A stretch of 64,000 nt of DNA from Thunnus maccoyii (Eukaryota > Chordata > Actinopteri > Scombriformes > Scombridae): the NCBI RefSeq assembly GCF_910596095.1, contig NC_056548.1:12921151-12985150 (forward strand), given 5' to 3'. Position numbers and translations under genes: made by a program. Positions 1 to 64,000 of this stretch are shown one piece after another. Under the pieces are notes generated by a model. It searched no databases. It saw nothing but the letters and a program-made list of their open reading frames with translations, and was not told the DNA's origin. How positions within the stretch are numbered: the stretch's first letter is position 1; every line of letters begins with the position of its first letter.

Positions 1-839
1 GATCCGGGCTCCAGTATGGCCCTGAGCAGCATGACAGTCTGGTAGGGCACAAAGGCCACTATGTAGGTTAGATAGAGGAACAGTAGCAGCAGCCCCACTT
101 TCTTCCGCTCTTCTGCCAGGATGGAGGTGCTCTGTTGGAGTGATTGCATGATCTGCTGAAAGCAAAAGGTCATGATGATGACTGGGACCAAGAAACCCAG
201 GATGAACCGCGTGAAGGCGAAGTTGGCATCTTCTCCGGTCATAGGTATTCGCTCCTGGCACAAGCGTCTTGAGGAGAAAGCGTGCAGTGCCCCTGTGTGG
301 TCAAGCAGGATAATGTGGACGATAATCTCCAAAGTCCATACAGCAATACTCACAACTGTTGTTGTCTGCAACTCTCGGACCCAGTGAAAGTGCAGAGGGT
401 AGACCACTGCTAGATAGCGATCAACAGAGATGCAGCAAAGGAGGCCTGAGCCGACATAAAAGCTGTTGTACATGACCACAGCTACTGAGCTGCAGAGACC
501 ATCACCCACAGGCCGCTGTAGAGCCAGTTCAATCCAAACAGGCAGAGAGATTGTGTACAGCAGATCGGAGATGGACAGGTTGATGAGGTAGACTGCCATG
601 CTGTTCCCTTTCCTCATCAACATCCAGGCTACATACAAAGACAGGCAATTAGCCGAAAAGCCAACAATAAAAAATAGAGAATAGGCAGCCGGATACATGT
701 GCTGCTCCACTGAAGAATTCAGGGAGCAGCTCGCTTGGTTGAGTGTTGTGTTCATCCTTTCACTCGATGCAGACTCGACCTGAATGGGAATGGAAATGGG
801 AAGCTCTGTGTTGTGTTGAACTGAGATAAGTTCTGCCAT
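1..839 (-). CDS. Class A GPCR, proton-sensing GPR132/GPR65-like, C-terminus cut by window edge
   Basis: The minus strand is open from an ATG at 839-837 to base 1 (279 codons) with no stop, so the gene continues outside the window. Visible features in order are an N-terminus with N-glycosylation sequons (NTT, NSS), TM1 with a GFSAN core, TM2 with NLSISDLLYT, TM3 ending in CCISVDRYLAVVYPL (a DRY motif), TM5 with FLVPVI, and TM6 with FVPYQTVMLLRAIL. The sequence ends just after TM6, so the TM7 NPxxY/DPxxY motif is not seen. The VYLINLSISDLLYT and RYLAVVYPL segments resemble the proton-sensing GPR4/65/68/132 group, nearest to GPR132/GPR65 as I remember them. A second ATG at 755-753 (codon 29) has A at -3 and may be the real start. 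No intron is needed. The gene lies downstream of the bradykinin receptor array in the same orientation. Exact orthology is uncertain. Confidence 0.8.
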   Translation of the reverse strand, partial: MAELISVQHNTELPISIPIQVESASSERMNTTLNQASCSLNSSVEQHMYPAAYSLFFIVGFSANCLSLYVAWMLMRKGNSMAVYLINLSISDLLYTISLPVWIELALQRPVGDGLCSSVAVVMYNSFYVGSGLLCCISVDRYLAVVYPLHFHWVRELQTTTVVSIAVWTLEIIVHIILLDHTGALHAFSSRRLCQERIPMTGEDANFAFTRFILGFLVPVIIMTFCFQQIMQSLQQSTSILAEERKKVGLLLLFLYLTYIVAFVPYQTVMLLRAILEPG

Positions 840-1160
840 GCAAATAACTCTCAGGAAAACACCTTGGTCATGCTTAAAATGTAAATGGCATCCGATGCTA
901 TCACTGTAGCTGTCATTTTATTTCCGTAGTGTTGAAAGCTGAGCACAGGTTCAACTATAAGATTAAACATTAACTGAAAATTTGTAGGATTAAATGTAAA
1001 TTATACTGCGTATAGCTCATGACCTTTACATGTTTATGTAGAAAACAGGAACTCACATCCTTGATTACATTACCATCAAGAGCGTCTAACAGAGGAAGTT
1101 GTGTCATGCTTAGAGGCATTTAGACAGTGCATACTGTATGTCACTATAGAATCAAACCGG
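840..1160. other. Intergenic, 5' flank of the truncated GPCR
   Basis: AT-rich sequence immediately upstream of the first receptor. It probably holds its 5' UTR and promoter, but I can point to no convincing TATA box, splice site or repeat. Confidence 0.4.
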
Positions 1161-1164
1161 TGGT

Positions 1165-1665
1165 GGAAACAGTTTTGAGGTATTTGTATTTGAGTATTTC
1201 CTTTTTATGCTACTTTATACTACTTCCTTACTACATTTCAGCAGGAAATGTTACTCTTAACTCCACTGTGTTTATTTGATATCTATAGCTATTTTTGAGA
1301 TTAAGAATTTACATTAAAAAAAGAATAAACCTATAAAATACAAGTAAGTAACTTAATATGGGGAAATTATCCAATATGTCGTAGATAAGCAAAGCAAAAC
1401 TTTTATGCAAATTTGTGTATCAGGATTGTGTTTTGGGGGGGCTTGACCCCCAGGTTGGGAACCACTGGACTAAACTATCAGTATAAAAAGTTGTTAAAAC
1501 TTGCTCAACATCAACCAACTGGTAAAATGCCATTGATGTATCGGTATTAACAATCTAATAATTATATAAAAATAACACAGGAGCCATTTTTCCTCATAAA
1601 TAAGTACATTTAAATATTTCTGTACTTCTACTTAAGTAAAGCATCTGAGTACTATTGGAAACTGG
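1165..1665. repeat. Fish MITE-like interspersed repeat, copy 1
   Basis: The left end reads as 'ggtggtggaaac..gtatttgagtatttcc' and the right end as 'ctgtacttctacttaagtaaagcatctgagtac', a pattern I recognise from widespread teleost non-autonomous DNA elements. A second divergent copy lies at 51405-51770. A different common repeat motif ('ggttgggaaccactgg') sits inside at about 1453-1468, suggesting a nested or composite insertion. No coding capacity is seen. Confidence 0.5.
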
Positions 1666-1680
1666 TGACTCTGGATAGTA

Positions 1681-2860
1681 TAAACTATACGCAGGGCTTT
1701 CCAGGAACAGCATGTGCCTGTATTTGCATATCACTGTCATCACCCGCTATGAGTGCCAACAGTGGTGCAGTGAAATATCTTCATGTTTCATTATGTTGAT
1801 ATGTGTTGTGCTTCTGAGACAACCCATTAGACAACAGGGTTCTGTGGAATATTATCCACTGAGAGGAAAGAATGACCGTTTTTATGTACCAATGTAAGGC
1901 TCAAACTTACCAAATAAAGTCTTGCTGGAGGTGCTGGAGATAAGATTCAGTGTTTAAAAATAGAAAAAAAAACACCCGCCCCCTCCTGTCTGTGCACCCA
2001 TTCCATCTGCCCTTATATGTGAATACTTAACAGAATAACAAACTCAAACTCCCTTTTTAAAAAGAAGGAAAATTAAGAAAATTGGGGAAAATTAAAGGTT
2101 ATGGGAAATGGATGTACTTCCATTTAGATTTTAATTAGGATGTACATTGATTTTCAACAATGATCTTGTTGTACAGCACAATATACTGTAAAGTACACTG
2201 TAATTCAGACATTTATCAACAAGCAAAGTTACAATGAGAGGCATAGACATATACAAGGTTAAAGCTTTTCAAACAAAGTTGTGACATTGATCTATAATGG
2301 GCTCAATGAAATAGAATCTCCTCTTGGCCTGAGACCATTAAAGTGTAATTATGCTTTTTTTCTTATTTTCATAGTCTTGACTCTTATTTGCACAGTGAAA
2401 TCATTGTACTCATCAAGTTAACTGTTGACATCTGTGAGCGCAACATTACTGAAAATGAGGCAGACTGGGCAAGAAACTCAAGCTTTCAGATGATCAGATT
2501 TTACACAAATCAAGTGACTGCCTGTGTGTCTGAAACAGTTTGACAGCTGCATTCCCAGATAATTCCACTGAGTGCATTGGGAGGGGAAATGGAGGTCAAT
2601 TGGATATTTATTTCCCAAGCTTGTCATTGTAAACATCCATTGAAGCTGGGAGCAAGGTCGCACATCTAGTTTAGCTTTGACCAACAGTTGTGTGTCTGCA
2701 TAATGTTCTGTAGAGCAATGCAGGGTCATTGTCAGCATTTCTGGTGAACTTTTGGTCTCACTTACAAGTAGTTTAGATAATCTGGGTGAACTGTTTGCCT
2801 CACCAGTCACTCATGATTCTTGCAATATCTGATGGCCAGTGGCTGAAACAAGATGATATA
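1681..2860. other. Intergenic, nothing recognised
   Basis: No gene, RNA or repeat family could be supported. A 110-codon minus-strand frame at 2478-2810 has no recognisable domain and no counterpart in the duplicated segment, so it is not called. Confidence 0.4.
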
Positions 2861-3753
2861 CCAACATCACCTTTGATGATGTCCTGAACTGGAAAAAAAC
2901 AAACAAAACTTTTGCAGTGCTTACAAAAAGAATAAAGTCCCCAGTCACTCATTGTAAGACTTATATTTATAATATTGTATATGTGTACATTTACGGTATA
3001 TCAGCAAAAGATTCAGTGTAAGGCTTTTGCAATTATGCCACTCTAGGTGTTACATTAAATTAAATATACAAATTATCTAACAATTTATGCACAAATTTTT
3101 TGTTCACACCATACAAAGAAACTGGCATGACTGTGTGAGTCACTACTCTTCAGGCTACTGTGACTTTGAATAGTAAAAACAGTGTACACAACAAAATTGT
3201 ACAAATTGTATGAGCATGCAAATGTGTTCACAGTGCGTAGGTGGTCATTCTCCAGTCAGCTTGTAGATTTAAATTAGCCAGTCAAAGGAAGGAGACAGAA
3301 GGGAGGAATATTACATGGATATTAAATATGTTTAGCATTAAAATATAACAAATCAGTAAAAGTAAGGTCATGTAAGAGTACAGAGCAAAAGATTCAGACA
3401 CATACTGTATATACTGTATATCTACAAACATGCACAGAGGGCTGAGAAACATCTCACATTAAATTGTCATTACTGCTACACAGAGACACAAAGTCTGTTT
3501 CCATCTCCCACTACTTCCATTATCTTAGTTTGTGTCCATTACTTCTCCAATATAGAACACAATTTGAAAGGCTGTTTAATTATGTAAGTGTTATTATTGT
3601 GTAAAATCTAAAAGCAATTCTGATGAAACAACAATTAGAGCATGAGTTTTAGGATGGCAGATAATGTAATTCTCACTCTCATATCCTGTACATTGTACAA
3701 CTTCATCCAAGTAGTACCAGAAGCAGTCCAAAATGTAAACAGAATGTCATGAG

Positions 3754-4140
3754 TCGCATCTGATCACTTGCATTAAAGATGATCACACTGTCTCTTTCAT
3801 TTGTCCTGATCTAAGTAGACATTGCACACTGTTGAGAAAGGCAAGACACACTAAAACCTGGCCTCCAAAAGCCTTGTCCATCAAAGAGTGTGTTGAGGAA
3901 GGTTTAAGACTGGGGAAAGACCCCAACACAGTAAGAGGAGTAGTGAGTAGTAGTAGTACTACTGAGTTATGTTCCATCTGGAGCAAAAAAACATGAGAGA
4001 GAGGGAGTTCAAATCCCAGCATACTGAGCAGGATCTGATGGGCTACCTTCCAAGGGGTACATCATGCATATAATCAAGTAAATGCTATTATCTTGTACTT
4101 CACCTCTCTGTCTACGTGAACATGATGCAGGTATGACTCC
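3754..4140 (-). pseudogene. Decayed bradykinin receptor relic (TM4/ECL2 to C-terminus), copy 1
   Basis: The minus strand retains scrambled but ordered pieces of the intact receptor at 26460-27569. These are an ECL2 part near 4040-4140, an ECL3/TM7 part reading ...DKAFGGQ..LAFLNS (compare GGQFSAYLAFLNS), then a C-terminal SGQMKETV followed after a frameshift by VIIFNASDQM (compare VVIFNANDQM at the intact C-terminus). The stop codon after DQM has become CGA. The TM6 region is largely replaced by 'agtagtagtagtact' repeats. The DNA 3' of the relic (about 2990-3750) also resembles the 3' flank of the intact gene (25800-26459). It lies about 110 bp beyond the stop of the receptor at 4251-5277 and has an exact counterpart in the second duplicate. 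Confidence 0.75.
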
Positions 4141-4250
4141 AAATATTTTTCTTATCTCACTTCTGGGTCACACCCACTTCATCATGTGAAATTGTTCAAA
4201 AAACATAGACCATAAACTCTCAAAAAATCACAATCTTGCAGATCAGCTTG

Positions 4251-5277
4251 TCAGCAGACATCATTAGCTCGAACACTGCTTATTAGGTTGCTGCGTGTGG
4301 AGGTGAGGCTTAAGATCGTTGTTCTCCTAATGGACCGCTGACTGAAGAGTTCCTGAACTTTTTTCTGAAAGTTCTTTCCTACAATGATGTAGAGGATGGG
4401 GTTGAGAACGCTGTTGAAGAAAGCTAAGTAGGTGAAGATCTGGCTGCAGATGTATAGGATGGCTTGAAGGTCACATCCTTTCAGGATTTCAACTCTTTGG
4501 AGTGAGTCTAGTATCTTATAAAGGTGGAATGGCACCCAGCAGATCAGGAACGCCACGAGAACGACCAGCACCAGAGTGGTCGCCTTGTGGTCTGTGTTCT
4601 GTTGAGTGTTCAACCCCTCCACTGACCGGTTCTTTAAAGCTTGAATAATCTTGACAGTGCACCAGGTAATGATAGAAATGGGGAGGATGAACTTGAAGAT
4701 GATCAGTATCCCTTCACACAACAGATGTATAGTGCCATTTGGGTAATTATGCTGGCAATGGTGACCTTTTACTTCCCTGAAGTAGAGTATGGGGACACCC
4801 AGGAGCAACCCGAAACCCCACACCAGCAGACAGCACAGTTTGGCAAACTTTGGCCGACGAAACCTGTCATGAGACAGCGGGTGCACCAGTGCCGCATAAC
4901 GATCCATCACGATCAGAACAAGAAAGTAGATGCTGCAGCAGACATTCATATTGATGCCCAGGTTGACCAGTCGACACAGGTGATCACCAAAGGGCCACTT
5001 ATAATTGTGGGTTACATTCACAGCCCAGAAGGGCAGACAGGACACCAGGACAAGGTCGGCAGCAGCCAGGTTGCTCAAGTAGATCTCAGCCACGGTGAAG
5101 GCCTTCTTGTGTAAGTAGAAAACCGTAAGGACAAACACGTTAAACACAATTCCCAGCACAGCGATGAGCCAGATATATATGGCCATCCATTCCTTGGAAT
5201 TGTTAGGAGGACAATCAGTGCCATTGGTGCTGTTATGATCTATATTTACAGCTGTGGTGCTGAAATTAGCAGGAACA
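4251..5277 (-). CDS. bdkrb2: B2-type bradykinin receptor-like, main exon, duplicate copy 1
   Basis: Seven-transmembrane peptide receptor expected at the plasma membrane, binding kinins and coupling to Gq. With the start exon at 9321-9340 it gives a 348-residue protein. Seen: N-terminal sequons at about residues 11, 22, 25 and 32; TM1 with GIVFNVFVL; TM2 with NLAAADLVL (Asp ~81); Cys ~108 pairing with the ECL2 Cys; DRY at ~132-134; TM6 with FLICWVPFH; TM7 with NSVLNPILYIIVGKNF; and a Ser/Thr-rich tail with an RRTT motif. The IYLSNLAAADL and VGKNFxKK stretches match B2 receptors. The exon begins after a pyrimidine-rich 'ctctatccacag' acceptor. The frame also stays open upstream to 5444, giving a 397-codon ORF, but those 5' codons are intronic by comparison with the paralogue at 34046-35084. 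Compared with copy 2, changes cluster in ECL2/TM5. DRY is followed by Ala-Ala instead of Val-Ala. Confidence 0.88.
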
Positions 5278-6184
5278 CTGTGGATAGAGGAAGGCAAACA
5301 AGACAAAACATTATTATAATCATAACGTGGAATACTGAGAAACACTGACTTTTGAGTAATACTGAATACTAAATGGGATACTGAAAAACCCATTTTATTT
5401 TTCTTAGTGCAGCTCCCAAAGATGTTTGTATTGGTTGTGGACAAAAAACTGTGGCAAAATGTAGGCTCAACAGGAATTCATTTTATAAGTATCCTGTCTG
5501 GTTGTTTTTAATAAACTAACTTTATTAAAACAGTAGAGCAATCCTTATCCAATAACTTTCACATGTTTGTCAAGGGTTCATACTTTTTTTGATACTTAAA
5601 AAAAACTGTTTTGGTGCTGCTGGCTGACACACAATTTAACAAAGTAATGAAGGCCAAGCAAATAAGCCATGTAGAAGGCTACCATTACCAGACTACCATA
5701 AGACATGGTAGCGTGCAATGGAAAAAGTGAAACAAAAATCACTCAGATGTTTCCACAAACATTTATTGGCCAAAGAAAAAAACAAAGCAAACAATGCAAT
5801 GATATCTGCAAAACATGAGTGGGTGGGAGCTTCCTTGACGATGAGTGATGAAAGATAACATTTACTGGGATACCATGGTGGCCTCAGGGCTAAAAGCCTT
5901 TGATCCACATTTTGCTGGTTCCTGTCTGGCTGTAGCTGGCTTTTCAACAATAACCTTACTGATTTATTTATCAAGTACTATTGTCTGTGTGTTTTCTGTT
6001 GTACATATTCCATAAACAATTTAGAATGCAATTTAGAATATCAAAATGTGTTATAGTTACTGTATCTATAGTTTTATTCATCTGTATGGGGCTCCACAAC
6101 CGTACTGTACTGTATATGAAGTACTCATTTAATTTCATTTCATTAATATAACATATAATATAAAAGAGCGAAAGAGCAGGGCAT

Positions 6185-6218
6185 GGGGGGTACCAGATTT
6201 GATGATCTGGTACCCCCC
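6185..6218. repeat. Perfect inverted repeat, 14-bp arms
   Basis: Arms 6185-6198 (ggggggtaccagat) and 6205-6218 (atctggtacccccc) are separated by 6 bases. They sit in the segment found only in copy 1 and could mark the end or core of a small mobile element. Confidence 0.8.
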
Positions 6219-6504
6219 TGGTACTCAACTTCAAGCTGTAGCCTATTACACATTTCTGACTAGCTATAGCCCGGCAGTATTTGTAGTACAGTACGTAATG
6301 AATGACCTGTGATGGTGAATCGGAAGTGGTCAGTATTTTAATTGCTTTAAACCAAACTAATTGGTATTATATTTAAATTTCAGGTGTATATTGTGTTGTT
6401 AGCAAATTTGTGATTGTTGCTTAGACATGTCATTTTATTAAACCCCTTTATTACTGTATGCGAAAATGTCTCCTGAAAGCAAATTAAGACTTCAGGTTGT
6501 TTTT

Positions 6505-7354
6505 CAAGAGGACCTATTATGCTCATTTCAGCTCTAAATTTTTAATTTTGGACTCCACTAGAGTAGCTTTGCATGATTCACAGTTCAAAAAACTCCTTAT
6601 TTATCTTATACTGGCCCTTTATGCAGCCCCTCAATATACACGGTTTCTCTTACGCTCCATTTTAGCTCCTGTCTCTTTAAGCCCCCCCTCCCGATGAGCC
6701 CACTCTGTTCTGATTGGTCAGCTTTACGTATCGGAGTTCTGTAATTTAACGTCAATGCAAACCAAACATTTCCTGCTTTGCTGCTTCAAATTAAAAGCTT
6801 TTAAATGACTTACTAATGGGAGACCTTTATTGTGAGGAATTCGCAGGAAGTAAAAACATGTTCCTCACTGAATTAGCGACACTAAAAAATGGCCGAAACA
6901 ACATATGGAGCTATTTGAGCTATTTGTTCAGCGGATCAGTTAGAAATAATGCATGGAGGAATAGTACAGGCAGAAACAGCCACAGTGAGATGTTTTATGA
7001 GGAGCTGCAGACAACCAGCACACCTCCAACAGATAAACTACTTATTTTACTTTGCTGTGCTGTGTAATGGCATCGTGGCTTGGCGTAACTACTCCCGGAG
7101 CAGAGCAGCGAACTTGTGCGCTGTGCACGTAGCAGATGTCCATATAAAGGAAATCCGTCATGAACTGACATCAGCTCCGGCTGAAACTTAGTGTTCAGAG
7201 CAGTCTGAAGCTGCTGCTTTTTGCTAACAGGGATTACTGCTACATGCATTTACCTCGTTATTTGACACGTCGGCCACTTTTAAGATGGACATCCGACATT
7301 GTGACATTATATATATGTCTGAAAATAAGGAAAAGCACAATACGTCCCCTTTAA
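6505..7354. mobile_element. Non-autonomous DNA element (MITE-like), GGGACCTATTATGC ends
   Basis: The left end 'caagaggacctattatgctcatttc' and the right end 'aaaagcacaatacgtcccctttaaag' are imperfect inverted repeats, about 850 bp apart. The termini resemble those of the element at 9625-11130. It lies within the copy-1-only part of the intron. The short ORFs inside show no recognisable protein domain. Confidence 0.55.
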
Positions 7355-7411
7355 AGATGAACCAAAGTGTCAGTAACAGCTGAGCTTCTCTCTATATGAA
7401 AGCGCGTAATC

Positions 7412-7480
7412 TCTGTCTATCTGTCTGTCTGCCTGTATATATGTATGTATATATGTATGTATGTCTGTCTGTATGTTTGT
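7412..7480. repeat. Microsatellite, CTGT/GTAT tetranucleotide
   Basis: Imperfect run of ctgt, ctat, gtat and atgt tetranucleotides. It is the counterpart of 19361-19423 in copy 2, with different repeat lengths. Confidence 0.85.
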
Positions 7481-9320
7481 CATTTGCATATCTCGAGAAC
7501 CGTTCATCTGATCTACTTCACACTTGGTGGGTGTATTGCTGGAGATACAAGGGAGTGCACTTTCCAATTTTGGCGCAATTTGGACACGCAACACATTTAG
7601 TATTAATAAACTTGGAATAAGCAAGCAAAGTGAGCCGCTCAGCTCTGTGTCTGAGTGCAGCGGGGACTGTTATGTCAACACTGTCACATCACAGCGGGAT
7701 GGGGTTTCTGGGCTCTGACTCGCTGAGCGGGACAACGACATGCACCCTGCTCAGTTAAACTGCCTGAGAGAGACGAACAAGCATACACAAGAGACAAAAC
7801 AAGATGAGACAGAGGCAGTAAAACCACCCAGTAACAGCACGGACACGTTTGATCAACCAAAATCAACCAGTGAAAAGCTGTAAACTGCTTCTACAGTTCA
7901 ACTTCAGTTTAGTCTAACTGAAGTTTCTGTCTAAATTTAAATCATTTAATTTGTGAAATCCTTATCGTTTTAATTGATTCGATTGTCAGTTGATACATAT
8001 ATATGTGGTTCTCAAGAAATAATAAGTAAGCAGCCTGTTCCGAACAGGCACGTTTTGAATGGGCACTGCACTAGTTTTAACTAATAAGGATGTTTTGTAA
8101 TCAAATATTAATCTTCTTTTACATAATTAGGAGAAATATTCATATAACCCCATCCACCCATGGATCAGGAGCAGAATATTATTCTATATGCTTCATTGTG
8201 ACATGAATATTATTTGTAATGTAAATTTGTTTGTGAATCTCAGGCATCATTTTTTCATGAAAATGCTGTCAGCAGCAGCCTGAAGAGCACAGAGACACAC
8301 AGATAGGTAAACCGCAGGCATTTCTCAGATGGTTAAATGATAGTTATGAGCATTGCTGTGGCTCTGTCATGAGACTCTTGAGTTGTATCATCCAAATCAA
8401 CAAACTGAAAGAAGAGCAGAGCCACAGAATGTTTGAAGGTTTGAAAACCTTACAGCAGATAGTTGTGTTAAACACAGCAGCAGATAACCTAGAAGTTATT
8501 TTTCTTTGAACATTTATTAGGAAAATCTATCATGTGTTAGTTTTAAATACTAATTTTAATCTGCATTAATAAAATAAAATGTAAAACATCTAATTGAAAT
8601 CAGAAAAATTCAAGCCTTTTTTAGGCAAGTTATATCAGCAAATACATATTCATTGAAGTAAGTGCTTTGGAGAGTTACATGTGTGCATTTGAAAGAGAAA
8701 AGAGAGATCAAATTCATACTGTTTATTTTGGCTGCCTTTTATGTTTAAAAAAATAAACCTACGCCCCTGACTTAAGTTGCCAAAGTGCAAGTGCAGGAAT
8801 GGTTATCTATTTGTCTACCAGTAACAGCTGTCATTAACCACTTGTATGCATATGCCACGGTACCATTTGTTGAGTACGACTTTTCCTTTTGTATTACTAT
8901 TTAGCACTTTACAGAAACTTAATCTTTGACATTTACTGCATCTACAGTTTCAGAATAATTTCATCTACAGTATATTTGGAGCCACAACAGTGTAAAAATG
9001 CTTTCAATTCAATTGAATCCAAAGTCAATTTCAATAGACTTTATATTTGTGCATCAGCATAAAACACAGTTTAACATTTTTAAATACTCTTTATACTATA
9101 TATATGCATCATTACTGTTTATTTAAACATTAAAGCTGATTCTTGCTGACATCTAACACTAAGCATGATGACTCAAATAGTGAAAGAACAACAGTGCAAG
9201 TCCATATGTGACATATTGTAACCACAAAAATACCGGGTTTGTCTAGATTTAACCCTTTTCTGTGAGGATAATGGTAAAAACAGAAAAGTAATATACAGAC
9301 CAAATAATGCTTGTACATAC

Positions 9321-9340
9321 CTTGTAGGCAGATGAGCCAT
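9321..9340 (-). CDS. bdkrb2: Start micro-exon of bradykinin receptor duplicate copy 1
   Basis: 20-nt coding part of exon 1. ATG at 9340-9338 encodes MAHLPT plus the first two bases of a Ser codon, then AG|GTATGT donor. Joining to 4251-5277, whose exon starts with the single T that completes AGT, keeps the frame and gives MAHLPTS-VPANFSTT. The same exon with the same donor phase occurs at 21439-21458 and 37241-37260. In copy 2 the same upstream frame contains TAG nine codons before this ATG, which supports this ATG as the start. Confidence 0.8.
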
Positions 9341-9426
9341 TTCTCTTAAGTAAGTCCAGATGTGGAATGTCCAGATACACAGCCACACTGTAGTCCTCCT
9401 TTCTGCTACTGTCTTCTGTCTGTCTC

Positions 9427-9433
9427 TGACTCA
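9427..9433 (-). promoter_or_regulatory. AP-1-like site upstream of copy 1 start exon
   Basis: Minus-strand TGAGTCA lies about 90 bp upstream of the micro-exon ATG in a block conserved among three paralogues (CTCTGACTCACTCTCT on the plus strand). The CRE-like TGATGTCA next to it in the other two copies is disrupted here. The assignment rests on motif match only. Confidence 0.4.
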
Positions 9434-10023
9434 CTCTCTTAAAGGAGAGAGGGACTGTTAAGTGATAATGTTCTTGAGAATGCCAGCTGCCTTGCTGTAT
9501 TACCCCACCTTCCTGCTAATTCTGCCTCCTGTTTTTTTCCCTCCTGCACTGTATACACAGAATGTCATTATGTTCTCAGAGATGTTCTTTCTTAACATAT
9601 ACGATATAAGGTCAGATTGTTTTTTTAAAGGGGAAATATTATGATAATGGAATGTAATGGAATAAACAACTGATTCTGCTCTGATCCAGAGCAGTTTACC
9701 GGTGGGAAGAGTTTGTTTTCTAAATATTTTGGGTTTAAGTGGATTTATCTTCAATCTTGCTTCTCACGTAGCTAGAGCAAAGCTAACACCGGAGTCACAC
9801 ACCACCTCAGCTGCTGTCATCAACAATTAACATCTTAAATGCTGGTGAGTTATATAATTTTATAAACAATAACATTGCAGCCTTATTTATGCCTTTAGAT
9901 TACATTATTTTGAGATATTTTCAGACATTTTACAAATCAACATCATGATGTAGTTATTTCGGAATCCTTTTGATTCATTTATTGCAATTAAATCACAGCA
10001 AAATCTAAGTTTACACCCAAATC

Positions 10024-10971
10024 CAGCATCCAGCTCGAATCAATCCAACTCATGCCCACAAAGTCTGCCCGAAATTTGAGTGTCATGATTGATGACCAAC
10101 TAACCTTTAAGGTTCACGTGGCCTCAGTCGCTTGATCACGTCGATTCACCCTGTACAACATGAGGAAGATCAGTCCCTACCTGTCTGAGCATGCAGCACA
10201 ACTCCTGGTACAGGCTCGTGTTATATCACGCATTGACTACTGCAACTCCTTACTGGCAGGCCTCCCTGCATGTACACTTAAACCTCTGCAGATGATCCAG
10301 AACGTGGCAGTGTGTCTGGTCTTCAATCAGCCCAAAACAGCACATGTCACCGCGCTGTTGATATCCCTCCACTGGCTCCCAGTTGCTGCCTGCATCAAAT
10401 TCAAAACCCTGACACTTGCTAACAAAATAGCAACTAAAACAGCTCCTGCCTACCTGAACTCCCTCATTCAGGTCTACACTCCCTCCCACCCACTATTCTC
10501 TGCCAACGAAACGCGCCTGGTATCACCACCACAACAGGGCCCTAAGTCACTAGCTAGACTCTTCTCCTCTGTAGTTCCCCAGTGGTGGAACGAGTTACCA
10601 AACTCTGTTCGATCTGCAGAGTCCCTCTCAATCTTTAAGAAAAGACGAAAGACCAAGCTCTTTCGCAAACACCTCTGCACTTGATGAACTGTGGGGAGAG
10701 AAAAAAACAAAAAAAGAAAAACAAAAAAAACCCCCCAAAAACAAAAAAACCCCCAAAAAAACCAAAACAAACAAACAAAAAACCCCCCCTACTTCTATGC
10801 ACTCTAATCATTGCCTTGTTGCACTGCCTGTTGTCATCTACGTCCTATTGGGCCCAAACTTAAGCTTTATGGCACTTACTCGTGTTGTTGTCTCCTGACT
10901 AGATCCTTGCTTGTGTTGTATCAGTCTCATATGTACGTTGCTTTGGATAAAAGTGAAATGTAATGTGATGT
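10024..10971 (+). mobile_element. L2-like non-LTR retrotransposon, 5'-truncated 3' end
   Basis: The plus strand encodes the end of a LINE reverse transcriptase polyprotein: ISRIDYCNSLLAGLP, LQMIQNVAVCLVF, LHWLPVAACIKFKTL, APQWWNELP-like (VVPQWWNELPNSVRSAES), FKKRRKTKLFRKHL. Part of this is an intact 174-codon frame at 10160-10684. It ends with the L2-typical 'ctttggataaaagtgaaatgtaatg' tail. Copy 2 of the duplication has the uninterrupted sequence at about 22220, so insertion followed duplication. The flanking 'aaat' on both sides is a possible short target-site duplication. Most of the element, including the RT core, is missing. Confidence 0.85.
10697..10790. repeat. A/C-rich low-complexity tract inside the LINE
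   Basis: Runs of A broken by runs of five to seven C, at the start of the LINE 3' UTR. The minus strand has three G-runs of five or more. This looks like simple-sequence expansion. Confidence 0.8.
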
Positions 10972-11337
10972 AAAATCGACCGTTCTGAACAGAGCTATTT
11001 AGACAGGATGAGAAGGTTGCTGTGGTGCTTAATATTTGATGTATTTTGACCAAAGTATGTCAGAGATTTTATTAAGACCCCAGAGAACTGTGTTAACTTG
11101 TGGAAAAGAGGTATAATATGGCCCCTTTAATACAAATGACCTGGGTGGGGAAGTTACTAAACAAATTTAAATGACATTTTATCTCCCATCTGTCTTTTTA
11201 TAAATATCATACTGTAATGCTAGAAAATGTTAATGACAATTCAGTAGTAATACCCAGGAAACAACAAGCAGCTTCCAAGCTAATTACAGGAAGAGAGAAG
11301 AGGTTATATATTTGTGTGAACCAGCTTTTTATGAAAG

Positions 11338-14300
11338 GGTAACACTTCATTTTACAGGTCTGCAAATTTCATGGTAATTAGGTGATAATTAGCAAGTAAC
11401 CTCTTTGAAATTTCTTTGAAATTACTCCAAAATGTATCTCCAATTTCATGGTAAGTAGATATAATAAGCAAGTAACTTATTTTAAATTTTGTTGAAATTA
11501 CCCCAAATTTACCCCAGCATTTACCTTGAATTTCATGGTAAGTAAGTGAGTTGTTGCAGCTTAATTTCCAAGTAGTTTCTGTCTAATTTCTATTGAGCGG
11601 AACCCTATATTGAAGTGAGTTGTTGCAATTTCCAAGTAATTTCTGCTTAACTTCTGTGGATCTTACCAGCTTAACTTCCAACTAGTTAGGGCCCGAGCCC
11701 AAAGGGCAAAGGCCCTCTTGTATTTAGGGTCTGAGCCCCAAAGGGGTATTGTATTTCCTGTGTTTGTTTCTTTCTTATTATTCTTTCTTTATTATTACGC
11801 CACTACAACCTTAAATTTGACCCCTAAACATGCTCAAAAACTCACCAAATTTGGCAGGCACATCAGGTTTCGTGAAAATTTGATAAAATGTAAAAATTAA
11901 CCGCCAAAGTGCCAAAATGTTCTTGAGAGCGCCACCCATGTAACGAATATGGCCGCCACGGCCCACAGGAATGTCGGAGAGAGATCGAACCAAAACTCAA
12001 TTATTCGTCTCATCAAGACCTACACATCATGTGCTGACACCCCTGACCTAAATCCAACAGGAAGTCCGCAATAAGCCCATCAAAGTACGACTTTGCGCCA
12101 ATTTTGGACCTTGAATAAACACTATCTCCTCCTAGGGCGTTAATGGTATCAGCTTCAAACTTGAATACATGACTTATGACAAAGTTGAAGTGCCACATCG
12201 CACCTTACAATGGAAACCAATGGGGAGGCAATCTCTGAGCATGGACTTTGTGCCAAACTGAGGCGTCTGATGTCTAAACTATAAGTCAGACCACTTTCAA
12301 ACCCGTATCAATGGATTTGCGATGAAAATTCCTACTAAAATGTGATTTTTAATGTGAGATTTGGCCAAAGTCATGGAATTTATGAGGATATTTCACAAGA
12401 GGAGTACTCTGAAATCCTTCTCTCCAGCTGAGAGGGAGAAGGAGGGAAGAAAGTGGGGGGATGGGTGTCGGGGACGGTTAAATGGAGCTCATTTTTGAAG
12501 GATACAGCAGAAAGGTCTGTATACAGTACATTATATACAAACTTTGAATGAAGTTTGGTGTTATTATCATTTATTTTACAATAATTATGAGTCTTATATG
12601 TATAATTCAGTAGTGGGGATGACCTATGAGGGGAAGGGAAAAAATTGTCTTATTGTCTCTACACACCTGACAGCACACATTTCAGTCAAACTTTGACCAG
12701 GTCATGTGGGTTAAAAGTCTTTACTTTTCTAAAAGTAGACTTGATGAAAATTAGGAAATTAATTTGTTTTACACACCCACTCATCAAGAGTTTTCAATTT
12801 ACCAATTGAAATTCAAGTGAATGGGCCCAAAGCTTGCATAATTTTGATGCCACAGGTGTGAGCAAGACAGACATGTCTCACCCTGCAGAAAATTGTCATC
12901 CTCACACCGTTGAGATTTGATGTTTCGCCATGACAGAGGAAATTGCTATAACTTTATTGTACATGCTCCAGTCTGCACCAAACTTCACATGTTTGTAAAG
13001 TCAGACCTGTCAGCCCAAGTCTGGAGACATCTACATGCCCCTGACAGAAGCCCTTGGACTGTTCCGCACCCTGACATGCGCAAAGGTGCGAAGGCCCGTT
13101 CAACGCTGCTTGCAGCTTTAATTCTTTCTTTATTATTACGCCACTTCAACCCTTAATTTGACCCCCTAAACATGCTCAAAAACCCACCAAATTTGGCACG
13201 CACATCAAGTCAAAATGTAAAAATTATCCCCCAAAGTGCTAAAATGTGCTCTTTAGCGCCACCTATGTATCAAAAATGGTGGCCACGGCCCATAGGAATG
13301 TCATAGAGAGATCGAACCAAAACTCAATTATTTGTCTCATCAAGACCTACAAATCATACGCTGACACCCCTGACCTAAATCCAACAGGAAGTCCGCAATA
13401 TGTCCATGAAAGTATGACTTTGTGCCAATTTTGGACCCCGATCAAACGCTATCTCCTCCTAGGGCATTAATGGTATCGGCTTCAAACTTTAATACATGAC
13501 TTATCACACTGGGCTGAACAAAAGTTATTAAAAACTTTGCAATAACTTGAACGGTTTAGATTTTGTAAGCCCTGAAAGTTGTAGTGCCACATCACCCCTT
13601 ACAATGTAAACCAATGGGGAGGCAATCTATGGGCATGGACTTTGTGTCAAACAAAGGCTTCTGATGTCTAAACTATGAGTCTGATCACTTTCAATGGATT
13701 CCCCACAAAATTTCCTACTGCAAAAAGGGGATTTTCAATGTAAGATTTGGCCAAAATCATGGGATTTATGAGGAGATTTCACAAGAAGAGTGACATTCTC
13801 CTCTCCAACTGAGGGGGAGAGAGAGAGAATAGGAGGGGGGGATGGGTGTGGGGGTTGAATGGAGCTCATTGAGTGAGAGTGACAGTTTAGTGATAAAGTG
13901 CTGCAGAAAAATAAAATCAAAACTAAAATTTGTAGCTCTGTACTGCAGTTTTTCCTTTATTACGGTTCGAGCACCTAGCGGTTCACTCACACTCTCCATT
14001 CAAATATATGAGTATTTTTCTGTGTCCAGCTACAGTTACTTATTGTCTCTACACACCTGACAGTACACATTTCAATCAAACTTTGACCAGGTCATATGGG
14101 TTAAAAGTCTTTACTTTTCTAAAAATAAACTTGATGAAAATTAGGAAATTAATTTGTTTTACACACACATTCATCAAGAGTTTTCAATTTACTAATTGAA
14201 ATTCAAGTGAATGGGCCCAAAACTTGCATAATTTTGATGACACAGGTGTGAGCAAGACAGACATGTCTCACCCTGCAGAAAATTCTCATCTTCGCATCGT

Positions 14301-15413
14301 TGAGAATTGATGTGTCGCCATGACAGAGGAAGGTGCTATAACTTTATTGTACATGCTCCAGTCTGCACCAAACTTTACATGTTTGATAAGAGTCCCGGCC
14401 TGAACACGTCTACATGACAATATTCCATCAGTGATGCACACTGGCTGAACAGCCTTATGAAATAGCAGGTAAGCAGCCCCAGCAGCAGGCAAAACAGTGG
14501 ACAAAGGAAGTGATGTTTATCTCCTTCTTGCACTGTCTGAAAACAGCTGAAGACATCTACATGCCTGTGACAGAAGCCCTTCGACTGCATTGGGCTTGAT
14601 GTGCACGGAGGTGCGAAGGCCCGTTCAACGCTGCTTGCAACTTGCAGTTTTAATTCATGTGTTTGTTTGTTTCTTTCTTTCTTATTCCGCCACTTAAACC
14701 CTTAATTTGACCCCCTAAACATGCTCAAAAACTCACTAAATTTGGCACGCACATCAGGTCTGGTAAAAAAATTGATAAAATATAAAAATTAACCCCCAAA
14801 GTGCCAAAATGTGCTCGAGAGCGCCACCTATGTAACTAAAATGGCCGCCACGGCCTGTAGGAATGTTCTAGAGAGATCAAACCAAAACCGACTTATTCAT
14901 CTCAAATCATACACTGACACCCCTGCCCTAAATCCAACAGGAAGTCCGCAATTAGCCTTTCTAAATAAGACTTTTCCTCAATTTTGGCTCCTAAACAAAC
15001 GCTATCTCCTCCAAGGGCGTTAATGGTAATACTTCAATTTACTGGCCTGCAGAAGTTAGGCAGAAACTACTTGGAAATTAAGCTGTAACAACTCACTTTA
15101 ATTTAGGGGTCTGCTCAGCAGAAATTAGACAGAAACTACTTAGAAATTAAGCTGCAACAACTCACTTACCATCAAATTCAAAGTAAATGTTAGGGTAAAT
15201 TTGGGGTAATTTCAACAAAATTTAAAATAACTTACTTGCTTATTATATCTACTTACCACGAAAGTTCAGGGTAATTTCAAAGAAGTTACTGGCTAATTAT
15301 CACCTTATTACCATGAAATTTGAGGTAAATTTTGGGCTAATTTCAAAGAAATTTCAAAGAAGTTACTTGCTAATTACCATGACATTTGCGGACCCGTAAA
15401 ATGAAGTGTTACC
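11338..15413. mobile_element. Composite element with about 350-370-bp terminal inverted repeats (foldback-like)
   Basis: The left arm (about 11338-11690) starts ggtaacacttcattttac. The right arm (about 15042-15413) ends with the inverse, gtaaaatgaagtgttacc. Both arms are built of repeated blocks such as 'ttcatggtaattag', 'agcaagtaact' and 'aagtgagttgttgcagctta'. The 3.35-kb centre is filled by two full and one partial unit of another fish repeat family. No transposase is visible. The target-site duplication is unclear (possible 'gaaa'). Confidence 0.75.
11691..15035. repeat. Tandem units of a fish interspersed repeat family (plus orientation)
   Basis: Units start near 11691, 13122 and 14653 (the last truncated at about 15035). 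Each runs from a 'tttctttcttattattacgccact' region through 'ccctaaacatgctcaaaaactcacc', 'gcgccacc.atgta', 'atcgaaccaaaactcaatta', 'ccaacaggaagtccgcaat' and 'gctatctcctcctagggcgtt' to 'cccgttcaacgctgcttgcagctttaatt'. The first unit has an extra 'agggcccgagcccaaagggc' leader. The same family is inverted at 59600-63660. No intact ORF was found. Confidence 0.75.
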
Positions 15414-16080
15414 GAAATGGAATAGTAGGTTATCATTTTATAAATCTTTTGTGTATATGTTACAAATGTTTTTAAACTAAAGGGTCAATGTTTGTTATTA
15501 ACTGAATGTGATGTAATGTCATTGTCATTTTGGGGATATATGTTGGTGAAGAAATCCTACTCCTAGTCTAGTTGAACTCTTGAACCTGTTTCTATCTGAA
15601 GGCTGCTTGTTGACCTCTGGGGTTAGCTAGAGATATCTTAAGCCTACTGTTTTAGAGACTGTGTGGATCATGAGGTACCTAGACAAGCTAAAGTTGAAGG
15701 ATGTCCATGTTTGAAGTTATTGATTGACCATGAGGTCTCTGTTAGATCATATGACCACACTTGTTTGTAAGAAGGTGTAACAGTTTGTGGAAATGTACAT
15801 TTAGGGACCAGACTGTTTTTAGCTTTGCTTCTGGAGAGGTATAAAGCTGTCTAGTTTGGGTTCACAATCTTTAGAGAAAGGGCTGGCTTTAGGGAAAGGG
15901 CCAGCTGAACAACATGCTTTCTATATAAAAATCCAAGACGATTGTATTTTTGTTTGTGTTTGGACATTTGTATAATTGTTACTGATGTGTGATGGATTGT
16001 ACAGTGTCTACAACTGCTCCAACAGGTAGCAATGTTTAATGCTTTCTTTATGTGCCTCTTTCTGAAGAAAATTTCCCCAA
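15414..16080. other. Spacer between the duplicated units, nothing recognised
   Basis: About 670 bp between the long-TIR element and the start of duplication copy 2. No match to the corresponding flank of copy 1 and no gene seen. Confidence 0.4.
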
Positions 16081-16994
16081 CATATACCAACATCACCTTT
16101 ATATGAAATTTCATTTTTTAAATGATGTCCTGAACTGGAAAAAAAAAGACCTTTTCCAGTGCTTACAAAAAGAAAAAAGTCCCCAGTCTCTCATTGTAAG
16201 ACTTTATAATATTATATATTATTATAACAATATGTATACATTTATGGCATGTCAGCAAAAGATTCAGTGTAAGGCTTTTGCAATTATGCCACTGTAGGTG
16301 GTTACATTAAGTTGAATATACAAATTGTTTAACGATTTGTGCACAAATGTTTTGTTTACACCATACAGAGAAACTGGCGTGACTGTGTGAGTCACTACTT
16401 TTCAGGCAGTGTACACAACAAAATTGTACAAATTGTATGAGCATGCAAATGTGTTCACAGTGCAAAGGTGGTCATTCTCTAGTCAGCTTGCAGATTTAAA
16501 TTAGCCAGTCAAAGGAAGGATGCACACTGCCAGAGACAGAGGGGAAGAATATTACATGGATATTAAATATGTTTAGCATTAAAATATAACAAATCAGTAA
16601 AAGTAAGGTCATGTAAGAGTACAGAGCAAAAGATTCAGACACACACTGTATATACTGAATATCTACAAACATGCACAGAGGGCCAAGAAACATCTCACAT
16701 TAAATTGTCATTACTGCTACACAGAGACACAAAGTCTGTTTCCATCACCCACTACTTCCATTATCTTAGTTTGTGTCCATTACTTCTCCAATATAGAATA
16801 GAATTTGAAGGGCTGTTTAATTATGTAAGTGTTATTATTGTGTAAAATCTAAAAGCAATTCTGATGAAACAACAATTAGGGCATAAGTGTTAGGATGGCA
16901 GATAATGTAATTCTCACTCTCATATCCTGTACATTGTACAACTTCATCCAAGTAGTACCAGAAGCGGTCCAAAATGTAAACAGGATGTCATGAG

Positions 16995-17432
16995 TCGCAT
17001 CTGATCACTTGCATTAAAGATGATCACACTGTCTCTTTCATTTGTCCTGATCTAAGTAGACATTGCACACTGTTGAGAAAGGCAAGACACACTAAAACCT
17101 GGCCTCCAAAAGCTTTGTCCATCAAAGAGTGTGTTGAGGAAGGTTTAAGACTGGGGAAAGACCCCAACACAGTAAGAAAAGTTGTGTGACAGCATACACC
17201 AGTGCTGTGGCCTCAACACCTACAACCCCTCTCTTTTTACAGTAGGTAAAGCCCTGAGTTATGAGCCATCTGGAGCAAAAAAACATGAGAGAGAGGGAGT
17301 TCAAATCCCAGCATACTGAGCAGGATCTGATGGGCTACCTTCCAAGGGGTACATCATGCATATAATCGAGTAAATGCTATTATCTTGTACTTCACCTCTC
17401 TGTCTACGTGAACATGATGCAGGTATGACTCC
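16995..17432 (-). pseudogene. Decayed bradykinin receptor relic, copy 2
   Basis: Same relic as at 3754-4140 but slightly more complete. Its minus strand still reads VEATALVYAVTQLFLLCWG near 17160-17230, closely matching the TM6 segment TKATVLVYAVTLLFLLCWC of the intact receptor at 26460-27569. TM7 and C-terminal pieces and the same lost stop codon (ATG CGA) follow. Upstream TM1-TM3 are absent. Both relics share the damage, so decay began before the duplication. Confidence 0.8.
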
Positions 17433-17542
17433 AAATATTTTTCTTATCTCACTTCTGGGTCACACCCACTTCATCATGTGAAATTGTTAAAAAAACATAG
17501 ACCATAAACTCTCAAAAAATCACAATCTTGCAGATCAGCTTG

Positions 17543-18566
17543 TCAGCAGACATCATTAGCTCGAACACTGCTTATTAGGTTGCTGCGTGTGGAGGTGAGG
17601 CTTAAGGTCGTTGTTCTCCTAATGGACCGCTGACTGAAGAGTTCCCGAACTTTTTTCTGAAAGTTCTTTCCTACAATGATGTAGAGGATGGGGTTGAGAA
17701 CGCTGTTGAAGAAAGCTAAGTAGGTGAAGATCTGGCTGCAGATGTGTAGGATGGCTTGAAGGTCACATCCTTTCAGGATTTCAACTGTTTGGAGTGAGTC
17801 TAGTATCTTATAAAGGTGGAATGGCACCCAGCAGATCAGGAACGCCACGAGAACGACCAGCACTAGAGTGGTCGCCTTGTGCTCTGTTCTTGGAGTGTTC
17901 AACCCCTCCACTGACCGGTTCTTTAAAGCTTGAATGATCTTGACAGTGCACCAGGTAATGATAGAAATGGGGAGGATGAACCTGAAGATGAACATTATCC
18001 CATCACACACCAGAAGTGTAGTGAGATCTGGGTATTTAAGATAGCAATAATCATCTTTTACTTCCCTGAAGTAGAGTGTGGGGACACCCAGGAGCAACCC
18101 GAAACCCCACACCAGCAGACAGCACAGTTTGGCAAACTTTGGCCGACGAAACCTGTCATGAGACAGCGGGTGCACCAGTGCCACATAACGATCCATCACG
18201 ATCAGAACAAGAAAGTAGATGCTGCAGCAGACATTCATATTGATGCCCAGGTTGACCAGTCGACACAGGTGATCACCAAAGGGCCACTTATAATTGTGGG
18301 TTACATTCACAGCCCAGAAGGGCAGACAGGACACCAGGACAAGGTCGGTAGCAGCCAGGTTGCTCAAGTAGATCTCAGCCACGGTGAAGGCCTTCTTGTG
18401 TAAGTAGAAAACCGTAAGGACAAACACGTTAAACACAATTCCCAGCACAGCGATGAGCCAGATATATATGACCATCCATTCCTTGGAATTGTTAGGAGGA
18501 CACTCAGTGCCATTGGTGCTGTTATTATCTATATTTACAGCTGTGGTGCTGAAATTAGCAGGAACA
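17543..18566 (-). CDS. bdkrb2: B2-type bradykinin receptor-like, main exon, duplicate copy 2
   Basis: Near-identical paralogue of 4251-5277. With the start exon at 21439-21458 it gives 347 residues. Seen: TM2 NLAATDLVL, MDRYVALVHP after TM3, TM6 FLICWVPFH, TM7 NSVLNPILYIIVGKNF, RRTTT in the tail. Outside ECL2 it differs from copy 1 at about a dozen residues. Within about 25 residues of ECL2 and early TM5 (after REVK) about 15 differ, including loss of the NGT sequon that copy 1 has there. The loop between TM5 and TM6 is one residue shorter (GLNTPRTEHK against GLNTQQNTDHK). The acceptor is 'ctctatccacag' before 18566. The frame stays open to 18733, but those codons are intronic. Predicted kinin receptor; ligand not shown. 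Confidence 0.88.
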
Positions 18567-19360
18567 CTGTGGATAGAGGAAGGCAAACAAGACAAAACAT
18601 TATTATAATCATAACGTGGAATACTGAGAAACACTGACTTTTGAGTAATACTGAATACTAAATGGGATACTGAAAAACCCATTTTATTTTGCTTAGTGCA
18701 GCTCCCAAAGATGTTTGTATTGGTTGTGGACAAAAAACTGTGGCAAAATGTAGGCTCAACAGGAATTCATTTTTATAAGTATCCTGTCTGGTTGTTTTTA
18801 ATAAACTAACTTTATTAAAACAGTAGAGCAATCCTTATCCAATAACTTTCACATGTTTGTCAAGGGTTCATACTTTTTTGATACTTAACTGTTTTGATGC
18901 TGCTGGCTAACACACAATTTAACAAAGTAATGAAGGCCAAGCAAATAAGCCATGTAGAAGGCTACCATTACCAGACTACCATAAGACATGGTAACATGCA
19001 ATGGAAAAAGTGAAACAAAAATCACTCAGATGTTTCCACAAACATTTATTGGCCTAAGAAAAAAACAAAACAAACAATGCAATGATATCTGCAAAACATG
19101 AGTGGGTGGGAGCTTCTTTGACAATGAGTGATGAAAGATAACATTTACTGGGATACCATGGTGGCCTCAGGGCTAAAAGCCTTTGATCCACATTTTGCCA
19201 GTTCCTTTCTGGCTGTGGCTGGCTTTTCGGAAGTGGTCAGTATTTTAATTGCTTTAAACCAAACTAATTGGTATTATATTTAAATTTCAAGCGTATACGG
19301 TGTTGTTAGCTAATTTGTGATTGTTGCTTAGACATGCCATTTTATTAAACCAAGTAATCT

Positions 19361-19423
19361 CTGTCTGTTTATCTGTCTGTCTGTCTGTATGTATGTATAT
19401 ATGTATGTCTGTCTGTATGTTTG
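19361..19423. repeat. Microsatellite, CTGT/GTAT tetranucleotide
   Basis: Counterpart of 7412-7480, with longer ctgt and shorter gtat runs. Confidence 0.85.
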
Positions 19424-19439
19424 TCATCCGCATATCTCG

Positions 19440-19862
19440 AGAACTGCTCATCTGATCTACTTCACACTTGGTGGGTGTATTGCTGGAGATACAAGGGAGT
19501 GCATTTTCCAATTTTGGTGCAATTTGGACACGTGGCACATTTAATATTAATAAACTTGGACTAAACAAGCAAACAGTGAGCTGCTCAGCTCTGTGTCTGT
19601 GTACACAGCAGAGGCTGTTTCATATAAACACTGTTACATCACAGCAGGGCGAGGCTTCTGGGCTCTGACTTGACTTCATACTTGGTGGGAGTACTGCTGA
19701 AGACCCAAGGGAGTGCAGTGTCAAGTGTAAAGCCATGTGGTCTTGCAACATGTTTAATAAACTTTGAATAAACAAGTGAGACAGCGAGCTCCATGTCTGA
19801 GTGCAGCGGGGTTATGTCTACACTTTCACAGCACAGCGGGGTGGGGTTTCTGGGCTCTGACT
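19440..19862. repeat. Imperfect direct duplication, about 190-bp unit
   Basis: Two units each begin near 'cttcacacttggtggg' / 'cttcatacttggtggg' and end near 'cttctgggctctgact' / 'tttctgggctctgact'. Copy 1 of the segment has a single unit (about 7515-7720). The two units are quite diverged, so this may be an older arrangement lost in copy 1. Confidence 0.6.
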
Positions 19863-21438
19863 TGCTGAGCGGGACAAAGACACGCACTCCGCTCAGTTAA
19901 ACTGCCTGAGAAAGAAGAACAAGCAGAAGAACAAACAAGAGACAAAACGAGACGAGACGGAGGCAGTAAAACCACCCAGTAGCCGCACAGACACATTTGA
20001 TCAACCAAAATCAACCAGTGGAAAGTTATAAATTGCCTCTACAGTTCAACCTCAGTTTAGTCTCACTGGTAAATTTAAATCATTTCATTTGTGAAATCCT
20101 TATCGTTTTAATTGATACGATTGTCAGTTGATACATATATATGTGGTTCTCAAGAAATAATAAGTAAGCAGCCTGTTCCGAACAGGCACATTTTGAATGG
20201 GCACTGCACCAGTTTTAGCAAATAAGGATGTTTTGGAATCAAACATTCATCTTCTTTTACATAATTAGGAGAAATATTCATATAACCCCATCCACCCATG
20301 GATCAGGAGCTGAATATTATTCTATATGCTTCATTATGACATGAATATTATTTGTAATGTAAAATTAGCTTTTCCAACAGATTTGTTTGTGAATCTCAGG
20401 CATCATTTTTTCATGAAAATGCCGTCAGCAGCAGCCTGAAGAGCACAGAGACACACAGATAGGTAAACCGCAGGCATTTCTCAGATGGTTACATGATAGT
20501 TATGAGCATTGCTGTGGCTCTGTCATGACACGCTTGAGTTGTCAGGTGAGGTTTGAAAACCTTACAGCAGATAGTTGTGTTAAACACAGCAGCAGATAAC
20601 CTAGAAGTTATTTTTCTTGTAACATTTATTGGGAAGATCTATCATCAGTCAGTTTAAATACTAATTTCAATCTCTTGTTTGTATTCATAAAATAAAATGT
20701 AAAACATCTGATTAAAATCAGAAAATTCAGGCCTGTTTTAGGCAAGTTATATCAAAAATACATATTCATTGAAGTAAGTGCTTTGGAGAGTTACGTGTGT
20801 GTGCATTTGAAAGAGAAAAGAGAGATCAAATTCATACTGTTTATTTTGGCTGCCTTTTATATTTAAAAAAACAAACCTACGCCCTTAACTTAAGTTGCCA
20901 AGGTGCAAGCGCAGGAATGGTTATCTATTTGTCTACCAGTAACAGCTGTCATTCACCACTTCTATGCATATGCCACGGTACCATTTGTTGAGTACGACTT
21001 TTCCTTTTGTATTACTATTTAGCACTTTACAGAAACTTAATCTTTGACATTTACTGCATCTACAGTTTCAGAATAATTTCATCTACAGTATATTTGGAGC
21101 CACAACAGTGTAAAAATGCTTTCATTTCAAATGAATCCAAAGTCATTTTCATTAGACTTTATATTTGTGCATCAGCACAAAACACAGTTTAACATTTTTA
21201 AATACTCTTTATACTATATATATGTATCATTACTGTTTATTTAAACATTAAAGCTGATTCTTGCTGACATCTAACACTAAGCGTGATGACTCAAATAGTG
21301 AAAGAACAACAGTGCAAGTCCATATGTGACATATTGTAACCACAAAAATACCAGGTTTGTCTAGATTTAACCCTTTTCTGTGAGGATAATGGTAAAAACA
21401 GAAAAGTAATATACAGACCAAATAATGCTTGTACATAC

Positions 21439-21458
21439 CTTGTAGGCAGATGAGCCAT
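21439..21458 (-). CDS. bdkrb2: Start micro-exon of bradykinin receptor duplicate copy 2
   Basis: 20-nt coding part, ATG at 21458-21456, encodes MAHLPT plus two bases of Ser, with donor AG|GTATGT. Spliced to 17543-18566 it restores MAHLPTS-VPANFSTT in frame. The upstream frame is closed by TAG nine codons before the ATG. Confidence 0.8.
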
Positions 21459-21544
21459 TACTCCTGAGTAAGTCTAGATGTGGAATGTCCAGATACACAG
21501 CCACACTGTAGTCCTCCTTTCTGCTACTGTCTTCTGTCTGTCTC

Positions 21545-21588
21545 TGACTCACTCTCTGAAAGGAGAGAGGAACTGTTAAGTGATGTCA
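21545..21588 (-). promoter_or_regulatory. AP-1-like and CRE-like sites upstream of copy 2 start exon
   Basis: Minus-strand TGAGTCA at 21545-21551 and TGACATCA at 21581-21588, within a block conserved with the paralogue at 37.3 kb and, in part, with copy 1. AP-1 control is known for mammalian kinin receptors; its use here is inference. Confidence 0.45.
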
Positions 21589-21722
21589 GATAAAGTTCTT
21601 GAGAATACCAGTTGCCTTGCTCTATTGCCCCACCTTCCTGCTAATTCTGCCTCCTGTTTTTTTTCCTCCTGCACTGTATACACAGAATGTCATTCTTAAC
21701 ACGATATAAGGTCAGATTGTTT

Positions 21723-22378
21723 TTTAAAGGGGAAATATTATGATAATGGAATATAATGGAATAAACAACCGATTCTGCTCTGATCCAGAGCAGCTTACCG
21801 GTGGGAAGAGTTTGTTTTCTAAATCTTTTGGGTTTACGTGGATTTATCTTCAATCTTGCTTCTCACGTAGCTGGAGCAAAGCTAACACCAAAGTCACACA
21901 CCACCTCAGCTGCTGTCATCAATAATTAACATCTTAAATGCTGGTGAGTTTATATAATTTCATAAACAATAACATTGCAGCCTTTAGATGACATTGTTTT
22001 GAGTGTGGATGAAGCAGGTACAATGTTAGCATAGCTCTGATCGATCTAAACTTCATTCAGAAAACATGCATTTTAAAAGTTGTTTGCTCGTTGTCTTGCA
22101 GACAGACCTGACAAAGGATGAATTCAGACATTTTACAAATCAACATCATGATGTAGTTATTTTGGAATCCTTTTGATCCATTTATTGCAATTAATGCAGC
22201 AAAATCTAAGTTTACACCCAAATTGACCATTCTGAACAGAGCTATTTAGACGGGATGAGAAGGTTGCTGTGGTGCTTAATATTTGATGTATTTTGACCAA
22301 AGTATGTCAGAAATTCTATTAAGACTCCAGAGAACTGTGTTAACTTGTGGAAAAGGGGTATAATATGGCCCCTTTAAT
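21723..22378. mobile_element. MITE-like element with TTTAAAGGGG ends, uninterrupted copy
   Basis: Same element as 9625-11130 without the LINE. The ends are 'tttttaaaggggaaatattatg' and 'ggtataatatggcccctttaa'. The junction 'acacccaaattgaccattctg' near 22220 is the empty insertion site for the LINE. Confidence 0.65.
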
Positions 22379-22609
22379 ACACATGACCTGGATGGGGAAG
22401 TTACTAAACAAATTTGGATGACATTTTACCCATCTGTCTTTTTATAAATATCATACTGTAATGCTAGAATATGTTAGTGACAATTCAGTAGTATCGTTGT
22501 TGTGACATTTTTTGCTAGGCAATAGGGTTACATTAGTAATACCAGGCTTAATGATATATATTATATATATAAATGCTGTGCACTTTGGCACCTTAGATGC
22601 CAGGTGTTT

Positions 22610-22800
22610 GAGTGAGTCCCAGATTTATTCTGCAGCAAGGCAACAACTCCAAGCACACAGCCAGAATCATAAACATCATTCAATGACAAGAAGAACAAGG
22701 AGTGCACAAGCACAAGGAGTGCTGCAACAAATGGTGTTGCCGTCCCACAGAGCCCTGATATCAACATCATCGAGTCAGTCTGTCAACTACCTTGAAAAAC
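22610..22800 (+). mobile_element. Tc1/mariner-like transposase fragment
   Basis: Translates, with frame breaks, to a degenerate form of the Tc1 C-terminal region: a NNSKHTARII-like stretch (family NDPKHTA), EEQGV, then ...EPDINIIESV-like (family SPDLNxIE) over 'cagagccctgatatcaacatcatcgag'. Only the region around the second and third catalytic Asp/Glu remains. No terminal repeats found. Confidence 0.6.
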
Positions 22801-22929
22801 TGTCTGCAAGTGTCTCATTTAGGTTTCTTCTGTTTACTGCACTTTGTATGAAGTCAATTTTAGGCCTTTATTAGATAGTGGAAGTAGAGAGATGACAGAA
22901 AATGATGGGAGAGAAACATGGGCAATGGC

Positions 22930-23300
22930 ATGCGACAGATGTCCATGGCCGGACACAAATATGGGATGTTGGAGTTTATGGTGGGTGCCTTAACCCATAT
23001 TCAGGGGATCACCAAAGTCAGCATGCTTCATAGTCTAGGGACCATGAGTGTTTGTACAAAATTTCATGGCAATCCATCCTATAGTTGTTGAAATATTTCT
23101 GTCTGGACCAAAGTGGTGGTACAACAAACTGACCATCATTGCCATCCCTAGCGTCTTCAGTGTTGCTATAGGGTCTTTTTAAAATATCACTGGAAGTGCT
23201 TTTATTACTATGGCTAAGACACACTGGCTTTACTAGCTGTAGTCTCACAAACATCTGCTCCACATTCATTTCAATTAAGACGGGAGAACAATGCAATTAC
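22930..23300. repeat. Fish interspersed repeat, 'caaaatttcatggcaatccat' type
   Basis: Contains 'aaatttcatggcaatccatcc' and 'gaaatatttctgtctggacc', a motif pair I recognise as common in teleost intergenic DNA. Boundaries are uncertain. Confidence 0.45.
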
Positions 23301-25799
23301 TTCCTGTCTGGAATAGATACTTCCTCGCTCACTTTGCAGAGAGTTCATTGACTTGTGAAGCAATGAAACTCTTGAATATCCAATTAATGTAAATAAGGGG
23401 ATGAGATTAAACTTCTGTTATGTAAGCACTGATTGATTATTTCCTTGTTTGTATACTGTCAGTGCATGCTTTATAAGATACAAGGAGCAGAATTATAGGA
23501 GGGTTGTTGTATGACTGGCTGTTACTGTGAGGGTGGGGATATAGACAAGAGGTAGTTTTCACAGAAGACACTCTGACTTGTCATGGGAGGAAACCAACAG
23601 GTGTAAATAATGATTTTTTTTTAAAAAATAAAGAAAGAAAAAACGCTGAATTTCATTTAGCTTCTTCAGTTTCAGGGTCCTGGTATTGTACATGCTGGCT
23701 CAGTTGGACACTTGAATAGAACAGAGCCATTTATTGATAATTACCTCTCTGCTTTTCCTAATCTAACAAGTCAAAATGTCTGCTATGTAAAATCGATTTA
23801 TAAAACGCTGAATCATTTTCAATTTGTGAAATTATTATGTTAGGTGGAGGCAAGATAGTTCCAGCAACTTGCAATTCCCACCCACACTATTTCCTCCACT
23901 GCCAGGCAGAAAGAATTTCACTCTCAACAGCTTGTGTGTAAAATTCTTCTTGTCAATCTAAGAAGGACTGGCATGATGGGACTGCAAGATCCAGTAATCA
24001 GTGTCAGGCTAAATGAGCCAAGTGAAATGGGGAATCTGGCAATAAGCAGCTGAAATCAATCAGTGCTACACATGGGAATAAACACATTCACACAAATAAC
24101 TGTTATGATTCGTTGAAACAGCGCTACATGTTCTTGAGGGGAAGAAAACAGAGACTGGTAACTTTTTTTGCCTGCACAACACAAATGCAGCATAAAACAT
24201 GTAAAACTTTATGTTTTTCTGTCTGTGTTATGTTTATTGTCACATAAAGCAAAGGAAAGCCTGCTGGAAGACAATATAATGAGTAATAAACAGTCAATGG
24301 AATGGATCTGGAATGCAATGGAGCAGTCAGGAGCTATAACTGTATTATTATTTTTTAAAATATAAATTGAATTCACACCTCCTCATCAAAGGTTATTTTT
24401 ATGAGCTGTGAGCACTCTCAGATTGTTTAATTAGATTTTTTTTGTGGATGCATGAAGAGGCAGGATTTCACAAGAAAAAAGCAAATTACTGTCCCACAAA
24501 ATAAACTTGATTTAATGGATCAGATTTTCTTTTTTTTGTTTTTGTTCCTATAGTTGATCATCTTACTACCACTCCTCTCATCAAAGGAACCAGAAAGGCG
24601 TAGCAAGCTAGGGAAATGGCATGATCGTAACAGTGTCTTGGTGCCAAAAACAAGCCCTCACAGTAATTAACTGGGATTGTTTATGTTATTAGATTTTGAT
24701 AATAGGGCCGTGGAAGTGGATGTCAAGTCAAACATACAGTAGACCAAATGGCTGATAGAGTCGCATGTGAATGCCACAGAAATTTTTCTTCTTTTGTGCG
24801 ACATGTCAAATCATACTGTTGATAAATAATTTGGTAAATTTTCAACAAACTCAACAAAGAGCCACCATAACTGCCAGTCCTGATCATAGCTATTTCTAAC
24901 ATAACCTGTAACCACACAACATAAAGTCACCCCTTGGACTTGGAAGTAAAGGTAAACTACTAAAGAAAGTAAATTACTTAATTAGGCATTCTTCATTCCT
25001 TGAACTTTTGTTTCCAACAATTTGAGAGGGTTACATTTATTTCTTACCAAAACCAAAAGCACATCAGAATTTTGAAGCTTTGAGACGATACTCTTAATTG
25101 TGTCTTGTTACACTTGCTAGGCTACTATATGATTATGACAATCACTGTTTGGGTGAGGGGTTTAGAAATTGTTTGGGGGGCTTGTTGAAATCCTCTCCTC
25201 TCCCTGACCATGCCCCTATGTCCAAGTTGTTGGTATGTAAGCAACCATAAAAAATAAAAAATAAGCTGAAATTTGTGTCGATAGAACTGTTTGTATTTTT
25301 TTTTTTTTTTACTGTAGAATGTGTCTTTAAAGAGTAATTTACTACCCAGCTGAGAAGCCAGGTATTAAGTTACTCTTCACTGCCCTCTACACTACACCAG
25401 GAATTACTGATGGGTGCATTTGGTTTAGTTGTCAGAGGTGTGCGCTGTTGCTCTTGTAACCATACCTACAGTGATGTCACTCTTCTACATCACTGTCGCA
25501 GGGTGAGAAATTGAACCATAGAGGTCAACAAACATAGGATTTTCAGCTGCTGTTAATTTGCTCTTTTAAACTCATAGCAGACTTTCTAGAAACACATCTC
25601 CACATTCATGAAAAGAGTATCAAAACACTTAATTAATCAAATGCATATCATGCATCATGCAAAAATGTAAGGACATAGTTCCCACTGCAAAAATGGCAAT
25701 ACTCAAAAGTACATAAAATGCAACTGAACTGCAATAATGCAAGGTTAAATTCATTTACATGAGTAAAGCAAGCAAGTAAAGCAAAATATGAGTTTCAAA
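23301..25799. other. Intergenic, nothing recognised
   Basis: AT-rich DNA downstream of the receptor at 26460-27569. Several short ORFs, none with a recognisable domain. Poly-T runs near 24532 and 25296. Confidence 0.4.
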
Positions 25800-26205
25800 C
25801 AAATTATGCCTTTGCATTCCAGACTAATGTTTATTATGCTATTTTGGATGTTCAACTGAGATGATTATATAGATTTTTCCAGTAATGTGCAAAAATACAT
25901 GAATGTTGATGATTCTGTAAAGAGAAACTGACATAACTCTGTATGTCACTACTGAAAAAATGTTTTTTGTTTACATGCCAAGATATACAAAGAGAAGTAT
26001 TAAAGTTAATATATACAAAGTACATTGGTGGCCATTTCTCATATAAGCCTGTGAACTTGTTTTGTGGAGCCAAGAGAAAGAATGAACAAGCAAAGAGAAG
26101 ACATTAGAACACAAACATAGGATTTAAGTTATGGCAGATTTCGTTTGGTATATTTAACATTAAAATACGACAAGTGGCATTATCACAAATGACACAAGTC
26201 AGTAT

Positions 26206-26231
26206 CATTATTATTATTATTATTATTATTC
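26206..26231. repeat. Microsatellite (TTA)n
   Basis: About eight ATT/TTA units in the 3' flank of the receptor at 26460-27569. Confidence 0.85.
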
Positions 26232-26459
26232 CATTTCTTCGACAGAATGCGTCCATTATCTCTGTCTGGGTCCATTATTTCCGCAAAGCACCGTGTTAAA
26301 CATCATTTGATACTGCTGTTTAATAGTATAACTGCATTGTTATTGTATTAAGCCTCATGAAATAATAATTTGAGAGTCATATCCTGTGTATTGTATCACT
26401 TCATCCATAAGCTGCAATGAAAGTGGTTGAAAATGAGGACAGGATGCCACGAGAAAGAG

Positions 26460-27569
26460 TTACATCTGATCATTTGCATTAAAAATGACCACAGTCTTAA
26501 TTTGCTCCGGTCTGTGGATGTAAGTGGACACAACAGAGCGCTGATATGTGGTCATATCTGATCCCCTGTGATGATATCTAGTCCGCCTGTAGATGGCGCT
26601 AACCTTCCTTCTGAAATATTGCCCGGAGAAGACATACAGCAAAGGGTTGAGGGCACTGTTGAGAAAGGCCAGATACGCTGAAAACTGGCCTCCTATGTCT
26701 AGAGTGTGAGCCCACAGCCTCTCATCCAGCACATGGACGTCACAGAGTGTGTCGAGGAAGGTGAAGACCTGGTAGGGACACCAACACAATAAGAATAGTA
26801 GTGTGACAGCATATACCAGTACTGTGGCCTTGGTGTTGTTACTGTCATGAAAAGGTATAGTCTCTCTCCTCCGTGCTAAAGCTTTGATTATGGTCCCACT
26901 GCTGAAAAAAATGATCAGAACAGGGAGTACAAAGCCCATCACATTATTCAGAATTTGGTGGGCCAACTTCCAAGAGCTGTCATCACTATAATCCAGTATA
27001 CAGGATGTTGTATTATACTCCTCAAAGAACTTCACCTTTCTGTGAATAATGACTGGCATGCTCAGTAGGAACCCTAATAGCCACAGGAAGAAGCAGATCA
27101 CCTTGGCATACAGTGTCCGTCTCAGCCACCTGGCCTTCATGGTCTTCACCAGTGCTAGATAGCGGTCAACACTAATCATGACAAGGGTGTATATGCTGGT
27201 GTAAAAATTGATGATGATGAGGGAGTTGACCAATTTACATAAGGCATCTCCATATGCCCAGTTAAAGTCATTGCGGATGTACATCGCCCAGAAAGGGAGG
27301 CCACACAGGAGAATAAAATCAGCCAGTGCCAGGTTGCTCAGGTAGATCTCTGCTACAGTTAGTTGATCCTTATGAGTGAGGAACACACCCAGGACAAAGC
27401 CGTTAAAGAGAAGGCCTAACAGGGATAAGGTAAAAATGTACGGGGGAATGATGGTGTGGACGATCTCCCATACTGCAGAGACTGGAGACTCTGATGGACC
27501 GGATGGTAGGGATGCACTGCTGTTTTCAAACCACAGTGGCGTCACAGATACAAGGTTCACTGGCTCCAT
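26460..27569 (-). CDS. bdkrb2: Divergent B2-like bradykinin receptor, intact
   Basis: 369-residue seven-transmembrane receptor in a single coding exon. Seen: N-terminal sequon NSS, TM1 LLFNGFVLGVFL, TM2 NLALADFILLCGLPFWA, SVDRYLALVKTM (DRY, then a VKTM run as in B2 receptors), ECL2 with YNTTSC (sequon and conserved Cys), TM6 LLFLLCWCPYQVFTFLDTL, TM7 LAFLNSALNPLLYVFSGQYFRRK, and tail ending FNANDQM. The SGQYF after NPxxY is unusual beside the VGKxF of its neighbours. The ATG lies three bases after a possible acceptor (TGTAG|CCC ATG), so a non-coding first exon is likely. It is the parent type of the relics at 3754-4140 and 16995-17432. B2-like is the best guess; it could be a fish-specific kinin receptor class. 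Confidence 0.85.
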   Translation of the reverse strand: MEPVNLVSVTPLWFENSSASLPSGPSESPVSAVWEIVHTIIPPYIFTLSLLGLLFNGFVLGVFLTHKDQLTVAEIYLSNLALADFILLCGLPFWAMYIRNDFNWAYGDALCKLVNSLIIINFYTSIYTLVMISVDRYLALVKTMKARWLRRTLYAKVICFFLWLLGFLLSMPVIIHRKVKFFEEYNTTSCILDYSDDSSWKLAHQILNNVMGFVLPVLIIFFSSGTIIKALARRRETIPFHDSNNTKATVLVYAVTLLFLLCWCPYQVFTFLDTLCDVHVLDERLWAHTLDIGGQFSAYLAFLNSALNPLLYVFSGQYFRRKVSAIYRRTRYHHRGSDMTTYQRSVVSTYIHRPEQIKTVVIFNANDQM

Positions 27570-27572
27570 GGG

Positions 27573-28142
27573 CTACATTACAGAACAGTTACACATCAAT
27601 CATCAATAAAATGAATTTATTTCATTCAAAATGCATGGTGGTATGTTGTTTTGACAACTACTGCATAGGAGATTAAAACTGAACAAAGTCACTTCTTATA
27701 AAATAAATAAACCATTTGTCATATTGTCAAAAGATAAATTAGTCGTTAAAAAATGTATCGTAACACATCAATAAGTTAACTCATTTCCCTTTAGTTGGAC
27801 AGAATCACTCATTATTCCAGTGTATGATCAGTAAGACCTTCTGTATAGTTTTCATGTAGTACCTTCAATAATTTTGTGCAGTTAAATGGCTGAACAACTC
27901 TCTACATTAGTACCTGCTAGAATTTATTAGCAATCATAACAGACTATAATACACAAAATAAAAGGGAAGTTACATGAAAAGTTCTTACCTCAAGATTAAA
28001 AAATGTGTTGTTCCTTCTATGATCAAAATACTAGATGGCAAAAAGTGTGTCTGAGAGGGGGCTGATCTGTGTACGCTGAGCTCCTGGCAAAGAGTACACA
28101 GCGAGTCAGAGGGGAGATCTGCTTCAAGCGTTTTTGTATATA
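27573..28142 (-). promoter_or_regulatory. Possible promoter, 5' UTR exon and intron of the 26460-27569 gene
   Basis: Minus-strand TATATA at 28142-28137 (CTCTATATACAAAAA), then about 120 nt without ATG, ending in a good donor ATCTTGAG|GTAAG at 27989/27988. A 416-bp intron would end at TGTAG 27573, three bases before the coding ATG. This fits a TATA promoter with a non-coding first exon. The acceptor pyrimidine tract is weak, so confidence is moderate. Confidence 0.45.
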
Positions 28143-29795
28143 GAGTTGCATTCTTTCTCCTGCTTGGCCAAGAGGTCCAATATATCAACTTGTTTATGAA
28201 ATAGTCTTTCACTGTGTACACATTAGAGACAAGCCAAAGCTGCAGGTGGCATTGCACCAAATGACCACTACTGCAGACTTTTGAGAAAAGTTTAAGAAAG
28301 CAAATATCAATTATTATGATTTAAGTATAGTTAAAATAAAACTGACACACAATTTTTTCATGTGATCATAACAAGATTCCTCAATCCAAACTCCTGATAC
28401 GTGCAGTTCATATAAATGTTACAAACTTCCATCTGGTTAGAAGGATTACCAGGATTATTGCCTGTATTTATACAGTCTCTAAAAGCTCTCTATGCTTGGA
28501 TGTTGAGATCTCAGTGATTCATTCTTTTCTTTTCTTTTCAGTTTATGAACTGTTTAGCTACAGTTAAGTTCTAAATGTTTGACTAAATGAGTACTGATTT
28601 AGTTCTTTGTTCTTAATTCATTCTTAATCTCATCCTAATTCACGATGATGAAACAACAATAACATACATGAGATGGCTTAAAACCAACAAACACAAATAA
28701 ATCAGCAAATGGGGATAGAATATGTTATATACACAGTATTTTCACCTGTCAGGACGTGTTATCTAAAATTTACAATGGTTAAGGCTGTAGCTTCCCTTTT
28801 ATGGTCAAAATGATAACAGCGCATTTGAATTATGCAGTCAATTAAGATATTCTGGAAGAGAAGTCACCAGAAAACTAGCTCATCGACATCCAATGTATAA
28901 ACAATGCTTTCCTATCAAAAAACAGACATTCCATCCATTTTATTGTTATAGATGATTTATTGACTTTATTGAAGACAGTAACCTACATACATGGTCTAAT
29001 TAGCTTATAACAACGTTCAGATTATTTTTCAAAGCCTGATTGGAATATCTTTTTTGTGAATTCTTAACATTTGTGCAATTAAATGCCATTTTTACTCTAT
29101 GTAGTGTTGATAGTGCAGAAGTTAAAGCGAATAACTATATTATACTATATACAGTTTTACAGATATATAAACATAATGTCAGCTTCACTTGGTCTTTTGG
29201 AGTAGGGCTAGTTTCAATATGTGAAGTCATTCAAGAAAACAAACCCCAACATCTTAAAAAAACAACTCAGCTTCATGATAGTTCATACAAAAATAGAAAG
29301 CTCAGCCTCCAATAACCTCAGTGAGAAACACCACCAATTTAAGCTTTGGTTAAAGACAGCCTGGGCTTTGTTTAGCAAGAACAACAGTGGAACACTTCTA
29401 AAAGGAAACTACTGTATTGTTCACAATGATAAAATACAGAATCAAGTTCAAGATGATAATCATTATACAGTGCAATGGCAAACATTAGGCAAGGGTAACT
29501 CTAGAGGTTATTTATCCCAAACAAAATTGTGGAATTGCATATTTCCCAGAAATGACTGGACTTTCCACTTCACTAAAACTGACTGATTCTTGGAAGTATC
29601 AGACCAAAAATCAAAATAAAAAAAGTTAAAAAGGTTTGCTTTACAACTGATTACTTGCAAAAGTCAAGCGGCAATAGATGAATGAGCCACTGCATATTAG
29701 TTAAACTCAATTCTTAACAGCTGTTTTTGGTCAGAATTTCCTCTGTATGTGTAGATCAATTTAGATTTTAGTACTCTCAGTTTGTTTAGTTGAGT
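28143..29795. other. Intergenic, nothing recognised apart from likely 3' UTR
   Basis: The part near 29600-29795 is probably the 3' UTR of the receptor at 29796-30788. A 121-codon plus-strand frame (29221-29586) has no domain and is antisense to this; it is not called. Confidence 0.4.
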
Positions 29796-30788
29796 TCAGA
29801 TGGGCGTTGGAATTACCAGACTCCAGCATTGCCGTTTCCCCCTGCACAGCGTCCGTCTGAACACTTCCCTCGCCTTCTGTTTAAAGTGCTTTCCAACAAT
29901 AACATACAGGAAAGGATTCAATGAACTGTTACTGAAGCCAAGATAAGTAGCTAACTGGTTGCCAATATCCAACACATAAGCCCATGTACACCCAGAGATG
30001 ACTTCATAATAATCCAATGTGTCCAAGAAGATTACTATTTGGTAAGGCAACCAGCAGAGGATGAACACAGCCAGGACGACGAGCACGAGATACACCGCTT
30101 TCCTTTCCACACTTCCTCTGCTGCCTTTTCTCATCTTCTGGCTGCTTTGAAGGACTTTAATGATATGGTAACTACAGAAGGATACAATAGGAACAGGGAT
30201 AAGGAAGCCAACTATGCTGACAGTCATGTTGTAACGCAGTCTCCAGCCATCATGGGGATATGCGAGGTAGCACGCGTCAATGCCCAGATCAGGGAAGAAC
30301 TGCACAGAGCGGAAGAGGATAGCAGGGAAGCTGAGTAAGATGCCAGCAATCCAGATACTGAAGCAAATCCCCCGTGCCCAGAGTGCTCGTCTCTCCCTTC
30401 CCTGGGACAGGGGTCTGGTGAGGGCCAGGTATCTGTCCATGCTCACAAGCGTAAGGAACAGCACGCTACAATAATAATTCATCCCAATGACAATGTTGAC
30501 AAGCTGGCACATGGGCTTCCCAAATGTCCAGTGGAACTTGTTGATAATGGTTGCCACCCAGAATGGCAGGCAGGAAACCATGAGAAGATCAGCTACTGCC
30601 AGGTTGCTCAGGTAGATGTCAGCCACGGAGCTGTGCCGCTTCTGGAGACAGAACACGTAAAGCACAAAGGAGTTGCCGATCACACCAAGAAGGCTGATGA
30701 TGGACATGTAGGCAGGCTGCATGGTGTGAACCCAGTCCCATGCGTCTGTGTGGTTACAAATTAGCTCAGCTCTTGAGGCATTCGCCAT
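29796..30788 (-). CDS. bdkrb1: B1-like bradykinin receptor
   Basis: 330-residue class A receptor in one exon. Seen: N-terminal sequons NAS and NHT; DAWDWVHTMQP entering TM1; GVIGNSFVLYVF; TM2 NLAVADLLMVSCLPFW; SMDRYLALTRPL (DRY); ECL2 with FPDLGIDAC and PHDGW; TM6 FILCWLPYQIVIFLDTL; TM7 LATYLGFSNSSLNPFLYVIVGKHF. The ECL2 pattern (PDLxIxAC, then PHxxW) and the DIGxQLA..FxNSSLNP segment resemble mammalian B1 receptors more than B2. The start is certain: an in-frame TGA lies two codons upstream. A likely acceptor (TGCATTCACAG) before 30817 points to a non-coding first exon. Unlike mammals, where B1 and B2 are one each side by side, here B1 lies between B2-like genes. Confidence 0.85.
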   Translation of the reverse strand: MANASRAELICNHTDAWDWVHTMQPAYMSIISLLGVIGNSFVLYVFCLQKRHSSVADIYLSNLAVADLLMVSCLPFWVATIINKFHWTFGKPMCQLVNIVIGMNYYCSVLFLTLVSMDRYLALTRPLSQGRERRALWARGICFSIWIAGILLSFPAILFRSVQFFPDLGIDACYLAYPHDGWRLRYNMTVSIVGFLIPVPIVSFCSYHIIKVLQSSQKMRKGSRGSVERKAVYLVLVVLAVFILCWLPYQIVIFLDTLDYYEVISGCTWAYVLDIGNQLATYLGFSNSSLNPFLYVIVGKHFKQKAREVFRRTLCRGKRQCWSLVIPTPI

Positions 30789-32116
30789 AAGTCACTCACC
30801 AGCTGAGCCGGAGATCACTGTGAATGCAGCTGCACAGAAACAGCAATTTTAGAGGTAGAAAGATACAGTTGTGCTCAAAACTAAATGGCAAAACATATAC
30901 CAGTAAAACCTTTTAACTGTGTCAACACAGGTTTTATGCATTTGTTGCTACCTTCACATCAGTATCTGAGTTCTAAGTGTGGAGGGACAGTTGATTTAAT
31001 GGAGTGTAGATAATGGTGGTTTATCAGATCAGAGTACACAGCACCCACATGCCATTGTCAAATAGAGGAGTCTTAGCAACAGATAAAGGGTGAATTAGTG
31101 TAATGTGGGAAACTGCCCGCTGCCAAATGTGGGACAACTAAGCTCAAATGCATCTATCTCTTTTTCTACCAAATGCTAATGATTAGGACTGCTGTCAAAT
31201 TAAACCTGGAGTGTCATGTAATTGAAAACACACAACTCCACACATGTGACATACTTGCCGTGAAATCTAGTCAAAGCTCAATGATTTTCAGTAATTTAAT
31301 GTAAAGGATATCAATTTGTCATAAATGAAGCAATGCTGCCAATTGTTATCAGATTGTGTTTATGATATATTCATGCCTCAGAATGGTAAAACATGTTTCA
31401 TATTTTTTATTTAAGTCAATTTTTCATTGTCCCACTTTAGAAAATGCGGGACAGTCATATGTTGTTAAATTGGTTAAATATGCATTTAAGTACATTAAAT
31501 TTGCAGTAAGAATAGTTATTCAGTTATTCTTGTAATGATTAATTTTAACTTATTTTTAAGCAAGTTGCAAATTATATTATTTCTAATATTAATACATAAT
31601 ATAATACTACATTACTACACTATCTGTAACAGCAAAAACATTGTAATTACTGAATTACAAAATGTGGGCATGCACTTTTGCCTTTAGTGTAACTAACCAG
31701 AGAAGTTTTTATTGTTTGAATTAAGGTGATTTAGACCTTTCAGTGAGTGTCCCAGATTTCAGCCTGAACTGAAATCTGGAGAAACTGCTCGCATAAAATA
31801 CAGCAGAACTGAAATTTCCACATTAGGAAATGCACAAAATCTGGGACAATTTGAAACAGGGAACTTTTTTTTTTGCCATTTCTTCTCCAAGTGTGATATC
31901 TGCATTCTCTTTTCTGATATGATTAGAAAACACCTTGGGGATTTCAGAATGGTATTGGGTGTGGATATAATATATTGGCTTCATATCGAAATATATTGCT
32001 GAAGTGCCAATTGCAGAAATTGCCCCACATTACTCAGTTCACCCTACAGTATCTGATTGAAAAAGGCCACATATTTATAACTTCATGGATTTACAAACAA
32101 ATACAATAATTAACAG
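30789..32116. other. Intergenic upstream of the B1-like receptor
   Basis: Contains the presumed 5' UTR acceptor at about 30818 and presumably the promoter. I could not place the first exon. No repeat family was recognised with confidence. Confidence 0.35.
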
Positions 32117-32882
32117 AGTTGGGGAGTAACTACATGAAATGGCGTTATGTGAATTACAAAATAAATGTAAGTCAGTTACTGAGGTCATTACAGAGGGGCT
32201 ACATCTGAATATATTCTTTCTGGTAAAAAGCTTATATGTAGAATATAACATTTATTCTGTTGTTTGCATCCTTTTGCCATGCAGGAATGTCTTCTTTTGG
32301 CATATTTCCAGACAACACAGGTCAGCAAAGCTGTTGGGACAAATTTGAGTGCAACACCACCGAGGGTAGGATGGCTTACAAGGAGCTGTCTTTACGTCTA
32401 GACAGGCTCCATTCATTTGGCAGTATGTGCTCAAATTTTGAGCGTTGTTTTTTGATTGGTTCTCTTGTTTGAATTTGCTCCGCCTCTCATATGGCAATCA
32501 AATCAATGCACATTGCTCTAAGCAACCTGAGTCTTATTTAAAACTGAACATTTATTAACCAAGTCTGCAATGCCTGCGACCAGCCGACCACATCAAGGCG
32601 AGTGGCCATGTCATCAGACAAGAACGCCCTTCAGCGCTGAATAATGAGGTTAACAGTGAGGTTTACACTATCTGGTTTAAATTTATGTTTTTAGGACTTT
32701 TCAGCTTTATTGCCCAATTGAAAATATTTGTTAGAAAAGTAATCAAAAAGTAATCAAATGTAATGTAAATGTATTACTTTGGTGACATAATTAATATCAA
32801 AGTTACATAAATTATTACATTTTTAACAGGGTAACTAGTAATCTGTACCCTATTACATTTCAAAAGTAACCTTTCCAACTCT
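32117..32882. mobile_element. Non-autonomous DNA element, AGAGTTGGGGAGTAAC ends
   Basis: The left end 'cagagttggggagtaacta' and the right end 'aaagtaacctttccaactctg' are inverted, with 'taatcaaatgtaatgtaaatg' type subterminal sequence typical of a common teleost repeat. No transposase was seen. Confidence 0.6.
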
Positions 32883-34045
32883 GATTAAATACATGCAGTA
32901 ACAATGAATATATTAAAATGCAGACCCAATTAACACATTTGAACACAAGAAAAAAACATTATTCTAGATTTAAAAGAGGAGAGTGAAAAGCATCACAGCA
33001 TAATACTGACAGGCAGACAAAAATACATAGAACAAGGTCAAGCTGTGGCATATATTTTACCCTTTGAGGTAACTTTGTCTGCCTGAATGTCTTTTTGTTC
33101 CACAACAATTTTCAGCCCTGGCAATAGCGGTAAAGCCTGACTCCTAACAAATATTTCCTGTTTGGCATGACACACCTTCATTTTGGGGACAACTTGGGGT
33201 GTACCCTTGCCCACAGCCCACACTGAGTCAACACTAGCCCATTAAATTGTGGTGTGGGGAGAAATGTATAACGAGACAACTGATGTCCGTACGGCCAACA
33301 AAAAGGAACATGTTTGTGTGTCACCACTGGAAAGTCTTTGACAGAATATCTGTTTTTAACTCTGCAGACAATGAGTCAGAAACACCAGAAAACACTTAGC
33401 AAGCAGTTGTCGGAGCTCTTTTATGCTCTAGTTTTTGTGCTCAGCTTAACATTTAAATGCATCATAAAGACTTGTTGCGACATCCATAAAACATATGTAT
33501 GTTTTATTTGATGGTTATGTTCAGAGAAAAACAAACACTAATACTATTTACAATCTGAGTTATCAGCAGAATATGAATATTATATTTACATACATTATTT
33601 TACAGCAACCAGGCAGATTTACATCATACTACCTGTACATTCAAGATACTGCAGTTTATTGCATATGGTATAACTGTCACAAAAGCTTATGCTAAATGAG
33701 ATATGATTATATAACATGGTTGAGATAGAATAACACTTTTGTTAGCAATCTGTCAGAACACCCTCTCCAGGTGGGAATATTCATTCAAGCCTTGTATGTC
33801 CCTACACACAGTTATGTTTCATAAAATGTATTAAACCTCAAATTAATCTTTGTGACAAGAAGTCTCATTACTGATTGATTAGAGAAAGTGTGGTTTGGTC
33901 CCTTTACTACACAATTATATCCACTGCAAATTAAAATGAAGTTAGCTTCTCATTTCAATAATTGACATTGGCGCTCCCATCCCACCACAGTCATCTTTTT
34001 GCAAAGTCTACTTTTGAGGGGAACAGTGCTTTTGACGGCAGTATT
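32883..34045. other. Intergenic and probable 3' UTR of the 34046-35084 receptor
   Basis: No gene or repeat could be supported. The last few hundred bases are likely 3' UTR. Confidence 0.35.
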
Positions 34046-35084
34046 TTATACCGAAGTCTTCAGTGTCGAAGACAGGTTTGAACGTGTGGAATCAGAGGTG
34101 GCTCTTCTCTTAATTGCCCACTGTTTGAAGAGTTCCTGAACTTTTTTCCGGAAGTTCTTCCCTACAATGACATACAGGACGGGGTTGAGAGTGCTGTTGA
34201 AGAAGGCTAAATAGGTGAAGATCTGGTTGCAGATTTCTAGGGCGGAGATGAGGTCACACCCTCCCAGGCCTGCAGCTCTCAGGAGCAGATCCAGTGTGGT
34301 GACCATATGGAAAGGCACCCAGCAGATCAGGAATGCTAGGAGGACGACCAACACCAGAGTGGTGGCCTTCTGCTCCGTTTTCACAGCATTGAACCTCTCC
34401 ATTGCCTGGTTCCTCAAAGCCTGAATAATCTTGACAGTGCAGAATGAGATAATTGAAAAGGGGATGATAAAGCTAACAATGATCAACATCCCATCGCAGA
34501 GCAGCTCCAAAGTCCGGTTTGGGTAGTCCAGGATGCATGCATGAACATCATAATCTGGGATATATTTCACTGCCCTGAGGATGAGCGCGGGGACACTCAG
34601 GAGCAAGCCGAAACCCCACACCAGCAAACAGCCCAGTTTGGCATACTTCGGCCTGCGCATTCTGCCATGGGACATCGTATGCACCAGTGCCACATAACGA
34701 TCTATGCTAACCAGAACAAGGAAGTAGATGCTGCAGTAGGCGTTCATCTTGATGCCCAGGTTGACGACTTTGCACAGGAACTGACCAAAAGGCCAATCAA
34801 AGCCATTGTATATATTGACAGCCCAAAAGGGCAGACAGGACACCAGGACAAGGTCAGCAGCAGCTAGGTTGCTCAAGTAGATCTCAGCCACGGTGCAGGC
34901 CTTCTTGTGGAGGCAGAAAACCATCAGGACAAACACATTAAACACGACACCCAGCACGGTGATGAACAGGATATACACCGGCTGCATGCTGTAGAGCCAA
35001 TCCCAGTCTTCTCCACTGTGACAATGAGTTTCATTGGTGTTGTTGTGGTGTCCATATATGGCTGTGGTGCTGAAGTCTGGGACA
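34046..35084 (-). CDS. bdkrb2: B2-type bradykinin receptor, main exon
   Basis: With the start exon at 37241-37260 this gives 352 residues. Seen: N-terminal sequons (NNT, NET); GEDWDWLYSMQP entering TM1; GVVFNVFVLMVF; TM2 NLAAADLVLVSCLPFWA; SIDRYVALVHTMSHGRMRR (DRY plus a segment close to mammalian B2); ECL2 with VHAC and a NRT sequon; TM6 LLAFLICWVPFH; TM7 NSTLNPVLYVIVGKNFRKK. The tail has an ATSDSTRSNLSST Ser/Thr cluster, a candidate phosphorylation site for receptor desensitisation. The only upstream Met in frame is internal (MQPVY, at TM1), so the conserved N-terminal codons need the upstream exon. The acceptor is CTCTCCACAG before 35084. It is the likely ancestor-like member of the set that gave rise to the two downstream copies. 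Confidence 0.9.
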
Positions 35085-35214
35085 CTGTGGAGAGATAGCG
35101 AATATTAAACAGAAGACAATTAAACATTGAAATTAGCTATATATTTTGTGAAATTTGCTTTCTGGTCGAAAGTTAGATCAATAACAAAATCTGCCTACCA
35201 GCATCCCTAAAGCT

Positions 35215-35398
35215 CAGCCAGTCTTAATGTTTCCCTTGTTTCCAGGCTTTATGCTAAGCTAAGCTAACTGTCTGCTGGTTGTAACTTTATATTTCTGAAA
35301 CATGAGAGTGGTATCAATCTCCTCATCTAAACATTTGCAGAAAGTGAGTAAAAATATTTCACAAAATGTTGAACTATTTCTTTAAATAATATTTGAAA
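35215..35398. mobile_element. Teleost MITE-like fragment
   Basis: Contains 'gctaagctaagctaactg', 'acatgagagtggtatcaatct' and 'cacaaaatgttgaactatttc', a motif series I recognise from a common teleost non-autonomous element. Only one end is clear. Confidence 0.55.
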
Positions 35399-35789
35399 AA
35401 AAAATCTAATTTGAGGTAAATTTATTTAAATGTTTCTCATTTAGCACTTGGTGTGCTAGCTGTGCCCACAGTGTGAAAACACACCATTGTACAACTAAAT
35501 TAAAATCATAAGTCTCAAAATGTATTAACTATTGCCATTTTATTGATTTATCAGTGAATCTCTTTTGTATTTCTCTGTGATTGTTGAGTTCAGATAAGTG
35601 ATTTGTTGTTGGGTCTTTTTGGGTGTGCCTCCACCCACTGGGAAAATGTTCATCACAGGGTCATCCCTATACTTCGCCTTCATGTTTCCACAGGAGCAGA
35701 GTTGAGCAGTCACAGTCACTGGCCTGCCCATAAAGTACACGCTACAGCTTGTTACTTTCGAGCAGTGAACTTTGAAGCGCATTAAAATT

Positions 35790-36130
35790 TAAGACTATAA
35801 ACCCAGTTGGGCCCTTAGATCTTTAGGAAGTAGTCAACTAGTAGTACATCGAGTCAAAACCAAACTGGGTGAAGCAGCTTTTAACTACTATGCTGCACAC
35901 AGATGGAAAGCACCATAACTGTATTTCAAGTCTATAACTTATTGTGTATTTATGTCTCTGTTCTTAACGTTTTTATTTTAATTTTAAAAGTTTTCTATTC
36001 TTTTAAATGACATTTTAATGTTTTTATGCTGTTTTTCTTTTTTACATGTATTCAATGCGTCATATAAAGCACTTTGAATTGCTCTTGTGTATGGAATGTA
36101 TTATATAAATAAACCTGCCTTGCCTAATAA
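35790..36130 (+). mobile_element. LINE 3' end fragment (same family as 39730-46400)
   Basis: Encodes a short broken tail of LINE protein (GEAAFNYYAAHRW-like) followed by a 3' UTR ending 'tataaataaacctgccttgcc', the same terminal motif as the LINE ending at 46400 ('caaataaacttgccctgacttgccctg'). 5'-truncated. Confidence 0.65.
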
Positions 36131-37240
36131 TAGGCCAACATGATTAAACAACTACACTCTAGTACTGTGCTGTAAAAACTGAGCCTCAACAAACAACTGA
36201 TCACATAGCTGATCATATACAGAGCAGTGTATGTAAATGTCTATCTCCATACTGTACATCTAACCACTATTGCAATTAGTAATTGCTGCACTGCAACCTT
36301 AAACCACCTTAAATGCATCACCTACCAGCCCTGCATTCACCCATAAATGTAATCTAATATACCGTACAGTTCTTGTGTCTAAGTCACATGGTACTGCACA
36401 TGTACAGTATGTTGCCATTTCCCGGTAGTGAGCAACAGGCTTGGCTCTGTTTTCTCTAATTCACCTGGGGTGTTTGATTTTGCCCTGCATAACTGAGCCA
36501 TTACACCAAAGTCAAGTGTTTTTAAATGATACTGTACTCAGCACTTATGATAATGTTGTTGACTGTATAAAGAATCAATAACAATAACTAGAGATGCAAT
36601 TTAGGAGCAAACATCTATATCAAATGTGTAGCTGAAGAGTACCTTTCTGCTGCTGTGAGAAGATATCAGTACTTTTGCAGTGGGCAAAAGTCTCAAACAA
36701 TAATCAGATATTTGGAAATGTATAGTATCCTTCAGTATATCTTGGGGCCACAACTGTGTTCAGATATGAAACTCTGCAATCAATGTTATTTTCATTCAAC
36801 TCTTCATTCTATCAACACATGATTTACTGCTACTTTTTGTATCAGCATATTAGAACTGAACATTTATATACCAAAAAAAAAAAAAAGAAAAGGACTACTA
36901 ATCACTGAACGCTTGTTCAGAGAAATAGATGAGATGTTACAAAACATGTCTCTGCTGGTAAGAACTACTCAACATATCCTTGAGTGTGCTATGTATGGAT
37001 TTTACTCTTTTCTTTACTGTTATGTATCAAGATGTTTTGGCTAACAAAAATCTTGATGTATAATACGTTTGAACCACAAAAGCTTTCCTCACACAGGTCA
37101 ATACATATTTATAAAACATCAGCACATTGGTATTGACATAACATTACAACACTAAGTCACCTCTCAATGTTTAAAATGAGTTTATTTATCACTGATAATA
37201 CAAAACACTTTACAATATATAAAGCAAATGAAGCATATAC

Positions 37241-37260
37241 CTTGTAGGTTGAAGAGTCAT
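37241..37260 (-). CDS. bdkrb2: Start micro-exon of the B2-type receptor
   Basis: ATG at 37260-37258 encodes MTLQPT plus two bases of Ser, then donor AG|GTATAT. It joins in frame to 34046-35084, giving MTLQPTS-VPDFSTT. This is the most diverged of the three micro-exons yet keeps length, phase and the LxPT core, which argues that it is truly coding. Confidence 0.8.
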
Positions 37261-37385
37261 TCCTGCTGAGTGAGTCCAGATGTGAAATGTTGCCCGTCTG
37301 TACTGCTCCAGTACACTCCCCTACTCTACCCTACTCTACTCTGTCTGCCTCTGGCTCACTCTCTTTAAGGAAACTGCAATTAAAG

Positions 37386-37393
37386 TGATGTCA
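37386..37393 (-). promoter_or_regulatory. CRE-like site upstream of the B2-type start exon
   Basis: Minus-strand TGACATCA, in the same relative place as at 21581-21588. The adjacent AP-1-like heptamer of the other copies is TGAGCCA here. Confidence 0.4.
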
Positions 37394-39729
37394 GCCAAAA
37401 ACCTCAGTCTGCATGCTTGCCTCTCTCCTGTTTGTCCCCTATCTTCCTCTTAGTAATATCATACGCAGCATGTTTATGAGTTGGTTAATATTTACATACT
37501 TGTTTATGATTGGATAAAGGTCTCAGGGACTGTAAATGTGCTCAGATACACATAATCATTCCAGCTTATGTTGAAGATGTCAAAGCTTCTTGTGTTGTGT
37601 TGTAATTCATCTACTTTTTTGTCTCTAGTATTCAGCAACTGCACTTTGAGAAGATATTATTGTGAATTTCAGTAGAAACAATGACACAAAAAAGCCACAT
37701 TTGAGAAATATTCTTGGATATTTTGTTGGTAGTAATAATCACAATAATTTCAAGTAAATTGTTTATTACATGTAAATCTGACAAAATAACATAGTAATGC
37801 TATTTCCTCAGCATGAATGTAGTGTAGATATGAGCTTGGACTATGAGGAAAGCTACTTTGGGGAAGAGATGTTTGTACACTGCTTGCAGTGCATTAGAGA
37901 CAAATGAATCCATTTTGCACTGCACTGTATTAATTATAAAATTTTCATTGGTGTGATTAACTCTGGGTGTAAAGTACAACATTGTAGCTTCAGATGTGCA
38001 TTTTAATCAACGTGTTCAAGTAGAAAACAGCAATGCATGAAATAAAAAGCATAACATAATTTGGCTTTAAGCATTGTGCTGGCCAAATGTGTGCAAGTGC
38101 ATATTCCTGGCAGAATATTTTGTTATATGATATGCATATTTCTACTGTTTACCTCATGAGCACTGCACCAGAAGATAAAACGAATATCGTTTTTATGGCT
38201 TCATCCTATCAGTGTCAGCTGGCGTTATCACAATATTCCACAAACTGCTTATTGATGTAGTTACAAGTGGGAGGAGTCACAACGGCTGCTTCAGTTTGAT
38301 TATTACTCATTCAGCAACTGCTGTCTTTCCTCAGGTCCCTGCCTTTAAGGAACTTTCAGTCCTGCCAATCATAACCAGCTCCTTTTCCCCCTCAGTTGCC
38401 AGATCATCATGAAGTGAATGTGAAGTGAATGTGACATGATGTGAAGAGCAACACCCCACACTACTAATTTGGAAAGTCCTGGCTCCAAATGGAAAAGATG
38501 GCAGCAATCATAAGCACCAACTCTGGGCTTCAAACCGTCCCAATGCAAACCAATGGCTGATGTCACATCTTGCTATGTCCAGTGACCCAGATCTGTATTT
38601 GCATCTGTTCCTGCCTGCTGGCCTGTACCCTTTTTCCTTCCCCTCCCCTGTTTATAAGTGGACTGTTGGCTACTTCTGTTTGGGCTTGCTACCTTTGACT
38701 GTAAGCCTATGTGTCATCATTTCACTTTTTAAATCACTAATTTGTCTAATTTCTGGGTTTCTGCATTTGGGTCTTTTACCTTGTGGCCTTGTACACACCC
38801 TGTGGAGGAATACAGCTTACTTACACGTCTCGGAGAGACGGGGGCATTTACACTGTCCTTGCAAGAAAAAACAACACAATTAGTCATTTCAGCAAGTACC
38901 CCAAAATGACATATGTGTACGCTGATGTGACAGACACCTTCTAACAGTGGTAGTAGTTATGGCAGGAGCAAAGAGGAAAATCATGTGATTATAAAGCGAC
39001 GTCTGTGAACACAGCACATCTATATTAATAACAACAATAACCACAGTCATAAATTAAATCCAAAGCAGTTTTCTTTAAAAAGTGCAAAATTGTATACACA
39101 GCAAGATGTTTTATATTGGACACAACCCATTAGTTCCTACCCTGAGAAAATTTCAGTACAGGGTCCCAAATCTTACTGTTCACACTCCCTCTGTCATCAT
39201 TATAAAATCTCAGTCTGACTCTTAGCTTTTGTGAGATCACATAGCTATCCAATCTCAATTCCAATCTCTGTGCAGTGTTTTGCCAATTGATATGTCTTCT
39301 AACTCACTGATATGTCACGTGCCTTTGTGGATCATATTTCATTGTCTCACTAGTACCTCCACACAAAATACCCCCAATCAGACATGCATATTTTTAATGC
39401 AATGCTGTTTTCGTCCCTTTGCGTTGCAAGTTTGACGTGAAGATGTTCTTTTTTGTCCCTCATGAGTGTGTTTTTTTCCCTACAGGTATCTCTATCAACC
39501 ATGCTACAGTATGTGACTGGTGATGGTAGCTGTTGTGACTAGTAGGCCTCTTCTGGCTTTGGCAAGACATTATTTTATGGGTAGGAAGGGTGAATGGGAA
39601 AGTTCTTAATTGGTTCACCGTCCATAGAAACAAAACAAACAATTCACCCTTTCGGCATTGTCTTGGGGTGGCATTCTCATCATCCATTATTGCTTTCCTG
39701 AAGTCCTGTTACTAATATAATAAGTTAGA
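37394..39729. other. Intergenic, nothing recognised with confidence
   Basis: The part at about 38430-38580 ('ggctccaaatggaaaagatgg', 'aaaccaatggctgatgtcac') looks like a fragment of a common teleost repeat. No gene found; frames such as 38560-38883 lack any domain. Confidence 0.35.
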
Positions 39730-42700
39730 CCCTTCCACCAGAACCTGCAATTCCACCAGGTCCTGCAAGGAATTTGCCTCCTTCTTCACTGACAAAATTC
39801 AGAAAATTAGACAAGCAGTAGTGCCTCCATATAACTTAGAGGACATTATATGACATCTGTAATCCTCCTCCTGCTGTCTTGATATTCTGCCAACAACCTT
39901 ATTCAAAAATGTTTCAAATTGTATGGCCTCAGATCCTCTACAAATTGTCAACATGTCTCTTCTCTCAGGTGTCTTCCCACAGGCCCTGAAAACTGCCAAC
40001 ATCAAGCCACTCTTAAAAAAAAACAACTTAGACACCTCACTAATGAACAATTATAGGCGTATATCAAACGTCCTATTTTTAAGTAAAATCGTTGAAAAAG
40101 GGCTGAACAACTTGTTGGCCCTAAATAACTGTTTTGATGTCTTCCAATCAGGATTTTGACCACACCACAGCACTGAAACAGCTTTTGTTAAGGTCTTCAA
40201 TGTCATTCACTTAAACACAGACAGTAGCAGAATTTCAGTCTTAGTTTTACTGGATCAGTGCTGCATTCGACATGGTTGACCACAACATATTACTAGACCA
40301 ACTGGAAAACTGGGTGGGACTCTCTGGCACAGTACTAAATTGGTTTGAATCCTACTTAAAGGACAGGGACTACTTTGTGTGTATATGTAATTGCACATCT
40401 GAGCGGACAAAAATGACATGCGGAGTTCCCCAAGGCTCCATTCTAGGGCCAACATCTACATGCTCCCACTGGCTCAGATCATGGAAAACAACAAAATATG
40501 TTACCATAATTATGCAGACGACACACAAAATTACATAACCATATTACCAGGGGAGTATGGTCCAATACAAGCACTGAGTGAGTGCATTGAACAAATTAAC
40601 AACTGGATGTGCCATAATTTTCTTCAATTAAACAAAGATAAAAGTAATTGTCTTTGGAGCCAAGGAAGAACAATTCAGTCAGCACTCAGCTTCAATCGAT
40701 AATGTTAAAAACCACAAAACCAAGCCCGAAATCTTGGTGTTGTCATGGACACAGACTGGAAGTTCAACAGCCATGTTAGGACAATTACAAAGTCAGCCTA
40801 CTATCAATTTAAGATTATATCAAGGATTAAAGGATTTATGTCTCAATGGGATATGAAAAAAGCAATTATCTTCAGTTGACTCGACTACTGTAACAATCTC
40901 TTTACAGGCCTCCCTAAGAAACTGATCAGAGAGCTGCAGTTGATTCAAAATGCTGCTGCTCAAGTCCTCACTAAGACCAAAAAAGTGGATCATATCACTC
41001 CAGTTCTCAGATCTTTACACTGGCTTCCTGTCTGTCAAATAACTGATTTTAAAATACTGCTGTTGGCTAATAAAGCACTGAATGGTTTAAGGCCAAAAAT
41101 TTCTGATCTTCTGCTATGTTATGTCTGTCCCCAGAGTTTCTGGGGACAGAAAGCAGACTTGTAACACTAAACATGGAGAAGCAACTTTCAGTTTTTATGC
41201 ACCACATATCTGGAATGAACTCCCAGAAAACTGCAGGACTGCTGCAACTCTCAGTTTTAAATCAAGGCTGAAGACTTTTCTGTTTGCCACTGCCTTTTCT
41301 TAAACCAAATTTGGGGCTTTGATTCATTTCTAACAATGCACTCTAACATTTATTCTTGTATTTTATCTTATTTAATTTTAGCTTGTTTTTATTTTCTGTT
41401 CTCTTAAAGGTCCAGTGTGTAGTCTTTAGTAACATCTAAAAGAACAGACTTGGTAAAAATTGAATAGATTATTTATAAGTACATCTTAATTAGTGTCTAA
41501 TCAGCTGAAAATAATAATTGTTGTATTTTCATTACTTTAGAAATAAGCCCTTTATATCTACATGGGAGCAGGTCCCATGTATAAAGAGAACTGGATACAG
41601 CGTCGGAGGCGGGGCCCCGTTCATTCTTATGAAAGTTGCTCAGTGGCGCATGAAGCCAAAAAAAATCGACTTCCTGGTATGAAAGTACCCGGATCTTCCG
41701 CATTGTGCTGCCCATAGAGCATGCACACCAGTGACTTTCGCTGGCCGAGTCAGCTACCTCCAGTTTAGCCCTCCGGCTAACTTGAATGGGGATAAAACAA
41801 TTCAATCATGCGGCTCTTCTAGGCTTTTGAAATGTGATCAGACCAAATGGATTTAATTCTGATAGTGAGACAAGTCATTTCGCGGGGGTTGTGACGCTCA
41901 GAAAAATTTATCCGCCGATTTACAGACGTCTCTTTCACAATTTAAGTCTATGGGAAAAAGTCTTTTTGGGCCAGTGTGCATCACGTGACGTTGTAATCAC
42001 ACGGTTTGGCCGCTATGTTAAATTGGCTTCAAAGCCTGGCACTCTTCCTGTATCCAGTTCTCTTTATACATCCATGGCAGGTCCCCCTCCACGGTGGCCA
42101 CCATGTTGCATCGCCATGTTTCTACAGTAACGCAGAACGGACAAACCTAACACTGGCTCCAGTGAGGGCCTTTCGTGTTTTAGATTCAGTGGGCGACTAC
42201 CGGAAATGCACCGGTTTTAAAATGAAGAAGAACGGTCCAAACATTTTGTATTGTGAGAAGTTTTTGAAACCAAAATCTGATAAATGAAGGATCATAATTA
42301 TTTAGAAAATCACAGGAGCGTGAATTGTCGTCGTCAAAGAAACGAAAACACATTGATTGATAACTAGGATATTTAGTGCTGGTGATGTGCTAGAGACAGT
42401 AAGTCAGAGTAATGAGTTAGTGTGAAAGATGAACTGAGGAAAAGTCTGCTCATCACCGAGTTAATACAGCCTGTGAATATATATTTACATTTTTCACAAT
42501 GCTCCACGATTTCATTGTTTGCTCCTAATTTGTCATTTAGGAGCACATGTACACATTGGGGGCAAAGTTAGCTTATAGTTCAACACAAGTAGCGTTTTCC
42601 CCGTTTCAATGTTGAAAAACATGTAATTGCTACCAGAGTTTTAATTTTACATTTATCAGTCAGAAGTGGATTTTTTCTGTTATTTATTTTGGTATGTTTA

Positions 42701-43072
42701 TCCAGGCCAGCCGAGGCTCCCAGCATCTTAGGATGTAACATAATGTAATACAAGGGTTTGTGACTTATTTTCTTAATGTTGCTGTTGTTTCTCCAGCTAT
42801 GACAGAGGTCCTGTAGCATCGATGCATGGTATAGCCTTTATCTTCATCCTAAAGTGACTGTGTAATAGGTCAGGGGTATTTCACCATGTGCCATTGATGG
42901 CTGGGAGTACGTTGGTTTTCATTACAACCAAAGACAACAAAAGTTGATTTTACTGAATAGCTACTTGTCTCTGACTGAAAGTGTGTTAATCAATTAAATA
43001 ATCTGATCTAGTCTGTTGTTGGGATGAAAATCTGCATGGAATAAGGTTGAACAGTTTCTGGTGAGCACATTT

Positions 43073-43077
43073 GATAA

Positions 43078-43123
<46 letters not shown>
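43073..43123. repeat. Microsatellite (GATA)n
   Basis: About twelve uninterrupted GATA units inside the TTAA-flanked element. Confidence 0.95.
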
Positions 43124-44269
43124 GATTTATAATAGTAAGTTCATTCATTTGTGCTGTTTTATTTTTCTCAGGCACCATGGGTTGGCATTATTCACCATGT
43201 CTGTGACATTCACACCCGCCATATCAGAAGTATTGCAGACCAGGAGAGGTCTAGGTAAGTGATACACATTTGTTTGCCTATGTAGCATATTAACTTACCC
43301 TGTAAGTCCTAGTCTTGGTTAAATAGCACTATTTTCACATGTACAACTGTATAAAATGTATGAAATAGTAAATTATCTCTATGTGTAATGGTACTGTCTT
43401 CCACAGAAGCAATTTTCCATGCAGCTGCTGCTCTACACACAGCTCCTGGAGCAGATGAGGAACAACAGTGCCAGTGAATCATGGGTGTTGTTCCTGCCAT
43501 GAGAGCATCTTCATCCAGAGCAGTAAATTGAATACCTTTGGTGTGGTTTTGGTCTGACCCTTGTCAGCTATTATATGTGCAGCAATTTGACTGCTGGAAG
43601 GTGATCGGATAAGTTTAATCACACTGCTTTTAGTGTTCAAACAGACTAATGATTTGATAGATTATTCTGTCTTTATCAGAATCAACTCTGAAGAACACAG
43701 AATAAGCTTTCAATATGTTTGTGTTTGAACAGTAAAAGCTGCATGTTTATGTTATCCTTTTATTGTCCAGATTGAAAAGGATGTCCAAAAATGTTTCTGT
43801 TATTCTTAGTGTTGTTTTTATATTTTTATTTTGTGGTTCAAACTAGTGAATTACAGTTAACATAACCTGAAGTGGCAATGTAAATTAATCCATAACATGT
43901 ACTACATTGCCCTGTTCTGAGGATCAGTGGTATTCCAACTTCACTACTGTTTTATGTTGCTTTCCAAATATAAATAATGACAATATAAATTAATGGTGGA
44001 AGTGGTAATGACAATATACTGACTGCAGGGAAATACTGTCATTGTATAAGTATATATTAATATGTTTATCATTGCAATTATCACAGCACATCTGATGAAT
44101 ATCTTTTATTTGGTAAACTTGCAAATTTAAGTTGAACAAATATGAATATATATAAAAAAAGTTTAATAATTATCCAGAAAATATATAAATATAGAAAATG
44201 TATAGAACAAGTATAAAATAAATAAAATATCAGAAATGTAACAAATAAATATGAGATGATTTGATGCCT

Positions 44270-46093
44270 TGATGATGAACAGGCAGGTGTGTGAGTACCT
44301 GAGACACTGTGTGGACGTTCCAGAGGACCTGGAGGGAAACTCAGAGGCCAGGTGTGAAACCAGCGTGATGTCTTTGGAAGACCAGGGAACTTGTCCCTGA
44401 TCCTCCAAACACAGCAACTGGGGATGACAAGTCGGTTTCCCTGGCCTAAAGAGCCATGCTGTCAATAGATGAAATGTCTATCGGCAGCATAACGGTACTC
44501 CCGGTTGTCATCCCCAGGCTTCCTGGTTTGGCCAAATACCATAATGTCCGCCCAGTACTGCCTGTGAATGCATAAATAGCATTTTCAAGACAGTACTGGG
44601 AGAAGTGCGGTATCATTATTACACAATCTGCAGGGTACTGGCCACAGCATTTCCTCTCTTGGTCCGTAGGCATGTCTGTACAGTTACTACAAGTACACCA
44701 TGGTACTCCTGGCACTCCAGCAAATGGTGGGACACCATGCCTGCACTGATGCATCATGAAGGCATCAAAAATGAACCCTGGCTGCCTCTGAAGCAGTTCA
44801 CTGGTGAGCTGCCTGTGCTCCTCCAAGGTCATCTCCTCAAGAAGTTTCTGAAAAAATAAAACACAGGAAAAACACAGATAAGGCTTTATAGGTTATAAGT
44901 TTCATAATATTTTGGAAATATGGTAATGGTTGTGCAGAATATGGATTGTAGGCTGTCCGGTGTTCCCAAACATGTCTACAACAATAACATGATTTTTTAA
45001 AAAAGTCAAAATATTGCTGCTTGATACTGTTCCTATATAGTATTTATATAATCATTCAGTAGTGTTGCTGATGTTTTAAGTAGCCTCTTTTATACAGAGA
45101 ACCCGCATTATAGCCGTAAAGAGGATCCAAGGGGAGGACATTTCTCTTCATTTGATAACGTAAAAAGTAAAGTTAGACTTTTCTGTTGGCTTCCGACTCA
45201 TTTTAAAAAGACGAGAGAAAGAGAGAGAGAGAGCAGCTGTGGTCAAGTGAGCTAGAGGGTGAATGAAGAGAGGGAGCGCTAGTAACGTTAGTGGGGAAGC
45301 TGGTGAACCAGATCGATAAACGTTATTTTCTGATTGTTTCACAGCAGTTAGCTTCTAAAGCACAAACACACTCACACACCTCTTCAACCCTGCAGCTGTG
45401 CGCTGCACCGCTTGATTTGGTCTGAATACGGGCTAAACAGAACAGCAAGGCGGATTACAGACGCAGTATTCCCGCCTTGAAAGGGCTGTGTAAAAGGGGC
45501 TACTGACTCACATTACACTGATAACACATCAAACTATACAGACTACAGTAATGTAAAGCACAGAGCTGCTATGTAAATACCACTTTGTGTTGTATTGGCA
45601 TTTTTAATATCGTGCAGAATGGGTAGGAATATGATAAAATAATTGTATAAATAACCTCACAAACCTCAGTCGCTTCAGTCCCTTTGGAGGGTTTCCAGCC
45701 TCTTGCCCTGCTTCTGCGGTGCCGGTGTTTGCTCTCCTCCCTCGCCTGGCCCTGCCTGCAGCAGAACCGCTAACTCGCCCTCTTTCTCGCCCTCTTCCTC
45801 CTCCTCTAACCTCCAGTACTTGACTCTGCAAACGGATAATAAAATATGTAACGTTATCCTGCCAACGCTATCTCACTATCAATAATGCCTAACGTTAGAA
45901 TAAAATAACATAAGTTTTGTTTAGCACGACGTTGCTAATGTTAGCTTGTATTACCAAAACAATAAAACACTCATAACTGCTATCTTACTTGTGAGCTATA
46001 ACTTATAGTATTATAGACTAAATAATTAAATAACATCTTCACCTCATCGCTTGACTTGTTAGAAATGCTCGAAGTTGTTGTGGAAGATGACAT
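44270..46093 (-). pseudogene. Element-borne gene with P2X7-receptor C-terminal-like cysteine domain, broken
   Basis: Inferred exons on the minus strand: (1) 46093-46043, ATG, 17 Ser/Thr-rich codons, donor GAG|GTGAAG; (2) from about 45827 (acceptor TTTGCAG|AGTCAA) to about 45672, rich in Arg and Gly (RGGGRGRERGRV), probably basic and nucleic-acid-binding; (3) from 44847 (acceptor TTTTTTCAG|AAACTT), starting KLLEEMTLEEHRQL, then WCTCSNCTDMPT, ERKCCGQ and HFSQYCLEN, the cysteine pattern of the P2X7 receptor cytoplasmic zinc-binding domain. The domain continues in another frame (QYWADIMVFG, EYRYAADRHFIY, then [15 protein letters not shown]). That needs one single-base frameshift near 44560 and reads through a TGA where the family has Trp, near 44468. 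It is not a P2X ion channel: the transmembrane part is absent. Exon limits are predictions. Confidence 0.65.
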
Positions 46094-46400
46094 CTTCAGC
46101 AAATAGCTTCTTGTCCTTGAAGGCCACTGTAGCTTCTGGAATCTCTCCAAAGTCTTAGGGAGGAGAGGGGTGAGCGGCGGAGTGCTTCAGTCTAGAACCT
46201 CACCATTAGAGGCCGCTAAATACCACACATATTACACACTGGACCTTTAACGCTAACTATTTTTATTTGTATTAAAATGTCCTTTTATAATGTGTTTCTT
46301 TCGCACTTTATCTTAATGCTTTTAACGTTTTATGTAAAACACTTTGAACTGCCTTGCTGTTGAAATGTGCTGTACAAATAAACTTGCCCTGACTTGCCCT

Positions 46401-49400
46401 GTTTGATGTCAATACTGACCCTCCAATCTCTTCCAACAATTCACCCTAATCTACCAAACTAAAATCTATTTTCATTTATCTCAGAGACAGCATTTGGATG
46501 AACACCGTGGCAGTTTGAGAGACATTAAGATCTCACAGTACAGCTAAATTGGGTGAGTGTACTCTAAACCAAAGGCCATTTTCAAGTTAGCATTGATTGG
46601 AATAGACAAAAGGCTTAAGGGCAGTCAATAATGTGTGAAAACCGATCTGGTGTGTCACATTCACATGATTAATGTGCAATAAATGCATCACAACGAGGAA
46701 GTCAGTGACCAGAATGGCACACTATAATAAGATTGTTGACTTCCTTGAAATAATGTTGCAATGATGCATTTCCCCACTTCCTGTTTGTCCTACATGCTCA
46801 GAGACATTCGAGAACCACTTCAAGATATTCTGTAAAGGATACATTAGAATTGTAACTGTTAATACACATGAATCATTCACTAAATATTCAAGAAAATCTT
46901 AGTAATAGTCTGAATGGCAGCCGTTGACCTCAGAGTGACCTCCAGCAGGTGGGAGCCAATCAGCATTCAGTCAGAATGTGCTGGCGCCGTTCTCTCACCC
47001 ACCATTCATTTCCCATGAAATGGTATAGCAGGTTGTTTGTCATACAATCTAATAACATCCACGTAATGAAACTTCCTCATGTTGCAATGGATAGATTGTT
47101 TCTTCCTTTTCTCATCCACCCTCCCCTTGTTTCTTGAGATAAGAATCAAAAGCAGATGTCTTATCTGATGGATGTTTTTATTCATTTGTATGATTGAATG
47201 GTCTGTGTACCTCTGTTTAGTGCATTGTATTGACTCTGCTGTTAAAAAAAAACAAACTTGTGAAACCTTTCCATGACATTTTCTTAGAACCAAATGTATA
47301 GCAAGGGAAACGGGATACCAAACAATAGAACAAAAGTAGTTATGTAACACCAGCTTTTTTTATAAATAGCAGCAGTCTTCTAATAGCCAGGGCTGATCAA
47401 AATATTATTTTAAATATCAACATCATGCATTTTTCAGGTTTTGGATTGATATTGATTCAATGATAATCCTCCTGTTGCTCCTACATATTCAACTACAGTA
47501 TGCTTGTTCTTATAGGTTTGTTTCTACCATTTGATAAAGTATTTGGTCTTCTGCCAACCTCCTACCAGACCTGTATGCATCTCTGGTCTGCTCTCTTACC
47601 ATTAAGCATTGGTTTGCTCATCAGTTTCTTTCTTTTTATGTGTTTGTTTGTTTTCTTTTCTTTGCAGACCTACTGACTCTGTGTATTTTGACAAGACTTA
47701 TTGTAACTTGAACGTAATGGCATGAACAACAGTTTTTATTTGTGGGTAGGGACTATTCTTGATGTCAACTGTAGCATATATCACTTTTAGGGACAGGAAT
47801 AAATGTTTTTATGGGCCCTTCATTTCCAATTTCAAGAGCAATTGATCCATAATCTATATCACACATTTCTATAAACCCTAATCAATTAAGTATCTCACAA
47901 CCACAAATTAACATGGAAAGCTTAATTGGTATTTTATGTAATCAAATATTGATTTTTGGTAGCGCTTTAAAAAAAATGACTGGAAGCATCATCAATGCAA
48001 GAAAACTACTATTTTCTTGCAGAATTTCTTCAGTCATTCTAACAGGCTTGATAAAAAGGCAAGACAGAATGAGGCAAAACGGGGAAAAAAGAAATGAAAA
48101 AGAACAACTGATCACTTAAAAGTACAAATACTGCACTTATCATAGCACCATGAAATTAATTGCACAAACTGTTTAATTAAAGACATGCACTCTCTCTTTG
48201 TAAGAAATGCCCCTCTGGTTTTATTTACTACTTTGTTTTTACAGAGTAATCTGCACTGTTGCTGCTCACAAATAACCCATGCTTTTTAGTACATGCTCTC
48301 AACAGTTCTTGCCAACATTTCAGTAACAATAGTAAACTACTGCCAATTCAAACAGTGACTGTGCTGTAAAAACTTTTACTGTTTGTCATCTAACGTTGTG
48401 TGCATGTTCCACTTCCTGCTGCAGTGAATTATACTGTGCAAAACTAAATTTAAAATAAAATGGGACAGCTTGTCTCTGTTGTCTTGTGGACAGTTATGAA
48501 ACAACTTTCTACAAAAGGTAAAAAGAAAAGAAAAAGTATGTTGACAGTAATAGGTTGACGGTAAGGTCTGTGGTTCATGTTAATAACCAAGACATTGTTT
48601 TTGGGAAGACAAGCAGCAGTTAGTTTTTCCAAATGTGATTTTCCAATAATCTGAGCACCACAAACAATTCTATTCACCTCTATGCGGTGGCGACAGAAGT
48701 CTAATCGGTGGTTATCTCAAAACCTCAGTAAATAAAATCTTAATTGTCAGCATGGCTATGGTATGAGGGAGAAAATATGTTTCGTTTTTTAGAGGGAATA
48801 TGGCTGTTCAAAGTACTATGCCTTTGTCCAAACATAACATTTACTAGACAGACTAACAGTGTTGTGTTGTCACTTCAGGCTAATATAGGTGATTTAAACT
48901 CCTACCCTGGTCCAATCATTCATGTGTTTATAGATACACAATCTTTAAATCTATGATTCCTTGACATTACATAAACTGACTTTATAGTAATTTATTATAG
49001 CAAACTGAGAGATCCTTGAGTAATCATGAAAGCAGACTACAGCTCTGTCTGTTCCTGTTAGTTATTTCTCAGTGGTGTGTAATGGGGTATGTAACAAATG
49101 TCTGGACGAGGGGGCGGCAAGGCTCATGCTTCTCTTTGAAAATACTCAGCTCATTTCCTGTCTCCTCCTGCCCGTCCCTTAACGTTCTTTTCCAGGCTGC
49201 AAGCTTCATTACCCGGTGCTGATCCCACCCCCGTGCCTTCTTTCATAACTCACAGATTTGAGACAATGAGGCACGGCTCCTTGTTTAGTTTATATATTGC
49301 TTTCATAGCTGTCTGGTAGAATCAGGCCATCAAAGGGAGAGTGAGTGAGACCTCATAAGAGACGGAATCAAACAAACTCCAGGATTTGACACTGGGAGTA

Positions 49401-51404
49401 GCCACAGGCCTTGGCTCTTGCCTGAAACCACTAATGCAGCTTTGACGAGCACTGTGTGATACCACTAATGCAGCCAGCCATGGAACACAAATCCATTTCT
49501 TCAAAGTAACATTCAAGCCCTCCTTTTGATGCTGTGCGTCTGTCTTCACAAATGTTCCAGGCAGAAAACACACAGACCACCAAATAATGCTGTTTTTACT
49601 GTTATAGAAACAAGGGCTGTAATATGAGCTGTTTCTATACAACATGGTGATGCAGGTTTTGGAAAGGGATCTGTGTCTTCTGTTATATTTTCCTCTCTAA
49701 TTTTCATGTATCATTTTCATCTTGCTTTCAAAGTTAGTCAACAGAAAATTAGCCAAACAGATGTGAAGCAATAAAAATAGGATTAGATTTAACATCCTTT
49801 TTTCATAAATATACCAGCAATCACAAGACACTATGCAATACTTTGAGTCAGCAAACAGTGGGCGGCTGCCATCCACGTGTCTGTTTAAATTTTAGCTTGT
49901 TTTCACTCTTTGTACACTTTACTTTGAACGTCAGAACGGAAAAATAATAATACTAGGTGCGTCAGGATATTTGCCATTTATGGTGAAATAAATGTGTTTA
50001 TGTCTGCAGACCAGGCAGAAATGTTGCTTCCGTGGCTGTGGGTGTTTATAGTTTATAGTAGTATGTGAGATGTAAACTATGTGGGAGAAATCCACTAGAT
50101 TGGGAATGAATATTTGATCTGCCGCTTGCAGAGTGTGTACGTAGGTGGTTATAACTCCAAATGATTTAACTGGACTATTTCTACATCAAATGATGGTCCA
50201 CTTCTGTCAACATCTGCAAAATGCTATAAAGCAATAATATAATTTTATCAACTGTGGTTTGCATCAGACCACGTATGGCAAGTTTTTATATGCTGTAAAA
50301 ACATCATGCAGCCTTTTAAGCAGTTCCTCTTTTTGAAAAACATCTGTAATTAAGTCCACATTGTATGACACAATGACACAGTGGAAAGTTTCTTATTCTG
50401 ACTTTATGACATTTTCACAATAGAGATTTTACACTGTAAGGGAATCTATGATGGATGAAAATTAAAATGAAAACACACAGATATCAGGTCTTATCTTAGA
50501 CAGTTGAGCCTTCTGCCTTTTTCACTCTGATGCAGACTGACAGACAACATGGCCAGTGTTAGCCTCAGAGGGACAAAAAGAGATGACTGCTTGTTTTACT
50601 GAATGACTTTTGACAACATGGTGATACGTACAGAGAGGATTGCTACTGTATATCTTTACTCTGCCTCCTGTATTTCACTGAACACAGAAACATCTCTTCT
50701 AACTGAAAAGGCCAAATCTTAACCTAATACCAAACAAAAAACAATGTGAATGTGACTGTTTTTCAAGGCTTTCACTCTTTTAATGTTCATATGAGAAATT
50801 AAGTTGCTTCTTATCCATGTAATGTAAATATTACTCACAATGATTAAACTATTAAGCAAATACAGTAAATCTTGTTGTCTTGGTACTGTGTGTAAATATA
50901 TTTAGAACTACTGAAAACTGAAATCAAATTCCTTGTATGGTTAAATACATTTTGCCAGTAATGCCGATTCCAATTCTGAGTCTACAATATACAGTAATGC
51001 ATCTACTTTATCTTCAATATCTTGGAACATCAATATAAAAATAATAAATACATATATACATATGTAGCCCTCTACTGGACATAAGATAAAGTGTTCTGTG
51101 TTGTGTTGGAAAATAAAAAGACAAAACACTAAAAGTGAGAGGACAGACACCCCTCTACTTTTGAAAATTGACATTGTACATTAGATCATGTATAGAAATA
51201 CATTTAAACCTATTTTGTCCATATAGCTTTCATCAGATGATATTTATCTGAGGCTACAAAAAATATTGATTTGAGTATGTCCACATTGAGCATGTGAATT
51301 TAACAATTTCTGACTAAAACAGAGTCTCATTTGACCTGTCTAAAATTTGATAATTCTGATAGACAAATCTACTGTAATTTGCCTTAAAGCCTCCAAGAAA
51401 TACA
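46401..51404. other. Intergenic, nothing recognised
   Basis: About 5 kb of AT-rich DNA without a supportable gene, RNA or clear repeat. The short ORFs, up to 114 codons at 47006-47350, have no recognisable domains. Confidence 0.35.
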
Positions 51405-51770
51405 CTCAAGTGCTTTACCTGAGTATTTCCATTTTCTGCTATACTTAATAATAATAGTAGATAATATATTGTAATTTTTACTCCACTAAATTATTTGACA
51501 GCTATGGTTACTATAATTACTTTACAAATTTACATATAAAACATGTGATCACTTTATAAAATATAGTGCATTTCCACTCTGACATAGTTAAAATGAACTC
51601 CACTGCGACCAGCAACAACATTAAGATGCTGCTTATAACAAATCAATAATAATAATAATTTTAACATTAACAGGGGATAAAATACTTCCATACTTTTACT
51701 TAAGTGATATTTTGAACCCGAGATTTTTACTTTACTTTACATTTGCTGAATACCAACACTGCCTTTGACC
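51405..51770. repeat. Fish MITE-like interspersed repeat, copy 2
   Basis: Shows 'cctgagtatttccatttt', 'tttttactccactaaat', 'catacttttacttaagtgatatttt' and 'tttactttactttacatttg', the same family as 1165-1665. Confidence 0.55.
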
Positions 51771-52829
51771 TTACAGGTGTTGTCATCAATAACATGGTAG
51801 ATATAAGAATAGCCACAAACAGAAAACAATCTCTCTGCTCCTTGACAAACTTGCCAATGTTTCTGAGTGAGCGAGAGATGACAAAGATCAGAATCGATCA
51901 GTCTCTGCTCTGCTCTGAGAGAACACCTGTCAACCATTCATCACAACCCAGACGAATAGACAGAGGCTTCCACTGTTAATCCTGATCTTTCTCCTCCCCA
52001 TTCTCCTGCATTTTTACTCTTCTCAGTCATCCTGTCATTTTCTGTCAGCCTGTGCATCCGTCTATCTGTCTCTCTACTTATCTTGCTCTCTGTTCAGTGT
52101 CTCCCCCATTAGCCCCCAGAGTGGTTTCCACTTTAATTTTGGCCAGCAACTGTGTGAGTGAGACTTAACTGTGTCTGCCAATGGACGTGTCAGGCAAATG
52201 GTGGTAGACTGCATGTTCTGCATGCTGATATCCAATCATATTCTGTGTAGTGACAGAACGGTGGCAGTGGTCCGCTGAGGGATTTGCATCTTATTCCCAG
52301 GACTCCTCCAGTACTTTCTGAGACTTCCATTCAATAGCACATCTGCTGAACTATATTCTATGATGAGGTTTCTGCGTCTTGGTCAAATGTCATATCTGCT
52401 CTGCGATTAATGATTGAAGAAGTTTGCCTGTGACTCGCAGGTGTTTCTCTGCATCCAACAGCACAAGAACAGCTGTGCCGGTTGTTTTTCCAGGTCAGAT
52501 ATGTTTTTCCTGTTTCACTGCCACCCTACACTGCCAGGCTGATACTGCCTTGTTAGGGACTGCATGAAAATTATTGAGGGGGTCTGGGGTGAAGGTCAGA
52601 ATAGGGGAACAAATTGCAATCATATTTTTTGGGAGAACAGGGAACGGTCTTTGATTTAATTCACTTTTTTTTTTTTAATTTCAGATTTGTATTTTATTTT
52701 AGCCTTTCCTTGTGAGATTTATTACATAAAAAAGAAATTTAAAACATACATGGTGTATGCCATGGGTCATAAACATGCATTTTACAGTAAATAGAGCAAA
52801 TAAAATGTTGAGTAAACACATTTTATGAT
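51771..52829. other. Intergenic, nothing recognised
   Basis: No supportable gene or repeat family. A poly-T run is present near 52665. Confidence 0.35.
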
Positions 52830-53110
52830 GTGACAGTGCTATGGTTAACGCCAGATTAGGTTTAAGCAAAAAAAAAGTCAAGACATTTGGTTAGGTTGAG
52901 GACAAGATCATGGTTTGGGTTAAAATAAATACTTATAAGGTTAGGAAAACATTGTGGTTTGGGTTAATATTACTACTTCCTTAGCGTTAGGAGACCTTCG
53001 TTGTCATGGTCACAACAATAACCGTGTGGTTAAGGTTAGGGGATGATCATGGTCATAGTTTTGAAAAGAACAGTGTTGACTCATGGTTGAAAATTGGAAA
53101 CTCATGGTTG
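52830..53110. repeat. Degenerate minisatellite, GGTTAGGTT-type
   Basis: Irregular recurrence of 'tggttaggttgagg', 'tggtttgggtta', 'ataaggttagg', 'gtggttaaggttagggg'. It resembles a common teleost tandem repeat and has a telomere-like flavour, but there is no true TTAGGG array. Confidence 0.55.
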
Positions 53111-54130
53111 GAAGCGGGAAACAAAGTTATCTCCTTTGTTAAAACAACTTATTCTGCTGTTTCTTTTTCAGGATGAGGACAGATTCAGATTTATTTTCAT
53201 TAGTCAGGGATTCAGGAAGTCAGGAAACAATCAAGCTTGCGCAAGACCTTAGTTTTATTTGGAGTGTGGGGAAGGATGGAAATATTGCAGTGCTCAAGTC
53301 ACTTATGAGCCAGAGATGGTGCCGCTGTTACTCATTCTGTGGGTGTGGTAATATCTGTTCTTTTAGTGGCTTTTAAGAAATTTGTTAATGTATGCCATAT
53401 GTATAGGAAACAAATATTCATGTCTGGCTAGCCATCTCTTTATGTCATTATTGAGCAAGAGGAACAACAGACAGACATTACAAGATTTATAAATTACATA
53501 TTTATACAGTGCCCAAAACCCCTAGAAATGCCTGAGGTTTTCTCTCCCTCCTTTCTTCAGGTTTTGGGGACTTTCCACTAGTGGGATCGAGTGCTGATTG
53601 AATCATGACTGACCCTCAGCAGCCTCCCATGCCATTCCATAATTTTGTTATAACTTTAATTAATGTGTGCCTGTTCTCTTAAGATATTAAGTGTTTAATT
53701 GGGGTATAGCATCTTAAATTCTTTATGCTTTATTACCTTGGGCTGTTTAGGAGCAGGAGGGTGCAGTGTTTTTTTCTAAGTCAAGAGTCAAGAGGGGGTT
53801 TTCAAAGAAAATACTGGGGAAGGCTTTGCTCTTAATCGGAAGTGAAACATAATTTTAATCTCCCCTCCTCACCCAAATAATTTTTGCACAGTCCCTAAAA
53901 AGTGTAAAGACTGTATCAATCTGTTCTCTGTCAACTTTCCTGATTTAAAAATAACAATTATAAGCTTAATACTTCAGAGATTTGGCACAGGGCACAGGTG
54001 GGCAGGGCTCTAGCCATCTTGTTTAAAGGGCAACTTCATTGTAAATTCCCTCCTTTTTCTACGGATGTTTTCTATATGAGATGACAGGCAGAGACAGAGA
54101 CTTTGTCTGTCCTCCAGCGTCATAGAAGAG
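53111..54130. other. Intergenic, nothing recognised
   Basis: No supportable gene or repeat. A 67-codon ORF at 53173-53376 has no recognisable domain. Confidence 0.35.
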
Positions 54131-54137
54131 ACTGAGA

Positions 54138-54169
54138 AAGAGAGAGAGAGATAGATAGATAGATAGATA

Positions 54170-54200
<31 letters not shown>
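54138..54200. repeat. Compound microsatellite (GA)n(GATA)n(GA)n
   Basis: GA run, then about six GATA units, then GGGA and a long GA run. Confidence 0.95.
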
Positions 54201-54201
<1 letters not shown>

Positions 54202-55639
54202 CCCAGCCATCCACTGAACAGCGATACTAAATCAAAAGAATAGGGCTCCTGCCTTTTGGATGACAAGTGATGCTGAGCTCCCATCATGGAGTAACAATAA
54301 TGAAGCATTTTCACTGAGGCTGCTGCAGCATCAGGGGGTGGTGAAGCCCCCCGAGATTGCATTAAAGACTCTCTGTTCCCTGTCACACTTGGAACGCTAT
54401 TAACCATCTCATGTGATTGGAGGTAGAAAGGAGAGCTTAATGTAGAAATGGATTACATGTGACTTCTTTTGAATTTCACCTGCACTTTGTATCCTAACAA
54501 GCGAGACAGATGAATCAGTGGGAAAACTTTCAATTATGACTCTGATTTGGAGGGAAATTAACAAATTGAATCTTATCATAGATACATATCATCAGTTAAC
54601 TACCCCCTGTCAATTGCAGGAAATTTAATGCTATCCCATCAAAAATGATTCTGCTTACAGGGCTTATCAACTTGTTTAATTGTTCTGATTAGCCAGAGCT
54701 GTAGGTGCAGCTCTGTGCACTCCTCATCAGATGATATTTTCTGGATTGACAAGGATCTGTGATGAGCATGAGAATAATGAGAGTAATGAGAGTGAGAAAG
54801 CATATGTTTGTGGGTGTATGCTTGTGTGAGAAAAAAAGTGAGATAGAAGAAGACCCAAGAAATAAATAAGCCAAATCGAGGGCCAGAAATGGCAGCCACG
54901 AGCCAAAAGTGCTGTCCAAATCCATTACAGCCTGCTGTTGCCATGGTAGCAGTCTACCTAAAATCGTTTTTTCATCAACCTTTCTTCCCTCTTATATGTT
55001 ATCAAGAAGAAATCACACAGTGCCTGTTGGTGAAATCTCTGTAAAATCTCTGTTAGTGTTATGACAGCTGTCAGTTAATCACATAGTCATCAAACCAGAG
55101 AATAAATCTCCATCCTGCTTGTGTGCTCAAGCAGTCACCATCAAAAACATTCATCATTCCAGTGTCAGACTGTATTATAGACGACAGAAACGCAGCACAA
55201 TTCATGATATGCTCTGACACCTTTTGCCATATCGATGCCTCTTTTAATCAACATAAGATTTCAACAAAAATGTTGTGGAGTCAGGCAGAGACAGGCTGTG
55301 GAACTGACAAGAACAAGCACTCTTTCTTCTTCTGGGAACAGGAAACATCAAAAGCCCATTATTGATTCCAATAACAACCTAATCATATAAGTCAGAAAAA
55401 CAAATTAACACTAACCTGCAGCAAGCTAATGCATCTCCATTATTCTTTCCCTATTGTGGACTACTGTCATGAGCTAATTCACCAAGGGACAACCATTAAA
55501 CTTTTGACTTCAGCTCCTTGCTGCACAGCCAGGTCGATGTCTTGACTGCTGGTAACATCACTGTAATGACTTAGAAAAAACACTTTCTGATTTTCAAAGA
55601 AATAAGTTTTGTGTCTGATGTGTATGTTGGCCCTGAGTG
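54201..55639. other. Intergenic, nothing recognised
   Basis: No supportable gene or repeat family. Confidence 0.35.
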
Positions 55640-56200
55640 CAAAACACAAAAACACAACATTTCAGAAAACACATTAACAAATCAGAAAAAAACAGTTTTA
55701 GAAAACACAGTAAAGGTGCAGTGTGTAGAATTTAGTGGCATCTAACAAAACGGACTTTGCAAAAATGGAATGTAATATTACATATTACATAAGTATGTTT
55801 TAATTAGTGTATAAAGTCATGAAAATAATAATTGTTGTGTTTTTGTTACCTTAGAATGAGCCCTTTGTATAGGGAGCGGGTCCTCTTCCACAGAGGCTGC
55901 CATGTTTCTACAGTAGCCCAGAACGGACAAATCAAACACTGGCTCTAGAGACGGCCTTTCACATTTTTCATGGCCACAGTAGATTCTCGTACATGCTTGG
56001 AAGGGGAGGGTGACGGGAGGGGTATTTATTTGGTTGCAATCTGCAACCTCACCACTAGATGCCGCTAAATTCTACACACCGGACCTTTAACAAGTCAAAA
56101 AAACACAACAAAACAGAAAAGACAGCAACAAAACCAAAAATACATTAACAAATCAGAAAACACAACAACAAATCAGAAAACACAGCATTTCACAAAATGG
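55640..56200. repeat. A-rich minisatellite 'aacaaatcagaaaacacaac', split by a MITE
   Basis: Imperfect 18-20-bp units lie on both sides of the element at 55714-56086 (55640-55710 and 56090-56200), so the element inserted into a pre-existing tandem repeat. Confidence 0.7.
55714..56086. mobile_element. 373-bp non-autonomous relative of the TTAA-flanked element
   Basis: Ends AGGTGCAGTGTGTAGAATTTAG and ...TTCTACACACCGGACCT, with flanking GTAA (mutated TTAA) and TTAA. It shares 'ccatgtttctacagtagcccagaacgg' type sequence with the 4.84-kb element at about 42100-42140, so it is probably an internally deleted derivative. Confidence 0.75.
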
Positions 56201-56299
56201 AAAAGGTAGGGACAACAATTCTTGTATTAGATTGGACAGAACCCACGTCAAGTCAGAGTTCTTAGAAAATCAAGGTTTGGTCACACCCACAGATGTGCT

Positions 56300-56520
56300 G
56301 CCTGGCATTGCCTGGGCTTAAGATCTGTGGACTCTGTGAACACCTTTAAAAAGCATCACAAGACCCATTTGTTTAGATTTGACTTTGTATAATTTTACTA
56401 TTTTCTTTCTAATTCTGTTTTTATTGTGCTTTATGTCTCTATGTATTTTTATGCTTTATTTCTTCTGTGGAGCACTTTGTGACGTCTCTGCTCTCGAAAG
56501 GTGCTATATAAATAAAGTTA
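56300..56520 (+). mobile_element. LINE 3' end fragment
   Basis: Contains 'gtggactctgtgaacacctttaaaaagcatcacaag' (LINE C-terminal coding remnant), then a 3' UTR ending 'gtgctatataaataaagtta'. This is typical of a teleost L2/Rex-like LINE 3' terminus. Confidence 0.6.
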
Positions 56521-59500
56521 CTTACATCTTTGTCTTGCCCTCTAGATATCATTTGCTGTTTCCTGATACTCGCTTTGTAACTTCTCGGTAGTATCAATAC
56601 ACACATTTTAAGCTGAGTTTGAAAGAATGGAAGAAAAGAATGAAAAAATAATGGGATATTTCAACAAAGGGTATTCAAATTCTGTTATTCTCCATTTGCT
56701 CTCATATCACACATATCACAATGTCAAAATGTCTCTCTGAACCCTTGAACACTTGAAAGACATAGGACTGAAATATGTTTTCTGAAACATTGTTTTTTGA
56801 TTTGTCAATGTGGTTCCTGAAACGTTGTTTTTTACATCCCAGGGCCACCATACAGGGGTTTGGTACAGTAGGTCACTGACAGGTGTTCAGTGCTTTAGCA
56901 TACAATGTAGCAATCCAAAATTCAGGATAAGGATGTCTGGCCCAACTCCAGCTACTTCCATAGTGCATATAGAGGGGGGAAACCAGAACCAGAAACCAAA
57001 TCTTAATTTAATATCAGACCTCTCAAGAGATACTGAGTTGAGTGATTGATAGCCCCAAACATTGGTCTAATACAAAGTGTAGCATACCATAACAGTATTG
57101 TGAGGAGCTGCAGGAATAAACATATGAGAATGCTTATTTTTTTTGTATCAGCACAATCTTGGCTTTGATGGAGAAGTGAAGCTGTATTTTAGAGACGTCT
57201 AAAGGCTCCTGATGATACTGTACAGCTCCAGTATCACTCATTCCCTCACACGCCCACATACTAAGCACTGACACTTGTACACTGTAATAGATATCCTCTC
57301 CCACCTCTTCTCTTGCTGTTGCAACGCTTTCTCATAAATAACAGTTTGCTGTTATGGCCATATTTATGTGACACATTATATAGATGATAATGTACAGCCT
57401 TTGTTATGGCATGGGATAAGTATAGACACAGACTGTATGTTCTCCATGTGTCTCTGAACTGACAGCTTGACAAGATGTGTCTAAGCAGCTTGGCATACAT
57501 TAACATACCCAGCACCTCATCACCAAGCTGTCACTCTCAACCGGACAGGCGTCGGGCTGAAGTGTTACATCCTGTGAGACTGGAGGGGCAACACAGGAGG
57601 AGCGAGTCGACCTCTTCTTACATCCTCATGTATAACGCTTACTCTCCTCTCCTCATCTCATACTTTCAGACTGATTAATCTCATCCTGGCTTTAAATTAA
57701 CCACATTATCTATTATTCACAGTCAAAGCCAGCCTCATCTTGCACAGACCATATAAATGAAGACTTAGCCTCTGTGGATTTCTTTCAAACCATCACCTCA
57801 AAGTCTAATAATTACCATGCATTAGCATAGATTAGCTCCAGCAAGGTCAATGGTTATCCATTTCATCTTGCTCTTTCTGAGGGATTTTTTTGAGGCTCCC
57901 ATGCCTCTAGGAGTCGGTACCTGGGACTTTTTTTCTCCACAGTTGAGTCACTTGATAGGGTACAGAAGAAAAGCACAACAAGCAGCGATGTGAAGGTTGT
58001 TTGAAGATCATGTGCGGCCGACTTCACTTCTGCCTCCTCAGCTGAGAAGGATCAGAAAGGCCTGTGGCGAATTTGAAGGGAACTGATCCACATACTATCA
58101 AACCAAGCTGCCTTTTCAGTGGGGAAAGGGCTTATTCAGTCAGTCGTAAGGTGGCGCAAAGGTTGTGAAGTGCTGTTTCATGGAATTACGAATATGATCT
58201 CAACATGTTTTTGACATAACCTCTCCCCAGGGTGACAGGGATTTGCAACCACAGTCTTCTGTGAAGAAGCCATTCTGTATATAACAGTTACAGTAACAGA
58301 TCTCAATAAATGTGTAAAATAAAACTTTTTACCTCAGTGAAAATGTTAGCTCACTTAACCTTAATGTTCTTTTTGGAGGTTAATTCATGACTTTCCGTAT
58401 TTTGAGAGAATTGCTTGACCATTATTTTGAACTGATAACAGAAGTCAACTACAGAAAGTGAAGAATTACTCCTGTTTGGAGTTTCAGAGACATGAGTTGT
58501 AAAACATGTTTAATACAACGGATTTTCATATGCATTATATCTGTGAGTGGTGCCCAGAAAAACCCAAATAAGTATATTGGAGTTATATAAAAGTTTGGTT
58601 TTACAAGAAGTTATACATCTCCAGGGTCTAATTTAAAGGGCCAATGTATCACCAGTACCCAAATATAAGTACAGACAGTTTTTCTACATAAATTACCATT
58701 TTTCTAAGTAGACAGGCCCATGTTACATTGTTTTAAGACTGTAAGTTGTGAGTGTTTTTCGTTGTTAAGCTTTCCTTAACCTCCTGCACTGCCTGTTTGT
58801 TCACCAATATGGAGACAGAGAGGGAGAGACTTGGAGGGGTGCAAGGGTCCACAGAGAAGTGAATCCAGGTGGTTTTCGAAACAACCTGTGCCTGTGTCAA
58901 AATGACAGATGGCGCCATCTAAGTTTAGCATCAATCTCACCTGATGGCTCAGCGGTGACTGGTGATGTCTGCCAGGGGGTTGGCTTCAGCAGGAGGAGCA
59001 AAGCCAGGAGATTCAGGCAGAGAAAATATGGAGCTAAAGCACCTTCTCACATGACCAACCACTGTGTACAAAGCTGAAAGTTTGCATTTAGCCACCAAGG
59101 TTTCCAGTGTATCCTTCTTCACTGGACACTTAAGCTCTTGATGAAAAGTTGTGTGTTTATGTATGCATTGTTGGTCAACAGAGCAATACAATATGCATTA
59201 ATACAGAAACTTTAATAGTAGCATATATCTTTACAAAAGGAGCATTGTGTATGTGGTTTACAACATGTCTAAATATTTCTACATCAACCATTTATTAAAA
59301 ATAAGAGATTTTAAAAGTCCTTCTTTGAGCATGAATTACACTCATTACAACAGAGATTAGATTATCATGTGTCTAAAGTTCTCATTACATGACACAGTTG
59401 TTACAGTAAGTCAGTATTGTAATTTGCAGTGTATGAACATTTGAGTGGTGTTTTTACGAGACATTAGTATCTTTAAACCAAAAGTATATTGATATAATCT

Positions 59501-59595
59501 TCTTAATCCCAGAAGAGATCAAGACTTCTCTATCACTATTTCTCTCTCTCTGTCTAAAAATATGAATCAGTCAGTTTGTCAGGTGAAGAAAAACC
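56521..59595. other. Intergenic, nothing recognised
   Basis: No supportable gene, RNA or repeat family in about 3 kb. The short ORFs show no domains. Confidence 0.35.
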
Positions 59596-59599
59596 AGTT

Positions 59600-62500
59600 A
59601 AATTAAAGCTGCAAGCGGCGTTGGTCGGGACCTCGAACTCTGGTCCGTCGGGATCAGATCATTTTGCTTTTTAAAAATGAGGGATATTTCTTACAAGTGT
59701 GGTGTGCTTTTATTTTGAAAGTTTGATTGACAGGATGAGAATTTTCTGCAGGGTGAGACATGTCTGTCTTGCTCACACCTGTGTCATCAAAATTATGCAA
59801 GTTTTGGGCCCATTCACTTGAATTTCAATTAGTAAATTGAAAACTCTTGATGAGTTTGTGTGTAAAACAAATTAGTTTCATAATTTTCATCAAGTTTATT
59901 TTTAGAAAAGGAAAGACTTTTAACCCACATGACCTGGTCAAAGTTTGATTGACATGTGTACTGTCAGGTGTGTAGAGACAATAAGTAACTGCAGCTGGAC
60001 ACAGAAAAATACTCATATATTTGAATGGAGAGTGTGAGCGAACCCACACCTTTTTGAACATTTACTGCTTCCACATAGTTTTAGATACAAACTTCATTTG
60101 AACTTTAAATGAGTCACAAGACTTTGACCTACAAATCTTGAATTTACATGTTTTTTTCTATCTTTTATTGCTTTTGAGATTTTAGAGTGTGAGTTTTAAA
60201 GTCTTTTCTTGCTCCTCCTGTGATTTTATAATGAGTGTGTATTGTGGAATGTTCCACAGCACTGAGGGAGTGACATCACCAGGAGCAGTTGGAGAGGAGG
60301 ATTTTAGAGTACGCTTTTTGTCAAATCTCCTCATAAATCCCATGGCCAAAGCTTACATTAAAAATCATATTTTTTGGTAGGACATTTTGTTGCGAATCCA
60401 TTGATACAGGTTTGAAAGTGGTCAGACTTACAGTTTAGACATCAGAAGCCTCTGTTTCACACAAAGTTCATGCCCATAGATTGCCTTCCTATTGGTTTAC
60501 ATTGTAAGATGTGATGTGGTACTGCAAATTTCAGGGCTTATTAAATCCAAACCGTTCAAGTTATTACAAAGTTTTTAACAACTTTTTTTCAGCATAGTGT
60601 CATAAGTCACCTATTAAAGTTTGAAGCCGATACCATTAACGTCCTCGGAGGAGATAGCGTTTGTTCGGGGGCCAAAATTGGGGCAAAGACTTATTTTGAA
60701 AGGCTAATTGCGGATTTCCTGTTGGATTTAGGTCAGGGGTGACAGTGTATGATTTATAGGTCTTGATGAGATGAATAATCGGGTTTTAGTTTGATCTCTC
60801 TACGACATTCCTACAGGCCATGGAGGCCATTTTAGTTACATAGATGGCACTAGAGAGCACATTTTGGCACTTTGGGGATAATTTTTACATTTTATCAAAT
60901 TTTTTACCAGACCTGATGTGCGTGCCTAATTTGGTGAGTTTTTGAGCATGTTTAGGGGGTCAAATTTAGGTGTGATGTCCCGTAATAATAAAGAAAGAAA
61001 GAAAGAAACACATGAAAAATTAAAGCTGCAAGCAGCGTTGAACAGGCCCTCGCGCCTCTGTGCACATCGAGCCGCGGCACAATCAAAGGGCTTCTGTGAC
61101 AGGCATGTAGATGTCTTCAGGCCTGGGCTGTTTTCAGACAGTTCAAGAAGGAGATAAACATCACTTCCTTTGTCCACTATTTTGCCCGCTGTTGGGGCTG
61201 CTTTACTGAAATTTTGTAGGGGGCGCTATTCAGCCAGTTTGCATCACTGATGGAATATTGTCATGTACACGTGCTCAGGCTGGGAGTCTTATCAAACATG
61301 TAAAGTTTGGTGCAGACTGGAGCATTTACAATAAAGTTCTAGCAACTTCCTGTCATGGCGAAACATTAAATCTCAACAGTGTGAGGATGAGAATTTTCTG
61401 CAGGGTGAGACATGGCTGCCTTGCTCACACCTGTGTCATCAAAATCATGCAAGTTTTGCGCCCATTCACTTGAATTTCAATTAGCAAATTGAAAACCTTT
61501 GATGAGTTTGTGTGTAAAACAAATTAATTTCCTAATTTTCATCAAGTCTATTTTTATGAAAGTAAAGACTTTTCACTAGGGATGCACAACATTGGATTTT
61601 TGCCAATATCCGATATGCTGATATTTCCAACTCATTGTGGCCGATTGCCGATGCCGATACCGATACCGATATATGCACATATTTTTACCAGCTGGCTGAG
61701 AAGGCTATTACACATGCAAGCATAGATTATACTATGATCAAGAAAGATAATATATGAAGGAAGAACTTAGGAAGACTGGAGTTCAGTAGCTCAGCATTAA
61801 AACTTTAATGAACCTGCCAAGTGAGTGGAGCAGTAGAGTTTTCTTTGAGTTTATTAGACAGACAGGATAAATGTGTAGGATTTAATCTCTGGTCCACACT
61901 CCGGAGCAGAAGGTGGCGGTAATGCACATAATACGCTGGTTGCCAACCGCCGGCATAAACCAAAAAAATGAAGTTTTTTTTCCCCCAAACATAGTGGTAC
62001 ATCCTGGCAGCCGAACTGTTCCCTATCTGTACAGCTGAACACAGCAGCTTGTCTGCGGACTGTTTCACGCCGACGGTCCCGGTGTTTCCTCCGCAGGCTC
62101 CACTTTTCTCAGCTGCCCGACAGACCCGCTGCTTCTTCCCACTTTAACCTGAATAACTAACCGGGGCTCGGTGCTCTGGTTGGATCCACCTGGAGAGCCA
62201 GGACTAACCTTAGCTGGGAGGCTAGTGGAGCGTTGGCCGCAGCATGACCGGAAAGAAGCATGACCAGTTAGCTTCCGCTAGCCTCTCAGCTAGACCCAGC
62301 TCTCTGTTTGGATCCAACCAGACCACCGATCCCCGGTTTGTTATTCAGGTTAAAGTGGGAAGAAGCAGCGGGTCTGTCGGCCAGCTGAGTGAAGTGAAAC
62401 CTGCGGAAGAAACACCGGGACCATTAGAGTGAAACAGTCCGTAGAGGAGCTGCTGTGTTCAGCTGCACAGATAGGAAATCCCTCGGCTGACAGGATGTAC

Positions 62501-63660
62501 CACTCTGGAAAAATATTTTACTCTCCTCTTTTTGGTTTATAACAGCGGTTGGCAACCAGCATATATTTGCATTACTGCCACCCTCCGCTTCGGGCTGTGA
62601 ACCAATGATTAAATCCTACACATTATTCCTGTCTGTCTAATATACTACAAAACAAAACTGTTGCTCCGCCCTCTTGGCAGGTCCATTAAAATTTTAATGC
62701 TGTGCTCCAGAACTCCAGTCTCCTTGAGTTCTTCCCTCATATAGGCTATAGTCTTTCTTGATCATTAGTACAATGTGGTGCAGTCCAAGGGCTTCGATCA
62801 CAGGCATGTAGATGTTTTCAGACCTGGGCTGACAGGTCTTACTTTACCCATCCCCCCCTCCCATTCTTTCTCTCTCCCTCTCAGTTGGAGAGGAGAATGC
62901 CACTCTTCTTGTGAAATATCCTCATAAATCCCATGACTTTGGCCAAATCCTACATTAAAAATCACATTTTTTTGAAGGAAATTTCGTTGCGAATCCATTG
63001 ATACAGGTTTCAAAGTGGTCAGACTTATAGTTTAGACATCAGAACCATTTGTTTGACACAAAGTCCATGCCTAGAGATTGCCTCCCCATTGGTTTACATT
63101 GTAAGGTGTGATGTGGCACTACAACTTTCAGGGCTTATTATATCTAAACCGTTCAAGTTATTATAAAGTTTTTAATAACTTTTGTTCAGCATAGTGTCAT
63201 AAGTCATGTATTCAAGTGTGAAGCCGATACCATTAATGCCCTAGGAGGAGATAGCATTTCTTGGGGATCCAAAATTGGCACAAAGTCATACTTTGATGGG
63301 CATATTGCGGACTTCCTGGTGGATTTAGGTCAGGGGTGTCAGCATATGATTTGTAGGTCTTGATGAGATGAATAATTGAGTTTTGGTTCGATCTCTCTAT
63401 GACATTCCTACGGGCCATGGCAGCCATATTAGATAAATAGGTGGCACTCTCGAGCACATTTTGGCACTTTGGGGTTTACGTTTTATCAAATTTTTCACCA
63501 GACCTGATGTGCGTGCCAAATTTGGTGAGTTTTTGAGTATGTTTAGGGGGTCAAATTTAGGGTTGAAGTGGCGGATTAATAAAGAAAGAATAATAAGAAA
63601 GAAACAAACACGAAATACAATAGGGTCTTCGCCCTTTGGGCTCAGGCCCTAAATAATAAG
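59600..63660. repeat. Tandem units of the fish interspersed repeat family (minus orientation)
   Basis: Inverse of the units at 11691-15035. One unit runs about 59600-61018, a second starts at about 61019 ('attaaagctgcaagcagcgttgaac') and breaks at about 61575. After the palindromic insertion, a unit resumes at about 62771 and continues to 63660, ending 'cgccctttgggctcaggccctaa'. The third block starts again from 'gggcttcgatcacaggcatgtagatg', so it may be the rest of another unit. Confidence 0.75.
61575..62770. mobile_element. Inserted element with a giant near-spacerless palindrome
   Basis: Starts 'tagggatgcacaacattgg...ccgataccgatatatg', a motif I associate with hAT-like teleost MITEs. It is followed by arms at about 61731-62245 and 62260-62770 that are inverted copies of each other. 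Matching landmarks are 'gatcaagaaaga' / 'tctttcttgatc', 'ttagacagacagga' / 'tcctgtctgtctaa', 'gtgtaggatttaat' / 'attaaatcctacac', 'ctggttgccaac' / 'gttggcaaccag', 'gtggtacatcctg' / 'caggatgtaccac' and 'cgacagacccgctgcttctt' with its inverse. The centre is about 15 bp. The ORFs in it are mirror artefacts. Confidence 0.8.
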
Positions 63661-64000
63661 AAAGAAATAAACACATGAAATACAATAGGGCAAAGTCAGC
63701 AATAGGCTTGCTGACTTTGAAATTACGTTTGGAAAAAAAACCCAACATTAATCCACTTTGCCTTTGTTGCTCGCCGTCTTAAGAACAGGAATAAAACTGT
63801 GAGCAAAACACAAACATCAATTAGTGGACTCAGCTGTAATATTTGTGTAAATGCAGCGTGATGCACAGTACTGTATGTTTGCTGTGTTTTTCTTCCAGTG
63901 TGTGTGATCACTGAATGCTCGGAATAAAAAGCATACATTGTGTCTTTGGCTGCAGGTTAATGCTTGATTAAAATTATTGTTCCCAATTAGGAGAAGGATT
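63661..64000. other. Window end, nothing recognised
   Basis: The first bases repeat 'aagaaataaacacatgaaatacaataggg' from the repeat family end. The rest shows no gene. Confidence 0.35.

Follow-up and report, generated by a model that had tools for sequence, protein, structure and literature searches.

Amino-acid change concentrated in the ligand-facing region of two young tandem B2-like kinin receptors of Thunnus maccoyii

How two adjacent receptor genes that are nearly identical over most of their length come to differ most strongly around the second extracellular loop (ECL2) is the question raised by a kinin-receptor cluster in Thunnus maccoyii. A sequence-only reading of the window, by which we mean the whole 64-kb stretch of DNA analyzed here, had proposed positive selection or local gene conversion from another receptor. 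The analyses below support the first of these proposals and speak against the second.

Five kinin-receptor-like exons lie in the window, all on the minus strand, and are referred to as c1, c2, b5, b4 and c3 (Table 1). The DNA searched was the Thunnus maccoyii assembly, comprising 782 Mb in 54 contigs. PF00001 (7tm_1) was matched by all five exons in a profile search, and human B2R was the best solved relative of each. Against solved structures, c1 scored 261 bits with B2R, 201 with B1R and 145 with AT2R; c2, with 261 bits for B2R and 200 for B1R, is likewise nearer B2R. In a tree of ten proteins, c1 and c2, which share 92% of their residues, are sisters (support 100/99), c3 joins next (97/99), and the stem leading to the pair (0.52) is four times the length of the c3 branch (0.13). 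All four cysteines of the two B2R disulphides (C3.25–ECL2 and N-terminus–C7.25), as reported for the human receptor, are carried by c1 and c2, and the corresponding bonds are predicted to form. Structure models of the two proteins proved unusable (mean pLDDT 47.1 for c1 and 56.2 for c2).

The splice acceptor and exon join of the main c1 exon were identified. A short upstream coding exon probably precedes the main exon in c1, c2 and c3, judging from a start codon and donor conserved in c1, c2 and the aligned block upstream of c3, in a phase compatible with the exon 2 acceptor. If the tandem receptor genes of rockfish share such an exon, the six-helix forms reported there may represent incomplete gene models. 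The left end of the window additionally holds a partial seven-helix receptor on the minus strand (3-752).

Table 1 Coordinates of the features discussed, in positions of the window
Feature	Position	Strand	Basis
Left unit of the tandem duplication	2876..11249		Self-comparison blocks of 86-97% identity and divergence profile; outer limits approximate
c1, main coding exon of B2-like kinin receptor	4251..5277	minus	PF00001, E 6.3e-57; human B2R, E 1.5e-76; frame intact
c1, divergent tract, residues 238-262, from ECL2 (first residue past REVK) into the extracellular half of TM5	4692..4766	minus	15/25 residues and 18/75 bases differ
c1, residue 342 = 7.32 (D311), Y in c1, H in c2; reported contact outside tract	4452..4454	minus	Alignment
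c1, residue 328 = 6.62 (R297), R in c1, T in c2; reported contact outside tract	4494..4496	minus	Alignment
c1, probable coding exon 1 (start codon, six residues, GT donor)	9321..9340	minus	Conservation, phase
c2, main coding exon of sister copy	17543..18566	minus	PF00001, E 1.5e-56; human B2R best solved; frame intact
c2, same tract	17981..18055	minus	Alignment to c1
c2, probable coding exon 1	21439..21458	minus	Conservation with c1
b5, more distant kinin-receptor-like gene	26460..27572	minus	PF00001; human B2R best; tree
b4, more distant kinin-receptor-like gene	29796..30791	minus	PF00001; human B2R best; tree
c3, closest other paralogue, outgroup	34046..35084	minus	Human B2R best, E 3.2e-97

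Residues are numbered in the stop-to-stop frame of the c1 exon. The two main exons differ at 28 residues in 341 comparable codons. Of these, 15 fall among the 25 residues of the tract; the other 316 codons account for 13, and ICL3 also carries a 3-base indel. By the Nei-Gojobori method, the 18 base changes in the tract split into 17 nonsynonymous (58 sites; dN 0.372) and one synonymous (17 sites; dS 0.061), whereas the rest of the exon (codons 96-381) carries 10.5 nonsynonymous changes in 589 sites and 3.5 synonymous changes in 191 (dN 0.018, dS 0.019). Every tract codon that differs also changes its residue; the one synonymous step that was counted is hidden in two-base codon changes. The ECL2 cysteine, tyrosine and proline are preserved in both copies. 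A glycosylation sequon, NGT at residue 247, is present in c1 and missing in c2, and its loss in c2 is the simplest reading, since c3 has NRT at the aligned site. The sequence-only reading had estimated by eye that about 15 of 25 residues differ after REVK and about a dozen in the other ~320, that base changes there nearly always alter the residue, and that one copy has a sequon the other lacks; exact counting bears out each of these estimates. A second, smaller group of differences lies in ICL3 and the start of TM6 (4590-4604 versus 17882-17892), where three residues and the 3-base indel distinguish the copies; it includes position 6.30 (D/E), reported as a Gq contact in human B2R.

When the 28 residue differences were shuffled over the 341 codons, none of 200000 trials placed 15 of them within 25 codons, the maximum being 11. 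At the DNA level, 19 of the 47 differences across 3962-5860 fall inside one 103-base stretch, a concentration matched by 0 of 100000 shuffles (maximum 16). As the tract was picked because it stands out, these shuffles serve as a fair guard on its position.

Both copies sit in tandemly duplicated units, the right partner spanning approximately 16122-22493, with indels and repeats within the units. Between c1 and c2, 9 of 571 positions differ in the adjoining intron (5283-5860) and 4 of 289 just 3' of the gene, giving 13/860 for the near noncoding DNA in total. A further 3' stretch differs at 23/746 positions, and the distal upstream duplicated DNA at 7780-9914, which includes exon 1, more of that intron and sequence upstream, at 97/2041 (up to 4.75%). 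The claim that the surrounding DNA, introns included, is nearly identical thus applies close to the exon and not farther out. Noncoding DNA near the gene (3962-5860) is about threefold less diverged than the distal upstream DNA (p = 1e-5) and also less diverged than the distal 3' DNA (p = 0.04), which suggests that conversion between c1 and c2 may have homogenized the gene body, with uneven mutation or constraint as alternatives. Related repeats of ~80-97% identity, many of them inverted, occur at 11721-15037 and 59732-63655.

Measured against either neutral yardstick, the tract has accumulated far too many amino-acid changes. The 17 nonsynonymous changes compare with 0.9 expected from near noncoding DNA (P = 1e-16) and 2.8 expected from distal DNA (P = 6e-9), and a 14-fold correction for the choice of window still leaves 9e-8 at worst; per site, the excess is ~19-fold over near and ~6-fold over distal noncoding DNA. 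In a pairwise codon model with kappa fixed at 1.5 or 2.5, a neutral rate shared across the exon gave a tract omega of 31-35 (LRT against 1 of 45-49, p = 3e-12 to 2e-11). When the tract was given its own rate, which allows for a hotspot or an older tract, omega was 9.0-9.6 (p = 0.013-0.019). A three-gene model including c3 returned a tract omega of ~20 on c1/c2 (LRT 44.8, p = 2e-11). For the rest of the exon, omega was 1.4-1.7 in the pairwise model, with no significant departure from 1, and 0.84 in the three-gene fit. The evidence base for selection is a single gene pair in a single genome.

Polarization of the 18 tract changes with c3 assigned six to c1 and six to c2 and left six undecided. 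Across residues 236-260, the c1-c2 comparison gives 14 residue differences, c1-c3 gives 10 and c2-c3 gives 13, although outside this segment c1-c3 amounts to 104 differences in 311 residues. A dN/dS near 1 together with equal divergence in the flanking introns, the outcome that the sequence-only reading had set against its own interpretation, was looked for and is not what the data gave. Its suggestion of positive selection is instead supported by the nonsynonymous excess over neutral change, the codon models, the shuffles and the comparison with other receptor pairs.

That comparison drew on 33 GPCR loci in tandem clusters of the genome, which form 66 within-cluster pairs; the 49 pairs with 1-45 residue differences were kept as controls and are not independent of one another. 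The worst 25-codon window holds at most 11 differences in 45 of these 49 pairs. The other four reach 16 in 25 codons at c1-numbered codons 317-341 (TM6-ECL3), with 38-39 differences overall, and amount to a single comparison of two near-identical gene types (L034/L039 versus L035/L040, contig C10). The share of differences falling in one window is 15/25 for c1/c2 (codons 96-381) and higher, at 10/13, for L048-L049. In 6 of 49 control pairs the clustering was never equalled in 2000 shuffles, so that clustering as such is not rare in this genome.

The ratio of window pN to the pS of the rest is 16.0 for c1/c2 and at most 5.74 in 48 of 49 controls; it is undefined in L034-L039, which has five synonymous and four nonsynonymous changes in one window, has zero synonymous changes elsewhere, and resembles an imported tract. 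Counted inside the 25-codon window alone, pN/pS comes to 5.0 for c1/c2 and to at most 3.83 in 47 controls, being undefined in two (five nonsynonymous, zero synonymous). It is therefore the excess over neutral change, not the clustering, that sets c1/c2 apart.

The worst window begins within codons 218-240 (ECL2/early TM5) for 20 of the 49 controls, which indicates that a milder form of the c1/c2 pattern is common in the genome. Worst windows at this place were seen in L049/L050 (C21), L036-L038 and L042 (C10), and L027-L030 (C19), where L027 is closest to chemerin-like receptor 1. Separately, L027 versus L028 (C19, ~11 kb apart) and L035 versus L040 (C10, ~63 kb apart) show 0 amino-acid differences over 278 codons, consistent with very recent duplication, conversion or assembly duplication.

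The divergent positions were compared with contact and anion-trap residues given for human B2R in PMC8821558. Of the 15 residues drawn from that paper, 11 could be aligned; N57, on which two alignments disagree, and Y201, D203 and E204, which fall in a gap, were excluded. Of these reported contacts, c1 and c2 differ at 5 of 11, compared with 23 of the remaining 330 positions (p = 9e-4), and outside the tract 2 of 8 differ, against 11 of 308 others (p = 0.04). Within the tract, the affected contacts are the residue following the ECL2 cysteine (V212 in human B2R; Q in c1, Y in c2), the next one (I213; H/L) and 5.35 (E221; H/L). Replacing I213 with alanine in human B2R raises the kallidin EC50 150-fold (PMC8821558). 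The statement that this loop contacts the kinin peptide, made from family knowledge, accordingly holds for several of the changed positions as far as the published contacts extend.

According to PMC8821558, the anion trap of human B2R consists of six acids: D203, E204, E5.35, D6.58, E7.28 and D7.32. Of these, D6.58 is the only acid retained at its aligned place in c1/c2, and the D203/E204 segment corresponds to an alignment gap, the ECL2 of the pair being six residues shorter than the c3 loop. With one of six trap acids left, we infer that the ancestor of c1 and c2 had already shifted away from canonical kinin binding. Two acids of c2, at 238 and 239 in the shortened loop, might stand in for those lost. 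In c3, E5.35, D6.58 and E7.32 are retained; since it keeps more of the kinin-binding acids, c3 resembles an ordinary kinin receptor and c1/c2 appear derived. Relative to the human B2R described in PMC8821558, the pair has in common the fold family, the disulphide cysteines, R4.64, D6.58 and Q7.36, and differs in its shorter ECL2 and in the replacement of E5.35, E7.28 and D7.32.

We consider it probable that the ligand pocket of this young B2-like pair was reshaped by positive selection, through point substitutions that arose in c1 as well as c2. The changes are clustered, their nonsynonymous excess holds over every yardstick used, both copies changed, no donor was found in the assembly, and ligand contacts are hit. 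The sequence of events would be as follows: a tandem duplication produced c1 and c2 as a young pair of B2-like kinin receptors from an ancestor in which most of the kinin anion trap had presumably been lost by then; amino-acid-changing point substitutions would then have been fixed repeatedly in both copies in ECL2 around and after the disulphide cysteine, in the outer turns of TM5, and at 6.62 and 7.32; and the rest of the protein would have stayed mostly near-identical, with ICL3 as a smaller exception. On this basis the present-day c1 and c2 would have unlike ligand preferences or affinities, and selection for ligand discrimination may have driven the divergence of the pocket. Several points count against this reading, which is based on one pair in one genome: the own-rate test reached only the modest significance given above for a tract chosen because it was conspicuous, the rest of the exon is weakly constrained, the ICL3/TM6-start differences, with their reported Gq contact, do not suit a purely ligand-side account, a single kinin sequence was recovered for the two receptors, and comparable clustering occurs among the control pairs.

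Among the rival explanations, the one that survives best holds that the copies are older, that the exon and its edges were homogenized by conversion, and that the tract kept older differences because conversion there was selected against. The lower divergence of near-gene than of distal noncoding DNA agrees with it, and the ~1 synonymous change at the 17 sites of the tract would allow a divergence as high as ~29%; the tract may indeed be as old as the duplication, the remainder having been overwritten by c1/c2 conversion. However, synonymous divergence in the tract is ~1/17 between c1 and c2 and ~11/17 between c1 and c3 (p = 8e-4), which places the divergence of the two tracts after the split from c3. 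Even at the distal rate the expected nonsynonymous changes fall well below those seen, and positive selection is still needed; we therefore regard this rival, which alters the timing and not the need for selection, as rather doubtful.

Transfer of the tract into one copy from another receptor gene would fit a short, bounded block. It has a known precedent in the conversion of CCR5 ECL2 by CCR2 (PMC2880985), and the control pair L034-L039 resembles a converted tract. Against it, a genome-wide search that passes over very frequent words matched 131-base probes from each tract to c1 and c2 alone, and eight candidate genes each shared 7 or fewer of the 18 differing bases with either copy. Conversion from c3, b4, b5, a C17 receptor (L007) or the GPCRs L010-L013 is thus unsupported by base matching, and no donor for a third-gene tract was found in the assembly, which may be incomplete. 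A diverged donor should also have carried synonymous changes, of which ~1 in 18 was seen. Conversion from another receptor consequently appears very improbable.

We see similarly little chance of an artifact, either errors in sequencing or the tandem assembly of two haplotypes from a single gene. The assembly does contain other receptor copies with few or no differences between them, as such an origin might produce, but the window contains no N, the frames are intact, the key ECL2 residues are preserved, the changes are almost all nonsynonymous, and the flanks are up to several percent different with large indels; even as alleles, the copies would imply a pocket of high polymorphism, again suggesting selection. 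An account that dispenses with positive selection, by relaxed constraint or a mutation hotspot at this place, would suit the near-neutral omega of the rest of the exon and can be given almost no credence, as the neutral rate is a ceiling that the tract exceeds against near and distal DNA alike, and a hotspot predicts ~24% synonymous changes where the tract shows ~1 among 18 (P = 0.044 for one or fewer, weak by itself).

If positive selection did reshape the pocket, the nature of the ligand becomes relevant. A pattern search of the genome recovered one Trp5-type kinin sequence, of the [Trp5,Leu8] form, in an open frame on contig C7, and no match to the Phe5-type pattern; the kinin-bearing frame, used as a protein query, found only itself at E up to 1. 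These two patterns and that frame define the scope of the search. An adjoining frame matches a cystatin domain at 20.9 bits, under the curated cut-off of 22.2, and the C7 frame probably belongs to a kininogen gene. [Arg0]-bradykinin has been suggested as the sole kinin effector in teleosts (PMC3835742). Because a single kinin sequence was found, a second kinin does not explain two specificities; divergence toward one is unsupported, and partition of affinity, another peptide or foreign peptides may be involved instead.

It is possible, though we would not expect it, that c1 and c2 have ceased to be bradykinin receptors in the ordinary sense and are diversifying sensors of another endogenous peptide or of foreign kinin-like peptides, their body kept uniform by conversion and their pocket under recurrent selection. 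In either case, a sole kinin effector has been suggested for teleosts (PMC3835742) and a single matching kinin gene was found in this genome, which nevertheless has two receptors with pockets that outpace neutral DNA. As two receptors alike except mainly at ~15 pocket residues, c1 and c2 form a compact natural experiment and are suited to tract-swap assays of the role of ECL2 in peptide selectivity.

Tandem expansion of B2-like kinin receptors in fish is shared with the black rockfish Sebastes schlegelii, for which eight tandem Bdkrb2 genes are reported, with one copy 78-84% alike to four others and with differing expression (PMC7968187). Compared with the rockfish genes as described there, c1 and c2 are more alike overall and their change is concentrated in the pocket; the main text of that paper does not mention 'selection', 'loop' or 'gene conversion'. 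We found no earlier report of selection or conversion in kinin receptors in the open literature, most subscription papers lying outside this scope. A further parallel is offered by the mammalian chemokine receptors CCR2 and CCR3, for which positive selection in extracellular parts and conversion between clustered neighbors have been described (PMC2880985). The tests reported there compared orthologues, whereas ours concern one pair of copies, and conversion among the CCRs can copy ECL2 between genes, whereas in c1/c2 ECL2 is the divergent part and no donor was found.
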